64,000 nt of DNA from Actinomyces timonensis DSM 23838. Lineage in GTDB: Bacteria > Actinomycetota > Actinomycetes > Actinomycetales > Actinomycetaceae. The position numbers and the translations under genes were made by a program. The notes beneath the pieces are model-generated. The model ran no database searches and had not been told where the DNA came from. It was given only the letters and a program-made list of their open reading frames with translations. The stretch is taken from NCBI RefSeq assembly GCF_000295095.1, contig NZ_JH806633.1, positions 809,536 to 873,535 of the forward strand. Reading direction: 5' to 3'. Position 1 is the first letter of the stretch. Each line of letters begins with the position of its first letter. Shown one piece after another: positions 1-64,000 of the stretch.

Positions 1-1
1 C

Positions 2-988
2 GCGGCACCGGCCCCGTCGACCGCCGCCGTGGCCGCCGCTGGCTACGTCACCCCGATCGTGCGCAAGCTCGCGCGCGACAAGGGCATCGACCTCGCCCAG
101 GTCACCGGCACCGGTGTGGGTGGCCGCATCCGCAAGGAGGACGTCCTCGCCGCCGCCAAGGCCGCCGAGGAGGCCGCTGCCGCTGCTGCCGCCCAGGCGC
201 AGCCCGCCGCCGCGCCCGCGGTCGCCGCCCCGGCCGCGGCGCCGTCGGCCAAGCCCGCCGTTGACACGACGCTGCGCGGCAAGACCGAGAAGATGAGCCG
301 CCTGCGCCAGGTCATCTCCGAGCGCATGATCGACTCGCTGCAGACCTCCGCCCAGCTGACCACCGTCGTCGAGGTGGACGTCACCCGCGTTGCCGCGTTG
401 CGCGCCAAGGCGAAGGACGCGTTCCTCGCCGCAAATGGCACGAAGCTCACCTTCCTGCCCTTCTTCGTGCAGGCCGCCACCGAGGCCCTCAAGGCCCACC
501 CGAAGGTGAACGCCTCCATCAACGGCAAGGAGGTCACCTACCACGACGTCGAGCACGTCGGCATCGCCGTGGACACCCCGCGCGGCCTGCTCGTCCCCGT
601 GGTCAAGAACGCGGGCGACCTCAACATCCCGGGCCTGGCCAAGCGCATCAACGACCTGGCCGCCCGTACCCGGGACAACAAGGTCAACCCCGATGAGCTC
701 TCCGGCTCCACGTTCACGATCACGAACACGGGCTCCGGCGGCGCTCTGTTCGACACCCCGATCATCAACCAGCCCGAGGTCGCGATCCTCGGCCTGGGCA
801 CGATCGTCAAGAAGCCCCGCGTCATCAAGGACGCCGACGGCAACGAGGTCATCGCGATCCGCTCGATGTGCTACCTGGCGCTGTCCTACGACCACCGCCT
901 GGTGGACGGGGCCGACGCCGCGCGCTACCTCATGACCGTCAAGAAGCGCCTCGAGGACGGCGACTTCGCCGGCGAGCTCGGCCTGTGA
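2..988 (+). CDS. sucB: 2-oxo acid dehydrogenase E2 acyltransferase, C-terminal part
   Basis: Lipoamide acyltransferase (E2) of a pyruvate or 2-oxoglutarate dehydrogenase complex, which moves an acyl group from lipoyl-lysine to CoA. The frame is open through the left edge, so the lipoyl domain(s) and start lie outside. Visible are the E3/E1-binding domain ([15 protein letters not shown]), an Ala/Pro linker, and the catalytic domain ending in the active-site motif [14 protein letters not shown]. lipB and lipA follow after one gene on the other strand, which fits a lipoate-dependent enzyme. An E1 gene (aceE) is 36 kb away, so whether this E2 serves pyruvate, oxoglutarate or both cannot be settled here. 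The family is certain, the substrate is not. Confidence 0.93.
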
Positions 989-1019
989 GCCGCTGAGAGC
1001 GCTTCGATCGCCTCATCGG

Positions 1020-1064
1020 CGACGGGGGCGGGTCCGCACGAGTGATGCGGGCCCGCCCCCGTCG
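1020..1064 (+). terminator. Hairpin terminator after E2 gene
   Basis: The arms CGACGGGGGCGGG(T)CCGCA and TGCGGG(C)CCGCCCCCGTCG pair almost perfectly over about 19 bp around a 7-nt loop. It lies 32 nt after the E2 stop codon and just before the end of the convergent kinase-like gene, so it may serve both. No clear T-run follows, as is common in high-GC actinobacteria. Confidence 0.7.
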
Positions 1065-1088
1065 CATTGCTGGACCTGCGCCGCCCGG

Positions 1089-2609
1089 TCACCCGGCCTC
1101 AAGGACCTCGGCGACGCGCCATGGTCCCGGCACGAGGACGAGAACCACCCCGCGCGCCTGTGGGGCGGGCGCCTCATGCGCGCCGTCGCCGCCCGTCCAC
1201 GTGGTGGGTCCTTGGCGCAGCGACACCCGGGCGCAACGGGCGCCCGCCCATTGCTCGGCCGGGCAGGCCTCGCCCGTTACCTCGCTCACGCCGACGACTG
1301 AGGTCGTCAAACCCGCCACCTGCTCGCCGCTGTCCTTGAGGGCGGACAGCAGGGCGGCGTCCGCGCGGGCGGCGGGCGAGCCCTCCACGGAGGTCAGGGC
1401 CAGCGCCGCGGGGTCGCCGGAGACAAGCGCGGCATCCCGCTGCCTCACCAGCCCCGTGACGATCCCTTCCAGGGTCTCCTCCCCCGCGCCCGCAGGGGCC
1501 ACCTCCCCCACGGCGGCAGGGGCGCCTGGGGCGGCGGAGGCCTCGGAGGACTCAGGGGCGGCCGCGCCGAGGGGCCGCTCCCCGGTGATAGCCCATGCCA
1601 TCACCCCGGCGGCGCCCAGCGCGAGGAGAGCACCGCTGGCCAGGAGGGCGGCGCCGAGCCGAGCCCGTGGGAGCCTCCCACGCCCTCCTGGGCCCGAGGA
1701 CCGCCGCGAGGGGACGACCCGCGTGGGCGTGCGCGCGGCCGAGCGCAGGGCCCCCGAGGCCAGGCGGGCGCCCTCGGGCAGCTCGATATCCTCCGGCCGG
1801 CCAAGCTGGGGCGCGCGGGCGGCCAGGTCCCGGGCGGCCGGGCGCATCCTCGCGTCCTCCTGGAGGGCGTCGGCGAGCAGGAAGGCTGTCTCCTCGCGCG
1901 ACTCGGGATCGGGGCCCTGGCACTCCATGACGAGGGCGGCCAGCGAGTACACGTCGGAGGCCGGCGTCGCCGCCGCCCCCGCGAGTCTCTCCGGGGCGGC
2001 GGTGCCCTGGGTTCCCATCTCCATGATGCCGCCGAGCAGGTCGATGAGCACGGGCGCCCCGGAGGAGGTGATCATGACGTTCGCCGCGGACACGTCGCCG
2101 TGGACCAGCCCCTCGTCGTGGAGGGCGGCCAGGGCGGAGCCGACGCCATCGAGGAGCGCGGCGCTCTCGCCGCTCTCCAGGCTCCCCCGGGCCCCCAGCA
2201 CGACGGCGAGATCCGCTCCGTCGATGAGATCGGTGACCACCGCCAGGCGCCCGCCACCCAGCGGCAGGAGCGCGCGGACGCGGACGATGCCGCGGTGGCG
2301 CAGCTCCCTGAGGGCGGCCAGGCGCCGCATCGCGCGCGATCCCCTCTCCGGGAGGTCGATGACCCGCACGACGACGTCGCGGTCCTCGCCGTCGACGCCC
2401 CGGAGGGGGCAGCCGTCGGCGTCGCCGGACCTGCCCAGGGCCTCACCGAGGGCGATCCCGCGCTTGGCCAGCGCGCTCCTCTCAGCCTCGGTGATGCCTC
2501 CCGGCCCTCGGCCCGCGGGGCGGCTGCCGGTTCGCTGGGCCCGTCGCCGTGGCGCGAGGCGCGCGGCGAATCGGCCCGTCGGCGCGGTGGTGGGTGATGG
2601 CGTCCTCAT
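1089..2609 (-). CDS. Degenerate Ser/Thr protein kinase-like membrane protein
   Basis: About 506 residues: an N-terminal kinase-like domain (about 50-270), one membrane helix (about 319-341), then an Ala/Gly/Pro-rich linker and an extracytoplasmic C-terminal domain. The catalytic loop reads VHGDVSAANV (170-179), keeping Asp172 and Asn177 but with Gly in place of the Arg of HRD. The DFG position reads DLLGG (190-194), APE is present (205-207), and no Gly-rich loop or clear VAIK lysine can be seen. It may be a pseudokinase or a weak kinase, comparable in layout to the MviN-linked or PknB-like actinobacterial membrane kinases. I chose the ATG at 2609; a GTG at 2630 is also in frame. It diverges from lipB. 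Confidence 0.75.
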   Translation of the reverse strand: MRTPSPTTAPTGRFAARLAPRRRAQRTGSRPAGRGPGGITEAERSALAKRGIALGEALGRSGDADGCPLRGVDGEDRDVVVRVIDLPERGSRAMRRLAALRELRHRGIVRVRALLPLGGGRLAVVTDLIDGADLAVVLGARGSLESGESAALLDGVGSALAALHDEGLVHGDVSAANVMITSSGAPVLIDLLGGIMEMGTQGTAAPERLAGAAATPASDVYSLAALVMECQGPDPESREETAFLLADALQEDARMRPAARDLAARAPQLGRPEDIELPEGARLASGALRSAARTPTRVVPSRRSSGPGGRGRLPRARLGAALLASGALLALGAAGVMAWAITGERPLGAAAPESSEASAAPGAPAAVGEVAPAGAGEETLEGIVTGLVRQRDAALVSGDPAALALTSVEGSPAARADAALLSALKDSGEQVAGLTTSVVGVSEVTGEACPAEQWAGARCARVSLRQGPTTWTGGDGAHEAPAPQARGVVLVLVPGPWRVAEVLEAG

Positions 2610-2760
2610 GGCCCCATGGTCAGCGGCCACGGAGCGGCGCGGAAGTACCCTGGAGAATCTGTGGATAACTCATCGGACGTCCGCGGGGATCGCCGCGCGC
2701 GACGGGCGCTTCCGCGCGCTGGCCCGCGAGCCCGTGGCCTACTGTGGGCCCGTGCAGCGC

Positions 2761-3486
2761 ATGACACCCGCCGGTCCGTCGGATCACATGGACCGCCTCG
2801 ACCTCGGCCTGGGTGAGCGCCTCGTGCCCTATGAGGAGGGGGCGCGCCTCCAGAACGAGATCCACTCCGCCGTCGCCTCTGGGGCCCGGCGCTCGACGAT
2901 CGTCGCGCTGGAGCACGAGCCCGTCTACACGGTGGGGCGCCGCACGCACTCCTGGGAGCGCCCCGAGGGGGACGCCGCGGGCCCGGAGCGAGTGCCCGTG
3001 GTGGACGTCGATCGCGGGGGCAAGGTCACCTGGCACGGGCCCGGCCAGCTGACCGTCTACCCGATCGTGCGGCTGGCCGAGCCCATCGACGTCATCAAGT
3101 ACGTGCGGGCGCTGGAGGCCGCGGTCATGGAGGTCTGCGCGGGCCTGGGCATCCTCACCGCGCGCGTCGAGGGGCGCTCGGGCGTGTGGGTGCCGGGCCG
3201 CCCGGACGACACCCGCGGTCCCTTCTTCCAGGCTGAGCGGAAGATCTGCGCCCTTGGGGTCCGGGTGGCGCGGGGCACCACGAAGCACGGGATCGGGCTC
3301 AACGTCAGCCCGAATCTCGAGGCCTTCGCCCTGGATCGGATCATCCCCTGCGGGATCGATGACGCCGGGGTCACCTCCATCGCCGCCGAGCTCGGGATGC
3401 CGCCGGGCGCGCTGGAGGCGGCCGCTCTGGCAGACGACGTCGCCCGCGCCCTCGATGAGCATCTCACCCCTCTGCGGGCGGATTGA
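2761..3486 (+). CDS. lipB: Octanoyltransferase LipB
   Basis: Transfers octanoyl from acyl carrier protein to lipoyl-domain lysines, the first step of lipoate synthesis. About 241 residues, the usual family length. Diagnostic motifs: [13 protein letters not shown] for the substrate pocket, the catalytic lysine in [20 protein letters not shown], and the catalytic cysteine in IIPCGI. An ATG at 2788 and a GTG at 2751 are alternative starts. It lies 97 bp before lipA on the same strand, so the two are probably co-expressed, and both supply the E2 protein just upstream. Confidence 0.95.
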
Positions 3487-3583
3487 GCGCTGGCTGGAGA
3501 ATCACATAGGCCTTCAGTCCCATGGAGCCTCGCGGCGCCATAAACTGTGGAGGCCCGCGCGAACGCACTCAGAAGGAGAGCAC

Positions 3584-4630
3584 GTGGCTGACACGATCGC
3601 CCCCAAGGCCGCTCCCAGGACGGACACGGCTGTCGAGCCCGAGGGCCGCAGGCTGCTGCGCGTCGAGGCGCGCAACGCCGAGACGCCCATCGAGTCCAAG
3701 CCCTCGTGGCTGCGCACCAAGGCGGTCGTCTCCGAGACCTACCAGGACGTGCGCGGCCTCGTGCGCGAGAAGAACCTGCACACCGTGTGCGCGGAGGCGA
3801 ACTGCCCGAATATCTACGAGTGCTGGAACGACCGCGAGGCCACATTCCTCGTGGGCGGGGAGATCTGCACCCGGCGCTGCGATTTCTGCGATATCGCCAC
3901 GGGCCGCCCCACGGAGTACGACGTCGACGAGCCCCGGCGCGTGGCGGCCTCCATCAAGGAGATGGAACTGCGCTACGCCACGGTCACCGGGGTGGCCCGC
4001 GATGACCGCCCCGACGGCGGGGCCTGGCTCTACGCGGAGACCTGCCGCCAGATCCATGAGCTCTCGCCGGGCACCGGGGTCGAGCTGCTCATCCCCGATT
4101 TCAAGGGCGATCCCGAGGCCCTCGCCAAGGTCTACTCCTCGCGCCCGGAGGTCTTGGGCCACAACGTGGAGACCGTGCCGCGCATCCACAAGCGCATCCG
4201 GCCCGCCTTCTCCTACGAGCGCAGCCTGGAGGTCATCCGCTCCGCCTCCGAGGCGGGGCTGGTCACCAAGTCCAACCTCATCCTGGGCATGGGCGAGACC
4301 CGCGAGGAGATCGAGGAGTCGATGGCGGCGCTCGTCGAGGCGCGCTGCGACATCCTCACGATCACGCAGTACCTGCGCCCCTCCAAGCTCCACCACCCCA
4401 TCGACCGCTGGGTCAAGCCGCAGGAGTTCATCGAGCTGTCCGCCCTTGCCGAGGAGATGGGCTTCGCCGCCGTCATGAGCGGGCCGATGGTCCGCTCCTC
4501 CTACCGCGCCGGGATGCTGTGGGGCCGGGCCGTCATCAAGCGCGGCTGGGAGGTGCCCGAGCGCCTGCGCTCCCTCACCGAGCCGACGACGGCGCGCCAG
4601 GAGGCCAGCGCGCTCGTCGCCGCCTCCTAA
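3584..4630 (+). CDS. lipA: Lipoyl synthase LipA
   Basis: Radical-SAM enzyme that inserts two sulfurs into protein-bound octanoyl groups. The GTG at 3584 is preceded by a good Shine-Dalgarno (AGAAGGAGAG), giving 348 residues. Both iron-sulfur sites are visible: the auxiliary cluster motif [12 protein letters not shown] and the radical-SAM triad CTRRCDFC. The C-terminal RSSYRAG, which carries the conserved Arg-Ser-Ser-Tyr, is present. It directly follows lipB, the usual actinobacterial order. Confidence 0.97.
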
Positions 4631-4643
4631 CGCCTCACCTGGC

Positions 4644-4663
4644 GCGCGGGCACCGGCCCGCGC
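4644..4663 (+). terminator. Short GC hairpin after lipA
   Basis: GCGCGGGC/GCCCGCGC, an 8-bp perfect stem with a 4-nt loop, 13 nt after the lipA stop and 27 nt before the next start. It could attenuate rather than stop transcription into the DUF4191 gene. Confidence 0.45.
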
Positions 4664-4689
4664 CTGCGTCGTCGTCTATCCTGTCCACC

Positions 4690-5412
4690 GTGAGCACAGC
4701 CCGAAGCCCTCAGCCCAAGAAGAAGCGCCGCCTGGCCACCTACGCCCAGAACCTCAAGGACGCGTACACGATCTCGCGGCGCACCTACCCGTGGATCGGG
4801 TGGGTGCTCATCGGCACGACCGCCGCCTCGATCCTCCTGGCCATCGCCCTCGCGCTGGCCACCGGCATGGCGATCTGGTACTGGGTGATCCTGGGGCTCA
4901 TGCTCGCCTTCCTCCTCGACATGGTCCTGCTGTCGTGGACGGTGCGGCGGGCCTCCTACTCCCAGATCGAGGGCGTGCCCGGGGCCGCCAAGGCCGTCCT
5001 GGACCAGATCGGCAAGGGCTGGTACCTGGAGGAGCAGCCGGCCGCCATCAACCCCAAGACCCAGGACGTCATCTGGCGCCTGGTGGGCCGTCCCGGCATC
5101 GTGCTCGTCGTCGAGGGCCCCAAGGGCCGCACGCAGCGCCTCGTCGCCGATGAGCGGAAGAAGATCAACCGCATCCTGTCCACCGTCCCGCTCCACGTCA
5201 TCAACGTCGGCACGGATGAGGGCCAGGTGCGCCTCGGCGAGCTGTCGGGCGCGCTGCGCAAGCTGCCCACCAAGCCGACCCGCCTGACGGACTCCGAGAT
5301 CTCCCAGGTCTCCAAGCGCCTATCCTCCCTTGGGGCCAAGGGCCTGCCGATCCCCAAGGGGATCGACCCCTCCAAGGTCCGCCCGGACCGCCGGGCCCTG
5401 CGCGGCCGCTGA
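4690..5412 (+). CDS. DUF4191 membrane protein
   Basis: A 240-residue protein starting at a GTG. It has a basic N-terminus, two adjacent membrane helices (about 37-58 and 62-83), then a soluble domain containing WRLVGRPGIVLV and ERKKINRILS and ending in a basic tail. This matches the actinobacterial DUF4191 family, which is habitually found beside lipA and glnA; its function is unknown. The position between lipoate synthesis and glutamine synthetase is therefore the conserved one and says little about role. Confidence 0.85.
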   Translation: MSTARSPQPKKKRRLATYAQNLKDAYTISRRTYPWIGWVLIGTTAASILLAIALALATGMAIWYWVILGLMLAFLLDMVLLSWTVRRASYSQIEGVPGAAKAVLDQIGKGWYLEEQPAAINPKTQDVIWRLVGRPGIVLVVEGPKGRTQRLVADERKKINRILSTVPLHVINVGTDEGQVRLGELSGALRKLPTKPTRLTDSEISQVSKRLSSLGAKGLPIPKGIDPSKVRPDRRALRGR

Positions 5413-5591
5413 GACTCGCCCGGCCGCCGCGCGTCCAGGCGAGGCGGCCGATCATCGCGGCGGGACCGTCGACGGCGGCCCGCCCGAAACACCGGGGACA
5501 CACGCGCGGCACCACCGCGTCATCGTCGCCCGACTAGGCTTAATACCGGCCGCACCCGCAGCGGAACCACCAACCGTCGAGGAGCAATCGC

Positions 5592-7016
5592 ATGTTCAAG
5601 GACGCCACCGAGGCACTGGAGTACATCGAGCGGGAGGGGGTCGAGCTCGTCGATGTGCGCTTCTGCGATCTTCCAGGCGTCATGCAGCACTTCACGATCC
5701 CGGCGGGGGCGTTCAAGTCCGACGCCCTCACCGACGGCCTCATGTTCGACGGCTCCTCGATCCGCGGCTTCACCGCCATCCACGAGTCGGATATGAAGCT
5801 CATCCCGGATGTCACGACGGCGTTCCTCGATCCTTTCCGCGCGCGCAAGACGCTCATCATCAACTTCTCGATCGTCGACCCGTTCACCGATGAGGTCTTC
5901 TCGCGCGACCCCCGCTCCATCGCCACCAAGGCGGAGGACTACCTGCGCTCCACCGGCATCGCCGACACCTGCTACATCGGCGCGGAGGCCGAGTTCTACC
6001 TCTTCGACTCCGTGCGCTTCGACTCCACCCCCCAGGGCGCGTTCTACGCCGTCGACTCCGACGAGGCCTCGTGGAACTCCGGGCGCGAGGAGCCCGGCGG
6101 CAACCAGGGCTACAAGGTCGCCTTCCAGGGCGGCTACTTCCCGGTCTCCCCCACCGACCAGATGGCGGACCTGCGCGACGAGATGGTGCGGGTCTGCCAG
6201 GAGACCGGGCTGGCCATCGAGCGGGCCCACCACGAGGTGGGCACCGGCGGCCAGCAGGAGATCAACTACCGCTTCGCCTCCCTGCTCGCCGCGGGCGACG
6301 ACATGATGAAGTTCAAGTACGTCATCAAGAACGTCGCCTGGGAGGCGGGCAAGTCCGCCACCTTCATGCCCAAGCCGCTCTTCGGCGCCGCGGGCTCGGG
6401 CATGCACTGCCACCACTCCCTGTGGAAGGACGGCAAGCCCCTGTTCTTCGACGAGCGGGGCTACGGCCAGCTCTCCGACGTCGCCCGCTGGTACATCGGC
6501 GGCATCCTCGCCCACGCCCCGAGCCTGCTCGCCTTCACCAACCCGTCGGTCAACTCCTACCACCGGCTCGTCCCCGGCTTCGAGGCCCCGGTCAACCTCG
6601 TCTACTCGGCGCGCAACCGCTCGGCGTGCATCCGCATCCCCGTCACCGGCTCCTCGCCGAAGGCCAAGCGCGTGGAGTACCGGGTGCCGGACCCGTCGGC
6701 GAACCCCTACCTGTGCTTCTCCGCCGTCCTCATGGCGGGCATCGACGGCATCCGCAACCGGATCGAGCCGCGCGAGCCCATCGACAAGGACCTCTACGAG
6801 CTCGCGCCCGAGGAGTACTTCGACATCGAGAAGCTGCCCTGCACCCTCGACGCCGCGCTGGAGGCCCTGGAGGCGGACCACGACTACCTCACCGAGGGCG
6901 ACGTCTTCACGCCGGATCTCATCGAGACCTGGATCGACTACAAGCGCGCCAACGAGATCGATCCGCTGCGCGCCCGCCCGAACCCCTACGAGTTCGAGCT
7001 GTACTACAACATGTGA
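5592..7016 (+). CDS. glnA: Glutamine synthetase type I (adenylylatable)
   Basis: Makes glutamine from glutamate, ammonia and ATP; 474 residues, the length of the GSI-beta class. Start ATG with SD GAGGAGC. Catalytic motifs seen: [10 protein letters not shown] near the N-terminus, the ATP/metal-site stretch [26 protein letters not shown], and near the C-terminus [10 protein letters not shown]. Tyr402 there is the expected target of adenylylation by GlnE, whose gene lies 4 kb downstream. A strong hairpin follows, so it is probably transcribed alone. Confidence 0.97.
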
Positions 7017-7022
7017 GATCAA

Positions 7023-7048
7023 GGGGCGGGCGCGTGGGCGCCCGCCCC
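7023..7048 (+). terminator. Strong terminator after glnA
   Basis: GGGGCGGGCGC - GTGG - GCGCCCGCCCC: an 11-bp perfect stem with a 4-nt loop, 6 nt after the glnA stop codon, followed by TC-rich sequence. Confidence 0.8.
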
Positions 7049-7069
7049 TCGCCGTGACGCGCGCAATAC

Positions 7070-7102
7070 TCCACTCATGCAATAGATATGCATTGGAGTG
7101 GA
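7070..7102 (+). promoter_or_regulatory. Imperfect palindrome upstream of amino-acid ABC operon
   Basis: TCCACTC-ATGCA and TGCAT-TG-GAGTGGA form an inverted repeat of 7+5 bp interrupted by a 2-nt bulge, with an AT-rich centre (ATAGATA) that stands out in this high-GC context. It is 40 bp before the binding-protein start and downstream of the glnA terminator, where an operator or a promoter with operator would be expected. The regulator is not identified. Confidence 0.4.
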
Positions 7103-7141
7103 TAGAGTGGGTCACGGTCATCTACCCCGAGGAGCCGTCCC

Positions 7142-8071
7142 ATGCGCACCACCCCCACCCGGGCCTTCGCGGTCATCGCCGTGGTCGGCCTGGCCGCCGG
7201 CCTGTCGGCCTGCACGAACGCCAACGACCTCACCACCGGATCGGCCAAGGCCAAGAGCCAGGGCTACGACGTCTCGAGCATCACCAAGCAGGACGACATC
7301 GCCGCCCTCCTGCCCGAGGGCGCGCTCGGCTCTGACGGCGTGCTCGACATCGGCGCCTCCACCGACTACGCCCCCGCCGAGTTCCTCGACGCCAACGGCA
7401 AGCCGATCGGATACGACGCCGACCTCACCCAGGCCCTCGGCAAGGTCCTCGGTGTGGACGCCCAGATGCACACCGCCTCCTTCGACTCGATCATCGCCAA
7501 GGTCGGCACCGAGTACGACGCGGGCATCTCCTCGTTCTCCATCACCAATGAGCGCATGCAGAACGTCGATATGGTCCAGTACGTCGAGGTCGGAAGCCAG
7601 TTCAACGTGGCCAAGGGCAACCCCAAGGGCATCGACTCCTCCGACCACCTCAACCTGTGCGGCAAGGTCGTGGGCGTCCAGACGGGCACTGCCCAGGCCG
7701 ACGCCATGGACGCCGATTCCCAGGCCTGCGCCGCCGCCGGCCAGGCCCCCATCGACGTGCGCTCCTACGACAAGCAGGCCGAGGCCACCTCCGCGCTCGT
7801 CGGCAGCACCGTGGACGCCACCTACTCGGACTCCACCGTCGCCGGCTACGCCGTGGAGACCACGGACGGCGCCGTCGAGACCCTCGGCGAGGTGGAGGAC
7901 GCCGCGCCCCAGGGCGTGGTCCTCAAGAAGAACGCCGAGACGGCTGCCGCTATCAAGGCAGCGCTCCAGTACCTCATGGACAAGGGGATCCTCGACGAGA
8001 TCCTTCAGAGCTGGGGCGTCGAGGGCGCGGCCCTCAAGGAAGCCACCATCAACCCTGCCGTATCGGAGTGA
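7142..8071 (+). CDS. Polar amino-acid ABC transporter, substrate-binding lipoprotein
   Basis: A 309-residue solute-binding protein of the family 3 type (glutamine/glutamate/histidine class). The signal peptide MRTTPTRAFAVIAVVGLA ends in the lipobox LSAC, so Cys would be lipidated and the protein tethered outside the membrane. The core has the family's ligand-pocket features: DIGASTDYAPAEF, the dipeptide-rich GISSFSITNERM and VVGVQTGTAQ. It leads an operon with a permease and ATPase. The position between two glutamine synthetase systems suggests a nitrogen-rich amino acid such as glutamine or glutamate, but that is inference. Confidence 0.9.
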   Translation: MRTTPTRAFAVIAVVGLAAGLSACTNANDLTTGSAKAKSQGYDVSSITKQDDIAALLPEGALGSDGVLDIGASTDYAPAEFLDANGKPIGYDADLTQALGKVLGVDAQMHTASFDSIIAKVGTEYDAGISSFSITNERMQNVDMVQYVEVGSQFNVAKGNPKGIDSSDHLNLCGKVVGVQTGTAQADAMDADSQACAAAGQAPIDVRSYDKQAEATSALVGSTVDATYSDSTVAGYAVETTDGAVETLGEVEDAAPQGVVLKKNAETAAAIKAALQYLMDKGILDEILQSWGVEGAALKEATINPAVSE

Positions 8072-8076
8072 GCCAT

Positions 8077-9060
8077 ATGACGGCCGCAGAGAACAGCGCC
8101 CTGACCAGTTCCGAGAGCGACGCCGTCGTCCTCAACCACCCGCGCCCCGTGCCCAGGCCCGGGACGTGGATCAGCGCCGCCATCGTCGTCGTGCTCGGCG
8201 CGATGCTCGCGCACTCGCTGGTCACCAATGAGGCCTTCCACTGGGACCGCGTGTGGTTCTTCTTCCGGGAGGTGCACGTCGTCCGTGCCGTCGGGTGGAC
8301 GATCCTCCTCACCTTCCTCGCCATGCTCATCGGCATCCTCCTCGCGGTGACGACGGCGATCATGCGCCAGTCCACCAACCCGGTGCTGCGCGGCGTCGCC
8401 GTGGCCTACCTGTGGTTCTTCCGCGGGACGCCGATCTACACCCAGCTGGTCTTCTGGGGCGCGCTGTCCGCCCTCTACCAGCACCTGAGCCTCGGCGTGC
8501 CCTTCGGCCCCGAACTGCTCACCTTCCAGACGAACTCCGTGTTCACGCCCTTCGTGGCCGCGGTCCTGGGACTGGGCATCAACGAGGGCGCGTACCTGTC
8601 CGAGATCGTCCGCTCGGGCCTGGGCAGCGTGGACCCGGGCCAGGCCGAGGCGGCGGGCGCCCTGGGGATGAGCAAGGGGCAGATCCTGCGCCGGATCGTC
8701 CTGCCGCAGGCCATGCGCGTGATCGTCCCGCCGACGGGCAATGAGACGATCTCCATGCTCAAGACGACGTCCCTCGTCCTCGCGGTGCCCTTCACCCTGG
8801 ACCTGACCTTCGTGACGAACTCCTACGCCTCGCGCACCTACCAGACGATCCCGCTGCTCATCGTGGCGGCGCTGTGGTACATCATCATCACCTCGATCCT
8901 CATGGTGGGCCAGCACTACCTGGAGCGCTACTACGGGCGCGGATTCGACTCCTCGCGCCCGAGCGCCGGGGGCAAGCGGCGGCGCCTGTCGGCGCGCCAG
9001 CAGGCCATCCTCGACGCCCATACGATCAAGGCCGATCCCTTCATGGAGGTCACCCCGTGA
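8077..9060 (+). CDS. Polar amino-acid ABC transporter permease
   Basis: About 327 residues with an N-terminal cytoplasmic leader, one helix near 30-50, then the five-helix HisM/GlnP permease core. The EAA loop that docks the ATPase is visible as [24 protein letters not shown]. The sequence [13 protein letters not shown] is typical of amino-acid permeases (FRGTPLLVQ type). It starts 5 bp after the binding-protein stop and its stop overlaps the ATPase start (GTGA), so translation is coupled. The hydrophilic C-terminal tail of about 45 residues is longer than in most relatives. Confidence 0.93.
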
Positions 9061-9869
9061 GCCAGTCATCCCCTCAGCAGGCCGCCCAGGCGGCGGAGCC
9101 CAAGGTCCGGATCGCCGGCCTCCACAAGTTCTTCGACGAGCTCCACGTTCTGCGCGGCGTCGACCTCACTGTCCCGGCGGGCACCGTCACGGTGCTCGTA
9201 GGCCCCTCGGGCTCGGGCAAGTCCACGCTGCTGCGCTGCATCAACGAGCTGGAGTCCATCGACGCCGGGCGCGTGTGGGTGGACGGCGAGCTCATCGGCA
9301 TGCGGGAGGTCCCCGGCCGCGATGGCACACCGGTGCTGCACGCCCTGTCGGACAAGGACCGGGCCGCGCAGCGCGCGAAGATCGGCATGGTCTTCCAGCG
9401 CTTCAACCTCTTCCCGCATATGACGGCGCTCCAGAACGTCATGGAGGCGCCCGTCCACGTGAAGAGGATGCCGAAGGAGCAGGCCCGCAAGCGCGCCGCC
9501 GAGCTGCTGGAGCGCGTGGGCCTCGCCGATCGGATGGACCACTACCCCTCCCAGCTCTCCGGCGGCCAGCAGCAGCGCGTGGCGATCGCCCGGGCGCTGG
9601 CGATGGACCCCGAGCTCATGCTCTTCGACGAGCCGACCTCCGCCCTCGACCCCGAGCTCGTCGGCGAGGTCCTGTCCGTCATGAAGGACCTGGCCCGGGA
9701 CGGCATGACGATGGTGGTCGTCACCCACGAGATGGGCTTCGCCCGCGAGGTGGGCGACCAGCTCCTCTTCATGGACGGCGGCGTCGTCGTGGAGCGGGGC
9801 GTCCCCTCCGAGGTCCTCGACCGCCCCGCCAACGAGCGCACCCGCGCCTTCCTGTCCTCGGTCCTGTAA
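9057..9869 (+). CDS. Polar amino-acid ABC transporter ATPase
   Basis: A 270-residue nucleotide-binding subunit. Walker A is GPSGSGKST, the Q-loop [12 protein letters not shown], the signature [15 protein letters not shown], Walker [13 protein letters not shown], and the switch histidine VVTHEMGFA. It matches GlnQ/HisP-type ATPases and has a short insertion after GELIGMREV (PGRDGTP region) as seen in the actinobacterial GluA-like subgroup. It begins at a GTG whose last bases overlap the permease stop, completing the three-gene operon. Confidence 0.95.
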
Positions 9870-9924
9870 AGGATCGACGACGGCGACGGCGGTCTCGGTC
9901 GTCTCGCGCTGGCGCTCCCCCGCG

Positions 9925-10608
9925 TCACGCGGAAGCGGTGCTGGCCCGCCACGCCCCGTCATTCCAGTCGAGGAGGCGCCAGCCGGCGTCGGGGTCGCCC
10001 TCGACCACCGCGATGCCGGTATTGCGCAGGGGGTGCTCCGCTACCCACAGCGGATCGACGCCCGCGCCCGCGGCGGCGCGCAGCGACGTCCACAGGCGCA
10101 GCACCGTGCCATGGGAGACGAGGAGCGCCGCTCCCCCGCCCGTGCCCGACGCGCCCTCCGGCGCCTCGTCGGCCGCGTGCTCAGCGATGGCGCGCACGGC
10201 GGCGTCGAAGCGATCGAGCGAGTCGTGGCCGTCCTCCAGGGAGCCGGGGATGCGCGCGGCGGGCCGCCCCGCCATCCACGCCCGGGTGGTGTCCACGTAG
10301 CAGGCGACCGACCGCTCATCCGTCGCCATCTCCAGGTCCCCCGCGAGCACCTCGCGCAGCCCCGGAAGGATCGTCGCCCGCAGCCCCGTGGCCTGCTCGA
10401 CCGGCTCCATGGTCTGGCGGGCCCGCAGGATCGGCGAGACCCACAGCGAGGAAATACCCGCCAGGTGCCCCGCGTCCTCCAGCCGTCCCGGAATGGTGGC
10501 GGCCTGCTCGCGCCCGATCTCGTCGAGGGGCTGGCCGGGGAACGCCGTGTCGAGGGCGCTCATGACATTGGCGATAGTGCGCCCGTGGCGCACGAGGATG
10601 AGCTTCAC
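9925..10608 (-). CDS. Histidine phosphatase family protein
   Basis: A 227-residue phosphoglycerate-mutase-like phosphatase. The N-terminal phospho-acceptor motif LVRHGRT and the second catalytic histidine in LLVSHGTVLRLW are both present, together with the SPILRARQT loop. The substrate cannot be told from sequence. It lies 30 bp downstream of glnE on the same strand and may be read through from it. A second, more distant paralogue is at 16.6-17.3 kb. Confidence 0.88.
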   Translation of the reverse strand: MKLILVRHGRTIANVMSALDTAFPGQPLDEIGREQAATIPGRLEDAGHLAGISSLWVSPILRARQTMEPVEQATGLRATILPGLREVLAGDLEMATDERSVACYVDTTRAWMAGRPAARIPGSLEDGHDSLDRFDAAVRAIAEHAADEAPEGASGTGGGAALLVSHGTVLRLWTSLRAAAGAGVDPLWVAEHPLRNTGIAVVEGDPDAGWRLLDWNDGAWRASTASA

Positions 10609-10638
10609 GCCCCTATCCTGCCAGCGCCCGCGCCCCTC

Positions 10639-13600
10639 TCAGGACCAGGGGTACGGACCCGCGCCTCGGCGCCCCGTCCGGCGCTGCGGCGACGACGGGC
10701 GGGCCGGGGTGGGCTTCGCGGACAGCTTCGCCGTCGTCGCGGGCGCAGCAGGCGGCACCGGCCTCGTCTCCCGCGCGGGGCTCCCAGGCTCCACCTGCCC
10801 CAGTCCCCCACCGGCCGAGCGCAGCACCCGCTCGACCACGGCGCGCGCGTGCCGGGCGCTGCGCCTGTAGAGGTCCTCCAGGTCCCGCTCGCTCCCACTG
10901 GCCAGTCCCAGGAGCCTGCCGACCAGCCGGATCCCCCGCTCGTCGGAGGGCAGGATATCCACCCTCGCGCCCGAGTCCCGACCCACGCCGAGCACCGTGG
11001 CCGCGCGGATGCGGGTGGCCAGGATCCAGGCGCTCATGAGCACGCCGGCGTCGTCGACGCTCAGCAGCCCGGCCTCGGCGGCCGCCATGAGCGCCTCAAG
11101 AGTCGAGGTGGTGCGCAGCCCGCTCACCTCATGGGCATGGGCGAGCTGCAGGACCTGCGCCACCCACTCCACATCGGATAGTCCCCCGGGCCCGAGCTTG
11201 AGGTGCCGAGCGGGATCGGCGCCCCGCGGCAGGCGCTCGGCCTCCATGCGGGCCTTGAGCCTGCGGATCTGGCGCAGCTCGTCCTCCCCCAGGCCACCGG
11301 CGGACCATCGCAGCGGCGCGATGAGGGCCAGGAACTCCTCCCCCAGCGCGGTGTCCCCGGCGCAGGCCCGCGCCCGCAGCAGCGCCTGGCGCTCCCACAC
11401 CGCCGACCATAACCCGTAGTACTCGGCGGCCGAGGCGAGCGACCGGCTGAGCGCCCCCTGGCGCCCCTCGGGCCTCAGGTCCGCGTCGATAGCGAGCGGG
11501 TGCGGGCCGGAGCCGAGCAGGCGCATCGTGGCGCGGGCGACCTCGTCCGCCTCGCGGGCGGCAGCGCGCTCATCCGCCCCGGGGCGCGGGGTGTGGATGA
11601 AGATGACGTCGGCGTCCGAGGCGTAGGTGGTCTCCCCTCCGCCGAGCCTCCCCATGGCGATGACGGCGTGCCGGGCAAGCGGGCCCGTGCTCCCGCCGAT
11701 CCCGCCGCTCTCGGCGGTCCCGCTCGGCCCGTCATCGCCCTCCTGTGACCCCCGCTGGGCGACGACGAGCCTGATCGCGGCGCGCAGGGCACCGTCGATG
11801 ACGGCGTCCGTTGTGTCGGTGAGGATGCGGGCGGTGCGCGCGGGGTTGATGCCGTCGAGGGAATCGGCCAGGGCCGCCCGCAGCAGCTCGCGGGTGCGCA
11901 CGCCCAGGATCCTGCGCACGGCCTCGGCGCTGCGCGCCTCCGCCTGGGCAGGGGTGGCGCTCTCGAGGCTGCGACGGGCCAGGATGCTCGCCACCTCCTC
12001 GCGCACCTGCTCGCCGCTGCGCGGGGCGAGCTCATCGTCGTCGTCGAGCCAGGCGACGGCCTCCGGGCGCTCGGCGAGGCGGTCCGTCGTCCACCGGGCC
12101 CCGGACACCACCTGGCACAGGCGCTGGGCGGCCACGGGAGAGTCGCGCAGCAGCCCCAGGTACCAGTGGGAGGTGCCGATGTCGTCGGACAGGCGCCGGA
12201 AGCCGAGCAGCCCGTTGTCCGGGTCCGGGCCCTCGCCGATCCAGCCGATGATGACGGGCAGGAGCTGGCGCTGGATGGCGGCGCGGCGGCTGATGCCCTC
12301 GGTGAGGACCTGGATGTGCCGCAGGGCGCCGTCGGGATCGAGGTAGCCGACGGCGGCCAATCGGTCCCGGGCGGCCTGCGGGCTCAGCCGCATCTCGTCG
12401 GCGGACAGGGCGGCGGCCGCGCCCAGAAGGGGCCGGTAGTAGATCTCCTCGTGGAGGGCGCGCACCTGCCGGCGCCGGGCGCGGAAGGCGGCGCGCAGGT
12501 CGGCGGGCTCGGGGATGCCGATCCCCCGCCCGATCCGGCGCAGGTCAGCGTCGCGATCGGGCAGGTCGTGGGTGCGGCGCAGGCGGTGGAGCTGCGCGCG
12601 GTGCTCCAGGAGGCGCAACGCCCGATAGCCCTCGTCAAGGGCGAGGGCGTCGTCGCGGCCCACGTAGCCGCCCACGGACAGGGCCGCCAGGGCGTCGAGG
12701 GTGGAGCGCACCCTCAGCTCGGCGTCGGCCCTCCCGTGGACGAGCTGGAGGAGCTGGACAGTGAACTCCACGTCCCGCAGGCCCCCGGGGCCGAGCTTGA
12801 TGCGCTGGTCCTCCCCCACGCGCTGGGACTCGCGCTCCACCCGGCGGCGCATGGCGCGCGCGTCGTCGACGAAATGGGGCCGCGAGCTCGCCGACCAGAC
12901 GAAGGGGGTGATCGCCTCCTCGTAGGCGCGGCCGAGCACCGGATCGCCCGCGGCGGCCCGTGCCTTGAGCAGGGCCTGGAACTCCCAGGAGGAGGCCCAG
13001 CGCTCGTAGTAGGCCACATGCGAGGCGAGGGTGCGCACGAGCGCGCCGTCCTTGCCCTCCGGTCGCAGCCCTGTGTCCAGCGGCCACAGGGCGGGCTCCG
13101 AGCCGGAGGCGGAGGTGGCGCGGTGGAGGTGGCCGGCGATCTCGGTGCCCAGGCGGACGAGCTCGGCCTCGCTGGGCTCCTCGGGGGTCCCGGCCACCGC
13201 GGCCGCGGGCCCGACGACGTGGATGACGTCGACGTCGGAGATGTAGTTGAGCTCGCGCGCGCCGGCCTTGCCCATGGCGATGACGGCGAAAGCGAGCCTG
13301 CGGGCCTGGGGCCCCACACCAGCGCGGGCGATGAGGAGGGCCGCCTCGAGGGCGGCGTCGGCCAGGTCCGCCATGGCCGCCCCGACGACGCCCACATGGG
13401 CGGCCGGGGCGGTGGAGACGAGGTCATCGGCGGCGATCGCCAGGAGGCGGTCGTAGTAGGCGCGGCGCATGGCGGCCGTCGCCTCCTCCAGGGCCGCTGG
13501 ATCGGCGGGGCCCGCCGGAGCCTGGGGCTCGGCCGCCGCGCGCGCGGCGAGCGCCTCCCTCGCGGCGTCGACGAGGAGGAGCGAGGCGTCGGGCTGGCCG

Positions 13601-14079
13601 GGCGCGTTCCAGGCGCGCTCAAGGCTGAGGGCGTCGAGGTGGTCGGGGTGGGAGACAAGGAAGTCCCCGAGCGCCTGGGACGATCCGAGGACCGCGAGCA
13701 GCCGCTCGGCGTGGGCCCGTCTGCTGGTGCCAGCCCCGCCGGGCCCGGGCTCGCCGACGACGGCGCGCAGCACCTCGACGAGGCCGTTGGCCGCCGTCGG
13801 GTCATCCTCCTGGGCGCAGGCCCCCGCGAGGCGCAGGAGGGAGAGGAGGGCCAGGTCGGGGTCGGCGGTGGCGCCCAGGGCGGTGACGAGGAGGTCCCCC
13901 GCCTCATCGGATCCCCCACCCGCGTGGGCGAGAAGGTCCGCGAGGGCGCGGTCCTCCAGAGCGCGCAGGGCCCGGTCGGGCTCGGCGAAGCCGGCGGCCA
14001 GGAGCCTTCGGCGCGGGCTGGGCGAGGGCACGCCCATAAGCGGGGTCATGGCGCTGGCGCGCTGGCTCTCACTGGCCAT
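10639..14079 (-). CDS. glnE: Glutamine-synthetase adenylyltransferase/adenylyl-removase
   Basis: Bifunctional enzyme that adds and removes AMP on the glutamine synthetase tyrosine. It is 1146 residues, somewhat longer than the usual 950-1000. Two homologous nucleotidyltransferase halves are visible: the N-terminal removase half with YISDVDVIHVVG and LRPEGKDGALVRTL, and the C-terminal transferase half with TYASDADVIFIHTP and LRPEGRQGALSRSL. LGPGGLRDVEF and LGPGGLSDVEW are the paired following motifs. SD AAGGAGGG precedes the ATG. It is downstream of glnA2 on the same strand with 48 bp between, the conserved actinobacterial order. The C-terminal tail is low-complexity Pro/Ala/Arg. Confidence 0.96.
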   Translation of the reverse strand: MASESQRASAMTPLMGVPSPSPRRRLLAAGFAEPDRALRALEDRALADLLAHAGGGSDEAGDLLVTALGATADPDLALLSLLRLAGACAQEDDPTAANGLVEVLRAVVGEPGPGGAGTSRRAHAERLLAVLGSSQALGDFLVSHPDHLDALSLERAWNAPGQPDASLLLVDAAREALAARAAAEPQAPAGPADPAALEEATAAMRRAYYDRLLAIAADDLVSTAPAAHVGVVGAAMADLADAALEAALLIARAGVGPQARRLAFAVIAMGKAGARELNYISDVDVIHVVGPAAAVAGTPEEPSEAELVRLGTEIAGHLHRATSASGSEPALWPLDTGLRPEGKDGALVRTLASHVAYYERWASSWEFQALLKARAAAGDPVLGRAYEEAITPFVWSASSRPHFVDDARAMRRRVERESQRVGEDQRIKLGPGGLRDVEFTVQLLQLVHGRADAELRVRSTLDALAALSVGGYVGRDDALALDEGYRALRLLEHRAQLHRLRRTHDLPDRDADLRRIGRGIGIPEPADLRAAFRARRRQVRALHEEIYYRPLLGAAAALSADEMRLSPQAARDRLAAVGYLDPDGALRHIQVLTEGISRRAAIQRQLLPVIIGWIGEGPDPDNGLLGFRRLSDDIGTSHWYLGLLRDSPVAAQRLCQVVSGARWTTDRLAERPEAVAWLDDDDELAPRSGEQVREEVASILARRSLESATPAQAEARSAEAVRRILGVRTRELLRAALADSLDGINPARTARILTDTTDAVIDGALRAAIRLVVAQRGSQEGDDGPSGTAESGGIGGSTGPLARHAVIAMGRLGGGETTYASDADVIFIHTPRPGADERAAAREADEVARATMRLLGSGPHPLAIDADLRPEGRQGALSRSLASAAEYYGLWSAVWERQALLRARACAGDTALGEEFLALIAPLRWSAGGLGEDELRQIRRLKARMEAERLPRGADPARHLKLGPGGLSDVEWVAQVLQLAHAHEVSGLRTTSTLEALMAAAEAGLLSVDDAGVLMSAWILATRIRAATVLGVGRDSGARVDILPSDERGIRLVGRLLGLASGSERDLEDLYRRSARHARAVVERVLRSAGGGLGQVEPGSPARETRPVPPAAPATTAKLSAKPTPARPSSPQRRTGRRGAGPYPWS

Positions 14080-14127
14080 CGGCTCGTCCCTCCTTGGCCG
14101 TCAGCGGTTCCCGAGTGGCGGCGCGCC

Positions 14128-15459
14128 TCAGGCGCGGCGGAAGAACTGGCCGATCTCGAAGTCGGTGACCTGGGCGTCGTAGGCCTGGTACTCGTGCTTC
14201 TTGTTGCGCCGGAAGTACTCAAAGGTGTCCTCCCCCAGGGTGTCGGCCACGAGGTCGGAGCCGCTCATGGCGGCCACCGCCCGCTTGAGGGAGGTGGGCA
14301 GCGCCTCGATGCCCAGGGCCTCGCGCTCGCCGTCGGTCAGGGCCCACACGTCGTCCTCGGTCTCGGCGGGAAGGTCGTAGCCCTCCTCGATGCCCTTCAT
14401 GCCCGCGGCGAGGATGGTGGCGAAGGCGAGGTAGGGGTTGGCGGCCGGATCGAGGGAGCGGTACTCGACGCGCACGGCCTGCGCCTTGCCGGGCTTGTGC
14501 ATGGGGACGCGCACGAGGGCCGAGCGGTTGTTGTGGCCCCAGCACACGTAGCTCGGGGCCTCGTCGCCGCCCCACAGGCGCTTGAAAGAGTTGACGTACT
14601 GGTTGGTGATCGCGGTGATCTCCTTGGCGTGGCGCAGGATGCCGGCGATGAAGGCGCGCCCCGTGGCGGAGAGCTGGTACTGGCCCGCGGGGTCGTAGAA
14701 GGCGTTGTGGTCCCCCTCGAACAGGGAGAAGTGCGTGTGCATCCCGCTGCCGGGCTGGCCGACGAAGGGCTTGGGCATGAAGGTCGCGATGCAGCCCTCC
14801 TGGATGGCGACCTCCTCGATGACGGCGCGGAAGGTCATGATGTTGTCCGCCATGGACAGGGCGTCGGCGAAGCGCAGGTCGATCTCGTTCTGGCCCAGGC
14901 CGCCCTCATGGTGGGAGAACTCCACGGAGATGCCCATCTGCTCGAGCATGAGGATGGCGCGGCGGCGGAAGTCGTGGGCGGTGCCGCCGGGGACGTGGTC
15001 GAAGTAGCCGGCGTCGTCGGTGGGGGTGATGCGGCCCTGCTCGTCGCGGTTGACGAGGTAGAACTCGATCTCGGGGTGGATGTAGCAGGTGAATCCGGCA
15101 TCGGCCACGCGCGCGAGCTGGCGCTCCAGGACGGCGCGCGGGTCGGTGCGGGCGGGCTCGCCGTCGGGGGTGAGCACGGAGCAGAACATGCGCGCGACGC
15201 GGTCGCGGTCGTTGCGCCAGGGGAGCATCTGGAAGGTGGAGGGGTCCGGGCTCAGGAGCATGTCGGACTCGTAGACGCGGGTGAGGCCCTCGATGGTGGA
15301 GCCGTCGAAGCCGATGCCCTCCTCGAAGGCGGCCTCGACCTCGGCCGGGGCGATGGCCACGGACTTGAGCTGGCCGAGCACGTCGGTGAACCACAGCCGC
15401 ACGAAGCGGACGTCGCGCTCCTCGATCGCGCGGAGCACGTACTCCTGCTGCTTGTCCAT
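14128..15459 (-). CDS. glnA2: Glutamine synthetase type I, non-adenylylated class
   Basis: A 443-residue GSI enzyme, about 30 residues shorter than the first, as expected for the GSI-alpha class lacking the 25-residue insertion. Catalytic motifs: GIGFDGSTIEG, FMPKPFVGQPGSGMHTH, NNRSALVRVP. The region matching the adenylylation loop reads DDVWALTDGEREALGI with no tyrosine, so GlnE should not modify it. The gene sits just upstream of glnE, as glnA2 does in mycobacteria and streptomycetes. Start ATG at 15459 with GGGAGCAGGC as a moderate SD. Confidence 0.92.
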   Translation of the reverse strand: MDKQQEYVLRAIEERDVRFVRLWFTDVLGQLKSVAIAPAEVEAAFEEGIGFDGSTIEGLTRVYESDMLLSPDPSTFQMLPWRNDRDRVARMFCSVLTPDGEPARTDPRAVLERQLARVADAGFTCYIHPEIEFYLVNRDEQGRITPTDDAGYFDHVPGGTAHDFRRRAILMLEQMGISVEFSHHEGGLGQNEIDLRFADALSMADNIMTFRAVIEEVAIQEGCIATFMPKPFVGQPGSGMHTHFSLFEGDHNAFYDPAGQYQLSATGRAFIAGILRHAKEITAITNQYVNSFKRLWGGDEAPSYVCWGHNNRSALVRVPMHKPGKAQAVRVEYRSLDPAANPYLAFATILAAGMKGIEEGYDLPAETEDDVWALTDGEREALGIEALPTSLKRAVAAMSGSDLVADTLGEDTFEYFRRNKKHEYQAYDAQVTDFEIGQFFRRA

Positions 15460-15661
15460 GCCTGCTCCCCATCTCTGATCAGCTCGGAACCCGACGGCGG
15501 TGCCGGGATGGCCCGACTCTATCGGGACCGGGAGTCGGCCGGGTTTCGCCGCGCGTGTCGTGGACGGCGGGGGTGGGCTGGGCGGGGTAGGTGGGCGGCT
15601 TGCCTGCCGGTAGCTGGGCCAACGGGGCGGGCGGCCGCGCCGCACCGGCTACGCTGGCGCC

Positions 15662-16510
15662 ATGGCAACCACGGACTCCCCCTACGGTCCCCCGAGCGCC
15701 CTGCCGCCAGCGGGCAAGCCAGTGCGCGTCCACCACCTCGCCGCAGCGAAGGCGCGGGGCGAGCGCCTCACCATGCTCACCGCTTACGACGCCGTGACGG
15801 CCTCGATCCTCGACGCGGCGGGCACTGACATGCTCCTCATCGGCGACTCCATCGGCAATGTCATGCTGGGGCACGGCTCCACGCTGCCGGTGAGCCTCGA
15901 CGAGATGGTTGTGGCGACGCGGGCCGTGGCCTCGGCGACCACGCGCGCGCTCGTCGTCGCCGATCTGCCCTTCGGCGCCTACGAGTCCGGGCCCGCCCAG
16001 GCGCTGGCCTCCTCGGTCCGCCTGGTCAAGGCCGGGGCCAACGCCATCAAGCTCGAGGGCGGGGCGCCCCGTGTGACCACGGTCCGCGCGCTCAGCGAGG
16101 CGGGGATCCCCGTCGTCGGCCACCTGGGCTTCACCCCGCAGTCGGTCAACATGCTCGGGGGCTTCCGGGTCCAGGGCCGGAGCGAGGAGGCCGCCGCGGG
16201 CCTGCTGGCCGACGCGACAGCCTTGGCCGAGGCGGGCGTCATCGCGCTCGTCCTGGAGATGGTCCCCCAGGACCTCGCCGCCTCGGTCACCCAGGCGCTC
16301 GCCGTGCCGACGATTGGGATCGGCGCGGGCGCGGGCTGCGACGCGCAGGTGCTCGTGTGGACCGATATGGCGGGCATGACGGAGTGGAAGCCGCGCTTCG
16401 CCCGCCAGTTCGGCCAGGTGGGCGTTGCCCTTCGGCAGGCCGCCGAGGACTTCAACGCCGCCGTGCGCGACGGCTCCTTCCCCTCCGCCGAGGAGAGCTT
16501 CGCCTCCTGA
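15662..16510 (+). CDS. panB: 3-methyl-2-oxobutanoate hydroxymethyltransferase
   Basis: First committed step toward pantothenate: adds a hydroxymethyl group from methylene-tetrahydrofolate to ketoisovalerate. 282 residues, family length. Motifs: LTAYDAVTASILDAAG, the metal/substrate stretch LLIGDSIGNVMLGH, KLEGGA (catalytic-site lysine and glutamate), GHLGFTPQSVNMLGG and IGIGAGAGCDAQVLVW. No other pantothenate gene is adjacent. It ends facing the second phosphatase gene across a shared terminator. Confidence 0.96.
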   Translation: MATTDSPYGPPSALPPAGKPVRVHHLAAAKARGERLTMLTAYDAVTASILDAAGTDMLLIGDSIGNVMLGHGSTLPVSLDEMVVATRAVASATTRALVVADLPFGAYESGPAQALASSVRLVKAGANAIKLEGGAPRVTTVRALSEAGIPVVGHLGFTPQSVNMLGGFRVQGRSEEAAAGLLADATALAEAGVIALVLEMVPQDLAASVTQALAVPTIGIGAGAGCDAQVLVWTDMAGMTEWKPRFARQFGQVGVALRQAAEDFNAAVRDGSFPSAEESFAS

Positions 16511-16548
16511 GGGTCCCGACGCCCCTGGGCCGCTCGCCCGACGACTCG

Positions 16549-16592
16549 GATCGGGCCCGGCTGGCGCGCCAGTGCGCCGGCCGGGCCCGATC
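16549..16592. terminator. Bidirectional terminator between panB and phosphatase
   Basis: A 19-bp stem, with GATCGGGCCCGGCTGGCGC pairing to GCGCCGGCCGGGCCCGATC with one G-T wobble, around a 6-nt loop. It lies between two convergent stop codons (38 bp after panB, 7 bp after the minus-strand gene). Confidence 0.85.
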
Positions 16593-16598
16593 GCGCGT

Positions 16599-17324
16599 CT
16601 ACAGCCCTTCGGGGCGGGTGAAGTCGATGGGGATGATGTCGACGCCGTCGAAGACGCCGCTCATGTCAGTCGCCGGGAAGGTGACGCCCTGGTTGCCGGG
16701 GTCGAGCGCCCAGTCGATGAGGCGGGGGGCGCCCCCGGGGGCGGTCGGGTCGATCTCGACGGTGGTGATGGCGCAGTTGGCCATGGGCGCCTTGGAGTAG
16801 ACCTCCAGGCCGATCCAGCGCGCCATGATCGTCATGATCGTCATGCCGTGGGAGACGGCCAGGGCCTCGGCGTCGGTCTTGCCGGCCTCGGCGTCGTCGC
16901 GCAGGTCGGCCAGGATGCGCGCGAGGGCGCCGTCGATGTCGCGCAGGTAGTCGGTGGCGCTGATGCCCTCGGGGGCGCCCTCGAAGCGGCCGGACAGGAC
17001 ACCGGGCAGGAGCTTCTCGGTGGGCAGGGCGGCGAGCATCTCGGGGTCGGGGCCGCCGTCGTAGATCCCGTAGTCGTACTCGCGCAGACCGGTGAGGATC
17101 GTGCGCGGGAGCTCGCGGCCCTCGGTGAGGATGTCGGTGGTCTCGATCACCCGTCCCAGGGGGCTGAGGTAGACCCGGGTGAGGGGGTAGTCGGCCAGGA
17201 AGTCTCGGGCCAGCGCGGCGCCCTCGCGCCCCGAGGGCGTCAGGGGCGAGTCCGCTGAGCCCTGGGTGCGGTGCTGCTCGTTGAGGACCGTGCGGCCGTG
17301 GCGCACGAAGTGGATTTTTGCCAT
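16599..17324 (-). CDS. Histidine phosphatase family protein
   Basis: A 241-residue phosphoglycerate-mutase-like phosphatase with [10 protein letters not shown] at residues 5-14 and the second histidine in [28 protein letters not shown] is the usual loop after the first strand. Substrate unknown. The gene diverges from map, with about 160 bp holding both promoters. It is not closely similar to the phosphatase at 9.9-10.6 kb beyond the catalytic motifs. Confidence 0.88.
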
Positions 17325-17486
17325 ATGCGCATCGTAGGTCACACCGCCTCCCCAGGAGGGCCGCTTGCGGGGCACGGGGTGGGCAGGGGACACGCGCCCG
17401 GTCCTGGCCCAGGCGGGGCAGGACGGGGACAAGACGTTGAGGTATGGCGGCTGTGCACCAGTGCACCGGCTCCTATGCTGGGGGGC

Positions 17487-18395
17487 ATGACTGCTCTGAC
17501 GTCTCCTGGATCCCCTCATCGCCTTGGCGCCGATCGGGCGCCGCGCGGGACCCTCGTACCCGGAATCGTCGGGCCCCGGCGCGATGTGCCCGAGTCCATC
17601 GCCCGCCCCGAGTACTTGTTCCACGATGGGCCGGAGAGGGTGACGGCCTCGGATATCAAGTCCCCTGAGACCGTTGAGCGCATCCGGGCGGCGGGCAGGA
17701 TCGCGGCGCGCGCCATGGAGGCCGCCGCCGCGGCGATCGCGCCAGGAGTCACCACCGATGAGCTGGACCGCATCGCCCACGAGTACCTGTGCGACCACGG
17801 CGCCTACCCGTCCTGCCTGGGCTACATGGGCTTCCCGAAGTCCATCTGCACCTCGATCAACGAGGTCATCTGCCACGGCATCCCCGATTCCACCGTCCTG
17901 GCCGAGGGCGACCTCATCAACCTGGACGTCACCGCGTACGTCGACGGCGTCCATGGCGACACGAACGCCACCTACGCCGTGGGCGAGGTCGATGAGGAGA
18001 CGCGCCTGCTCATCGAGCGCACCCGGACCTCCATGGAGCGGGGCATCAAGGCGGTGCGGCCGGGCCGCGAGGTCAACGTCATCGGGCGGGTCATCGAGGC
18101 CTACGCCAAGCGCTTCGACTACGGCGTTGTGCGCGACTACACGGGCCACGGCGTCGGAGAGGCCTTCCACTCGGGCCTCATCATCCCGCACTACGACTCC
18201 GCTCCCCGCTACGACACCGTCATGGAGCCGGGCATGGTGTTCACCATCGAGCCGATGCTCACCCTGGGCGGTATCGAGTGGGACCAGTGGGATGATGGCT
18301 GGACCGTGGTCACCCGGGACCGCTCGCGCACCGCCCAGTTCGAGCACACGCTCGTGGTCACAGAGGACGGCGCGGACATCCTCACACTGCCCTGA
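17487..18395 (+). CDS. map: Methionine aminopeptidase type I
   Basis: Removes the initiator methionine from new proteins. 302 residues: an N-terminal extension of about 45 residues typical of actinobacterial MAP-1c, then the pita-bread fold. Metal ligands are visible in order: [16 protein letters not shown] (two Asp), the His in [11 protein letters not shown], the first Glu in FTIEPM and the last in [21 protein letters not shown] lines the substrate pocket. The SD is weak (GGGGGC directly before ATG). Confidence 0.95.
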
Positions 18396-18641
18396 GCGCG
18401 CCCCGCCCGAACCGCTCTGAACAGCGCCTTGGCGGGGTCCGCGCGCCCTGGATCGCGCATGGGGAGCAGTGCCCGGGGACGGGTGCCCGGCGCCCAGTGC
18501 TGATCCGATCCCCGCTGCGACGGCTGTTCGGTGTAGATTCGATCTATCAGTTGAGGCGCGGACAGGGCGAGCGCTCGCCGCCAGACATGCGCCCCACGAC
18601 GAGTCCTTCAGCAAGCATTCCCACTTCTCCCGGAGGTCCCA

Positions 18642-19802
18642 ATGGCTCTTCGCTTCAACCCGCCGCCGAACTGGCCCGCCCCGCCCGAGGGCTTCGTCCC
18701 GCCCGCCGGGTGGCAGCCGGACCCCGCGTGGGGCCCCGCCCCCGAGGGCTGGCAGCTCTGGGTCGAGGACGCGTCCGGCGCCTCCCCCGTCTCGGCCTCC
18801 GCCCCCGGGACCTCTGACCCCGCCTGGGCCCCGACCCAGGCCGTCCAGACCGCGCAGACCGGTCCGGTGGCGGACCCGACCGGCCAGTCGGCCTCGGCGC
18901 CGTCGGCCGACTACGCCTCCACCGGGCTGCCCGCCCCGTCGGGCTCCTCGGCACCGGGCAGCCCGTACGCGGCGGAGATGAACTATGCCCAGGCCCCCAC
19001 GCCCTTCCACAGCCAGGGGCAGCCTGGCCCCGCCGCTCCAGGCGGCTGGCAGCCGGTGGACGTGCCCGGTGGCGCCGACGCTAGCGCGGCCAAGCCCGTC
19101 TACAAGCAGTGGTGGTTCTACACCATCATCGCCGTGCTGGTCGTCGCGCTCGTCGTGGGCCTCGTACTGGCCTTCTCCGGTGGAGATGATGAGAAGAAGG
19201 CTGGCGGCGGCGGCACGGAGACCTCCGCGGCTCCCGGCCCCACGGAGGAGCCCACCCAGGGCGGGGGCGGGGGCGGCGGGACCGACTCGCCCAAGACGAC
19301 CTCTCCTTCCACGCCTTCGAGCTCGGCGAGCACCTCCTCTGGCGGCGCCGGATCCTCTATGACCAATCCGGCCGAGGGCCAGTTGACCTTCCACGCCTCC
19401 AAGAACGACTACAACGACCCGAACGCGAGCCTCGATGTGAGTGTCGGCGACGTCAAGTGGAACGCGAATGACGACGTCAAGAGCACGATGAGCAGCTACA
19501 GCTACAAGGAGCCCGGCGCCAACCAGGTATACATCCGGGTCCCGGTCGAGATCACATACCACGGCAAGGGCCAATACGAGAAGTACACCTTCAAGATGGA
19601 CTTCGTCAACAACGGGACGACCACCTCCGCCGTGGAGAGCTACAGCGACAAGGGAGAGCTGACGCAGCAGGCCATGCCCCGCGATGGCGGCAAGGCCACC
19701 GGCTACGTCACCTTCCTCATCGACCAGAGCGCCGTCAACCAGGGTGTCTTCGCGATCACCGCGTTCACCAGCGTCGACGAGGGCTACATCAAGGCGAAGT
19801 GA
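18642..19802 (+). CDS. Single-pass membrane protein with DUF4352-like outer domain
   Basis: A 386-residue protein preceded by SD GGAGG. The Pro/Trp-rich cytoplasmic N-terminus has repeated PP..GW.PDP motifs (residues 1-45), resembling the DUF2510/DUF4339-type short repeats in actinobacterial membrane proteins. A disordered stretch follows, then one membrane helix (about 163-185, WWFYTIIAVLVVALVVGLVL), a Gly/Ser/Thr linker and an extracytoplasmic domain of about 130 residues with NQVYIRVPVEITYHGKG, which resembles an immunoglobulin-like DUF4352 fold. I infer a surface or envelope protein; no function is established. Confidence 0.7.
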   Translation: MALRFNPPPNWPAPPEGFVPPAGWQPDPAWGPAPEGWQLWVEDASGASPVSASAPGTSDPAWAPTQAVQTAQTGPVADPTGQSASAPSADYASTGLPAPSGSSAPGSPYAAEMNYAQAPTPFHSQGQPGPAAPGGWQPVDVPGGADASAAKPVYKQWWFYTIIAVLVVALVVGLVLAFSGGDDEKKAGGGGTETSAAPGPTEEPTQGGGGGGGTDSPKTTSPSTPSSSASTSSGGAGSSMTNPAEGQLTFHASKNDYNDPNASLDVSVGDVKWNANDDVKSTMSSYSYKEPGANQVYIRVPVEITYHGKGQYEKYTFKMDFVNNGTTTSAVESYSDKGELTQQAMPRDGGKATGYVTFLIDQSAVNQGVFAITAFTSVDEGYIKAK

Positions 19803-19854
19803 CCCCGCCCCTGCGGCCGAAGGATCACCTGACGGCCACATGAGCACGATGAGG

Positions 19855-19892
19855 CGTGGTGGGCCCCTCCTGATTCGGAGGGGCCCACCACG
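19855..19892 (+). terminator. Perfect-hairpin terminator
   Basis: CGTGGTGGGCCCCTCC - TGATTC - GGAGGGGCCCACCACG: a 16-bp perfect stem, 6-nt loop, followed by TCTC. It separates the membrane-protein gene from the convergent rnpB gene and probably serves both. Confidence 0.85.
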
Positions 19893-19932
19893 TCTCTCCC
19901 ATCATCGGCTTCCGCCGGGCGGGAACGATGAA

Positions 19933-20326
19933 GGGCGGACGAGCCGACCTGTACGCCGGGTTCTGTTGCCGCCCGCCGTTGCCGGACTGGGCGGTGGCGA
20001 CCATCCATCTTGGACCGCCGTCGCCGACGGCCTCACGCGACCTACCCGCAGGCTCGGGCGAGCAGCCCTCGGGCGCCTGCTGCGCGGTCTTGCTCCGGGC
20101 GGGGTTTGCCGAGCCGCGCCGGTCACCCGGCGCGCTGGTGGGCTCTTACCCCACCCTTTCACCCTGACCTCCAGTCGCCTGGCGGCGGTCTTCTCTCTGT
20201 GGCACTGTCCCGCGGGTCGCCCCGGGTTGCTGTTGGCAACCGCCCTGCTCTGTGGAGCCCGGACGTTCCTCGATCCCACATGGTCTCCCACGGGGTACCG
20301 CGGCCGCCCGGTCGGCTCGTCCGCCC
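19933..20326 (-). ncRNA. rnpB: RNase P RNA (M1 RNA)
   Basis: Catalytic RNA that matures tRNA 5' ends. On the minus strand the two ends can form helix P1 (GGGCGGACGAGCCGAC with GTCGGCTCGTCCGCCC). Between them are the universally conserved elements GAGGAACGTCCGGGCTCC (P4/CR-I), GGGTAAGAGCCCACC and the 3' ACAGAACCCGGCGTACAGG block. The length of about 394 nt and the GC-rich P-helices fit the actinobacterial type A RNA. Exact ends are estimated from P1. Confidence 0.95.
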
Positions 20327-20378
20327 GCCCAGCATAGCCGCCGGAGGAAGCCTCCAGAGCACCCCGGTTGTCTAGCAT

Positions 20379-21176
20379 GTGCCTGTGCTCATCCTCCTGC
20401 CTCCCAGCGAGGGGAAGACCCCTCCCCCCTCCGGGCCCCGCCTCGATCTCACCGCACTGCTCGCGGCGGAGCGCCTCACGGCCGCCCGCCGGGAGGTGAT
20501 GGACGAGCTCGCCCAGGTGAGCGCCGCCCCGGAGGCCGCCGCGATCCTCGGCCTGGGCCCGCGCTCCGCTGCCGACGCCGCTCTCAACCTCGTTCTGGCC
20601 GAGGCGCCGTGCGCGCCGGCCCATGAGCTGTACACGGGCGTCCTCTACGAGGCCGCGGGCTTCGGCGGGGCTGCGGCGGGAATGGCGGAGGCGCTGTCGC
20701 GCCATGTCGTCATCCTCTCGGGCCTGTGGGGCGCTGTGCGGGCCACGGACCCGCTGCCGGACCACCGCCTGGCGATGGGAGCCGTCCTGCCCGGCTGCGG
20801 GCGGCTCAGCGCGTTGTGGAAGCGGGAGCTCGCCGCGGTCCTCGGGCCGATCGCCGAGGACGCTGGGCTCGTCGTCGACGCCCGTTCCTCGGCCTACGCG
20901 GCGGCCTGGCAGCCGGATCGCGCCTGGGGCGGCGAGCTGCTGCGGGTGCGCGCGGTGCAGGTCCGTGGCGGGAAGCGCGCGGTGGTCTCCCACCACGCCA
21001 AGCACACGCGGGGCCTGCTGGCCGGGAAGCTCGTCTCACTCGCCGCCGCGGGCAGCGCGCCGTCGACGGCGGAAGGCATCGCTGAGGCGGGCGCTGGAGT
21101 GGAGGGCGTGGCCGACGCCGAGCTGTCCGTCCCGGACCGCTCAGGGCGCCGCGATCTCACCCTCGTCCTGGGCTGA
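20379..21176 (+). CDS. yaaA: YaaA family peroxide-stress protein
   Basis: A 265-residue DUF328/UPF0246 protein. In Escherichia coli YaaA limits free iron during hydrogen peroxide stress. Family signatures: an N-terminal ILLPPSEGK, LYTGVLYEA, ILSGLWGAVRATDPLPDHRL in the centre (written YG.L...D.I..YR in other groups), and SHHAKHTRGLL near the C-terminus. Start is a GTG; a second GTG two codons later is possible. It is downstream of the divergently oriented rnpB with about 50 bp between. Confidence 0.85.
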   Translation: MPVLILLPPSEGKTPPPSGPRLDLTALLAAERLTAARREVMDELAQVSAAPEAAAILGLGPRSAADAALNLVLAEAPCAPAHELYTGVLYEAAGFGGAAAGMAEALSRHVVILSGLWGAVRATDPLPDHRLAMGAVLPGCGRLSALWKRELAAVLGPIAEDAGLVVDARSSAYAAAWQPDRAWGGELLRVRAVQVRGGKRAVVSHHAKHTRGLLAGKLVSLAAAGSAPSTAEGIAEAGAGVEGVADAELSVPDRSGRRDLTLVLG

Positions 21177-21268
21177 GATCCTACCCGGGCCGCTCGAAGC
21201 GCCCCCTGGCGCCTCGGTCCGCCGCTCGCGCCCGGGCCGCGAGGGGGGGCCGGCGGGAGCCGGAACGC

Positions 21269-22003
21269 TCAGATGTCCATGCGCACGAGGATGACGTCGT
21301 TCTCCTCGGCGTGGATGATGGCGTCAGCGGGAGCAGCGTCAATGCGGGCGAGCTCGGCGGGACTGAGCTCGACCGAGCCGCCCTCGAGGCGGTGCCCGCG
21401 GAGGGCGAGGACGCCGAGTCCCCCGGTGGCGGCGCGCACGGCGTCGTAGTCGGCGAGCAGGGCGGCGGAGATGGTGCCGGCGAGCTCGTCGCGCCGGGCC
21501 CGCAGGCGCTCGGTCTCCTCGTCGATCCGCGTGAACTCGGCATCGCGCTCGGCGGTCAGCTCCCTGCCCGCGGCTCGGATGGTCTGCTCCTCGGCGGCGA
21601 GCCGGTCGGATTCGGCCTGGGCCGCCTCCAGAACCTCCATGGCGGCGATCTGGGCGTCCTCGAGGACGGCCTGGCGCCGTCCGAGCTGGTCGATCTCCCC
21701 CTGGATGGCGGTGAGGTCCCGGGCGGCGTCGCCCCCGGCGGCCAGGCGCTCGCGCAGGGCGGCGGCTCGGCGGACGACCTGCCCGACCTCGTCCTCGGCG
21801 TGGGTGGCGCCCTGCTTGGCCTCGGACAGGGCGGCGGTGGCGAGCAGGGCGGCGCGCTTGTTGTCCTTGAGGCGGGTGATGGTCGTCTCGATGCGGGCCA
21901 AAACGGGCAGGGCGCGGCGCTCGTGCGCGAGCCTGGCGAGTGCGGCGTCGATGTCCTGCAGGTCGATGAGGAGTCGCTGCTCGGCGATGGGGGCGCTGGT
22001 CAC
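21269..22003 (-). CDS. CdsZ-like coiled-coil protein lacking its zinc ribbon cysteines
   Basis: A 244-residue, mostly helical protein with a coiled coil over about residues 15-185, directly following the NIF3 gene on the same strand. That order matches the C4-type zinc ribbon (CT398/CdsZ) proteins found beside NIF3 in many actinobacteria. Those end in a four-cysteine zinc ribbon. Here the corresponding region, GLGVLALRGHRLEGG then IIHAEENDVILVR, has no cysteine at all. It therefore retains the fold pattern but has lost metal binding. Role unknown; relatives have been linked to translation or ribosome-associated processes. Confidence 0.8.
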   Translation of the reverse strand: MTSAPIAEQRLLIDLQDIDAALARLAHERRALPVLARIETTITRLKDNKRAALLATAALSEAKQGATHAEDEVGQVVRRAAALRERLAAGGDAARDLTAIQGEIDQLGRRQAVLEDAQIAAMEVLEAAQAESDRLAAEEQTIRAAGRELTAERDAEFTRIDEETERLRARRDELAGTISAALLADYDAVRAATGGLGVLALRGHRLEGGSVELSPAELARIDAAPADAIIHAEENDVILVRMDI

Positions 22004-22048
22004 GGGAGGTCCTTCCGGTCGTCGAGGGTGGGGATGGGCGGCTGGGCG

Positions 22049-22948
22049 CTACTGCTTCGCTGGCGAGGCCGCTGTGCTCAGGCGCAGGGCCCAGGGGTCG
22101 GTGCAGATCGTGGAGACATGCGTGGAGAGTCTACGTCCGCCGCGCTCGGCGGCGCTGGCCAGCCGCTGGGCGAGCGGGGGCAGGCCTACCCACTCGGTGG
22201 CCCAGTGGGTTCCGCAGATGAGGTAGGGGCGCCCGGCCTCCAGGTGCTCGCTGGCCGGGTGGTGGCGCAGGTCCGCGGTGAGGAAGACGTCCGCGCCGGC
22301 CTCGCGGGCGCGGGCCAGCAGGGAGTCTCCCGCCCCTCCCGAGACGGCGATGGTCTCGACGGTGGCGTCCAGGTCCCCTCCCACGAGGATGCCTGGGGGC
22401 GAGTCGGGCAGGGCGGCGGCGACGGCGTCGGCGAGGTCGCGCAGGCGGGTGGGCGCCGGCAGGGAGCCGATGCGCCCGATGCCCTGGGCGGGGTCGGCGG
22501 GGCTGGGCTCCAGGGGCACGGCGCCGAGCAGCCCGATGGAGGCGGCCAGGGCCGCGGCCACTCCCCCGTGGGCGGCGTCGAGGCTGGTGTGGGCGTTGAG
22601 CAGGGCGATGCCGGAGCGGATGAGGCGGTGGATGACGCGGCCCTTGGGATCGGTGGCGGCCACGTGGTCGGTTCCGCGCAGGTAGAGGGGGTGGTGGGTG
22701 ATGATCATGTCGGCGCCGCGCTCGATGGCCTCGTCGACGACGGCCGCGACGGGGTCGACGGCCAGCAGGATCGAGGCCACGGGGGCCTCGGGGTCCCCGC
22801 AGATGAGCCCATTGGAGTCCCAGGACTCGGCGAGCCTGGTCGGTGCGGCGGCCTCGACGAGGGCGACGACGTCGGCGACGGTCAGCGCCTCGGCGGCCGA
22901 GGACCCTTCCTCGGCAGTGGCTGGCTGGCTGAGCGGGGATTTGTTCAT
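22049..22948 (-). CDS. NIF3-like dinuclear metal-centre protein
   Basis: A 299-residue member of the NIF3/DUF34 family (YbgI type). Metal-binding motifs are present: MIITHHPLYLRGTD with two histidines, HTSLDAAHGGV, and the C-terminal LICGTHWATEWVG. The hydrolase role (suggested GTP cyclohydrolase-type) is not firmly established for the family. It overlaps neither neighbour: 45 bp to the downstream coiled-coil gene and 120 bp to the divergent pyrG. The two are probably one transcript. Confidence 0.9.
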   Translation of the reverse strand: MNKSPLSQPATAEEGSSAAEALTVADVVALVEAAAPTRLAESWDSNGLICGDPEAPVASILLAVDPVAAVVDEAIERGADMIITHHPLYLRGTDHVAATDPKGRVIHRLIRSGIALLNAHTSLDAAHGGVAAALAASIGLLGAVPLEPSPADPAQGIGRIGSLPAPTRLRDLADAVAAALPDSPPGILVGGDLDATVETIAVSGGAGDSLLARAREAGADVFLTADLRHHPASEHLEAGRPYLICGTHWATEWVGLPPLAQRLASAAERGGRRLSTHVSTICTDPWALRLSTAASPAKQ

Positions 22949-23069
22949 GCAGCAAGGCTAACGGCACCGAGCCCGGCTTCCGGCCTCACAGGCCCCAGCG
23001 CCTGGAGTGTCCTGGCCTGCGGCCGCGCCTGGGGGGTGGGACGGCGCCGTCGTATGCTGGAGCCCCGTG

Positions 23070-24797
23070 ATGAGCAGCAGCACGCGCTCTGGCGCGAATC
23101 AGCCCTCCAGTCCGGCCCACATCTTCGTCACGGGCGGAGTCGTCTCCTCGCTCGGGAAGGGCCTGACGGCGTCGAGCCTCGGCCGGCTCCTGCGGGCGCG
23201 GGGCATCAGCGTGGCGATGCAGAAGCTCGACCCGTATATCAACGTCGATCCCGGGACGATGAACCCCTTCCAGCACGGCGAGGTCTTCGTCACTGAGGAT
23301 GGGGCTGAGACGGATCTCGACATCGGCCACTACGAGCGCTTCCTCGACGTCAGTCTGACCGGCGCCGCGAACGCGACCACGGGCCAGGTCTACTCCCGCG
23401 TCATCGCCAAGGAGCGCCGCGGAGAGTACCTGGGCGACACCGTCCAGGTCATCCCCCATCTCACCGATGAGATCAAGCGGGTCATGCGCGCCCAGGCGCA
23501 GCCGGACGCGGAGGGGAACACGCCTGATGTCATCATCACGGAGATCGGCGGGACCGTGGGCGACATCGAGTCCCAGCCCTTCCTCGAGGCGGCGCGGCAG
23601 GTGCGCGCCGACCTGGGCCGGGATAACGTCGCCTTCGTGCATGTGGCGCTCATCCCCTTCCTGCCGGCGGCCGGCGAGCTCAAGACCAAGCCGACGCAGC
23701 ACTCGGTGGCGGCCCTGCGCTCGATCGGCATCGCGCCCGACGCGCTCGTCCTGCGCACGGACCGCCCGCTGCCCGAGGGCATCAAGGGCAAGGTGGCGCT
23801 CATGTGCGACGTGGACCGCGAGGCGGTCGTCGAGTGCGCGGACGCCTCCAGCATCTACGAGGTCCCGCCCACACTGCACCGCGAGGGCCTGGACGCCTTC
23901 CTCGTCCAGCGCCTGGGCCTGACCTTCCGCGACGTCGACTGGACGGAGTGGAACGGGCTGCTCGAGCGGGTCCACAACCCCTCCCGACGCCTGGAGGTGG
24001 CGCTGGTCGGCAAGTACGTCGACCTCCATGACGCCTACCTGTCCGTCTCCGAGGCGATCCGCCACGGGGGCTTCGCCTGTGACGCGCGGGTGGATATCCG
24101 CTGGATCGCCTCCGATACCTGCGAGACGGCGGAGGGGGCGCAGCGGGCGCTGGCCGGGGTCGACGCCGTCGTGGTGCCGGGCGGCTTCGGCGTGCGCGGG
24201 ATCGAGGGCAAGCTCGGGGCGCTGCGCTGGGCCCGGGAGCACCGGGTCCCCACGCTCGGGCTGTGCCTGGGGCTGCAGTGCATGGTCATCGAGGCCGCGC
24301 GCGACCTGCTGGGCCTGGAGGGGGCCTCGTCGACGGAGATGGAGCCGGAGACGCCGGACCCGGTGGTCACGACGATGGACGCGCAGCGCGAGTTCGTCAC
24401 CGGGGGCGGCGACCTGGGCGGGACGATGAGGCTCGGCGCCTACCCAGCCGTGCTGGCCGAGGGGTCGCTCGTGGCGCAGGTCTACGGCACCCGCGAGGTC
24501 TCGGAGCGCCACCGCCACCGCTTCGAGGTGAACAACGCCTACCGGCATCGCCTGGAGGCCGCGGGGCTTCATATCTCGGGCACCTCGCCGGACGGGCACC
24601 TGACAGAGTTCGTCGAGCTGGATCGCGAGCTCCACCCCTACTACGTGGCCACGCAGGCGCATCCCGAGTTCAAGTCGAGGCCGACGCGCGCCCACCCGCT
24701 GTTCGTGGGGCTCGTGGCCGCCGGGCTGGACCGCCAGCGCAGCGTCTACGCCTCCCACCGCCTGGGTGAGGAGGGCGCGCTCAGCGGGGAGGACTGA
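23070..24797 (+). CDS. pyrG: CTP synthase
   Basis: Makes CTP from UTP, ATP and glutamine. About 575 residues. The N-terminal synthetase domain begins [20 protein letters not shown] and continues with [16 protein letters not shown] and [17 protein letters not shown]. The class I glutamine amidotransferase domain follows, with the nucleophile in LGLCLGLQC and the His-Glu pair in [12 protein letters not shown] immediately before this ATG is an alternative start. The N-terminal 17-residue extension before the fold is usual for actinobacteria. Confidence 0.97.
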
Positions 24798-24952
24798 GCC
24801 GGGGAGGGGCGTGCCCAGGCGCGCGGAGGAGCGCGACGGGGAGTGAGGAGTGCCATAGGTTCAGTGGCAATGATTTAGAGAACAGGTGCGTTTATAAGGC
24901 GAACCTTGCTGGCGCGCGATGACCCGTGCCGCGCCTCCCCCGAGTCATTCCA

Positions 24953-25594
24953 ATGAGCCCTGACATGACCCGATTCGTTTCCCGCCACAAGCGCCTGGTG
25001 ACCTCGCTCGCCGTGATCGTCCTGGCCACGGCTGGAGTCGGACTTGCCGTCTTCAAGCCGTGGCTGCTGTTCATCGATGAGACGGTGGACGATGAGATCC
25101 CCGCCTTCTCGGTGGCGACGGCGTCAATGGCGCCGTCTGCGGATGCCTCCTCCACGGCGGGCGCCGAGGCGAGTAGCAGCACGGGAGGGACAGAGCCTGC
25201 TGGCGCGGAGCAGCCCGCCGAGGCCGCGCAGCCGCTGGGCCCGGTCCAGGTGGCCAGCGGCTCCTTCATCTCGCATGAGCACACCACGACTGGGACCGCG
25301 CGGGTCCTGCGCAACCCGGATGGCTCGCACCAGTTGGTGCTGGAGGACCTGGCGACGTCGAACGGCCCGGATGTGCGGGTGTGGCTGAGCGCCGGTCCGG
25401 TGATCGAGGGCAAGGACGGCTGGTTCACGGCTGCTGACCACGCCCACCTGGAGGTCGCGCCGATCAAGGGCAACCTGGGCAACCAGGTCTACGACCTACC
25501 CGCTGGCACGGACCCCGCCGCGTGGACGAGCGTGGTCCTGTGGTGCGAGGACTTCGGCGTCTCCTTCGGCGCCGCCGAGCTCACCGCGGCGTAG
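24953..25594 (+). CDS. DM13-domain membrane-anchored protein
   Basis: A 213-residue protein with an N-terminal membrane helix (about 13-34), a Ser/Ala/Glu-rich linker (about 45-90) and a C-terminal DM13 domain (about 95-210). Recognisable DM13 features are GSFISHEHTTTGTARVL, LVLEDLATSNGPDVRVWL and the terminal cysteine in VVLWCEDFGVSFG. DM13 domains are predicted redox or electron-transfer modules outside the cell membrane; the function here is unknown. The AT-rich sequence at about 24860-24900 (with TTTATAAGG) probably holds its promoter. Confidence 0.82.
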   Translation: MSPDMTRFVSRHKRLVTSLAVIVLATAGVGLAVFKPWLLFIDETVDDEIPAFSVATASMAPSADASSTAGAEASSSTGGTEPAGAEQPAEAAQPLGPVQVASGSFISHEHTTTGTARVLRNPDGSHQLVLEDLATSNGPDVRVWLSAGPVIEGKDGWFTAADHAHLEVAPIKGNLGNQVYDLPAGTDPAAWTSVVLWCEDFGVSFGAAELTAA

Positions 25595-25621
25595 AGCCAG
25601 GGACAGACGCCGCCCACCGGG

Positions 25622-25741
25622 CGTCAATTCTGCTGCCGTCGAGCACGGCCGGCGATGAACGGCCGACGGCGATCGTTGGTATTCCGCCGATCCCGCCGTA
25701 GCCCGCTGGCATCAGGCGTCTCGACGGCCGCAGAATTGACG
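25622..25741. repeat. 120-bp element with 22-bp inverted-repeat ends
   Basis: The left end (25622-25643, beginning CGTCAATTCTGC) and right end (25720-25741) are inverted copies matching at 21 of 22 positions. The 76-bp centre contains further small palindromes (CGGCCG pairs, GATCG/CGATC). It occupies the otherwise gene-free 420 bp between the DM13 gene and the island; I see no convincing coding sequence there. It could be a MITE-like non-autonomous element, a structured RNA or a large recombination/protein-binding site. No flanking target duplication is obvious. Confidence 0.6.
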
Positions 25742-26012
25742 GTCCTGCCCCACCGCTCCGGAGAACTCGACCCGAACACCCGATGGCCCGTCCGGACCGG
25801 GTAACGCAGGTAGGCCCTTCCTGACCGCTCCTCATCCCGAGCCCCCGCAGAGCCCCGAACGCATCGCCGAGACCATCGGCGTTGAAACGGACAGGCTGGT
25901 GAGAGCGCAGAGGTAGGAGAGCACTGTCGCCCTGACGCTCGTGGCCGAACCGTGACCGACGGCGCCGTTCCGCCAGCATTTGGCTTCTCACCAGTCGCTC
26001 TAGACTCGCGTC

Positions 26013-26766
26013 ATGCCGCGCCAAGCAGGGTACTTCGAATGGGACAACGCCGAACTTACGCCTGGACAGAAGCGGGAAGGCGGCTGGCACCAGAACCTCT
26101 ACGATGCCGACGGTGCCCTCCAGGGTCACGGTCGTTTCGTTCCCACCGATGAACGTCCTGATCTCGACGACGATGTGCCGCCAACTTCTTACATCCAAAC
26201 CGACCAGCGCTCAGAGTCAGACGAGGCGTTTGACCTCACCGCCTTCATAGCCGGACTGGTAACTGCCTATCTCATCGACAAAGGTGCCAGCTACGCCGTA
26301 CCGCATGTCAGGTGCTGGTCGGATCAGTCAGCTCAACCGTTCTTCGTGGCCCAGGCAGAGAACGTCGCCGGCCTCTTCCGCCGCCACACGGACACCGAAG
26401 ACCGGTCGCACAAGACCAGCGATAACCTAGCCTGGCCCAACCTGGAGCTCCCGGCTACCAACCACTGCCCGGGCCATACCCAATGCCGAAGCCCGGGCTC
26501 GATTCCTTGCCGCCATGGCCGCCCACAATTACAGCCAGGAGCAGCTTCGTCTCGTCGAGCAGACTCGCATCGTCGACACAGGCGGCGTGAACGACATCCG
26601 CCAAAAGCTAGCCGCCGTCCCGCACGAACAGTTCACCGCCATCCTCGAACACTTCGTCTGCAACCCTGCACTCCTCCAGGATGAGAGCCTGGCGAACCTC
26701 GCCAGTTTGATAAGTCGGGAGGAGCTGACTCTGGTTGAAAGGGAAGGTCACGACGAGCGTCACTAA
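26013..26766 (+). pseudogene. Hypothetical actinobacterial protein, frameshifted
   Basis: Two pieces of what looks like one gene. The first reads MPRQAGYFEWDNAELTPGQ..., with an acidic middle and a hydrophobic stretch FIAGLVTAYLIDKG, and loses sense after about 26440. The second, in the next frame, reads ...NAEARARFLAAMAAHNY through SQEQLRLVEQTRIVD and ends LANLASLISREELTLVE. The second frame is open from 26431, so a frame change between about 26431 and 26480 would join them. I recognise no named domain. Base composition is intermediate between the host and the NTPase gene that follows. Confidence 0.55.
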
Positions 26767-27006
26767 GGCTACGACGCACCAGTCGTAGGAGTAGTCCGAG
26801 CTATATGTCATTGCATTGCAATGTTGGCACCCACAACCAGCCCAGTTGCTCGAACACGTAGCCAACTACTGGCCGCACACCCGGGCGCGCCAACAAGAGC
26901 CAAGACAAACAATTGCAGCAGAGTCGAACGCCTGCCATCGATCGAAATCTCGTCGAACAAGAGAACAATTCAAACCGACAAGAATTAAGAAGAATAGGTC
27001 AGAAAA

Positions 27007-30000
27007 TTGCTCGACACCATGGCCGCACACCTCAAGCGCAAATCTCGAAGCAGTAGTCATTGCGACACAACGATCGAATTACTCTCGCCAAAGTATATCG
27101 AGCAGGAGCATAAAGTCTACGTTGACGAAATAGAAAAGGCACTGCGCAGCGAATCCTGCCGCAACCTCGCATTGAGCGGACCGTATGGGTCAGGCAAGAG
27201 CTCGATTCTCTCAAAGGTAGTCGAAATGCACGGCAGTGAGGCGGTCTCTATATCGCTATCAACGCTCGGGAATCAGCGATCATCGCGAACGCCCTCGTCG
27301 AGGGAACTGTCGGAAGAAGCAAGCAGTATACAGAAGGAGATCATCAAGCAGCTCCTGTACATGGCAGACCCCCGGGAACTGCCACGCTCTCGATTCAACC
27401 GACTGCACAAGGCCGGACTCCGGCGATCGCTAAGAACTCCATCATTCATCAGCCTAATTCTCGTGGTCCTACTCTTAACGACGAACACACTCCGACAGGT
27501 TCCCGATTTCCCTCTCGACGGTTGGAATGCAGACAATCTCATCAAGAATTGGATCAATTTCGTCGGCAAGTCAATTCTCGTTTGGCTTATCGGAACCATC
27601 GTCTTGTGGCGCCCCGTTTACCTTGTCTCCGGCAGGGTCCGATTTGATAAGCTAACGGCGGGTCCTGCGTCGATCGCGTTCGATGACCGACCAGAAACCT
27701 ATTTCGACAAGTATCTAGACGAGATCATCTACTATTTCGAAGAGACAAAGCACCGGATCGTCATTTTCGAGGACCTAGACCGATTCGACAATCCAGAGAT
27801 TTTCGAACAACTTCGCGCGCTCAATACCGTGCTCAATAACGCGCAGCAGCTTCGACGCCCTCGATGGGGACGTCGTCACCGCGCGCCCATCGTATTCATA
27901 TACGCAACGCGAGACAGCATTTTTGAGCAACCGGAATCTGCCGCAACCAGCTTCCAGAACGCCAAGGACGATGAACTCCAATCTTCTGCGCCGACGGACG
28001 ACAAGGCCGTGCATGAGATAGAACGGTCGAATCGCACCAAGTTCTTTGATCTCGTCATCCCGGTTGTCCCGTTCATCACGCATCGTAATGCGCGGGATGC
28101 GCTCCGCAAACAAATGCGAACCGTATCCCATGCTATAAGTAGCGAACTCATCGATCTTGCTGCGCGCCACATTCCCGACTATCGCACGCTGGTCAGCGTA
28201 CGCGGCGAGTACGAGATCTACGCTAACAAGATCCTTTGTACCGGTTCGCCTGACCTTCGTCCCGACTCCCTGTTCGCCATGATGCTCTACAAAGCAGTGC
28301 ATCTCAAAGACTTTGAAGACATTCGTCTCGGTCAAAGCAATCTGGACGCAGTCTATCTGAAGAGTCGAGAACTCATCGAGCATGAAATTGTCAAGATTAA
28401 TGGCGAGCTCGACGAGATTGAACGAAAGTTGGGCGGAGGGGTCTTACTCAGTGAGCGCGCCCAAGAACTGGGTAAGGTATTCATTGAACTCACCCAGATT
28501 CTATCCTCGACCTCTGGATACAGCGGCAATCCTGACTGCTCTGTGGATATCAATGGGACTCATTATGATCAGAAGGAAATGAGCAACGTCGAACCCTGGA
28601 GATTGCTCGCAGAGACTGACGGCAGTACAGTTACGTTTAGTTATAATGTAAATGTACGGGACCCGCACTGCATCACCCGTTCATTTCTGGCGTCTCATTC
28701 ATTGAACCGCCAGCAGTTGTCTGAACTCATGAAGATGGATCTCGACACATTGGTCTGGGAAAAGGAACGGCGCGAGCAACTCTCCGAGTGCTCCAGATCG
28801 TTGTCCGAACGTCGACAGCGGTTGCGACACTATGATATGAAGGACCTCATGGAGGATGGGGACGTTCATGTCACACTTGAGGAGGCAAAGGTCTCGTTTT
28901 CCGGCTATGTTCGTGCGCGTCTTGGCTCAGACATGGCCGCAGCGCTCGTGCAGCATGGCTACATTGATCGCAACTTTGCGCTGTACTGCTCGACGTATGA
29001 TGAGACTGCTCTTAGCGCAAATGCTATGACATTCTTACTTCGTCATGTCGAGCCAAATAGCCCAAATGTCGGCTACCCGCTGGATGAGAAGGATATCGAA
29101 CAACTGCTTCGTGATCTCCCGGCAAACGGAGTCGCTCAGTCAGGCTGCTATAACGCAAACATTCTCGCATACCTGCTGACTCCCGATCCGTCCAATGAGG
29201 GCTACCTCAACCAATTGCTCGCTGCAATCGTGAATGATGGCGACGACGAGCGGTCATTATTGCAGGCCTACTTTGAACATGCGGCGAATACTGAGACGGA
29301 AGTCGCTGACGGGAAGAGCATTCGGCTTGTCACTCTTCTTGCTCCGAAACATTTCGGCCTGTTTGAAGTCCTCGCGAATCTTACTGGAGTCAACGATCGG
29401 ATTCAGCGTCAACTCGTCGATGTCGCGATGATGAACTGTGCTCCCAATGCTGAATACCGGGCCGAAGACGTGCGCGATATGATCGAGCAGCATTATCGAG
29501 AATTCGAAGGATTTACGGGAGAAGAATCCGATTCTTCTGCGTCTGTTGCGCGTGTTCTCGCACTGTCTGGAGCCAAGCTTCAGGATGTCAGCCCACTGCG
29601 GGGTGATCTATACGATTACGTCAACCAGAGTTCTAGCTACACAATCACTCGTCAGAACCTTGAGCTTCTTGCAGGGGACAAACGGTTAAATCTGGACGAT
29701 CTTGCAACCAGGCAACCTGCGATGTATGCGTACATGCTAGACAACCTCGATGACTATCTCGATGCGTTGCACTATCCGGTTAACTATCTTTCGGCATTAC
29801 ATAACACACCGCGGATAAACAAGGTATTTCATGATCTGGCCGGACTAGATGGGATCAGTCTCGATACGAGCACAGTGAGCCTGGATTCGGAAAAGGTCAG
29901 CGACTCGCAGGTCCCCGCCATCAAACGAATCCTCGATAATACGAGAACGGAGTTCACGCTTGAGTTTGTCCCTCCGGCCCTGTGGCCGATCGTCGCCGAC

Positions 30001-30882
30001 CAAGGTAATCTGGACTTGTCGATGGAAAACATTCAACAGTACATCGAACGCTATGGCGTGGATAGATCCTTAGCCTCTCTCCTCAAGGAACGGGAGCCGC
30101 ACATAACTGCAAATGATCCACAATCGGACTACACGCCAATCGCGAAGAGCCTATTGGAGGCCAGGGATGTTCTTACCGCCGAGCGACGCGTGGCGCTAGT
30201 GCAACATTTGCGCACAGAAGAGGAGCAGTTCGGTTCTAGCCACTTCAGGTTCCCATTGACGGCGGAGCAGGTTGAAACTGAGGATAGCCTGCTGGTGGGG
30301 CTCCTACTCGATGCTGGGCTTATTGAAGATACGGCAGCGACGTTTGAGCTTACTCAGAATGCTAGATGGAAGCATCGCGAGTTCGCGATTGCGAAGTCCA
30401 CTGCGTTTAGCGAGTACATGAATGCGTCAGTCGTTGACGCTGACGCCGCGCGGATCGTTGGCAGCAAAATTATTTCCGATGAGATCAAGAGAACGATCGC
30501 CGGCAATATACAGAACTACTGTTCGAATCTCAGCTCTGAGGACTTGAGCCGCGTTGCCGAGTATGCGGTCGACGCTGACGTCGCGGTAGATCTTGTAAGT
30601 CTGAGATGGCTTGTGTCAGCAGAAGTTGAGGCAGACATTATCCTTAGATGTATTGCGGTCACGCTAGACGCGCTCGACGACAATGACGTTTTGAATCTTA
30701 TCGACAACTTAGGAGAGCCGTATTTGCGGCTGAGTCAGCCCGGCGGACGGCAGCGTGTGGACCTGCCGGCATCGCTGCGATTCGACAGGGTTCTTGACCG
30801 ATTGAAGAGGTGCGGCGGCGTGTCGTCTTGGCAGCACGATGACAAGAAGAATCAATACCGAGTGAACTTGAGGCGGAAGTGA
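27007..30882 (+). CDS. YobI/KAP-family P-loop NTPase
   Basis: A 1291-residue protein. Walker A is GPYGSGKSS (58-66); two predicted membrane helices (about 146-161 and 187-203) are inserted between it and Walker B (IVIFEDLDRF, 251-260). That arrangement is diagnostic of KAP NTPases, and the N-terminal layout matches the YobI subgroup. After the ATPase core (to about 480) come some 800 residues of mostly helical sequence with no domain I recognise, plausibly a sensor. Codon use is unlike the neighbours: AT-rich, with TTA and ATA codons that are nearly absent elsewhere, so it was probably acquired. Start is TTG 27007; ATG 27019 is an alternative. Related KAP proteins occur in defence islands, but no effector gene is adjacent. 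Confidence 0.8.
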   Translation: MLDTMAAHLKRKSRSSSHCDTTIELLSPKYIEQEHKVYVDEIEKALRSESCRNLALSGPYGSGKSSILSKVVEMHGSEAVSISLSTLGNQRSSRTPSSRELSEEASSIQKEIIKQLLYMADPRELPRSRFNRLHKAGLRRSLRTPSFISLILVVLLLTTNTLRQVPDFPLDGWNADNLIKNWINFVGKSILVWLIGTIVLWRPVYLVSGRVRFDKLTAGPASIAFDDRPETYFDKYLDEIIYYFEETKHRIVIFEDLDRFDNPEIFEQLRALNTVLNNAQQLRRPRWGRRHRAPIVFIYATRDSIFEQPESAATSFQNAKDDELQSSAPTDDKAVHEIERSNRTKFFDLVIPVVPFITHRNARDALRKQMRTVSHAISSELIDLAARHIPDYRTLVSVRGEYEIYANKILCTGSPDLRPDSLFAMMLYKAVHLKDFEDIRLGQSNLDAVYLKSRELIEHEIVKINGELDEIERKLGGGVLLSERAQELGKVFIELTQILSSTSGYSGNPDCSVDINGTHYDQKEMSNVEPWRLLAETDGSTVTFSYNVNVRDPHCITRSFLASHSLNRQQLSELMKMDLDTLVWEKERREQLSECSRSLSERRQRLRHYDMKDLMEDGDVHVTLEEAKVSFSGYVRARLGSDMAAALVQHGYIDRNFALYCSTYDETALSANAMTFLLRHVEPNSPNVGYPLDEKDIEQLLRDLPANGVAQSGCYNANILAYLLTPDPSNEGYLNQLLAAIVNDGDDERSLLQAYFEHAANTETEVADGKSIRLVTLLAPKHFGLFEVLANLTGVNDRIQRQLVDVAMMNCAPNAEYRAEDVRDMIEQHYREFEGFTGEESDSSASVARVLALSGAKLQDVSPLRGDLYDYVNQSSSYTITRQNLELLAGDKRLNLDDLATRQPAMYAYMLDNLDDYLDALHYPVNYLSALHNTPRINKVFHDLAGLDGISLDTSTVSLDSEKVSDSQVPAIKRILDNTRTEFTLEFVPPALWPIVADQGNLDLSMENIQQYIERYGVDRSLASLLKEREPHITANDPQSDYTPIAKSLLEARDVLTAERRVALVQHLRTEEEQFGSSHFRFPLTAEQVETEDSLLVGLLLDAGLIEDTAATFELTQNARWKHREFAIAKSTAFSEYMNASVVDADAARIVGSKIISDEIKRTIAGNIQNYCSNLSSEDLSRVAEYAVDADVAVDLVSLRWLVSAEVEADIILRCIAVTLDALDDNDVLNLIDNLGEPYLRLSQPGGRQRVDLPASLRFDRVLDRLKRCGGVSSWQHDDKKNQYRVNLRRK

Positions 30883-31126
30883 AAGCCGAAATTTTGCATA
30901 GATCTCCTTAGTTTCCTGGTCAACGAACTTCGATTCCGCCCGATTTCGAACGGTCGTTGGCGATGAGTTCGGGCAGACAATTGTCAAAACTCGCACAGAA
31001 GCATGGATGGAGAGCCCAAGGCTCAACATGTTAGCGAAGGCAGTGCCTCTGAACGCATGCGCCTGACCGCCCGCATTCCGCAGACTCCCGCCACCACGGC
31101 TTCCTCAAGACTCTGTCCTTTCACTA

Positions 31127-31162
31127 CGGACCACACCCGCCTTGGCTGGCGGACGTGGTCCG
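31127..31162. terminator. Hairpin between the island and tRNA genes
   Basis: CGGACCAC ... GTGGTCCG (8 bp) plus an inner CCGCC/GGCGG (5 bp) separated by a 2x2 mismatch, loop TTGGCT. It is 59 bp beyond the 3' end of the minus-strand tRNA pair and 245 bp after the NTPase stop, so it could end either transcript. The rest of 30883-31220 shows no gene; its left part is AT-rich like the island and its right part is GC-rich host sequence. Confidence 0.5.
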
Positions 31163-31220
31163 TTTGAGGAGGCCGCAACCCCGCCTCCTTATGGCGGGCT
31201 GCCCCGCGAGCACGCCGGAG

Positions 31221-31302
31221 TGCCCCCGGCGGGACTCGAACCCGCACGCCTCGCGGCATCGGCTTTTAAGGCCGCTGTGTCTACCGATTCCACCACGGGG
31301 GC
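31221..31302 (-). tRNA. tRNA-Leu(TAA)
   Basis: Class II tRNA of 82 nt. Acceptor GCCCCCG pairs with CGGGGGC, discriminator A, anticodon loop CTTAAAA with anticodon TAA, variable arm TGCCGCGAGGCGT, T-arm GGGTTCGAGTCCC. CCA is not encoded. It is the second of two tRNAs on this strand. Confidence 0.92.
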
Positions 31303-31338
31303 GAGCCACTGCCCCGGGCCAGCGGGGCCCGGGCGCGG

Positions 31339-31429
31339 TACCCCCACCGGGATTCGAACCCGGGACCTTGTGCTTATCAGGCACGGACGAGGTATAAGCT
31401 CGCTGCTCTAACCGCTGAGCTATGGGGGC
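31339..31429 (-). tRNA. tRNA-Ile with two possible anticodon hairpins (TAT, or GAT)
   Basis: A 91-nt tRNA gene. Acceptor GCCCCCA/TGGGGGT, discriminator A, normal D-arm (GCTC/GAGC) and T-arm (CCGGG TTCGAAT CCCGG). Position 26 is followed by GCGAG CTTATAC CTCGT, a 5-bp stem (one G-T) with a 7-nt loop whose anticodon is TAT (Ile, AUA). The 23 nt before the T-arm contain a second hairpin, GTGC CTGATAA GCAC, whose loop is exactly the canonical Ile-GAT anticodon loop. Either this is a tRNA-Ile(TAT) with an unusual class II-like variable arm, or a tRNA-Ile(GAT) with a 20-nt insertion. The spacing favours TAT. Confidence 0.8.
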
Positions 31430-31604
31430 TGGTGCGGGCGGGACCCGCGCCTGAGCGAGGCTACCAGTCATGACGCCTTGTCCACATGCGGATGACCGGG
31501 CCAGTTGCCCAGGGATCTCGGCCTACCCTGGGCGGAGGCGCGGCAGCGCGCCCCTCACCGGCGCCATCGCGCCCCGATTCCCATCCCGATCGTTGGAGAG
31601 AACG

Positions 31605-32780
31605 ATGAAGCTCGCCCGGCGCGCCGTCGACGCCCCGCCCTTCCACGCCATGTCGATCGGCGCCCGCGCCCAGGAGCTCGAGGCCGCCGGGCACCGGATC
31701 GCCAAGCTCAGCCTGGGCGAGCCCTCCTTCGGCGCTCCCCCACCCGTCCGCGAGGCGATGCGCGGGACCATGGACGGTCGGCCGCTCCCCTACACCCCCG
31801 CCATGGGACTGCCCGCCCTGCGCGAGGCCATCGCCGGCTTCTACAAGGACCGCCACGGCGTCGACGTCGACCCCGCGCGCATCATCATCACCAACGGCGC
31901 CTCCTCCGCGCTCCTCCTCACCACCCTGGCCACCGTCGATCACGGGGATGACGTCCTCATCGCCGACCCGTCCTACCCCTGCAACCGGGAGCTCGTCGAC
32001 GCCGCCGGGGGCCGCTGCGTCCTCGTGCCGACGACGCCGTCCAGCCGTTTCCAACTCGACCCGGCCGGGGTGGAGGCCGCCTGGACCCCGGCGACGAGCG
32101 CCGTCATGATCGCCACGCCGTCGAACCCCACGGGCACCTCCATCCCCTTCAGCGAGCTCGCCGCGATCTGCGACCTCGCCGCCGCGCGCGGCGCCTGGCG
32201 GATCGTCGACGAGATCTACCTGGGCCTGGCCGACGACGAGGCCGACGGCCTCCCCGCCCGCACCGTCCTCGAGCACGACCCCGAGGCGATCGTCGTCTCC
32301 AGCTTCTCGAAGTACTTCGGGATGACCGGCTGGCGCCTCGGCTGGGCGGTCCTGCCGGAAGGACTCGCCCAGGCCGCCGAGAACCTCGCCGTCAACTTCT
32401 TCCTGTGCGCCTCCACGCCCATCCAGATCGCCGCGCTCGCCGCCTTCACCCCCGAGTCGCTGGCCGTGTGCGAGGAGCGGCGCGCCGAGCTGCTGGCGCG
32501 CCGGCGGATCGTCACCGAGGGCCTGGAGCGCCTGGGCCTGCCGGTTCCCGTGGCGCCCGACGGCGCCTTCTACGTCTACTTCGATGTCTCGGGCACGGGC
32601 CTGTCCTCCTGGGACTTCTGCATGAGGGCGCTGGAGGAGGCCCACGTGGCCCTCACCCCCGGGCTCGACTTCGCGACCGCCACGGGCAGCACGCATGTGC
32701 GCCTGTCCTACGCCGCCTCGCGCGAGGAGCTGGCCACGGGACTGGAGAGGCTCGGAGCCTTCCTCCGCGGCCTCGGCTGA
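31605..32780 (+). CDS. Class I/II pyridoxal-phosphate aminotransferase
   Basis: A 391-residue aminotransferase, probably acting on aspartate, aromatic or similar amino acids. PLP-binding features: KLSLGEPSFGAPP, ITNGASSALLLT, TPSNPTG, the Asp and Tyr in WRIVDEIYLGL, and the Schiff-base lysine in SSFSKYFGMTGWRLGW. The substrate-carboxylate arginine is in HVRLSYA near the end. SD TTGGAGAG precedes the ATG at 31605. It stands alone, ending at a hairpin facing the sirtuin gene. Confidence 0.92.
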   Translation: MKLARRAVDAPPFHAMSIGARAQELEAAGHRIAKLSLGEPSFGAPPPVREAMRGTMDGRPLPYTPAMGLPALREAIAGFYKDRHGVDVDPARIIITNGASSALLLTTLATVDHGDDVLIADPSYPCNRELVDAAGGRCVLVPTTPSSRFQLDPAGVEAAWTPATSAVMIATPSNPTGTSIPFSELAAICDLAAARGAWRIVDEIYLGLADDEADGLPARTVLEHDPEAIVVSSFSKYFGMTGWRLGWAVLPEGLAQAAENLAVNFFLCASTPIQIAALAAFTPESLAVCEERRAELLARRRIVTEGLERLGLPVPVAPDGAFYVYFDVSGTGLSSWDFCMRALEEAHVALTPGLDFATATGSTHVRLSYAASREELATGLERLGAFLRGLG

Positions 32781-32790
32781 GGGCTGCCAG

Positions 32791-32814
32791 CAGGCGCCCG
32801 CCAGCAGGCGCCTG
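32791..32814. terminator. Hairpin between convergent genes
   Basis: CAGGCGCC - CGCCAGCA - GGCGCCTG, an 8-bp perfect stem. The same bases also form a 13-bp direct repeat (GCCAGCAGGCGCC twice). It lies between the aminotransferase and sirtuin stop codons. Confidence 0.55.
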
Positions 32815-32840
32815 TCAGCGGACGGCTCCCGGCATCCCCC

Positions 32841-33743
32841 TCAGGCGAGCCGGTCGGCGAGGGCAGCCAGCACGGGTGAGCATCCGCCGTCGACGATGAT
32901 CTCGGCGAAAGGATCGGCCTGCGTGGGCCCGCGGTTGATGACGACGAGGCTCGCGCCGCTGGCCAGAGCCGACTGGACGACCCACATGCCGGTCGAGACC
33001 GCCAGACTCGTGCCGGCCACGATGACCGCCTCGCTCTCGCGCGCCGCGGCCAGTGCTCCATCCATCGCCTCCTCGGGCAGGCCCTCGCCGAACATGACGA
33101 TGCCGGGTTTGAGCAGGCCGCCGCACTCCTCGCAGTCGACGGTGCGGAAATCGCAGGCCTCGGCCTCGGCGCGGCGGGCCTCAGGGGTGATCTCCAGGCG
33201 CATGGGGTCGAGGTCCTCGACCAGGTCCGGGTTGAGGGCGCGCAGGCGCTCGGAGACCTCTGCCCGCGTGCTCCGCGCCCCGCAGCGCAGGCAGACGACG
33301 GTGTCGTAGGAGCCGTGGAGCTCCCAGAGCTGGCGCACACCCGCGCGGGCATCGAGGCGGTCGACGTTCTGGGTGGCCACGCCCATGATGGCTCCGGCCG
33401 CCTCGAGGCGGGCGAGGGCCAGGTGCCCGGCGTTGGGCTCAAGCGCTTCCAGGGAGCGCCACGTGGCCTCATTGCGGAACCAGAGCCAGCGGTACCACAC
33501 GGGGTCGGTGGCGAAGGCGGGGAGGTCGACGGGCTCGATGGGGGTCGTGCCCACGCCCCGGTAGTCGGGGAGCCCGGAATCGGTGGACATGCCCGCGCCG
33601 GAGACGATGAGAGTGCGCCGCCCCTCGACGATCTCGGCGATCGCCTCAGCCGCCCGCGCGGCCTGCGCCTCCTGGGCTCCCTGCCCGGTGGCTTCGTCCT
33701 GCGATCCGTTCCGGCCAGGCCCGTTGGTGGTGCTCGCGCTCAT
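32841..33743 (-). CDS. Sir2-family NAD-dependent protein deacylase
   Basis: A 300-residue sirtuin that removes acyl groups from lysines using NAD. NAD site GAGMSTDSGLPDYRG, the QNVDRLD motif, the catalytic histidine in ELHGSYDT, and a four-cysteine zinc ribbon: CLRCG then CEECG. VMFGEGLPEEAMD, GTSLAVSTG and VINRGPTQAD complete the fold. The 40-residue N-terminal extension is uncharged/low complexity. It is 9 bp downstream of a TetR gene, so the two are an operon. Confidence 0.95.
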   Translation of the reverse strand: MSASTTNGPGRNGSQDEATGQGAQEAQAARAAEAIAEIVEGRRTLIVSGAGMSTDSGLPDYRGVGTTPIEPVDLPAFATDPVWYRWLWFRNEATWRSLEALEPNAGHLALARLEAAGAIMGVATQNVDRLDARAGVRQLWELHGSYDTVVCLRCGARSTRAEVSERLRALNPDLVEDLDPMRLEITPEARRAEAEACDFRTVDCEECGGLLKPGIVMFGEGLPEEAMDGALAAARESEAVIVAGTSLAVSTGMWVVQSALASGASLVVINRGPTQADPFAEIIVDGGCSPVLAALADRLA

Positions 33744-33752
33744 GGCCTCAGG

Positions 33753-34493
33753 CTACCGGGAGGGCGGCTCGCCGGCGGGCGCGGGGCCCGGCCCGGGCTC
33801 CCCCGCGGCCTTGGGCAGCAGGACATGCTCGATGCCGTCGAGCATCGAGGCCACGACGAGATCGAAGTAGTCCTGCCCGATCCTCTCCGATTCCTCCGGG
33901 CGGGACACCGGCTCGAAGAGCTCGGTCAGCAAGAAGTCGAGACCCGGGGATGCCCCCCGCATCGTCGTCAGACGAGCCACCATGGCGGGCAGGTCGTGGT
34001 GGACGCCGTGCATCGTGTGCGTGCGCAGGTTCCGCGCCGAGATCGCGGACAGGGCCACGCTGAGGACCATGGAGTAGGCGAGCGGGGTCAGCCGCCCGAA
34101 TCCGGCGTCCCTCAGCTTGCCGACCGCTGTGTCGACAACAGGCAGGAGGCTGCGGGTGACCCTGCCGACCACGAGTCTGTCGGCGACGCCGGGATAGCGC
34201 AGGAGCACCGGCCGGCAGGCCCCCAGCAGGGCGGTGAACCACTCCTTCCACGCCAGGGACGGATCGGGCAGCGGAACCTCGGCGCACACGGCGTCCACCA
34301 CCGCGTCGCACAGGTCCTCCTTCTGGGGGAAGTAGTGGTAGACGACCGAGGGCACGACCCCGAGCGCCCGCGCGAGCTCGCGCATGCTCCATCCCTCCAC
34401 GCCCTGGGCCCGAGACAGTTCCAGGGCCTGGTCGAGCACTGTGGCCCGGCTCAGACCGGCGCGCCTCGCTGTTGGTCCCTTACTCGTCGCCAT
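33753..34493 (-). CDS. TetR-family regulator
   Basis: A 246-residue repressor with an N-terminal helix-turn-helix (SMRELARALGVVPSVVYHYF, about 37-56) and a TetR C-terminal ligand domain of the TetR_C group. It diverges from an MFS transporter gene with 88 bp between. A strong promoter with a palindrome in its spacer lies in that interval. The simplest reading is an efflux repressor controlling the MFS gene and itself. The sirtuin gene follows as the second gene of its transcript. Confidence 0.88.
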   Translation of the reverse strand: MATSKGPTARRAGLSRATVLDQALELSRAQGVEGWSMRELARALGVVPSVVYHYFPQKEDLCDAVVDAVCAEVPLPDPSLAWKEWFTALLGACRPVLLRYPGVADRLVVGRVTRSLLPVVDTAVGKLRDAGFGRLTPLAYSMVLSVALSAISARNLRTHTMHGVHHDLPAMVARLTTMRGASPGLDFLLTELFEPVSRPEESERIGQDYFDLVVASMLDGIEHVLLPKAAGEPGPGPAPAGEPPSR

Positions 34494-34512
34494 GGACTCA
34501 TGCTAGTTCGCG

Positions 34513-34541
34513 TTGACAACACTCGAACGGCGTTCTAATGT
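34513..34541 (+). promoter_or_regulatory. Promoter of MFS gene with TetR operator candidate
   Basis: TTGACA, a 17-bp spacer and TAATGT, close to a vegetative sigma consensus and unusual in this GC context. The palindrome GAACGGCGTTC (34525-34535) fills the downstream half of the spacer and touches the -10 box. A repressor bound there would block RNA polymerase, which fits the divergently encoded TetR. Confidence 0.7.
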
Positions 34542-34581
34542 CCGTGGCGCTCCCATCCCTCCGTCCTAGAAAGCCGAATCC

Positions 34582-35874
34582 GTGCCCTCGACCGCCTCAT
34601 CGCCCTCCCCCACCGCCCTCGAGGCCGAGCCCACGACCGTCTCCGCGCCACCCCAGATGGGCCTCCTGCTGTCGACGGTCCTCCTCGCCTTCACCGGCCA
34701 GATGCTCCTCAACCCCGCCATCGCGCCGCTGTCGCGCGCCATGGGAATGCAGGAGTGGCAGATCGGCGCGACCATCTCCCTGGCCGCGGTGGCCCTCATG
34801 GTCTGCAGCCCCCTGTGGGGCAAGGCCTCCCAGCGCCTGGGAGTCAAACGGGTGCTCGTCGTCTCCTTGCTCGTGGCCACGACGACGCTCACCGTCTTCG
34901 CGCTCATCGCCGTGCTCGGGATGCGCGGAGCGCTCACCGGCACCGCGCTCGTCATCGGCGTGATCGCCACCCGAGGCCTCATCTACGGCTCGTCCATCGC
35001 GGCCGTCACGCCCACCGCCCAGGCCTACCTGGTCAACCACACCTCCACCGAGCCCCAGCGGATCAAGGTGGTGGGCGCCATCGGCGCCGCGCAGGGGCTG
35101 TCGGCCGTCGCCGGTGCGGTCCTGGGCGGGGCGCTCGCCGGCCTCGGTGGCATGGTCCTTCCGCTCATCGCCATGCCGATCCTCATGGGAGCGGGCCTGG
35201 TGGTCCTGGTGGCCCGATTCCGCCCCCAGGGCAGCGACGAGCTCATCGCCAGCCCCCAGCGCGTGTCCCCGTTGGACCCGAGGATCGTCCCCTTCCTGGT
35301 TATCGGCTTCCTCACCTACCTCGTCTTCTCCTCCATTCAAACGCTGTTCGGCTTCCTCATCCAGGACCGCTTCCACCTGGAGGCCGCCACCACGGCAAGT
35401 GTCACCGCCGCCTACATGGTCGGTGTCGCGGTCATGATGATCCTCGGCCAGGCGGTCATCGTCCCGCGCCTGGGATGGACCGCGACCTCCCTCGTGCGCC
35501 GTGGCCTGCTCCTCGTGCTCATCGGCACGGCATGCCTGTGGCCGAGCTCCTACGCGGTCCTCGCCGTGGCGTGCGCCCTGCTCGGACTCGGGATGGGGCT
35601 GGTCGCGCCTGGATACAACGCCGGCCCGACCCTGGAGCTGTCGGCGGATGAGCAGGGCAGTCTTGCCGGCCTCATCAATGCGACCAACGGGGCGGCCTAC
35701 GCCCTCGCCCCGGTCGCCTCCACCTCCCTGTACGGCCTCAGCCAGGGGGCTCCGATCATCCTCGCCGTCGGCCTCATCGCGGCCACCTGCGCCCTGGCGC
35801 TATCGCACCCCAGGCTTCGGGCGGCCCGTCGCCCGAGCGAGCAGACGACGGCGCCCCCATTGCAGCAGCGCTGA
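34582..35874 (+). CDS. MFS efflux transporter
   Basis: A 430-residue, 12-helix major-facilitator protein of the drug/proton antiporter (DHA1) layout. The loop between helices 2 and 3 reads GKASQRLGVKRVLV, matching the MFS motif A region. An N-terminal Ser/Pro/Ala-rich segment of about 28 residues precedes helix 1. Start GTG 34582. The divergent TetR gene and the palindrome in its promoter point to an inducible exporter, but the substrate is unknown. Confidence 0.87.
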   Translation: MPSTASSPSPTALEAEPTTVSAPPQMGLLLSTVLLAFTGQMLLNPAIAPLSRAMGMQEWQIGATISLAAVALMVCSPLWGKASQRLGVKRVLVVSLLVATTTLTVFALIAVLGMRGALTGTALVIGVIATRGLIYGSSIAAVTPTAQAYLVNHTSTEPQRIKVVGAIGAAQGLSAVAGAVLGGALAGLGGMVLPLIAMPILMGAGLVVLVARFRPQGSDELIASPQRVSPLDPRIVPFLVIGFLTYLVFSSIQTLFGFLIQDRFHLEAATTASVTAAYMVGVAVMMILGQAVIVPRLGWTATSLVRRGLLLVLIGTACLWPSSYAVLAVACALLGLGMGLVAPGYNAGPTLELSADEQGSLAGLINATNGAAYALAPVASTSLYGLSQGAPIILAVGLIAATCALALSHPRLRAARRPSEQTTAPPLQQR

Positions 35875-35918
35875 GCCCTTCATCGGGCGGGGCCCGCCCC
35901 TCCCCCGCGCGCTGACCC

Positions 35919-36485
35919 TCACCGCCGACGCCGCCATTGTCCCGCCACAGCGCCGGCGAGGGCGCGTATTCCAGCCGTCCCCGTGGCCGACCGGGGCGCC
36001 CAGGCGGGCAGCACGGCGGTCAGCGCGAGATCGGCCGCCGCCAGTGCCGTTCGCGCGGGGCCCGGCCTCGCGATGTCGACTGCGCGCGGGGGCATGGGGG
36101 CCAGACGGCGCGCGAGGGACGGGAAGCGGCGTTTGGCGATGAGGCGCGCCTTGGCGGCGTGGAGGGGATCGGAGACGAGGATGATGGGGCCCCCGCCGCC
36201 CTCGGCCTCGATGAGGGGCCCCAGGGCTCCGATATTCTCCCAGGTGGAGCGGGAGACGGTCTCGGTCCAGGTGGTGCCCCGCCAGCCAAGGCCGCGGGCG
36301 CACTCGGCCAGCATCTCCGCCTCGGGCCGCGCGCCGACGACGGCGCCACCGGAGCAGATGAGCAGGTCGCCCGTTCGCAGGGCGGCGACGGCGGCCCTGG
36401 CGCGGCGCCGGTTGACGGGTCCCGCGCTCGGCCCGGCATCGGCGTACCCGAGGACGACGACGATCCTCCTGCTCAGCTCCTCCAC
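35919..36485 (-). CDS. YdcF/DUF218 family protein
   Basis: A 188-residue protein of the DUF218 fold. Family features: VVVLGYADAGPS at the start, NRRRARAAVAAL, LLICSGGAV, PEAEMLAECARGLG, the catalytic-looking ETVSRSTWENIGALGPLI (E.S.NT.EN type) and ILVSDPLHAAKARLIAKRRF. It lacks the membrane helix of larger relatives, so it is probably cytoplasmic. Related proteins act in envelope or cofactor metabolism; no specific role can be given. Confidence 0.82.
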   Translation of the reverse strand: MEELSRRIVVVLGYADAGPSAGPVNRRRARAAVAALRTGDLLICSGGAVVGARPEAEMLAECARGLGWRGTTWTETVSRSTWENIGALGPLIEAEGGGGPIILVSDPLHAAKARLIAKRRFPSLARRLAPMPPRAVDIARPGPARTALAAADLALTAVLPAWAPRSATGTAGIRALAGAVAGQWRRRR

Positions 36486-36562
36486 CCCCTTGTTGAACGC
36501 GCTGCCCGGAGATCGTCAGCGGCGCGGAGCCATCACTGGAAGCGATTGACGCCGTCCCGCAG

Positions 36563-36633
36563 GTTCGCGGACGTGCCTTGGGGTTGTGGACGCTCCCCCG
36601 GGGCACGTCCGCAACCCTCACGCGCGTCCACAA
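36563..36633. repeat. Palindromic 20-nt repeat cluster near tRNA-Val
   Basis: Two forward units, starting GGTTCGCGGACGTGCC (about 36562) and GTTGTGGACGCTCCCCC (36583), face two inverted units, GGCACGTCCGCAAC (36602-36615) and GCGCGTCCACAAC (about 36621-36633). GGTTGTGGACGC at 36582 is a perfect 12-bp inverted match to 36622-36633. The unit recurs at 61582-61690. It lies directly downstream of the 3' end of tRNA-Val. Confidence 0.7.
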
Positions 36634-36657
36634 CCATCGTGCGCGCGGACGACGCAG

Positions 36658-36730
36658 TGGACCCGGCCGGACTCGAACCGACGACCGACGCGGTGTAAAC
36701 GCGTTGCTCTACCAGCTGAGCTACAGGTCC
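36658..36730 (-). tRNA. tRNA-Val(TAC)
   Basis: A 73-nt class I tRNA. Acceptor GGACCTG/CGGGTCC, discriminator A, D-arm GCTC/GAGC, anticodon stem ACGCG/CGCGT with loop TTTACAC (anticodon TAC), T-arm GTCGG TTCGAGT CCGGC. CCA is not encoded. Confidence 0.95.
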
Positions 36731-36769
36731 CTCAGGGCGCCCCTCGAATGGGCGTCCAGCCCCGGCGCC

Positions 36770-37174
36770 TCAGCGGCGCCGGCTGGAGACGCGGGTGCCG
36801 CTCCAGGAATCGCCCATCGAGGCCGTCGACGTGGCGTGCATGCCCGCCGTCGTCGCCGCCTCCTCGACATCCGCCGACGCCACAGCACCAGCCGTGCGCG
36901 CCTTGGGGGTGAGGACCCAGATGATCCCATCGCCGTCGAGGTTGGCCTGCGCGTCCACGAGCAGGTCCGTCAGATCGTCGATATCGCCGTCGTCGGCGCG
37001 CCACCACACGATGGCGGAGTCGACCACATCCTCGTAGTCCTCATCCACCAGCTCCGTGCCGGTCTGGGCCTCGGCGGCCTGCCTCAGGGCTGGGTCGGCA
37101 TCGTCGTCGTACCCGAACTCCTGGATGATGAGACCGGAGGCGAAGCCGAAAGCCCCGCCCGCTGCGCTCGCCAC
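36770..37174 (-). CDS. DUF3052 family protein
   Basis: A 134-residue soluble protein starting at GTG 37174. Strong family signature: IIQEFGYDDDADPALRQAAE, ELVDEDYEDVVDSAIVWWRA and GIIWVLTPKARTAG, ending STRR-like basic. DUF3052 proteins are restricted to actinobacteria and are typically encoded next to aceE, as here (divergent). Function unknown. The tail after AATTAGMHATSTASMGDSW is as expected, so it looks intact. Confidence 0.9.
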   Translation of the reverse strand: MASAAGGAFGFASGLIIQEFGYDDDADPALRQAAEAQTGTELVDEDYEDVVDSAIVWWRADDGDIDDLTDLLVDAQANLDGDGIIWVLTPKARTAGAVASADVEEAATTAGMHATSTASMGDSWSGTRVSSRRR

Positions 37175-37525
37175 TATCCCGCTACCGTCCTTCCGGGCTC
37201 AGCGCCCCCGCTTGGCCCCCTGTGGGACCTGTGCATAGCCCACCGCATGAGGGCCTCCCGCGCAAGCGCCTGTCCGATCCTCGGCGCGCCGCGGAGCCTC
37301 CGGACGGCGCGCCACCACGTGCCCGACCTCACAAGCCGCTTAGGACTTCTTTCCCCCTCGACCGTCCTGAACAGCCCTCAGACACCGTAGATTAGGTCCC
37401 AACAGGACGCGGGCCGACCCTGGGCTCGCGGTGGACCGGACCACCGGACTCGCGGCAGCGAAGCCCGGCCGACCAGCCCGCCAGCGCCCTCCAATCCATC
37501 GGAACGACGCAAGGAAGAGGATTCC
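37175..37525. other. Intergenic region before aceE
   Basis: A 351-bp stretch between divergent DUF3052 and aceE with no coding sequence I can support. It must hold both promoters. ACCGTAGATTAGG at about 37385-37397 gives a plausible -10 (TAGATT) for aceE and a leader of about 130 nt. AAGGAAGAGG just before the GTG start is the ribosome-binding site. Confidence 0.4.
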
Positions 37526-40285
37526 GTGAGCCCCACCAGCGATGCCACACCCCTCATCGATGGCCTCCTGACGAAGGTCGCCGACAACGATCCCGAGGAG
37601 ACCCAGGAGTGGCGCGAGTCCCTCGACGCCCTCATCGCGGAGAAGGGCGGCCCCCGCGCGCGCTTCATCCTGCTGTCGATGCTCGCCGAGGCCCGTAAGA
37701 AGAACGTCACGGTGCCCGGGCAGACCACCACGCCCTACATCAACACCATCCCGGTGGAGGACGAGCCCTACTTCCCCGGCGACGAGACGATGGAGCGCGC
37801 CTACCGCCGCTGGCTGCGCTGGAACGCCGCCGTCATGGTGACGCGCGCCCAGCGCCCGGGCGTCGGCGTCGGCGGGCACATCTCCTCCTACGCCTCCACC
37901 GCCACCCTCTACGAGGTCGGCTTCAACCACTTCTTCCGCGGCAAGGACCACCCCGGCGGCGGGGACCACGTCTTCTTCCAGGGCCACGCCTCCCCCGGCA
38001 ACTACGCCCGCGCCTACATCGAGGGCCGCCTGAGCGAGGACGACCTGGACGGCTTCCGCCAGGAGGTCTCCCACCCCGCGCGCGGCAAGGGCCGCGGCCT
38101 GCCCTCCTACCCGCACCCGCGCCGCATGGACGACTTCTGGGAGTACCCCACGGTCTCCATGGGCCTGGGCCCGGCCGAGGCGATCTACCAGGCGTGGTTC
38201 GACCGCTACCTCGCCGGAGCCGGCATCAAGGACACGAGCCAGCAGCACACCTGGGCCTTCCTGGGCGACGGCGAGATGGACGAGCCCGAGTCGCGCGGCA
38301 TGCTCCAGCTCGCGGCCAGCCAGCAGCTCGACAACCTCACCTTCGTCATCAACTGCAACCTCCAGCGGCTCGATGGCCCCGTGCGAGGCAACGGCAAGAT
38401 CGTCCAGGAGCTCGAGGCCTCCTTCAAGGGCGCCGGCTGGAACGTCATCAAGGTCCTGTGGGGCCGCGGCTGGGACCAGCTCCTGGCCGCGGACAAGGAC
38501 CACGCCCTGGAGCACGTCATGATGGAGACGCTCGACGGCGACTACCAGACCTTCAAGGCCAACGACGGCGCCTACGTCCGCGAGCACTTCTTCGGCCGCG
38601 ACCCCCGCACCGCCGCCCTGGTCAAGGACTGGACGGACGAGGAGATCTGGGCCCTCCAGCGCGGCGGCAACGACTACCGCAAGATGTACGCCGCCTACAA
38701 GGCCGCCACCGAGCACAAGGGCCAGCCCACGGTCATCCTGGCCCACACGGTCAAGGGCTACCTGCTCGGCTCCCACTTCGCCGGGCGCAACGCCACCCAC
38801 CAGATGAAGAAGCTGACCCTGGAGGACCTCAAGGGCCTGCGCGACCGGCTGCACATCCCGATCACGGACGAGCAGCTCGAGGCCAACCCGAAGATGCCCC
38901 CCTACTACCGGCCGGCCGCGGATGACCCCGCCCTGCTCTACATGATGGACCGCCGCCGCCAGCTCGGCGGATTCCTGCCCGAGCGCCGCGACGCCCCCAC
39001 GCAGGTCCAGCTGCCCGGGGACCGCCCCTACGACACCCTCAAGGGCGGCTCGGGCAAGCGCGAGGTGGCCAGCACCATGGCCTTCGTCCAGCTCCTCAAG
39101 GAGCTCATCAAGGAGGATGGCATCGGCCGGCGCATCGTGCCGATCGTCCCCGACGAGTCGCGCACTTTCGGCCTGGAGTCGCTCTTCCCCACGAAGAAGA
39201 TCTTCAACACCCAGGGCCAGAACTACACGCCCGTGGACGCGGAGATGATGCTGTCCTACCGCGAGTCCACGGACGGCCAGATCATGCACACCGGCATCAA
39301 CGAGGCAGGCTCCGCCGCGCTCTTCCAGGTGGTCGGCACGAGCTACGCCACCCACGGCGAGCCGATGATCCCCGTGTACATCTTCTACTCGATGTTCGGC
39401 TTCCAGCGCACCGCGGACCAGTTCTGGGCCGCCGGCGACCAGCTCACGCGCGGATTCATCATGGGCGCCACCGCCGGCCGGACGACGCTGGCGGGCGAGG
39501 GCACCCAGCACATGGACGGGCACTCCCCGCTCATCTCCGCCACGAACGAGGCCGTCGTCACCTACGACCCCGGCTACGCCTACGAGATCCGGCATATCGT
39601 GCGCGACGCCCTCGAGCGCTGGTACGGGCCGGAGTCCGGGCGCAACCGCGACGTCATGTACTACCTCACCGTGTACAACGAGCCGATCCACCAGCCGGCC
39701 GAGCCCGAGGACGTCGACGTCGAGGGGATCATCAAGGGCATCCACCGCCTGTCCGGCCCGGCCGACGGCGACGGCCCCGAGGTCCAGCTCCTCGCCTCCG
39801 GCGTGGGCCTGCCCTGGATCGAGGAGGCCCGCCGGGTGCTCGCCGAGGACTGGGGCGTGCGCGCCTCCACCTGGTCCGTGACCTCCTGGAACGAGCTGCG
39901 CCGCGACGCGCTGGCCGCGGAGAGGGAGAACTTCCTCAACCCCACCGGCGAGCAGCGGGTGCCCTTCGTGACCTCCCGGCTCCAGGAGACGCAGGGCCCG
40001 TTCATCGCGACGTCCGACTACGACCACCTCGTCGCCGACCAGATCCGCAAGTGGGTGCCCGGCAGCTACCACACGCTGGGCGCTGATGGCTTCGGCTTCT
40101 CCGAGACGCGTCCGGCCGCGCGCCGCTTCTTCCTCATCGACTCGGCCTCCGTGGTCGTCAAGGCGCTGCAGGCGCTGGCCGATGAGGGCAAGCTCGGGCG
40201 CGACGTCGTCGCCCAGGCGATCGCCCGCTACGACCTGACCAACGTCAACGCCGGCACCTCCGGCTCCGACGGTGGGGAGGCCTGA
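37526..40285 (+). CDS. aceE: Pyruvate dehydrogenase E1 (homodimeric)
   Basis: Decarboxylates pyruvate using thiamine diphosphate and acetylates lipoyl-E2. 919 residues, the usual AceE length. Motifs: [20 protein letters not shown], the thiamine-diphosphate motif beginning [12 protein letters not shown] and ending at [14 protein letters not shown], and [10 protein letters not shown]. The transketolase-like central domain has [13 protein letters not shown] and [10 protein letters not shown]. Start GTG with SD AAGGAAGAGG. It ends at a 20-bp perfect hairpin. Its E2 and lipoate genes are at the left edge. Confidence 0.97.
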
Positions 40286-40303
40286 GCCCGGCGCTCATCC
40301 ATA

Positions 40304-40348
40304 GCGACGGGGCCCGGCTGGTGTCGATCACCAGCCGGGCCCCGTCGC
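40304..40348 (+). terminator. Strong terminator after aceE
   Basis: A 20-bp perfect stem (GCGACGGGGCCCGGCTGGTG with CACCAGCCGGGCCCCGTCGC), loop TCGAT, 18 nt after the aceE stop. It isolates aceE from the acyl-CoA cluster downstream. Confidence 0.9.
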
Positions 40349-40528
40349 GTCAACGCTCACCGCCTCGCGCGCCGCTCCCAGTGGGAGACTCCCCCGCACC
40401 CCGCCGGGGGCGCCCTGGCTCCCGCGCCAGTTCCGCGCCTCCCCGGCGGCGCGCTCGCCCCTCCGATGGACGTGATCGCTGGCCGGGGACTTCGATCCCT
40501 CGACTGTGCCACCATTCACATCCAGCGT

Positions 40529-40547
40529 TTGTACTACCCGGTTAGTT
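40529..40547 (+). promoter_or_regulatory. Candidate operator of the acyl-CoA cluster (copy 1)
   Basis: TTGTAC-N6-GTTAGTT, about 90 bp before the first gene of the cluster. It contains a near-perfect 14-bp palindrome, ACTACCCGGTTAGT. The same pattern with the same spacing (TTGTAC-N6-GTTAATT) is found at 49594-49612 before the Fix genes. The TetR gene inside the cluster is the likely partner. The surrounding 350 bp from aceE holds only the terminator and this region. Confidence 0.5.
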
Positions 40548-40634
40548 CATATCACGGGCGGCCGAGGCCCATGCGCCCCTCACCGGGCCCGCGGGCACGC
40601 ACCGATCAGACAGACGCCGTCGAAGGAGACGCCG

Positions 40635-41816
40635 ATGATCACATCGAAGCCGAAGAACGACGAGGAGTTCCAGCAATACCTCATGGAGATCCGGGAGCTC
40701 GCCCAGGGCCCCTTCGATGAGCTCCAGACCGAGATCGAGGTGACCAACAAGTTCCCGGACGAGTTCTACGAGCTCGCCAAGGAGCACAACCTCTACCGCT
40801 TCTACATGCCCGAGCAGTACGGGGGCTGGGGCCTGAGCACCCTGGAGATCATGAAGGTGCAGGAGGAGTTCTCGCGCGGACCCGGCGGCATGCGCATGCA
40901 CCTGCACCACGCGGCCGGTCTCAACTGGCGCATCATGGACGACTTCGCCCAGCCGGAGCTCAAGGAGTGGGCGATGCCCCGCTTCCAGAACAAGACCCTC
41001 TTCGTCAACTTCGCCCTGACGGAGAAGGAGGCGGGCTCCGGCGCCGACATCAAGACAACCGCAGTGCGCGACGGCGACGAGTGGGTCATCAACGGGGAGA
41101 AGACCCTCATCTCCCACACCGACTGCTCGGACGGCACCTACCTCATCACCCTGACCAACCCCGAGGCGGACAAGGACAAGCGCCTGACTGCCTTCTTCGT
41201 GCCCACCGACACCCCCGGCTACGAGATCGTCGACATGCCCCACATGATGGGCTGCCGTGGCGCCGGGCACGCCGGCCTGCGCTTCACCGACTGCCGGGTC
41301 CCGGACAAGTACCGCCTCGGCGAGGTCGGCGAGGGCCTCCACGTCGCCATGTACTCCCTGGGCCTGTCCCGCCTGCACATCGCCGACTCCAACCTCGGCA
41401 TGGCCCAGCGCATGCTGGAGATGTCGATCGCGCGGGCCAAGGAGCGGATCACCTTCGGCAAGCCGCTCATCAAGCGGCAGGCCATCCAGACGATGATCGC
41501 CGAGTCCGGCAAGTGGATCTACCTGCTGCGCTCCGCCATCCACGACGCCGCCCGTCGCTACGACGCCGGAGAGGACCCGATGACCCAGGCCTCGCTGTGC
41601 AAGCTCGCCTCGATCGACGCCGTCAAGATCGTCTCGGACAACATACTCGAGATCCTCGGTGGCATCGGCTACTTCGAGGAGTGCGAGTACGGCCCCGCCG
41701 AGCGGCTCTACCGCGACTGCCGCGCCATGTGGCTCGAGGAGGGGCCGCCCTCCGTCCAGCGCACGACCGCCGCCAGGGGCCTGATCACCAGCGGCGGCGA
41801 TCTCTGGAACTCCTGA
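40635..41816 (+). CDS. Acyl-CoA dehydrogenase / enoyl-CoA reductase
   Basis: A 393-residue FAD enzyme of the acyl-CoA dehydrogenase family, starting at ATG 40635 with SD GAAGGAGA. Features: N-terminal helical domain, the FAD/substrate strand NFALTEKEAGSGADIKTTA, VINGEKTLISHTD, the C-terminal RITFGKPLIKRQAIQ and LEILGGIGYFEECEY, and a Glu in the usual base region (WLEEGPPSVQRTTAARGL). With a CoA-transferase and Fix electron-transfer genes next door, it likely reduces an enoyl-CoA in the way CaiA does, but substrate is not determined. It is the only enzyme of this cluster without a visible lesion. Confidence 0.85.
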   Translation: MITSKPKNDEEFQQYLMEIRELAQGPFDELQTEIEVTNKFPDEFYELAKEHNLYRFYMPEQYGGWGLSTLEIMKVQEEFSRGPGGMRMHLHHAAGLNWRIMDDFAQPELKEWAMPRFQNKTLFVNFALTEKEAGSGADIKTTAVRDGDEWVINGEKTLISHTDCSDGTYLITLTNPEADKDKRLTAFFVPTDTPGYEIVDMPHMMGCRGAGHAGLRFTDCRVPDKYRLGEVGEGLHVAMYSLGLSRLHIADSNLGMAQRMLEMSIARAKERITFGKPLIKRQAIQTMIAESGKWIYLLRSAIHDAARRYDAGEDPMTQASLCKLASIDAVKIVSDNILEILGGIGYFEECEYGPAERLYRDCRAMWLEEGPPSVQRTTAARGLITSGGDLWNS

Positions 41817-41955
41817 ACCAGGCCCCTTGAGCGCCACCGGCGACCGGATGGCACGAGCCCGACCCGGCCACCAGTGGCGCCCTCCCGCCCGGGGGCGCGC
41901 GGCGACGCCGCCCCCGGGCGCACCTGTCAGAACCTTCACGAGAACCGAGGAAGAC

Positions 41956-43179
41956 ATGAACTTCCTCAGCGGAATCAAGGTCGTCGACATGACGGCATTC
42001 CTGGCAGCTCCCACCGTGGCTCGGATCCTCGGGGAGTGGGGCGCCGATGTGATCAAGGTCGAGGCGCCCAAGGGCGATCCCGGCCGCACCCAGGGCGCCG
42101 TCTTCGGCACGCCCTACACCGACGACGAGAACCTCGGCTTCGACATGTCGAACATGAACAAGCGCTTCGTCACCCTGGACCTCCGCCAGGAGGCCGGGCG
42201 CGAGGTCATGGACCGACTTCTCGCCGACGCCGACGTCTTCCTGACCTCCACACGTGTGAAGTCCCTGGTCAAACTCGGCTACGACTTCGAGACCCTCCAC
42301 GAGCGCTTCCCCAGGCTCGTCATGGCCCAGGTCCTGGGATTCGGCGCCAAGGGCCCCCTCAAGGACGCCGCCGGATTCGACATGACCGCGTGCATGTCCC
42401 GCGGCGGGGTCCTGGGCACCACGGTCAACCGGGGCTCCAGCCCCATGATCCCGCCCAACGGCTACGGGGACTTCCAGGTCTCCTTCGTGCTCGCCTCGGG
42501 AATCCTCGCCGCCCTCCTGGGCCGCGAGCGCAGCGGGCAGGGGGACTACGTGACGACCTCCCTGTTCCACTCCGGGGTGTTCATGCTCAACACGGCCATG
42601 GTGGCGGCGCAGTACGGCAGCGCCTACCCCAAGGACCGCCGCGAGGTCATCAACCCCTTCAACAACACCTATGTCGCCCGCGATGGGCTCATCATGACGC
42701 TGTGCGCGCCCGAGTACGACCACGACTTCGACAAGGTCATGACGCTGCTCGGGCGCGAGGACCTCACCGGCGACACCCGGTACAACATCTGCGACACGAT
42801 CAATGACCAGGGCCTCAACGGCGAGGTGGTCGACATCCTCGACGCGGCCTTCGCCACGAGGGACCGCCAGTACTGGCTCGATCTGTTCCTCAGCAATGAC
42901 ATCCCCATCGAGGCCTGCCAGCTCCCCACGGATGTCTAGGAGGATGAGCAGGCGTGGGCCAATGATGTCCTGCGCACCGTCACCTGCGCCTCGGGGGCGC
43001 AGCGGATGATCCCGACCAACCCTGTGCGCTTCAGCTCCCAGGGGGACCCGGAGCTCCGGCTGACGCGTGCCCAGGGATCGGACACCGCGGATGTCATGGC
43101 CGAGCTCGGCTACTCCCCCGAGCAGATCGCGGACCGCCTCGCCTCTGGCGCCGTCATCGGCACCACGCCGCGCGTATGA
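41956..43179 (+). pseudogene. Class III CoA-transferase with internal amber codon
   Basis: A CaiB/HadA-type CoA-transferase that would swap CoA between an acyl-CoA and a free acid. SD GAGGAAG precedes ATG 41956. Motifs: FLAAPTVARILGEWGADVIKVE, with the catalytic-region Asp in GFDMTACMSRGG, and NPFNNTYVARDG. The reading frame stops at TAG 42937-42939 (codon 328), yet the same frame continues with good family sequence (EDEQAWANDVLRTV ... RMIPTNPVRF) to a TGA at 43177. Full length would be 407 codons. Many relatives have an aromatic residue at this site, so a TAC/TAT or TGG to TAG change is the likely cause. Confidence 0.88.
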
Positions 43180-43245
43180 GGAACTCTCCATCCATCCCCG
43201 GGTCACACCCCTGAGAGCACCCGACCGACCTGGGAAGGACCCCCC

Positions 43246-44467
43246 ATGACCACGACTACGACTCCCGCCTCAGGCGCCTCCAGTCGCAAGTACTGGATCA
43301 CCGCCGCGTTCCTCTACCTGTCCTACTTCGTGCTGGGCTTCTCCCTCTTCGCCCAGGCCCAGTACAAGCCCGCCCTGGCCATCCAGTGGTCGACGAGCGT
43401 CGAGGGCGTCTTCTCGGCCATCGCCTGGATGATGGTCGGGCGGCTCATCGCCTATCCCCTCGCCGGGCCGGTGGCCGACCGCGTCTCCCGGCGCCTGGGC
43501 GCCATCATCGGCGCCGCCCTGCTCGCCCTGTCCTTCATCGGCATCATCATGGTGGGCTCGTCCACCATGGGCGTGGTCATGTGCGTCGTTGCCGGCATGG
43601 GCAACGGCTTCCTCGACCCCGCCGTCTACCCGGCGCTGTCGGAGGTCTTCGAGTCGAAGGCGCATATCGCCAACCTCTTCCTCAAGTTCGCGATCCTCGT
43701 CGCCCAGTTCCTCCTGCCCTTCCTCATCTCCCACACGGGCGGGTCGGGCCACGACGGCGGGTTCCGGACGATCTACATCGCCTACGCCGTCATCATCGCC
43801 GTCGTCATCGTGGGGCTCGCGCTCTCGCCCTTCCCGCCCAACGCCTCCCATGGCGACGCCGCGGCGAGCGCCAGCGCCGAGAGCGCCGCGGGCTTCCGCT
43901 TCGACACGACGGTCCTCATGATCATGGTCCTGGGCGCCACCACGATCACCACCTTCACCCTCTGGGGCAATTCCAACCAGGAGCTCGGCAAGGCCTACGG
44001 CATGGCCGATCCCGGGAGCACCCAGAGCTGGTACGCGGCGGGCGCGATGGTGGCGATCCTCGTCTCGACCGTTCTGCTGACGCGGGTGCGCGTCACCCAG
44101 ATCATCGTCGTCTACCCGCTCATCTCCGCCATCACGCTGCTCGCCGTGTACTTCATCCACGCGGCCTGGATCGTGCCCGCCGGTGGGTTCATTATCGGGT
44201 GGACCGCCGCGGGCGGGGTGCTCCAGCTGGTGACCTCGCTGGCGAACTCGCTGTTCCCCCCAGTCCCGCGGGCTCATGACCTCCCTGGTGATGATCGCCT
44301 CCGCCGTGGGGGCCTTCGGATTCCAGCAACTCGCCAAGCCATGGGTCGCCAGCGCGCCGGGCAACGTCGTCCTGCTCAACGCCATCATCACGCTGGTGGG
44401 CGTCGGGGTCGCCGTCATGGTCGACCGCGTCGAGAAGCGCCGGCTCGCCTCAGTGCCAGCGGCGTAG
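43246..44467 (+). pseudogene. MFS transporter, frameshifted at a C run
   Basis: A major-facilitator transporter of about 400 residues, starting ATG 43246 after SD GGGAAGGA. Helices run well to about 44255. There the frame changes at TTCCCCCCAG: with one C fewer the sequence continues LFPQSRGLMTSLVMIASAVG and on to the stop at 44467 (KRRLASVPAA). As given, translation runs on in the wrong frame for about 110 codons. The extra base lies in a run of six C. Substrate unknown; position suggests import of the acid handled by the cluster or export of its product. Confidence 0.85.
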
Positions 44468-44482
44468 CCGAGGAGCAGCGCG

Positions 44483-45184
44483 ATGCCGCACCTCCGACCC
44501 ACGAGCGGGGCCGTCGGCTCCATGCTGGAGTTCTACGACTTCTTCATCTACACGCAGGCCGCCGCCCTCGTCTTCCCATCGGTGTTCCTCCCCTCCGATG
44601 ATCCCAGTCTTGCGATCATCGCCTCCCTGGGGACCTTCGGGGTGGGCTACCTGGCCCGTCCAGTCGGCGCCTTCACACTCGAGGCGATGGGCGACCGCGT
44701 CGGGCGCCGTCGCACGCTCATCCTGACGATGGCGCTCATGGGCGCCCTCTCCTTCGCCTACCTGTGGGCCATCACCCATGGGCGGCTCTGGCTGACGCTC
44801 GTGATCGGCCTGGCCATGTGGGGCGTCCTCTACCAGGGGTACAACGCCGTCTTCCCGTCGTTCTTCCCCGAGCTCTTCCCCACCGCCACGAGGGTGACGG
44901 GCATGGCCATCGGGCAGAACATCGGCACCGCGGCCTCCTCCCTCATGGCGATGGTCTTCGCCGGGCTGTGCCCTCCGGGCAGCGGCGCGGGATCCATCGT
45001 CCTCATCGTCGGGGGCCTCACTCTCCTCCTCACACTCTCGGTGGCGCTCGCCGCGTGGGCGAGCCCCGAGACCCATCTCTCACGCGCCGAGGATCTCGAC
45101 GCCGCGCATTCACGAGCCTCGGCGCGCCCCGGGCGCGCCAGCGCCCCAGCCCACCCGATCACAGAGAAAGGCCGGCAGCCATGA
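44483..45184 (+). pseudogene. MHS-family transporter with internal deletion
   Basis: A metabolite:proton symporter (ShiA/ProP-like MHS group). The start matches the family's first helix (GSMLEFYDFFIYTQAAALVF) and helices 2-3 with RPVGAFTLEAMGDRVGRRR. Near residue 85 (about 44738) the sequence jumps to the second half (ALSFAYLWAITHGRLW ... LFPTATRVTGMAIGQNIGTA). At 233 residues it is roughly half the usual 430-450, so about 200 residues including helices 4-7 are missing, in frame. Its stop overlaps the next ATG (ATGA). Confidence 0.83.
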
Positions 45185-46334
45185 CAACCACCCTCACCGA
45201 CGAGCAGCAGCTCCTCCTCGACTCGGTCAAGGAGTTCGTGTGGAGCGAGGTCGCCCCGCACGTCGCCCAGCGCGATCGAGACAGCCAGTGCGAGCGCTCC
45301 GACTTCGCCCCCGCCTTCGAGCTCGGGCTCCACCTCCTGGAACTGCCCGAGGAGTACGGCGGGGCGGGCATCGACTACCGCACCGGCGCTATGCTCTTCG
45401 AGGATCTCGGCAAGGTGGACGCGGGCTACGCCATCACGCTCGTGTCGACGTTCGTGGCCTTCCGCAACGTCCTCATCGCGGGCACCCCCGAGCAGGCCCG
45501 CCTCTTCGCCGACACCATCGCCGACGGCGGCCTGGGCTGCTTCGCCATCTCCGAGCCGGGCGCCGGCTCCGACGCCGCGGCGATCCGCACCACCGCCGTG
45601 CGCGACGGCGACGACTACGTCCTCAACGGGCAGAAGTGCTGGATCACCAATGGCGGGATCGCGGACATCTACCTCATCTCCGCCAAGACCGATCCGAGCG
45701 CCGGGGCGCACGGCATCTCGACTTTCCTCGTCGAGGCCGACCGCGAGGGCCTCTCCCACGGCCGCCACGAGGACAAGATGGGCCTGCGCACCTCGAACAC
45801 CTGGACCTCACGCTCAACGACGTCCGGGTGCCCGCGGATCACCTCGTGGGCGCCGAGGGCGAGGGCTTCCGCATCGCCATATCCGGGCTCGACATCTCAC
45901 GGCCCTTCATGGCGACGATCGCGGTGGGGATGATGCAGCGCGCCCTCGACGAGGCCGCCGTCTACGCCCTCCAGCGCGAGCAGTTCGGCAAGCCGATCTT
46001 CGAGTTCCAGATGGTCCAGGACATGCTCGCGCGCATGTCGGCCAAGATCGTCGCCTCGCGCGCGCTGGTGGAGCACACGATGCGGCTCGTCGACGAGGAG
46101 CAGGACGTGCAGAAGGACGGGGCGATCACCAAGCAGTTCGTCACCGACGTCCTCCAGGAGGTCGTCTCCGACGCCGTCCAGGTCATGGGGGGGGGCAACG
46201 GGTACACCAAGGAGTACCCGGTGGAGAAGATCATGCGCGACGCCAAGGTCTTCCAGATCATGGAGGGGACCAACCAGATCCAGTCCATCGTCATTGCGCG
46301 CCGCCTCAAGAAGGAGTACGCGGCCCGACTGTGA
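45181..46334 (+). pseudogene. Second acyl-CoA dehydrogenase, frameshifted
   Basis: A short-chain acyl-CoA dehydrogenase-like protein starting ATG 45181, overlapping the previous stop. The first part is sound: FEDLGKVDAGYAITLV, FAISEPGAGSDAAAIRTTA, LNGQKCWITNGG. After KMGLRTSNT at about 45800 the frame is lost; the frame one base back continues DLTLNDVRVPADHLVGAEGE to RRLKKEYAARL and stop 46334, including QREQFGKPIFEFQ and the base-containing IMEGTNQIQ. One missing base would restore about 384 residues. It is more like butyryl-CoA dehydrogenases than the first paralogue. Confidence 0.87.
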
Positions 46335-46397
46335 CGTCCGGGCCCGCCCAGGGCGGGCGGCCGGGCACTCCAGGGCATCGTTGATCGGGAGGGAAGC

Positions 46398-47913
46398 ATG
46401 ATGGGCACCTCGGTATGGGAGCGGCGGGGCCGTAGGCCCGCGCCAGCCGCCCGGGCATCGGCCTGGCGGCGCAGCGGCTGGTGGGGGGGGACCACGGCCT
46501 CATCGACTGGTGGGACCTGGCGGTGCGCGCCAGCCCCGAGGCGCTGGCGGTCGTCGACCGGGCGGGGCGCTCCTACACCTATGCCGAGGCGGACGCAGCG
46601 TCGTCGAGGCTCGCGTCGTGGCTCGTCGAGCGCGGCGTCGGGCCCGGCGACCTCGTCCCCGTCCAACTGCCCAACTGGTCGCAGTTCCTACCGGTGCTCA
46701 TCGCGGTGGCCAAGAGCGGGGCAACGATCGTCCCCCTGTCCCCCATGGCGTGCCTTGCCGAGTGGGCCGACGTGGTCGAGCAGTGCGAGCCGAGGGTGGC
46801 GATCCTGCCCGACCGGTTCCGCCGCGCCGACTACGCGGCCATGGCCCGCGAGCTCCTCGCCTCGCCGGGGCCGGTGCGCGACGTCCTGCTCGTGGGAGCG
46901 CCCGAGGACGAGCCCCTGGCTGCCGGGGCGCGCCGCTTCGAGGATGTCGTGCGCGACACGGCTCCTCTGGCCCGCGAGGACTGGAGGCGCTCGGCGGGCG
47001 ACGACATCGCCGCGATCCTGTTCACCTCCGGCTCCGAGGCGGCCCCCAAGGGGGTGATGCTCTCGCACAACAACATGATCGCCTCCGAGGAGGCCTTCGC
47101 CTACGCCCTGCGCCTGGGATGCGACGACGCCATCTTCATGCCCTCGCCCCCTGGGCCATGCCACGGGCTTCCTCCACGGCGTCATCATGCCGGTCCTCAC
47201 CCGCGGCGCCTCCGTCCTGTGCGACTCGACCGATGGCGCCGAGATGGCGCGGCTCCTCCAGGAGCACGGGGCGACCTGCGGGATGTCTGTGCCCGCCGTC
47301 ATCGACATCATCCTGTGCCAGTGCGAGGGCCACGGGGCACGCCTCGATCGGCTCCGGTTCCTGTGCTGCGGCGGGTCACCGGTGCCCAGGCGCCTCCTCG
47401 AGCGGGCCCGCGCCCTGGGGGTGCGCCTGTACTCGGTGTACGGCTCGACCGAGCACGCCCCTCACACGCTCACCACCTTCCAGGACTCCGACGAGCGGGT
47501 GCTGACCACCGACGGGAGCGCCTGCCCTGCCGCAGAGGTGAGGATCGTCGACCCGGACACGCGCCAGCCCCTGCGAGGTCGAGCGCGTGCTCATGGACCA
47601 CCCCTCGATCGAGCAGGCCGCAGTGGTCCCGGTTCCAGACCCCGTCATGGGGGAATGCTCCCTGGCGTGCCTGGTGACGCGCCCGGGTGAGCCGCGGCTC
47701 GACATCCCGGCGCTCAGGCAGTGGTTCGTCGGCAAGGGGGTCGCCAAGTTCAAGACGCCCGAGCTCGTGGAGCACCTGGATGGCCTGCCGATGACCGGCT
47801 CGGGCAAGATCGATCGGGTCTCCCTCAAGCGCCGCTTCGCCGGGCTGGCTCCTCCGGATCGGCGGCGGAGCCCTCGGCGAGGCAGCGGCAGTTCTCCCGA
47901 TGCGGGCAGGTGA
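46398..47913 (+). pseudogene. Acyl-CoA ligase (CaiC-like), multiple lesions
   Basis: An AMP-forming acyl-CoA synthetase. SD GGGAGG precedes ATG 46398, but the frame for the enzyme (GLIDWWDLAVRASPEA, RSYTYAEADAAS) is entered only after a run of eight G at 46483-46490, suggesting a slip there. The P-loop is FTSGSEAAPKGVML. At CCCCC 47147-47151 the frame breaks again; one C fewer gives PSPLGHATGFLHGVIMPVL. After VRIVDPDTRQPL (about 47570) about 90 residues, including the hinge/TGD region, are missing and the sequence resumes EVERVLMDHPSIEQAAVV. It ends SGKIDRVSLKRRF. It overlaps the end of the convergent TetR gene by 89 bp. Confidence 0.86.
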
Positions 47914-48583
47914 GGACCATGCCGAGCACCGTCCGCTCGATGAGCGAGCGGACATGGGGCGCGTCGTCGCCGAGCATGTCGCGCCCGAATGCGAGCCGGA
48001 ATGTCGAGCGGTGCTCGATCCGGTTGAAAATGAGGGCGGACAGGACCTGGTGCACATCGAGGGCGCTGGGGGCATCCGGTCCTGTCGCGAAGTCCCCGCT
48101 GAGGCGGCCGCGCTCCAGGATCCTGGAGATGGTCTCGACGGCGGAACCATTGATCCTCTTGAACTCCTCAATGCCCTCGGCGACGGCGCCGTGCATGATG
48201 AGGTTCTCCATGGCGACAATGCGCGCCAGATCCGGATGGCGCTCGTAGTGCGCGAGGGAGGCCCGGACGAGTTCCCGAAGAGCGGCCGGGGGCTCGAGAT
48301 CATCGAGGAAGAGCGCGGACTCAAGAGCGCGGATCCGCAGGTAGTTCTCCTCCAGGACGGCTCGGTAAAGGCCGCTCTTGGACTCGAAGTAGTAGAAGAT
48401 CATCCGCTTGGAGGTATTGGTCCGGCGGGCGATGTCCTCGGTGCGGGCGCCGTTGGGGCCATGAGCGGCGAACTCGTGGACGGCGGCCTCGAGGATCTCC
48501 GACCGGGTGAGCTCGGGATCCCTCCGGGAGTTCCTCGCCCGTCCGTTGGCATCGTCCTGGTCACTCAATCCTGCGGCTCCCAT
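47825..48583 (-). CDS. TetR-family regulator of the acyl-CoA cluster
   Basis: A 252-residue repressor with an intact helix-turn-helix (GARTEDIARRTNTSKRMIFY, about 44-63) and a TetR_C ligand domain. The last 20 residues contain CPHRENCRC, an unusual cysteine-rich tail. The gene lies in the middle of the cluster, convergent to the CoA ligase. It is one of only two genes there without visible damage. The shared motif at 40529 and 49594 may be its operator. Confidence 0.9.
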   Translation of the reverse strand: MGAAGLSDQDDANGRARNSRRDPELTRSEILEAAVHEFAAHGPNGARTEDIARRTNTSKRMIFYYFESKSGLYRAVLEENYLRIRALESALFLDDLEPPAALRELVRASLAHYERHPDLARIVAMENLIMHGAVAEGIEEFKRINGSAVETISRILERGRLSGDFATGPDAPSALDVHQVLSALIFNRIEHRSTFRLAFGRDMLGDDAPHVRSLIERTVLGMVLTCPHRENCRCLAEGSAADPEEPARRSGA

Positions 48584-48631
48584 GCGTCATTCCCTCATCG
48601 TCCTTCCGCGCGAGCCCGAGCCGTTCTCAGA

Positions 48632-49586
48632 TCACCGAGGGCGCTGAAGGGCCCCGCGCGACCCGCAAAGGATACAACGCCCGGCCATTCCGACCTCATC
48701 GGCCACATCGGCCACATCGGCCATCATCCGCGTATTCGGGGGAAGAACCGAGCCGGCGCCCACGGAATCGGGCCCCGATCCGCGAGGGCCGCCCGCGATA
48801 TCAGCGGCGCGGGATTCCCCGATCAGATAGTCGCTCAGGGCCCTCGCCGCCCGGGCGCCACGGCCGATCGACACAGTGGCCGTGCGCCGATCGGCGCGAT
48901 CCATATGGATCGGCTGGCGCCAGATCGTCGCCCTCTCGACGACCGCCATGCACCTCGAGGCCCCCGCTGCCCAGATCATGCCGTCGCGCCCCTCCATCGC
49001 GCGCTCGATCCTGCGCACCGGGGAGGACAGCGCCACCTCCATCCGCCCGTCGACCAGGCGCGAGATCTCGCCGTCGAGGATCCACCGGGGCAGCCGGCGC
49101 TCGGATATGCCGCGCCGCAGCATCCCGCCCAGCGCGTGGTGCGCCTCGAGGAGCACGACCTCATGACCGGCGAGCACGAGCTGGTGGGAGGCGGACAGCC
49201 CGCACGGCCCCGAGCCGACCACGGCGACGCGCTTACCGGTGGGCGCCCCCGGCTCCCCCAGCGCCCAGCCGTCGTGCAGGGCCAGCTCGCCCACCGCGGC
49301 CTCGAGCCCCTTGATGCCCACCGCTCCCCCGTTCATCCGCCTGGTGGCCAGGACGCAGCCCGACTCGCACGGCGCGTAGCAGATGCGCCCCATGCAGGCG
49401 GGCAGGGGTTGGCGCCGACCATCAGCTCCCAGGCGCGGCGGGCGGCGCCCCACTGGAGCGCGCTCAGCCACTGGCGCACCGGCTCCTCGGAGCGGCAGCG
49501 GTCCTCACAGGGCGCGGGCCGCATGAGCCCGTCGGAGGCGGCGCCACTGCCACCATGACGGGACCTTGGACCTTGTAACCCCGATC
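48632..49586 (-). pseudogene. GltD-like FAD/NADPH oxidoreductase, frameshifted and deleted
   Basis: Remnant of a glutamate-synthase-small-subunit-like flavoprotein. It begins at ATG 49586 with an N-terminal cysteine region (PAPCEDRC) and PVRQWLSALQWGAARRAWELM. One base is missing near 49400 (…NPCP / ACMGRICYAPCESGC). The FAD site VAVVGSGPCGLSASHQLVLAG and GGMLRRGISERRLPRWILD are good. Then about 150 residues of the central NADPH domain are absent; the end TATVSIGRGARAARALSDYL is recognisable. Sequence after that (48632 to about 48830) is not family-like. It is divergent from the Fix genes and may have supplied their electrons. Confidence 0.82.
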
Positions 49587-49593
49587 TCACCAT

Positions 49594-49612
49594 GCCACGA
49601 TTGTACCCATCA
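49594..49612. promoter_or_regulatory. Candidate operator of the acyl-CoA cluster (copy 2)
   Basis: TTGTAC-N6-GTTAATT, 7 bp upstream of the oxidoreductase start and about 115 bp upstream of the fixA-like start, in the divergent promoter region. It matches copy 1 at 40529-40547 in 12 of 13 fixed positions with identical spacing. Unlike copy 1 its centre is not palindromic. Confidence 0.5.
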
Positions 49613-49726
49613 GTTAATTGTGGGGCGTGGGAATCACGCGAACACCACCTGACCAGGGACGCGACGTCGCGCCACCGCACCGCAAGCACGAGAGCACACG
49701 CACACGTCATACAAGGAGAGGCGCCG

Positions 49727-50623
49727 ATGACTATCGCCGTGGCCTACAAGTGGGCAGCAAATCCGCAAGACGCCGCGGTCGTCAAGGCCCCCGGCATGAA
49801 GGACATCCTGGCAGCGGGCAAGAAGAAGGTCGACGTCGTCAGCCCCGAGGCGCCCACGGCCACCCTCGAGGTCGTCTCCCTCAGCCGCCCCGAGCCGCGC
49901 AGCCGCAAGAACAGCATCCTGCCCAACGCCGAAGAGCTCATCGACGCCGGTCCCGGGGACCTCATCCTCGCGGCGGACCGCGCTGCCGAGCGCGTCATCG
50001 CCGGCGCCGTCGCCGCCCGGCTCGACGCGCCCGTCCTCACCGGGGTCACCTCGATCAGCGACGGCGCCGTCACGCGCGCGAGGTACGGCGGGCTCACGCT
50101 CGAGACCGTCCGCTCCTCGCGGCCCATCGTCATCATCGCCCCCGGCGGCTCACCCGTCGCGGGCGAGCCGGTGGCGCCCGAGGCGGCCAGCACCGAGGAG
50201 AGCCCCTACCCCGCCTCCATCACCGCCCAGTCCGGCGCCGAGGCGGCCCAGGCGGACCTGTCGACCGCCAAGACCATCGTCGCCGGCGGGCGCGGCTTCA
50301 AGGCCAAGGAGGAGCTCGGCCTCCTCGAGGACGTCGCCGCCGCCCTGGGGGCGGAGACGGCCTGCTCACGGCCCCTGGCCGAGACCGTCGACTGGATGCC
50401 CAAGTCCCGCTGCATCGGGGTCTCCGGCCAGAAGGTCCACCCCGACCTGTACATCGCCGTGGGCATCTCCGGCCAGATGCAGCACATGGCCGGGGCGAGG
50501 GACTCGAAGACGATCGTGGTGATCAACTCCGACGCCGAGGCGCCCATCTTCGCCCAGGCCGACTACGGGGTCGTCGGCGACCTGACCACCGTGCTGCCCG
50601 CGCTCGGGAAGGCGCTCCAATGA
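49727..50623 (+). pseudogene. fixB: Electron-transfer flavoprotein beta/alpha remnant (fixA-fixB fusion)
   Basis: One 298-codon frame with SD AAGGAGAGGC. Residues 1-16 (MTIAVAYKWAANPQDA) are the start of FixA (ETF beta). The frame then jumps to the beta C-terminal region (PGMKDILAAGKKKVDVVS) and, near residue 62-66, to the middle of FixB (ETF alpha: AGAVAARLDAPVLTGV). From there the alpha FAD domain looks complete: TIVAGGRGFKAKEELGLLED, GVSGQKVHPDLYIAVGISGQ, INSDAEAPIFAQADYGVVGD. FixA and FixB together should have over 500 residues, so more than 200 are missing, in frame. The alpha FAD domain might still fold. It overlaps the fixC start (ATGA). Confidence 0.83.
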
Positions 50624-51528
50624 CCTCCGCCGCCGCGCAGGAGGACGACGAGGTCTTCGACGCCTTCGTCGTCGGCGGCGGCGTGGCGGGCACGGTCTGC
50701 GCCTACCAGCTGGCCTCCCAGGGGCACGAGGTGGTCCTCATCGAGCGCGGCGACGAGCCCGGGGCGAAGAACCTCTCCGGCGGCGTGTTCTACTGCCGCG
50801 TCATGGAGGAGGTCTTCCCGGGCTTCGTCGAGAAGGCCCCGGTGGAGCGGCGGATCACCCGCAACATCGTCTCCTTCCTCAACGAGGCCTCGTCCGTCGA
50901 CATCGACTACTGGGACCAGCGCCTGCACGAGCCGGCCAACGCGGTCTCCGTGCTGCGCGCCCGGGTGGTCGTCTGCGCCGACGGCGTCAACTCCTTCCTG
51001 GCCCGCCAGGCGGGGGTGCGGGACAAGGAGCCCATGAAGAACCTCGCCGTCGGGGTCAAGTCCGTCATACGGCTGCCGCGCGCCACCATCGAGGACCGCT
51101 TCCGGCTCACCGAGGACGACGGCGTCGCCTACGCCATCGTGGGGGACGCCACCCAGGGCTGCGCGGGAGGTGGGTTCCTCTACACGAACACCGAGTCCGT
51201 CTCCGTCGGCGTGGTGCTCAGGCTCGACGACCTGGTCGCCAAGGGCCTGCGCAGCTCCGAGGTCCACGACCACTTCCTCGCCTTCACGACCGACGAGGAG
51301 CAGAGCCACATCCACGTCAACCAGGAGATCGCCCGGGCCACCGGCACCGGGAGGCTCCTCGTCCGGGTCTGCCCCGCGCACGTGTACAGCGAGGAGCCGG
51401 ACGGGACCATCTCCGTCGAGTACGCCGCCTGCCTCGAGTGCGGCACATGCCTGGCCGTGGCCGCGCCCGGGGCGCTGACATGGCACTACCCCCGAGGGGG
51501 CTACGGGGTCTCCTTCCGCGAGGGCTGA
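50620..51528 (+). pseudogene. fixC: FixC-FixX remnant fused in frame
   Basis: One 302-codon frame. Residues 1-113 are the start of FixC (flavoprotein:quinone-type), with FAD motif VVGGGVAGT and GAKNLSGGVFYCRVM. About 60 residues are missing at 113-115. 115-220 is the FixC middle (VVVCADGVNSFLARQAG, FLYTNTESVSVGVVL). Near residue 220 about 150 FixC residues are gone and FixX follows. FixX keeps its four ligand cysteines (CPAHVY, then CLECGTC) and ends ALTWHYPRGGYGVSFREG. The absent parts include the quinone-facing domain, so the protein is probably inactive. Confidence 0.83.
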
Positions 51529-51560
51529 CGGGCCGGAGAGGCTGGCAGGGCCCGCTCCCC

Positions 51561-51586
51561 CCGGCCCGCGGGTCGCCGCGGGCCGG
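51561..51586. terminator. Hairpin between Fix cluster and aspA
   Basis: CCGGCCCGCGG - GTCG - CCGCGGGCCGG: an 11-bp perfect stem with a 4-nt loop between the convergent stop codons of the fixCX remnant and aspA. Confidence 0.8.
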
Positions 51587-51592
51587 CCCGGC

Positions 51593-53062
51593 CTACTCGC
51601 CCTCGGCGACCTCGACGGGGGTGACGGAGGGGTCGGCGCCCGAGTAGTGGTGGGCGTCCCGGTACCGGGGGCGCAGGAGGTTCTCCGCGCTGAGGAGCTC
51701 GTCGAGGACGGATTCCTCCAGCAGGCCCATCTCCAGGACGACCTCGCGCACCGAGCGCCCGGAGCGCGCGCACTCGCGGCCCACGAGGTCCCCGTTGTGG
51801 TGGCCGATGACCTCATTGAGATAGGTGACGATGCCGATCGAGTCGAGCACGTTGCGCCGGCAGACCTCCTCGTTGGCCTCGATGCCCGAGACGCACAGGT
51901 CGCGCAGGACGCGCATGGCCCGGCGCAGCAGGTGGATCGACTCGAAGGCCGCCTGCCCGATGACGGGCTCCATGACGTTGAGCTGGAGCTGGCCGGCCTC
52001 GGCCGCCATGGTGACCGTGAGGTCGTTGCCGATGACCTTGAAGCAGATCTGGTTGACGACCTCGGGGATGACGGGGTTGACCTTCGCGGGCATGATCGAG
52101 GAGCCCGCCTGGCGCTCGGGCAGGCGGATCTCCGCCAGGCCCGCGCGCGGCCCGGAGGACAGCAGCCGCAGGTCGTTGCAGATCTTGGAGAGCTTGACCG
52201 CCAGGCGCTTGATCGTGGCGTGCATGGACACATATGCGCCGGTGTCGCTCGTGGCCTCCAGGAGGTTCTGGGCCCCGGAGACCGGCAGGCCGGTGACCTC
52301 CTTGAGGTGGCGCACGGCCGTCTCGGGGTAGCCGGGGGGCGTGTTGAGGCCGGTGCCGATGGCGGTGGCGCCCAGGTTGACCTCCAGCAGGAGCGCGCTG
52401 TTGTGCATGAGGCGCGTGATCTCCTCATCGAGCAGGACGGCGAAGGCCTTGAACTCCTGGCCCAGGCTCATCGGGACCGCGTCCTGGAGCTGGGTGCGCC
52501 CCATCTTGAGGACGTCGTGGAACTGGCGGGACTTGTCGAGGAAGGCGTCGATGAGGTCGCACAGGTCCGCCTCCATCCCGGCCACCGCCTGGTAGAGGCC
52601 CAGGCGGAATCCGGTGGGGTAGGCGTCGTTCGTCGACTGCGACTTGTTGATGTGGTCGTTGGGGTTGACGACGTCGTAGCGGCCCTTGGCGTAGCCCAGG
52701 TGCTCCAGGGCGAGGTTGGCGACGACCTCGTTGGTGTTCATGTTGAGGCTCGTGCCCGCCCCGCCCTGGAAGACGTCGACGGGGAACTGGTCCATGCACC
52801 GCCCCTCGACGAGGATCTCGTCGCATGCCCACAGCACAGCGTCGGCGAGCTCGGGGTCCAGCGTCCCCAGCTCGAGGTTGGCCAGGGCGGAGGCCTTCTT
52901 GACCTGGACCATGCCCCGGACCAGCTCCGGGACGTCGCCGATGGTCGTGCCCGAGATCTGGAAGTTCTCAATGGCCCGCAGCGTGTGGATGCCCCAGTAG
53001 GCGTCGAGGGGCACCTCGCGCGATCCCAGGAGATCCACCTCGGTACGAGTCGCCGGTCGCAT
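51593..53062 (-). CDS. aspA: Aspartate ammonia-lyase
   Basis: Splits aspartate into fumarate and ammonia. 489 residues, starting at ATG 53062 with a good SD (GAAGGAGA). The class II fumarase/aspartase fold is clear: [35 protein letters not shown], and the signature [15 protein letters not shown] that carries the catalytic serine loop. The gene is intact, in contrast to the cluster upstream. As a source of fumarate it would fit anaerobic respiration, but no fumarate reductase is in view. It diverges from fasR. Confidence 0.95.
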
Positions 53063-53182
53063 GTCTGTCTCCTTCGCTAGGATCTCAGGGCCGACGGAGC
53101 GGGCCCCATTCCCCGCCCCATCGCGCCTCAATCGGGTGCTCTACATTATCCCCGGCACGCGCGCACTGGGTAGCATCTGACC

Positions 53183-54394
53183 ATGGACGAGTTGAGCGAG
53201 GCGTCGGTCGCGGCCCTCCGGCGGGCGCAGAACACGATCATCGAGCACTCCCTCGACCGCATCAGCGCCGCCCACCCCTGGTACCGCACGCTTCCCGAGG
53301 CCTCGCGCAGGCAGATCGAGAAGGTCTCCCACCTGGGTGTGACCATGTTCGTCGACTCCGTCGAGGAGCCCGAGAGCGCGGCGAAGCCCTCCCAGATCTT
53401 CTCCGTCGCCCCCGCGACCCTCACCGGCACGATCACCCTGGGCCAGACCCTCGACCTCGTGCGCACCGTTCTCGACGTCGTCGTCGAGGAGGCCCCCCAG
53501 GCGGTTCCCGCCGAGGACCACGACGCCGTCCGCATCCTCGTGCTCACCTTCGGCCGCGATGTCGGCTTCGCCGCCGCGGAGGTCTACGCCCGCGCCGCCG
53601 AGGCCCGCGGCGCCTGGGACGCGCGCCTGGAGTCGGTGGCCGTCGACTCCATGCTCCACGGCACCCCCACGGAGGCGGCCACGCGCGCCGGCTCGGCGGG
53701 CTGGAGCCACCGCGGCCCCGTCGTCGCCATCGCCTCGCGAACGGCGCTCGACGCGATCGCCACCTCCCGCCTGCGCCACGCCTGCCGGGCGGAGGCCGAG
53801 GACTGCCTCGTCTCGGTGCGCGGGGACTCGGTCATCATCATCCTGGGCGGCCCCTCCCCCGAGGCGCCCAGCGGACCAGCGGGCCAGCACAGCCAGCCCA
53901 GCCGGGACAGCCGCGCCGAGCGCGGCGTCGATGAGATCGCCCTGGAGATCGCCGCCTCCCTCGACGGCCCCACCGTGGTGGGCCCCGTGGTGGCCGAGGT
54001 GGATCACGCGGGACTCTCCCTGCGCTCGGCGCTGGCGGGCCTGAGGGCACTGCCGGGCTGGGCCGAGGCCCCCAACCCCGTGCGCGCCGACGACCTCCTC
54101 CCCGAGCGCCTCCTGTCCGGCGACGAGCTCGCCCATGAGCAGATCCTCGCCCTCGTCCACGAGCCCCTCCACGCCATGGGCGACCCCTTCGAGGAGACCG
54201 TCGCCACCTACCTGGCCCTCGGCGGGAGCCTGGAGGCCACCGCGAGGGCCCTGTTCGTCCACGCGAACACCGTCCGCTACCGCCTGGGGCGGGTGAGCGA
54301 GCAGGTGGGCTGGGACGCGACGAATCCCCGCGATGGGCTCATGCTCCACATGGCGGTGCTCGTCGGCCGGCTCGCCGCGGCCTCGCGCCTCTAG
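53183..54394 (+). CDS. fasR: FasR-type PucR-family regulator of fatty acid synthesis
   Basis: A 403-residue regulator with a long N-terminal ligand/GGDEF-like domain and a C-terminal PucR helix-turn-helix (HTH_30 type): VATYLALGGSLEATARALF followed by VHANTVRYRLGRVSEQVGW. It sits directly before acpP and fabF, the place of FasR in streptomycetes, where it activates the fab operon. In those genomes fabD and fabH lie between fasR and acpP; here they are absent. It diverges from aspA. Confidence 0.85.
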   Translation: MDELSEASVAALRRAQNTIIEHSLDRISAAHPWYRTLPEASRRQIEKVSHLGVTMFVDSVEEPESAAKPSQIFSVAPATLTGTITLGQTLDLVRTVLDVVVEEAPQAVPAEDHDAVRILVLTFGRDVGFAAAEVYARAAEARGAWDARLESVAVDSMLHGTPTEAATRAGSAGWSHRGPVVAIASRTALDAIATSRLRHACRAEAEDCLVSVRGDSVIIILGGPSPEAPSGPAGQHSQPSRDSRAERGVDEIALEIAASLDGPTVVGPVVAEVDHAGLSLRSALAGLRALPGWAEAPNPVRADDLLPERLLSGDELAHEQILALVHEPLHAMGDPFEETVATYLALGGSLEATARALFVHANTVRYRLGRVSEQVGWDATNPRDGLMLHMAVLVGRLAAASRL

Positions 54395-54500
54395 CCCCCG
54401 GCCCCGCTCGGGCCCGCGGCCCGTCTCCCTCCCCCTGACCTCCCTGACAATCACACCCATCCGGCGGCGCGCGCCGCCCCGACCCACCAAGGAGTCCACC

Positions 54501-54758
54501 ATGGCTGACACGGCCGAGGAGACCACCGACGTCCTGGACGTCATCATCGAGCTCGCCGCCGAGGAGGCCGGGGTGGCGCCCGAGTCGATCACCGCCGACT
54601 CGCGCTTCGCCGAGGACCTCGACGTCGACTCCCTCGGGCTGCTCACCATCGCCACGCAGGTCGAGGAGCGCTTCGGCGTCACCCTCGAGGACGCCCTCAT
54701 CCCCACCCTTCCGACCGTGGGCGCCCTCGCCGACCTCGTCGCGGCCCGCAGGGCCTGA
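54501..54758 (+). CDS. acpP: Acyl carrier protein
   Basis: An 85-residue acidic ACP, with SD AAGGAG before ATG 54501. The phosphopantetheine serine lies in the motif DLDVDSLGLLTI. The helical layout and length are standard for type II fatty acid synthesis. The gene is 5 bp before fabF, so they are co-translated. Confidence 0.95.
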   Translation: MADTAEETTDVLDVIIELAAEEAGVAPESITADSRFAEDLDVDSLGLLTIATQVEERFGVTLEDALIPTLPTVGALADLVAARRA

Positions 54759-54763
54759 CCCCC

Positions 54764-56047
54764 GTGCCCGGCGAGGAGCCCCGCCGCCGCGCCGGCCAGC
54801 TGCCTGACCAGGAGGCCGAGAGCGAGGTCGTCATCACCGGCCTGGGCGCCACCACGCCGCTCGGCGGCAACGTGGCGAGCACCTGGGAGGCGCTGCGCTC
54901 CGGCGAGTGCGCCGTCCGCCCGATCGGCCAGGAGTGGGCCGAGGAGATGGGCCTGCCGGTGCGCATCGCCGCACCCCTCGCCGTCGAGCCCGCTGACGTC
55001 CTCACCCGCAAGGAGCTGCGGCGGCTCGATAGGTCCAGCCAGCTCGCGCTCATCGCCTCACGCGAGGCCTGGGCCCAGGCCGGCTCCCCGGAGGTCGACG
55101 GCGAGAGGCTGGCTGTGTCCATCGCGCCCGGCATGGGGCCGGTGCTCTCCGTCATGGAGGCCTGGGACGCGCTGCGCGAGCGGGGCCCGCGCAGGGTGGC
55201 GCCCACTGCGGTGCCCGCCCTCATGCCCAACGCCCCGGCGGTCGCCGTCGGCATCGAGCTGGGGGCGCGGGCAGGCATCCACTCCCCCGTGGCCGCCTGC
55301 GCCTCCGGGGCCGAGGCGATCGCCCACGGCGCCGACCTCATCTCCCTGGGGCGCGCGGACATGGTCCTGGCCGGCGGGACCGACGCCGCGCTGCACCCGA
55401 TGACCGTGGCCGCCTTCGCCGCCATGCGGGCACTGTCCACGCGCAATGACGATCCCGCGGGGGCCTCGCGGCCCCTGGCGGCCGACCGCGACGGCTTCGT
55501 CCTGGGCGAGGGGGCCGGCGTCGTCGTCCTGGAGTCCGCCGGGCACGCGCGAGCCCGGGGCGCCCACCCGCTCGCGCGCCTGGCAGGCTGGGCGATCACC
55601 GCCGACGCCATGGATGTCGCCCGCCCCGATCCCACGGGGACCCAGCAGGAGCGCGCCCTGCGCCAGGCCCTCGACCAGGCCGGCCTCGCCCCGGGCGAGC
55701 TCGGCCATATCAACGCCCACGCCACGTCCACGCCCGCCGGCGACATCGTCGAGGCGCGGGCCATCGCGCGGACTGTCCCCGGCGCGGCGCTCAGCGCCAC
55801 GAAATCGGCCACCGGGCACCTGCTCGGAGGCGCCGGTGGCCTGGAGGCGGTCCTGGCCGCCATGGCGATCGTGGAGGAGTTCCTCCCCCCGACCCTCCTG
55901 CCCGGCGGGATCGACCCGGAGATCGCGGATCTGGGGCTCGACGTCGTCGGCCCCGATGGGCGCGAGGCGCCGGGCCTGGCGAGCGCCGCGTCGACCTCCT
56001 TCGGATTCGGCGGGCACAACGCGGCGCTCGTGCTGCGCCGGCCCTGA
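54764..56047 (+). CDS. fabF: Beta-ketoacyl-ACP synthase II
   Basis: Condenses malonyl-ACP with acyl-ACP in chain elongation. 427 residues from a GTG start. Active-site triad: Cys in PVAACASGAEAI, His in HINAHATSTPAGD and His in KSATGHLLGGAGG; GFGGHNAALVL closes the fold. The first 18 residues are a charged extension of uncertain reality. It follows acpP by 5 bp and precedes the convergent DUF3145 gene, the conserved actinobacterial order. Confidence 0.95.
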   Translation: MPGEEPRRRAGQLPDQEAESEVVITGLGATTPLGGNVASTWEALRSGECAVRPIGQEWAEEMGLPVRIAAPLAVEPADVLTRKELRRLDRSSQLALIASREAWAQAGSPEVDGERLAVSIAPGMGPVLSVMEAWDALRERGPRRVAPTAVPALMPNAPAVAVGIELGARAGIHSPVAACASGAEAIAHGADLISLGRADMVLAGGTDAALHPMTVAAFAAMRALSTRNDDPAGASRPLAADRDGFVLGEGAGVVVLESAGHARARGAHPLARLAGWAITADAMDVARPDPTGTQQERALRQALDQAGLAPGELGHINAHATSTPAGDIVEARAIARTVPGAALSATKSATGHLLGGAGGLEAVLAAMAIVEEFLPPTLLPGGIDPEIADLGLDVVGPDGREAPGLASAASTSFGFGGHNAALVLRRP

Positions 56048-56072
56048 GCCCGCCCGCGCTCCGCGGGGCCCG

Positions 56073-56573
56073 TCAGCCGACCCTGTGGAGCCAGCGCACG
56101 GGGGCGCCGGAGCCTGCGTAGCGGAAGGGCTCGAGCTCGTCGTCCCAGGCCTGGCCCAGGGCCAGGTCGAGGTGGCGGCGCATGGCATCGGGCTGGGAGG
56201 CGTACTGGAGGGCGGCTCGGATGCGGTCCTCGGGGACGACGACGTTGCCGTGGACATCGGTCTGGGCGTGGAAGATCCCAAGGTCAGGGGTGTGCGACCA
56301 GCGCCCGCCATCGCAGCCGGGGCTGGCCTCCTCCGTCACCTCATAGCGCAGGTTGGCCCATCCCCGCAGGGCGGAGGCGAGGACCGCGCCCATGCCGACC
56401 CGCCCCACCCAACTGGTCTCGGCGCGCATCATGCCGGGAGCGGCAGGCTGCTCGGTCCAGTCGAGGTGGAGCTCGGTGCCCAGGGCGTTCTGCGCCGCCC
56501 AGACGATATGCGGGCACAGCGCCCGGGGGGCGGAGTGCACGAAAAGTACACCGCGGGTGTAACCACCGTTCAC
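56073..56573 (-). CDS. DUF3145 family protein
   Basis: A 166-residue soluble protein. The GTG at 56573 is preceded by AGGAGG at ideal spacing, and the family's own start motif (YTRGVLFVHSAPRALCPHIVWA shortened: TRGVLFVHSAP) follows at once, so this start is preferred over upstream alternatives. DUF3145 is actinobacterial and found next to fabF; function unknown. Typical features include WTEQPAAPGMMRAE, RWSHTPDLGIFHA and the C-terminal VRWLHRVG. Confidence 0.9.
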   Translation of the reverse strand: MNGGYTRGVLFVHSAPRALCPHIVWAAQNALGTELHLDWTEQPAAPGMMRAETSWVGRVGMGAVLASALRGWANLRYEVTEEASPGCDGGRWSHTPDLGIFHAQTDVHGNVVVPEDRIRAALQYASQPDAMRRHLDLALGQAWDDELEPFRYAGSGAPVRWLHRVG

Positions 56574-56746
56574 GATCAACAGCCTCCTGGATTGGTCGAG
56601 GGTCGTCTTCCCCAACGATCTCGCCAAGTGACTCCAGGGCGGTCATCATGATGCACGCGGCGTGCCCTTGAATCATGCCAGGATGCGGGCCGCCGCTCAA
56701 GGCGGCTCGCCCGCGGTCGCCGCAGCCGGCGCGGCCGCGGCGGGCC

Positions 56747-57238
56747 TCACAGCCCCTGCTCGCGCAGCTCCTTCATCGCCTTGGCGCGGTTCTTGCGATC
56801 CAGGCGGTCCAGGTAGAGGTGGCCCTCGAGGTGGTCGCACTCGTGCTGCAGGCAGCGGCCCATGAGCTCCTCCCCCTCGACGACGATCTCCTTGCCATCG
56901 AGGTCGATGCCCGTGGCGCGCGCGTACCACGCGCGCTTGGTGGGGAACCAGAGGCCCGGCACGGACAGGCAGCCCTCCTCACCATCCTGGTACTCGTCCC
57001 AGACGAGCTCGTCGAGGCGGGGGTTGAGGATGTAGCCGATCTCGCCGTCGATGTTCCAGGAGAAAGCGCGCAGGCCGACGCCGATCTGGTTCGCCGCCAG
57101 GCCCGCGCGGCCATCCTCATCCACCGTCTCGAGGAGGTCCTCCACGAGCGACTTCACTGAGTCGTCGATATCAGTGATCCACGCGCACTCCGTGCGCAGG
57201 ACCGGGTCGCCGATGATGCGGATGTCGCGGTATGCCAT
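56747..57238 (-). CDS. def: Peptide deformylase
   Basis: Removes the formyl group from new proteins. 163 residues. Metal-site motifs: EGCLS with the cysteine ligand and QHECDHLEG with the two histidines and catalytic Glu. Motif I reads [10 protein letters not shown], where most enzymes have GVGLAAPQIG: Arg for the first Gly and Asn for Pro. Relatives with Asn at this place exist among actinobacteria, so activity is still likely. A second deformylase elsewhere in the genome cannot be excluded. Confidence 0.93.
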
Positions 57239-57269
57239 GCGCCCATCCTCTCACGGCCGGTGGGCGCGC

Positions 57270-58733
57270 TCAGACGATGCCCAGCGGGGTCCCCGGGGTG
57301 AAGCCGGGGAACACCTCGGACACGGAGGCCTTGTTGCCGAGCTTGTTCGACACGATCTCGGACAGGGCCTGTCGGTAGTCCAGGGTGATCGGGACGTCGC
57401 CCAGGGAGAGGTTGGAGTCCACCAGGCTGGGGACCTTGCCCAGGACGCGCCCGCCCTTGACTCCCCCGCCCATGACGAACATCGTGTTCCCCTGGCCGTG
57501 GTCGACCCCGCCGGAGCCGTTCTCCGCGACGCGCCTGCCGAACTCGCTCATGGTGACGATCGTCGTCGTCGCCCACTTGTCCCCCAGGTCCTTGCGGAAT
57601 GCCGCCAGGCCGTCGGCGAAGTCGCGGGCGCGGCGGGAGAACCAGGCCTGCTCATCGGAGGCCTGGCCCAGGCCCGAGTGCATATCCCAGTCGCCGATGT
57701 CGATGCAGGCGACCTCCATGCCCACCCCGGCCTTGGCCATGCGGGCGATCTCCGCCAGGCCCTTGCCCCAGTCGGAGTCCGGGTAGCCGGCCGAGGAGCT
57801 CTGGGGGTAGGAGGAGCGGACCTGCTGGAGGGTGCTGGCGGCGTCGAAGGCCGACTGCGCGCAGCGCTGGACCTCTCCCCCGGCGCCCCCGTACATCTCG
57901 TCCAGGGCCCGCCGGATACGGGACTTCATGTCATCGCCGCCCCAGACCTGCAGGTCGAACTCGTCGATCGAGGACACCGCCAGGGTGTCGAGGTTGTTGG
58001 TGGTCAGGGAGAAGACGGTCGAGGTCCCGATGGTCACGCCCCGGAAGGTCCCCGTGTCCGAGGACTTGGTCTGGAGGTGGCGGCCGAGCCAGCCCGAGCG
58101 GACGGAGGCCGGCGCGGCCCGCTCCACCGTGACCTGGTCGGTGAAGTGGGAGCGGGAGACATCCGGCGAGCCCGAGCCCTGGATGATGGCCATCTCCCCG
58201 GCGTCCCAGATGGGCTTGAGGGCCTTCATGTGGTTGTTGAGGCCCCAGGTGGAGTCCAGCGACATCGTCTGCTCGGCGCGCACGGCGATCGTCGAGCGGG
58301 CCGCGTAGTAGGCGGGGTCGTTGAGGGGGACGACGGCGGAGAGGCCGTCGAAGCCGCCGCGCATGAACACGCAGACGAGCAGCTCGTTGCCGCCGTCGGC
58401 CGAGGGGGCCGCGAAGGAGTAGCGGGGCATCGAGGTGGTCGTCAGCAGCGCGCCGAAGCCGGCGGCCGCGCCAGCCAGGATGTGGCGGCGCTTGACGTTC
58501 GTGGGGCCGCCGTCGACGTGGTCGACGTCGGTGAGCTCGGGCAGGTCGTACTTCTCGGTGACGTAGCCGTCCGCCTGGCACCCGGTCATGTGCTTGGTCT
58601 GACCGTCGACGTCGACCAGGAGGGCGTCCTGGGCCTCGTCGTGGTGGTGCATGGGGGTGACGATGTCCTCCCTCATGAGGGCGGCGCCCTGGGTGAAGCG
58701 GGTCTTGCGGTTCCTGGGCTTGGAGTGCGCCAT
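57270..58733 (-). CDS. DUF1501 secreted protein (twin-arginine signal)
   Basis: A 487-residue protein of the DUF1501 (sulfatase/alkaline phosphatase-fold-related) family. A twin-arginine-like signal NVKRRHILAGAAAGFGALL lies at about residues 68-86, after an unusually long N-terminal stretch (about 65 residues) with DVDGQTKHMTG. Core motifs: VCVFMRGGFDGLSAVVPLND, DIGDWDMHSGLG, VTMSEFGRRVAENG and DHGQGNTMFVMGG. It is 17 bp downstream of the DUF1800 gene, the standard pairing. The pair is widespread but without a proven function. Confidence 0.88.
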   Translation of the reverse strand: MAHSKPRNRKTRFTQGAALMREDIVTPMHHHDEAQDALLVDVDGQTKHMTGCQADGYVTEKYDLPELTDVDHVDGGPTNVKRRHILAGAAAGFGALLTTTSMPRYSFAAPSADGGNELLVCVFMRGGFDGLSAVVPLNDPAYYAARSTIAVRAEQTMSLDSTWGLNNHMKALKPIWDAGEMAIIQGSGSPDVSRSHFTDQVTVERAAPASVRSGWLGRHLQTKSSDTGTFRGVTIGTSTVFSLTTNNLDTLAVSSIDEFDLQVWGGDDMKSRIRRALDEMYGGAGGEVQRCAQSAFDAASTLQQVRSSYPQSSSAGYPDSDWGKGLAEIARMAKAGVGMEVACIDIGDWDMHSGLGQASDEQAWFSRRARDFADGLAAFRKDLGDKWATTTIVTMSEFGRRVAENGSGGVDHGQGNTMFVMGGGVKGGRVLGKVPSLVDSNLSLGDVPITLDYRQALSEIVSNKLGNKASVSEVFPGFTPGTPLGIV

Positions 58734-58750
58734 GGTTGTCTCGTCTCCTC

Positions 58751-60781
58751 TCAGCGCAGGAAGGCGTAGGGGCTGCAGAAGCACAGGCGGACCGCGTGCT
58801 CGGCGAAGGCGATCAGGTTCTTGTCGGTGACGGTCCACGTGGCCGCGGAGCCGGAGACGGGCAGGCCGGCGAGCACCTCGGCGACGCCGGACAGCTCGGC
58901 GTCGGTCCAGGCGTAGCCGGTGAGGTGCCAGCTGATGCGCCGCGCTGTCTCCAGCGCGGGCTGGCCGGCGGAGATGGACAGCGCGGTGGGCCAGTCGGTC
59001 CCACCCGATTCCTTCTTATCGCCGTCGACGGCGTTCTGGGCGCCGTTCCACATCGCCATGGTGGTCCCGGCCGACATCCAGTACTCGGCGGTGTCCGGGT
59101 AGCCGTCCACGGTCCCGTACATCCGCGGCTCGTGGCCGGCCTCCTTGATGAGCCAGCCGTAGGAGCCCAGGTTGAAGTAATCGCCCGCGTTGACGTCGCC
59201 GTGCGCGACAGCGACCTGCGCGTGCGCGGCGCGGGCGATCGTCATGTAGAACTCCGTGGGGCGGCGCCACTTCTTGCCCACCGAGGCGGCGAAGTCGGGG
59301 TGGGTGAGGGCGGCCTTGACGGCCGCGGCGATGGATGTGTCGTTGTCCAGGTAGGCCTTGGCGATCGCCTCGACGGCGGCGTCGGAGGGCTCGTCGGCGA
59401 TGTAGCGGCGGCCGATCCTCTTGGCCAGCCTGAGGGCGGTGGGCCTGAGGTGGCACAGGTGCTCGACGTAGCGCTTGAGCATGTCCTGGCCGGATGAGGC
59501 ATCAGCGTTGGCGTCGGAGAAGCCCAGGACGTCGACGCTGCCGACGGCGTGGTCCTCCGGCCGGTAGACGTAGCCCATGGTGGACCAGTCGTTGCCATTG
59601 CCCGTCAGGATGCGGGTGGAGACCTTGACGTCATCCTCCGAGTAGGAGTCGCGCCCCACGGTGTAGAGCTCCAGGAGCTCGCGCCCCAGGTTCTCGTTGG
59701 GGTTGTCCTTGGTGGAGGCGGTGTTGTCCAGCTCGCGCAGGAGGGCGGCGCTGGTCACCGCGGCGTAGAGGAAGTCCGCGTAGCGGCCGAGGGCGTGCTT
59801 GCGCAGGAGGACGTCGAACTCCGTGATGAAGGGCTCGCCCTTGCCGTGGATCGGGACGTAGACGTGGTCGGCCATGAGTTCGACGACGGACTCGGCCAGG
59901 ACCCTGTTGCCGAAGCGCATGCGGGTGAGGGCCGCGTTGATGACCGAGGGCGAGGCCTTGGCGGAGTGGTCGCCGGTAACCTGCTTGATCTCAAGGGCGG
60001 AGAGCTGCGACCAGCCGTAATGGCGGGACACCAGGCTCTCGGCGTAGGTGTCGTCGATGCTCTCGGGGGCGAGCTGCTTATCGATCCAGGCCGTGGCGCC
60101 CATCGACTCGATATCGGCGGCGATCTCGGCTGTGGCCGCGATGGAGGCGCGCCTGGCCAGGTGCCATGCCGAGGAGGTGCGCAGCTGGAGCCCGGGGGCG
60201 AGCTCGGAGGCGGCCTCCAGGTCCGCTGTTCCCGGGGCCTTGCGGTAGACGTCCAGGGCGTCGGTTGTAGCAGTTTCCGGGGCGCTCCCGCTGCCCGAGG
60301 AGGCGGGGGCCTCACCGCTGTTGGCGCCGCTCGCGGCGCCTTGGCCCGAGCCGCCAGCGCCTCCCTGATCAGCGGCGGCCTGACCGGCGTCGCCGGAGGT
60401 GCCCGAGCCGTCGGCTTGCGCGCCATTCGCGCCGTTGGCCCCACCGGCGCCGTCCGCGCCGTTGGCGCCACTCGCACCGCCGCCCACGGCCGACGGGTCT
60501 GGGCTGGTGTCGCCGGCGTCGCCCTCGTTGCCCCCGGCCACGGTCCGCTTGAGGGAGTCCGGCAGGGACAGGGGGCCGCCCTCTCCCGGAGCGGGCCCGC
60601 CCGTGGGCGTTGAGGAGGTCTCTCCCCCCGTGCCGCTGTCCCACAGCCATGCGCCGAGCCCACCGGCGGCGCCAACAGCCGCCGTGCTCAGCGCTGCGAG
60701 CGCGGCGCGCCGCGATCCGAGAAGACTGGCAGTGCTGCCTCCCGCGTGGCGGGGGCCGACAGGAGCGAGGCCATCGCTCAT
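58751..60781 (-). CDS. DUF1800 secreted protein with low-complexity linker
   Basis: A 676-residue protein with an N-terminal signal-like or twin-arginine region (LGSRRAALAALSTAAVGAAG), then a long Gly/Ala/Asn/Ser-rich linker (about residues 45-165) and the DUF1800 domain. Domain features include LARRASIAATAEIAADIE, GNRVLAESVVELMADH, LRKHALGRYADFLYAAVTS, NENLGRELLELYTVG and the C-terminal CFCSPYAFLR. It precedes its usual partner DUF1501. The linker is longer than normal and locally repetitive (GANGADGAGGANGANGA). Confidence 0.88.
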   Translation of the reverse strand: MSDGLAPVGPRHAGGSTASLLGSRRAALAALSTAAVGAAGGLGAWLWDSGTGGETSSTPTGGPAPGEGGPLSLPDSLKRTVAGGNEGDAGDTSPDPSAVGGGASGANGADGAGGANGANGAQADGSGTSGDAGQAAADQGGAGGSGQGAASGANSGEAPASSGSGSAPETATTDALDVYRKAPGTADLEAASELAPGLQLRTSSAWHLARRASIAATAEIAADIESMGATAWIDKQLAPESIDDTYAESLVSRHYGWSQLSALEIKQVTGDHSAKASPSVINAALTRMRFGNRVLAESVVELMADHVYVPIHGKGEPFITEFDVLLRKHALGRYADFLYAAVTSAALLRELDNTASTKDNPNENLGRELLELYTVGRDSYSEDDVKVSTRILTGNGNDWSTMGYVYRPEDHAVGSVDVLGFSDANADASSGQDMLKRYVEHLCHLRPTALRLAKRIGRRYIADEPSDAAVEAIAKAYLDNDTSIAAAVKAALTHPDFAASVGKKWRRPTEFYMTIARAAHAQVAVAHGDVNAGDYFNLGSYGWLIKEAGHEPRMYGTVDGYPDTAEYWMSAGTTMAMWNGAQNAVDGDKKESGGTDWPTALSISAGQPALETARRISWHLTGYAWTDAELSGVAEVLAGLPVSGSAATWTVTDKNLIAFAEHAVRLCFCSPYAFLR

Positions 60782-60945
60782 TGGATTCTCGCCCGGGCTT
60801 TCGGCTCGTGGCACGAGTTTCCTCCTGTGTTGTCGTGGGCAGGTGCGCGGTGGAGACCCTCTTCCCTCTCCACCGTGCGAGCACCGCTGGGTCGTGCTCC
60901 CCATGCTAGACCACCCCCACTAGGCCTTTGATCAGGGAGTTTTCA

Positions 60946-60958
60946 GGTTCCATGAACC
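60946..60958. promoter_or_regulatory. Palindrome upstream of the DUF1800 operon
   Basis: GGTTC-CAT-GAACC, about 165 bp upstream of the DUF1800 start in an AT-richer patch (GAGTTTTCAGG ... CCAAACC). It may be an operator; no clear -10/-35 pair can be assigned. Confidence 0.3.
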
Positions 60959-61179
60959 AAACCACCAGGTAGGACGTGGTGTCGCGCACGCCCTGGCGCC
61001 CTCACCTGCGCTCCTGCGCTCCGGCGAACCTGGGAGCCCGTCCGCGCAGCGGGGGATCACTCACAGTGATGTGAACCGCGCGTCCTTCGCTCTCATGGTC
61101 TGGCCTGGCCTCATAAGATTCTCTGTTGGCCGCGCCACTGCTGGCCGGGGTCGATGGCCCGGTCGGCAGCCTCGACGGG

Positions 61180-61236
61180 TGCGCGGAGCACCGGCGGCTG
61201 CGCTGAGCACTGCTGGTTGCGCGGAGCACCTTCGGC
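61180..61236. repeat. Three 19-nt tandem repeats
   Basis: Units TGCGCGGAGCACCGGCGGC, TGCGCTGAGCACTGCTGGT and TGCGCGGAGCACCTTCGGC, head to tail (61180, 61199, 61218). A partial fourth (TGCG) follows. Each can form a small GGTGC/GCACC-type hairpin. The surrounding 60782-61793 interval (about 1 kb) contains no coding sequence I can support. Confidence 0.75.
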
Positions 61237-61370
61237 TGCGTCCCCACCGCACCCCACGGCGCTGGAGGCGACCACCGGTGCAGGAGGCACCCCGCGGCGG
61301 ACTCCAGGCGCTGGCCGACGACGCAGCGTCGCCAGCGACGCCCACGCCGCGCTCCGTCCGGACTGTCTGT

Positions 61371-61500
61371 ACGCGGGTTCGGGCGACACGACGCGGGTTC
61401 GGGGATCATGCCGGGGGTTCGGGGCACAGGACGGGGTCGCTACCCCCGTCCAGTGGGGGAAGACCCCGTCCAGAGGGGCGAACCCCCGTCCAGAGGACCA
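61371..61500. repeat. Two adjoining sets of 20-nt tandem repeats
   Basis: Set B: units beginning ACGCGGGTTCGGG at 61371, 61391 and 61411, plus a partial one at 61431. Set C: units of form (A)CCCCCGTCCAGNGGGG at 61441, 61461 and 61481. Both have an exact 20-nt step. The reverse complement of set C (CTGGACGGGGGT) resembles set B. Set C units are self-complementary (CCCC...GGGG). There are no spacers between units. Confidence 0.75.
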
Positions 61501-61581
61501 CGACGGCCACCTATCGGAGGAGGCCTCTCCTGTCTCCTGGGCTCACTCATGGGCTCACACGGGTGACACCCCGCCCCCGCA

Positions 61582-61690
61582 CTCGCGGACGCGGGGCGGG
61601 GTTGCGGACGTGCGCCAGGGTTGCGGACGTTCCCCCGGGGCGCGTCGGCAACCCCGGGGCACGTCCACACCCCTCAGGCACGTCCACAAC
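61582..61690. repeat. Palindromic 20-nt repeat cluster near tRNA-Asn
   Basis: Forward units at 61582 (CTCGCGGACGCGGGG), 61601 (GTTGCGGACGTGCGCCAGGG) and 61621 (TTGCGGACGTTCCCCCGGGG) face inverted units at 61641 (CGCGTCGGCAAC), about 61658 (GGCACGTCCACAC) and 61678 (GGCACGTCCACAAC). The step is 20 nt. The same family is at 36563-36633. Here too it lies on the 3' side of a tRNA gene. Confidence 0.75.
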
Positions 61691-61793
61691 GAGACGAGTC
61701 CCTCGCGCAGGTTCGGCGACCTATCGGAGCCTCGGCCGCCGGCGGATGAGGAACGAGAAGAGCCCCGACCCATCCGGGCCGGGGCTCCATCTG

Positions 61794-61865
<72 letters not shown>

Positions 61866-61956
61866 AAGGCGCTGAGCGCGGATAGAACTCTAGCAACCTC
61901 CGGCCGGGGCGTCGAATCGCGCCACGCCCGGAATCGCGCGCCAAAACGAGGAAAAG

Positions 61957-62562
61957 TCAGCGTGTGTCCAGACCCACACTGTCCCGGGCCGAGCGCAGGA
62001 GGGCCTCGACCTCGGCGCGGTCCTCCTCGGTGGCGGCGCTCCCCGGTTCCGGGGAGGCGACGGCGTAGAGGGCCCCGCCCGCGTCCCGCCGGATGGCGAT
62101 CCTCGCCTGGGCGCCGCTGGGAAGGGCCCTGCTGACGAGGTGGACGAGCGAGGCCTCCACGCGCTGGCGCAGCGCCCGCGCGAAAGCATCGACGGCGACG
62201 GGACGCGCGCCGCCATCCTGCTCGATCTGCTCTGGGACCACGAGGGTCAGGCCCTGCTCGGGGCCGCCGGAGAAAGCGAGGGTGAAGGCGCGGCCCTCCG
62301 CGTCCCAGGAGCCCTTGTCGACGCGGTCCCAGGGGTGGTCGGCCGTCAAAGCGCTGGCCGAGACGATGCGCAGCCCATCCGCCATGGCGACGGCCCAGGA
62401 CTCCCCCGCCTCATCGATCGGCACAGCCCCCAGCACCTTGCCCACGGGAAGATGGGTCCGGCACGGCGCGGGCAGGCTGGCGAGCCCGGGGCGCCCACGG
62501 CGCCAGCGCCGCCCCTCCGCCACATCGCGCCCACGGGACCGGGGCCAGCGCGCCGGGCTCAT
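61957..62562 (-). CDS. Hypothetical protein downstream of dnaG
   Basis: A 201-residue soluble protein whose ATG overlaps the dnaG stop (ATGA), so translation is coupled. It has a basic N-terminus (RSRGRDVAEGRRWRRGRPG), then a mixed alpha/beta body with VLGAVPIDEAGESWAVAMAD, DHPWDRVDKGSWDAEGRAF and LTLVVPEQIEQDGGARPVAV. It looks like the small wall/lipid-free companion genes often found behind dnaG in actinobacteria, but I recognise no domain. No signal peptide or membrane helix is evident. Confidence 0.75.
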   Translation of the reverse strand: MSPARWPRSRGRDVAEGRRWRRGRPGLASLPAPCRTHLPVGKVLGAVPIDEAGESWAVAMADGLRIVSASALTADHPWDRVDKGSWDAEGRAFTLAFSGGPEQGLTLVVPEQIEQDGGARPVAVDAFARALRQRVEASLVHLVSRALPSGAQARIAIRRDAGGALYAVASPEPGSAATEEDRAEVEALLRSARDSVGLDTR

Positions 62563-64000
62563 GCGCGCTGCCCGATCCGCAGGCGGCGGCGCTCCAGCCC
62601 CGTGATCTCCTCGAAGAGCTCCCGGTAGCCCTCGTCCTCCGGGCTCATGCGCCGGTGGCGGGCCCGCAGCTCGGCCAAGCGACGGTTGACGTCGAGGCGC
62701 ACCTGGGCTGCGAGGACGCCCTCGGCGTAGCGGCGCACGGAGTCGGCGTCGGGCTCGGCGTCCTTGCCGCGCGGCGCCGGGAGGGGCAGCGCGGCGACGA
62801 CGAGCTCGGTGATGGCCGAGTCGACCGAGGGGATGGCCCCGCCGCGCACGAGATCGATCCAGTGGCGGATAGCCCGGGACTGGGCCTCGCGCGCCTCCAT
62901 GCCTGCCGCGCTGGCCCGCTCGACGAGGCCGGGCACCGCGCTGCTCCCGCCGGCGGCCTGCACAGCCTCGAAGACGGCGCGGTGGATGGGCAGGGTGAAG
63001 GAGGACGGGGCGATGTCATCCGCGCCAGCCCGCTCGGCGACGAGCGGCATCTGCAGGATGACCTCCAGCGCCTGGCGCTCCAGGGCGACAACGGGGTCGT
63101 CCGCCGGGGGCAGCCCCGGGCGAGCCGCGGAGGCCGGCTCCCCGGCGTCGTCCGGGGGCGGCTCCTGGAGGTGGCGGGCGCGGCCCTCGTAAGCACGCAC
63201 CGCGGCGCGCGCCTCGTCATTGGGCATGCCGACCCAGCCTGCCAAGCGCCGCGTGTACTCGCGGCGCAGCGCCCGGTCGCGGATCCCGGCGACCACTGGC
63301 GCGGCGGCCCGCAGCCCGGCGACGCGCCCCTCGGCGGTGTCCAGGTTGACGCTGCCCAGACAGGTACGGATGACGAACTCGAACAGGGGGATGCGCCGGG
63401 CCAGCAGGCTCGGGATCGCCTCATCGCCCTCAGCCATGCGCAGATCGCAGGGGTCGTAGCCGTGGGGGTCGACGGCCACGAAGGTCTGGGCCGCGAAGTG
63501 CTGGTCCTCAGCGTAGGCGCGCATCGCGGCCTTCTGGCCGGCCGCGTCCCCGTCGAAGGTGAAGACGACCTCCCCGCCGCGCGCGCGGTTGCCGGAGATG
63601 ACGCCCGCCGAGGGGTCGGCGATGTCTCCCAGGAGGCGGCGCACGATCCGCACGTGCTCGCTGCCGAAGGCGGTGCCGCAGGTGGCCACGGCCGTGGGAA
63701 CGCCGGACAGGTGGGCGGCCATGACGTCCGTGTACCCCTCGACGACGACGATCGAGTGCTCGCGGGCGATGTCCCGCTTGGCCAGGTCGAGGCCGTAGAG
63801 GACCTGGGCCTTGTGGTAGATCGGCGTCTCCGGGGTGTTGAGGTACTTGGGGCCGGAGTCCTCATCGGACAGGCGGCGGGCGCCGAAGCCGAGCGTGGCG
63901 CCGGTGACGTCGCGGATGGGCCAGATGAGGCGGTCGCGGAAGCGGTCGTAGACACGGCGGCCGTCCTGGCCGCCCTGGGAGCACAGACCGGAGGAGACGA
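62559..64000 (-). CDS. dnaG: DNA primase, C-terminal two thirds
   Basis: Makes RNA primers for replication. The frame is open through the right edge; the N-terminal zinc-finger domain is outside. Visible are the RNA-polymerase/toprim domain (VYDRFRDRLIWPIRDVTG, SGPKYLNTPETPIYHKA, the acidic VVVEGYTDVMA and FTFDGDAAGQKAAMRAY), and a long, Pro-containing linker to the C-terminal helicase-binding helices (ALEVILQMPLVAERAG ... LRARHRRMSPEDEGYRELFEEI). Family length and order are normal. A small gene and tRNA-Asn follow. Confidence 0.96.
   Translation of the reverse strand, partial: VSSGLCSQGGQDGRRVYDRFRDRLIWPIRDVTGATLGFGARRLSDEDSGPKYLNTPETPIYHKAQVLYGLDLAKRDIAREHSIVVVEGYTDVMAAHLSGVPTAVATCGTAFGSEHVRIVRRLLGDIADPSAGVISGNRARGGEVVFTFDGDAAGQKAAMRAYAEDQHFAAQTFVAVDPHGYDPCDLRMAEGDEAIPSLLARRIPLFEFVIRTCLGSVNLDTAEGRVAGLRAAAPVVAGIRDRALRREYTRRLAGWVGMPNDEARAAVRAYEGRARHLQEPPPDDAGEPASAARPGLPPADDPVVALERQALEVILQMPLVAERAGADDIAPSSFTLPIHRAVFEAVQAAGGSSAVPGLVERASAAGMEAREAQSRAIRHWIDLVRGGAIPSVDSAITELVVAALPLPAPRGKDAEPDADSVRRYAEGVLAAQVRLDVNRRLAELRARHRRMSPEDEGYRELFEEITGLERRRLRIGQRA

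Follow-up and report, generated by a model that had tools for sequence, protein, structure and literature searches.

The 12-gene cluster at 40.6-51.5 kb of the analyzed stretch of Actinomyces timonensis DSM 23838 DNA (64,000 nucleotides; hereafter the window) is likely to be the recently decaying remains, at its ancestral site, of an operon for the CoA-dependent reduction of an unsaturated carboxylic acid. It most likely represents a horizontally travelling enoate-reduction operon in the course of loss, whose intact form probably let the bacterium use an unsaturated organic acid instead of oxygen. The region is a good example of operon erosion and constitutes no new kind of system.

Gene content and flanks of the cluster

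The cluster encodes two acyl-CoA dehydrogenases (ACAD1 and ACAD2), a class III CoA-transferase, two MFS transporters, a CoA ligase, a TetR-family regulator, a GltD-like flavoprotein and FixABCX. All of the gene families named in a preliminary description of this DNA were recovered by family matches, apart from the fixA remnant, which is recognizable only by comparison with an intact FixA.

The neighboring genes are undamaged, as had been described. On the left, the open aceE gene of the ORF list (37526..40285, + strand) encodes a protein of 919 aa, sharing 84% amino acid sequence identity with that of genome G013 and 97-98% (C-terminal half) with those of G006, G008 and G016. It is followed by a terminator-like hairpin (40304..40351), common to the three closest relatives, in which it lies between aceE and aspA; local alignment of the hairpin region with G008 gave a score of 86 (maximum of 50 shuffles, 50). 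On the right, aspA (51593..53131, - strand; ORF list) is open, as are two long ORFs farther to the right, at 53183 and 54764.

Inactivation of the operon

Lesions were defined against the intact operon of G013 (locus L109), a genome of the same genus and another species, in which all 12 genes are open, follow the gene order of the window and occupy the same site between aceE and aspA. Propionibacterium acidifaciens carries 11 of the 12 genes open, without MFS1, and the intact copies anticipated in relatives were thus found. Alignment with the G013 operon confirmed the damage and gave 12 lesions, where at least ten had been claimed: one amber codon, four frameshifts and seven deletions of at least 100 bases, which together affect 10 of the 12 genes. 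Small indels were left out of this count, the DNA identity to G013 being only ~73-90%.

Only ACAD1 (40635..41816, + strand; 393 aa, an acyl-CoA dehydrogenase by family match, with the conserved LEEG motif) and the TetR gene (47825..48583, - strand) are open and undamaged. The CaiB-like class III CoA-transferase gene (41956..43176, + strand) is interrupted by the amber codon at 42937-42939. Frameshifts are present in MFS1 (43246..44467, + strand; near 44256), in ACAD2 (45181..46334, + strand; near 45803) and in the FadK-like acyl-CoA ligase gene (46487..47895, + strand; near 47146), which has also lost 209 bases near 47564. The second transporter gene, MFS2 (2A0106 family; 44504..45184, + strand), lacks its start and ~648 internal bases, and a further ~107 bases are missing at the MFS1/MFS2 boundary. 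The fixA remnant (~498 bases deleted) is fused in frame, with 248 bases missing at the junction, to a fixB without its N-terminus (49727..50623, + strand), and fixC, which has lost 135 bases and its C-terminal two-fifths, is fused in frame to fixX across a 581-base deletion (50620..51528, + strand). The fourth frameshift, in the GltD-like (PRK12771-type) flavoprotein gene (48632..49620, - strand; near 49405), is the net result of several small indels; it is the least certain lesion, because the G013 copy is itself short (367 aa, versus 460 and 493 aa in two other copies). Judging from its genes, the pathway appears to be dead in the window species, with fixA, fixC, MFS2 and the ligase gene deprived of large parts and six more genes damaged.

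As a breakage control, 62 ORFs of G013 chosen by codon use (171 kb) were sought in 220 kb of the window genome. Thirty-seven ORFs were scorable, of which 31 were open and six were flagged, four of the latter within the cluster; of the two flagged genes outside it, one merely stops where the gene naturally ends and the other owes its flag to an over-long start. After inspection, four of the seven scored cluster genes were flagged, compared with none of the 30 outside, in a screen that requires 40% coverage, is blind to very large deletions and left MFS2 and fixA of the cluster unscored. The decay is thus focused on the cluster, as had been proposed. Two other outside candidates were rejected as broken genes, their stops preceding the recognized domain (DUF3052 and deformylase), as was another one, whose ORF sits opposite a better-scoring ORF.

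We find it very improbable that many of the lesions are sequencing or assembly errors. Although runs of 4-6 C or G coincide with or adjoin three of the four frameshifts, the amber codon and the seven large deletions are not homopolymer errors, the scored genes outside the cluster are unbroken, and the assembly, in 4 contigs, reaches 99.95% completeness.

Similarly little credence is given to the reading of the fused fixA-fixB, the fused fixC-fixX and the short MFS2 as retained functional mini-proteins. Such retention would fit the fix fusion frames, which contain no stops and keep the fixX cysteines, as well as the frame-keeping of five of the six deletions of at least 100 bases within or between coding frames (P = 0.018 versus an expectation of 1/3). 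However, direct repeats of 6-9 bases, placed 100-700 bases apart, are in frame in 70-86% of cases in intact G013 genes (base-shuffled copies, 26-34%; genes of Clostridium ragsdalei, 51-61%), and versus an expectation of 0.70 the same five of six gives P = 0.42. Selection may therefore not be required to explain the in-frame fix fusions, given that short repeats in these GC-rich genes are mostly in frame. Clear microhomology was observed at the ends of two of the six deletions (fixA/fixB, 9/10; fixC, 8/10); at the other four it was no better than random, in part owing to the splitting of two deletions by the aligner, and if these four were not born from repeats the frame excess stays unexplained. 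Also at odds with functional mini-proteins, most of fixA is gone, the lost part of fixC includes the GDAAG motif, and the window branch shows no reduction in N/S for the fix genes (small counts). More generally, what a deletion leaves behind in a GC-rich genome tends to remain in frame and can mimic fused genes.

Predicted pathway and its regulation

In the intact operon (that of G013 and, without MFS1, that of P. acidifaciens), an MFS carrier would import the unsaturated acid, which the AMP-forming ligase would prime as a CoA thioester; the CaiB-type transferase would then move CoA from the reduced product onto fresh substrate, while reduction of the enoyl-CoA would fall to ACAD1 and ACAD2, with electrons delivered by FixABCX and the GltD-like flavoprotein. 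The previous assignment to a reductive acyl-CoA/FixABCX-type cluster agrees with the gene families, i.e., co-localized ACADs, CoA activation enzymes and a dedicated electron carrier, from which we infer the class of the substrate and the direction of the reaction.

FixABCX is able to run in either direction, and an oxidative pathway would convert a saturated acid into enoyl-CoA, with electrons passing via FixABCX to quinone. It is established that FixC is related to ETF-quinone oxidoreductase (the Pfam PF05187 match was below the cut-off) and that acyl-CoA dehydrogenases are reversible. We nevertheless consider oxidation unlikely: family matches of the cluster genes include no hydratase, thiolase or 3-hydroxyacyl-CoA dehydrogenase, the best model of ACAD2 is an acryloyl-CoA reductase (below its cut-off), and the relatives found include clostridia.

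The TetR protein is predicted to control the operon via operators before ACAD1 and before fixA. A matrix search, seeded with the pre-ACAD1 sites of G013, P. acidifaciens and Actinobaculum 183 and the pre-fixA site of G013, identified a near-palindromic likely operator upstream of ACAD1 (40529..40549, + strand), which is the only match in the genome at no more than three mismatches; similar pre-ACAD1 sites were found independently of the seeds in G076 and G104. A second, more diverged likely operator precedes fixA (49601..49621, + strand) and has counterparts before fixA in G013 and P. acidifaciens. A third operator-like sequence (29767) falls within a long ORF and was taken as chance. The regulator and two likely operators thus survive in the window, and the candidate operator could define a regulon of this ACAD family.

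Comparison with known systems

The suggestion of a carnitine-derived substrate was not borne out, since carnitine-specific models scored far below their cut-offs and the transporters are MFS proteins. The crotonobetainyl-CoA dehydrogenase model NF002885 (cut-off 540) gave 108.6 bits for ACAD1 and 198 bits for the G013 ACAD2, the L-carnitine CoA-transferase model NF002914 (cut-off 413) gave 77.3 bits in the window and 99.8 bits in G013, and the carnitine-CoA ligase model gave 200.2 of 651; both transporters match MFS_1, with no BCCT-type carnitine antiporter in the cluster. With G013 scores of 104.7 of 219 (PRK03359, FixA) and 352.1 of 610 (PRK10157, FixC) against curated cut-offs, FixA and FixC are relatives, and not equivalogs, of these models.

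The caiTABCDE-fixABCX genes of Escherichia coli combine an ACAD, a CaiB-type transferase, a ligase and FixABCX, a layout shared by our cluster, but family matches of its 12 genes include no BCCT-type carrier or CaiD-type hydratase. Another resemblance is to the E. coli ydi operon (ydiO, ydiQRST, fadK): the ligase is closest to PRK06087 (547.6 bits), fixC to PRK10015 (394.4 bits) and fixA to PRK12342 (114.9 bits), models which we take to be FadK, YdiS and YdiQ, respectively. All of these matches are below the curated cut-offs, and unlike ydi, the cluster has two ACADs, a class III CoA-transferase, two MFS transporters, TetR and a GltD-like protein. The ACAD1-CaiB-ACAD2-Etf-ligase cluster of C. 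ragsdalei has the core genes in common (ACAD1, 66% identity), with EtfAB-like genes instead of FixABCX and, nearby, what is presumably (by motif) a LysR-type regulator.

In the caffeyl-CoA reductase CarCDE of Acetobacterium woodii, as described in PMC5861303, an NADH-linked ACAD with a bifurcating EtfAB reduces enoyl-CoA; PDB 6fah chain C is among the matches of both ACADs, but the cluster has FixABCX instead of EtfAB, plus two ACADs. The bbu cluster of Emergencia timonensis (gamma-butyrobetaine) is described as containing an ACAD-like flavoenzyme, two class III CoA-transferases, a BCCT carrier, a ferredoxin and a thioesterase (PMC8364193). Unlike bbu by that description, the 12 genes include no BCCT carrier, thioesterase, second transferase or, besides fixX, di-cluster ferredoxin.

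A set of 395 other genomes of the phylum contained relatives of ACAD1 (57-66% identity) in 8 genomes, and a set of 194 genomes from the family of C. ragsdalei, that species included, contained them in 7. Thirteen such loci were fetched (nine from the phylum set and four from the C. ragsdalei family set), and further relatives of the ACAD, CaiB, ligase, Fix or Etf genes lie close by in all but one (L169); the neighboring ACADs share 28-37% identity with ACAD2 in the former set and 56-59% in the latter. By these comparisons, the gene association recurs in distant anaerobes. Contiguous fixA, fixB, fixC and fixX in this order were found, all open, in G013 and P. acidifaciens, and as remnants in the window. 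A literature search retrieved no paper on the cluster, although one may exist. The cluster points to an ACAD family that also occurs in clostridia, in P. acidifaciens and an oral Actinobaculum, and in a further family of actinobacteria.

History of the aceE-aspA site

The operon was probably present between aceE and aspA in the ancestor of the genus and was then repeatedly lost, assuming a single ancestral insertion. Most relatives have lost it or never had it: 27 of the 30 aspA loci read are empty, including those of the three closest relatives, and matches to the operon in the empty sites (13-18 bases) were taken as chance, with no visible scar. G026 carries at this site only an MFS2 pseudogene, in the same orientation and 75.6% identical to G013. 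On the 30-species tree, a single insertion requires ~10 separate losses, and such a number without visible scars, versus three arrivals at one site, speaks against it.

Separate arrivals by horizontal transfer in the window, G013 and G026 lineages, the other species never having had the operon, are a serious possibility, albeit one that we judge somewhat improbable. They would account for the empty loci with three gains, and the cluster evidently moves long distances, since the window ACAD1 shares 96% amino acid identity with that of G013 and still 92-93% with that of P. acidifaciens, whose aceE is only 64% identical. However, the same site and orientation would have been used three times, repeats at the ends are within chance (direct, 10 bases; inverted, 9 bases; shuffled maximum 11 in both cases), and no integrase is among the family matches of the cluster genes. 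Moreover, window-G013 protein distances relative to Actinobaculum (0.36-0.63 for three genes) bracket that of aceE (0.52), and the regions before ACAD1 in the window and G013 are homologous (alignment score 102, versus at most 47 in 50 shuffles).

The use of dS as a clock for vertical versus lateral descent was rejected. The window-G013 values (0.35-0.84 in the cluster and 0.35-0.88 in other genes, a set of 28 with ACAD1 counted among them; an out-of-frame value for aspA was discarded) fit common descent, but are weak evidence, because synonymous sites look partly saturated. GC3 is ~0.95, and the synonymous difference of CaiB is 0.40-0.42 in all three comparisons (with G013, P. acidifaciens and Actinobaculum), over which that of ACAD1 increases only from 0.28 to 0.38 and that of ACAD2 from 0.29 to 0.46.

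Tempo and order of decay

The decay seems to be recent and uneven, and to have begun outside the core CoA enzymes. N/S changes summed over ACAD1, CaiB and ACAD2 were 19/67 on the window branch and 13/49 on the G013 branch (Fisher P = 1), and those of MFS1, MFS2, ligase and fixABCX were 78/57 and 44/58, respectively (P = 0.027, a modest and post hoc difference); GltD, with a misframed segment, was left out, and TetR is in neither sum. The relaxed selection previously ascribed to the pathway seems to act on the transporters, ligase and fix genes, whereas the CoA enzymes still look constrained. Likewise, "advanced decay" is an apt term for the gene structure but not for the substitutions, which show little relaxation so far.

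It is doubtful that the operon was instead trimmed, with selection keeping TetR, the operators and ACAD1 as a residual regulated enzyme served by the housekeeping Etf encoded elsewhere in the genome, transport, ligation and Fix being discarded, and with the genus as a whole undergoing such trimming in parallel at this site, from complete operon via relic to empty. With loss of the operon as the preferred reading, a single site displays a graded series of states, namely the intact operon (G013), its partly decayed form (the window), a relic of one gene (G026) and the empty site, which allows the order of gene loss to be tested.

Gene content of the cluster and its intact counterparts

Between 40.6 and 51.5 kb of the window, Pfam and NCBIfam models identified an acyl-CoA dehydrogenase (ACAD1), a CaiB-like class III CoA-transferase, two MFS transporters (MFS1 and MFS2), a second acyl-CoA dehydrogenase (ACAD2), an AMP-forming acyl-CoA ligase, a TetR family regulator, a GltD/PRK12771-like flavoprotein and pieces of FixB, FixC and FixX. 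The FixA remnant was detectable only by comparison with intact FixA, and with it the gene list of the preliminary description is complete. The genome (2.93 Mb, 4 contigs) was compared with others of its genus, and among the matches listed for 49 genus genomes, including the window's own, a colinear cluster was found besides the window only in G013, a species of the same genus. All 12 genes of G013 are open, in unchanged order and between aceE and aspA; the single stop in the alignment of its MFS2 falls beyond the end of the ORF at 10702. Propionibacterium acidifaciens DSM 21887 carries 11 of the 12 genes (MFS1 is absent), every one open. In Actinobaculum sp. oral taxon 183, a member of the same family as the window genome, ACAD1, CaiB, MFS1, MFS2, ACAD2, the ligase, TetR and the GltD-like gene are open, and no fix genes were found within the stretch read.

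A pattern-based genome scan gave, among the matches listed, ACAD1 relatives of 93, 89 and 66% identity, the next reaching 34%. With a strict whole-genome search, relatives of 57–66% identity were found in 8 of 395 other genomes of the phylum, all from one further family; the family of C. ragsdalei has them in 7 of 194 genomes, C. ragsdalei included. Twelve of the 13 fetched loci have other relatives of ACAD, CaiB, ligase, Fix or Etf proteins nearby, ACAD2 proper (56–59% identity) being present in the four clostridial loci only. Another lesion is possible in locus L172, from a genome in the family of C. ragsdalei: the ligase gene of its homologous cluster (7754–9396) is apparently divided between two ORFs. 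Two ACAD1 paralogues in G570 and three in G486 (another family of the phylum; L166, L175 and L176), with genes nearby that are LysR-like by motif, form an expanded family.

Predicted function and candidate operators

The C-terminal LEEG motif of ACAD1 is invariant in all 13 aligned sequences and aligns with the region of ACAD2 that holds the catalytic glutamate. The best models, all below their cut-offs, were acryloyl-CoA reductase for ACAD2, medium-chain acyl-CoA ligase for the ligase and PRK10015 for fixC. Because the family hits of the cluster genes include neither a hydratase nor a thiolase, the cluster, judged from its gene families, would most likely serve to reduce an enoate, with CoA passed round in a loop. 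Another Etf alpha gene (35–39% identity) is present in all six genus members tested, hence a surviving ACAD1 need not be without an electron partner.

A 21-base near-palindromic element precedes ACAD1 in the window, G013, P. acidifaciens and Actinobaculum sp. oral taxon 183. In G076 and G104, a matrix seeded with these four elements and the fixA-side site of G013 independently found sites upstream of ACAD1 and next to the GltD-like gene. In the window and P. acidifaciens it likewise found sites upstream of fixA; scores were weak in G065, G094 and C. ragsdalei. Searched against the window's whole genome with at most 3 mismatches, the ACAD1 site matched only itself (reversed control, 0), which places the fixA site of the window more than 3 mismatches away. 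The element is probably the TetR site, to which the regulator would bind. P. acidifaciens has an extra operator-like near-palindrome, scoring 19.7, at position 39032 of L139+L140, which is outside its cluster.

Lesions and in-frame remnants

Global alignment with G013 revealed, in the window copy, one amber codon, four frameshifts and seven deletions that each remove 100 b or more. These are considered losses on the window side since other genomes carry full-length copies. ACAD1 and TetR are undamaged and open. In a broken-gene screen, 62 G013 ORFs were picked and 37 scored against the window's genome; 31 were open and six flagged, namely CaiB, MFS1, ACAD2, the ligase and two ORFs outside the cluster, which dissolved on inspection. 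Three cluster ORFs were scored open and, of the nine picked, the heavily deleted MFS2 and fixA went unscored; large deletions thus escape this screen. With 12 lesions in the cluster and none of the 30 scored outside genes broken, the concentration of damage noticed earlier is borne out.

Of the six deletions that lie within coding frames or between them, five preserve the reading frame, which would suggest selection if one third were expected (P = 0.018). They result in two fused ORFs, fixA'-fixB' and fixC'-fixX', which overlap by ATGA (GTGA at the counterpart overlap in G013). Most of fixA and the C-terminal two-fifths of fixC are lost. Among pairs of direct repeats spaced 100–700 b apart in the intact genes, the in-frame share is 70, 78, 85 and 86% for repeats of 6, 7, 8 and 9 b, as against 26–34% in base-shuffled copies and 51–61% in low-GC C. 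ragsdalei genes. With 0.70 as the expectation the excess disappears (P = 0.42). It is plausible that the deletions were mediated by repeats, although clear microhomology marks the ends of only two of the six; if they were not, the in-frame excess stays.

History of the aceE-aspA site

The aspA gene could be located in 48 of the 49 genus genomes, and 30 loci were kept. In 27 of these, including the three closest relatives of the window species (G006, G008 and G016; aspA identity 95–96%), aceE and aspA are near neighbors and the cluster is missing; the intervals, of about 67 b to 1.4 kb, contain no convincing cluster remnants. The hairpin found directly after aceE in the window lies between aceE and aspA in the same three relatives. 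G026 has, alone between aceE and aspA and oriented as in the cluster, an MFS2-type transporter pseudogene with internal stops (L212, 11870–13264; 75.6% identity to G013 over 299 residues).

A tree of 30 species built from aceE and aspA puts the window in one group with G006, G008 and G016; G013 falls with G017 and G009. A single origin needs about 9 losses, or 10 with G026. No repeats beyond chance were found at the cluster ends. The cluster dS is compatible with common descent, but partly saturated, and the window–G013 protein distances of three cluster genes, taken relative to Actinobaculum, bracket the aceE value. P. acidifaciens is far closer to the window in the cluster than in aceE. We favor, as somewhat more probable than separate arrivals, an old occupant of the site that was lost many times, the P. 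acidifaciens copy having traveled separately by horizontal transfer. Along aceE (37526–40285) the DNA becomes less similar to that of G013, with 91% identity at the 5' end and below 80% at the 3' end, perhaps due to recombination.

Tempo and apparent order of decay

Nonsynonymous and synonymous (N/S) changes were polarized by outgroups. For ACAD1, CaiB and ACAD2 the counts are 19/67 (window branch) and 13/49 (G013 branch). The second group, made up of the transporters, the ligase and the fix genes, has 78/57 and 44/58 (Fisher P = 0.027), in a grouping chosen after the data were seen. All broken genes pooled, leaving out ACAD1 and TetR, give 91/102 and 54/93 (P = 0.06). Misframing of its segment, which shows 78 changes and 5 stops, led to the exclusion of GltD from the counts. 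The relaxed selection proposed earlier seems visible in the second group, but not in the first. The structure is wrecked and substitutions are hardly relaxed, therefore the decay is recent; the functions that apparently went first are transport and electron supply, with the caveat that the grouping is post hoc. The low N/S of ACAD1 is no proof of continued use, since that of the frameshifted ACAD2 is equally low.

Other features of the window

An AT-richer islet at 26500–31000 (about 52–53% GC at 27–31 kb, against about 70%) contains, beside two tRNA genes, a gene for a YobI-like P-loop NTPase (27007–30882; 1291 aa), whose first 315 or so residues match PADLOC Tmn (8.3e-49); the islet is perhaps an insertion for anti-phage defense. 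Adjoining tRNA-Leu (TAA), ARAGORN predicts a tRNA-Ile of 93 bases (31337–31429) whose anticodon is TAT and whose variable region is long; it looks unusual for a GC-rich actinobacterium.
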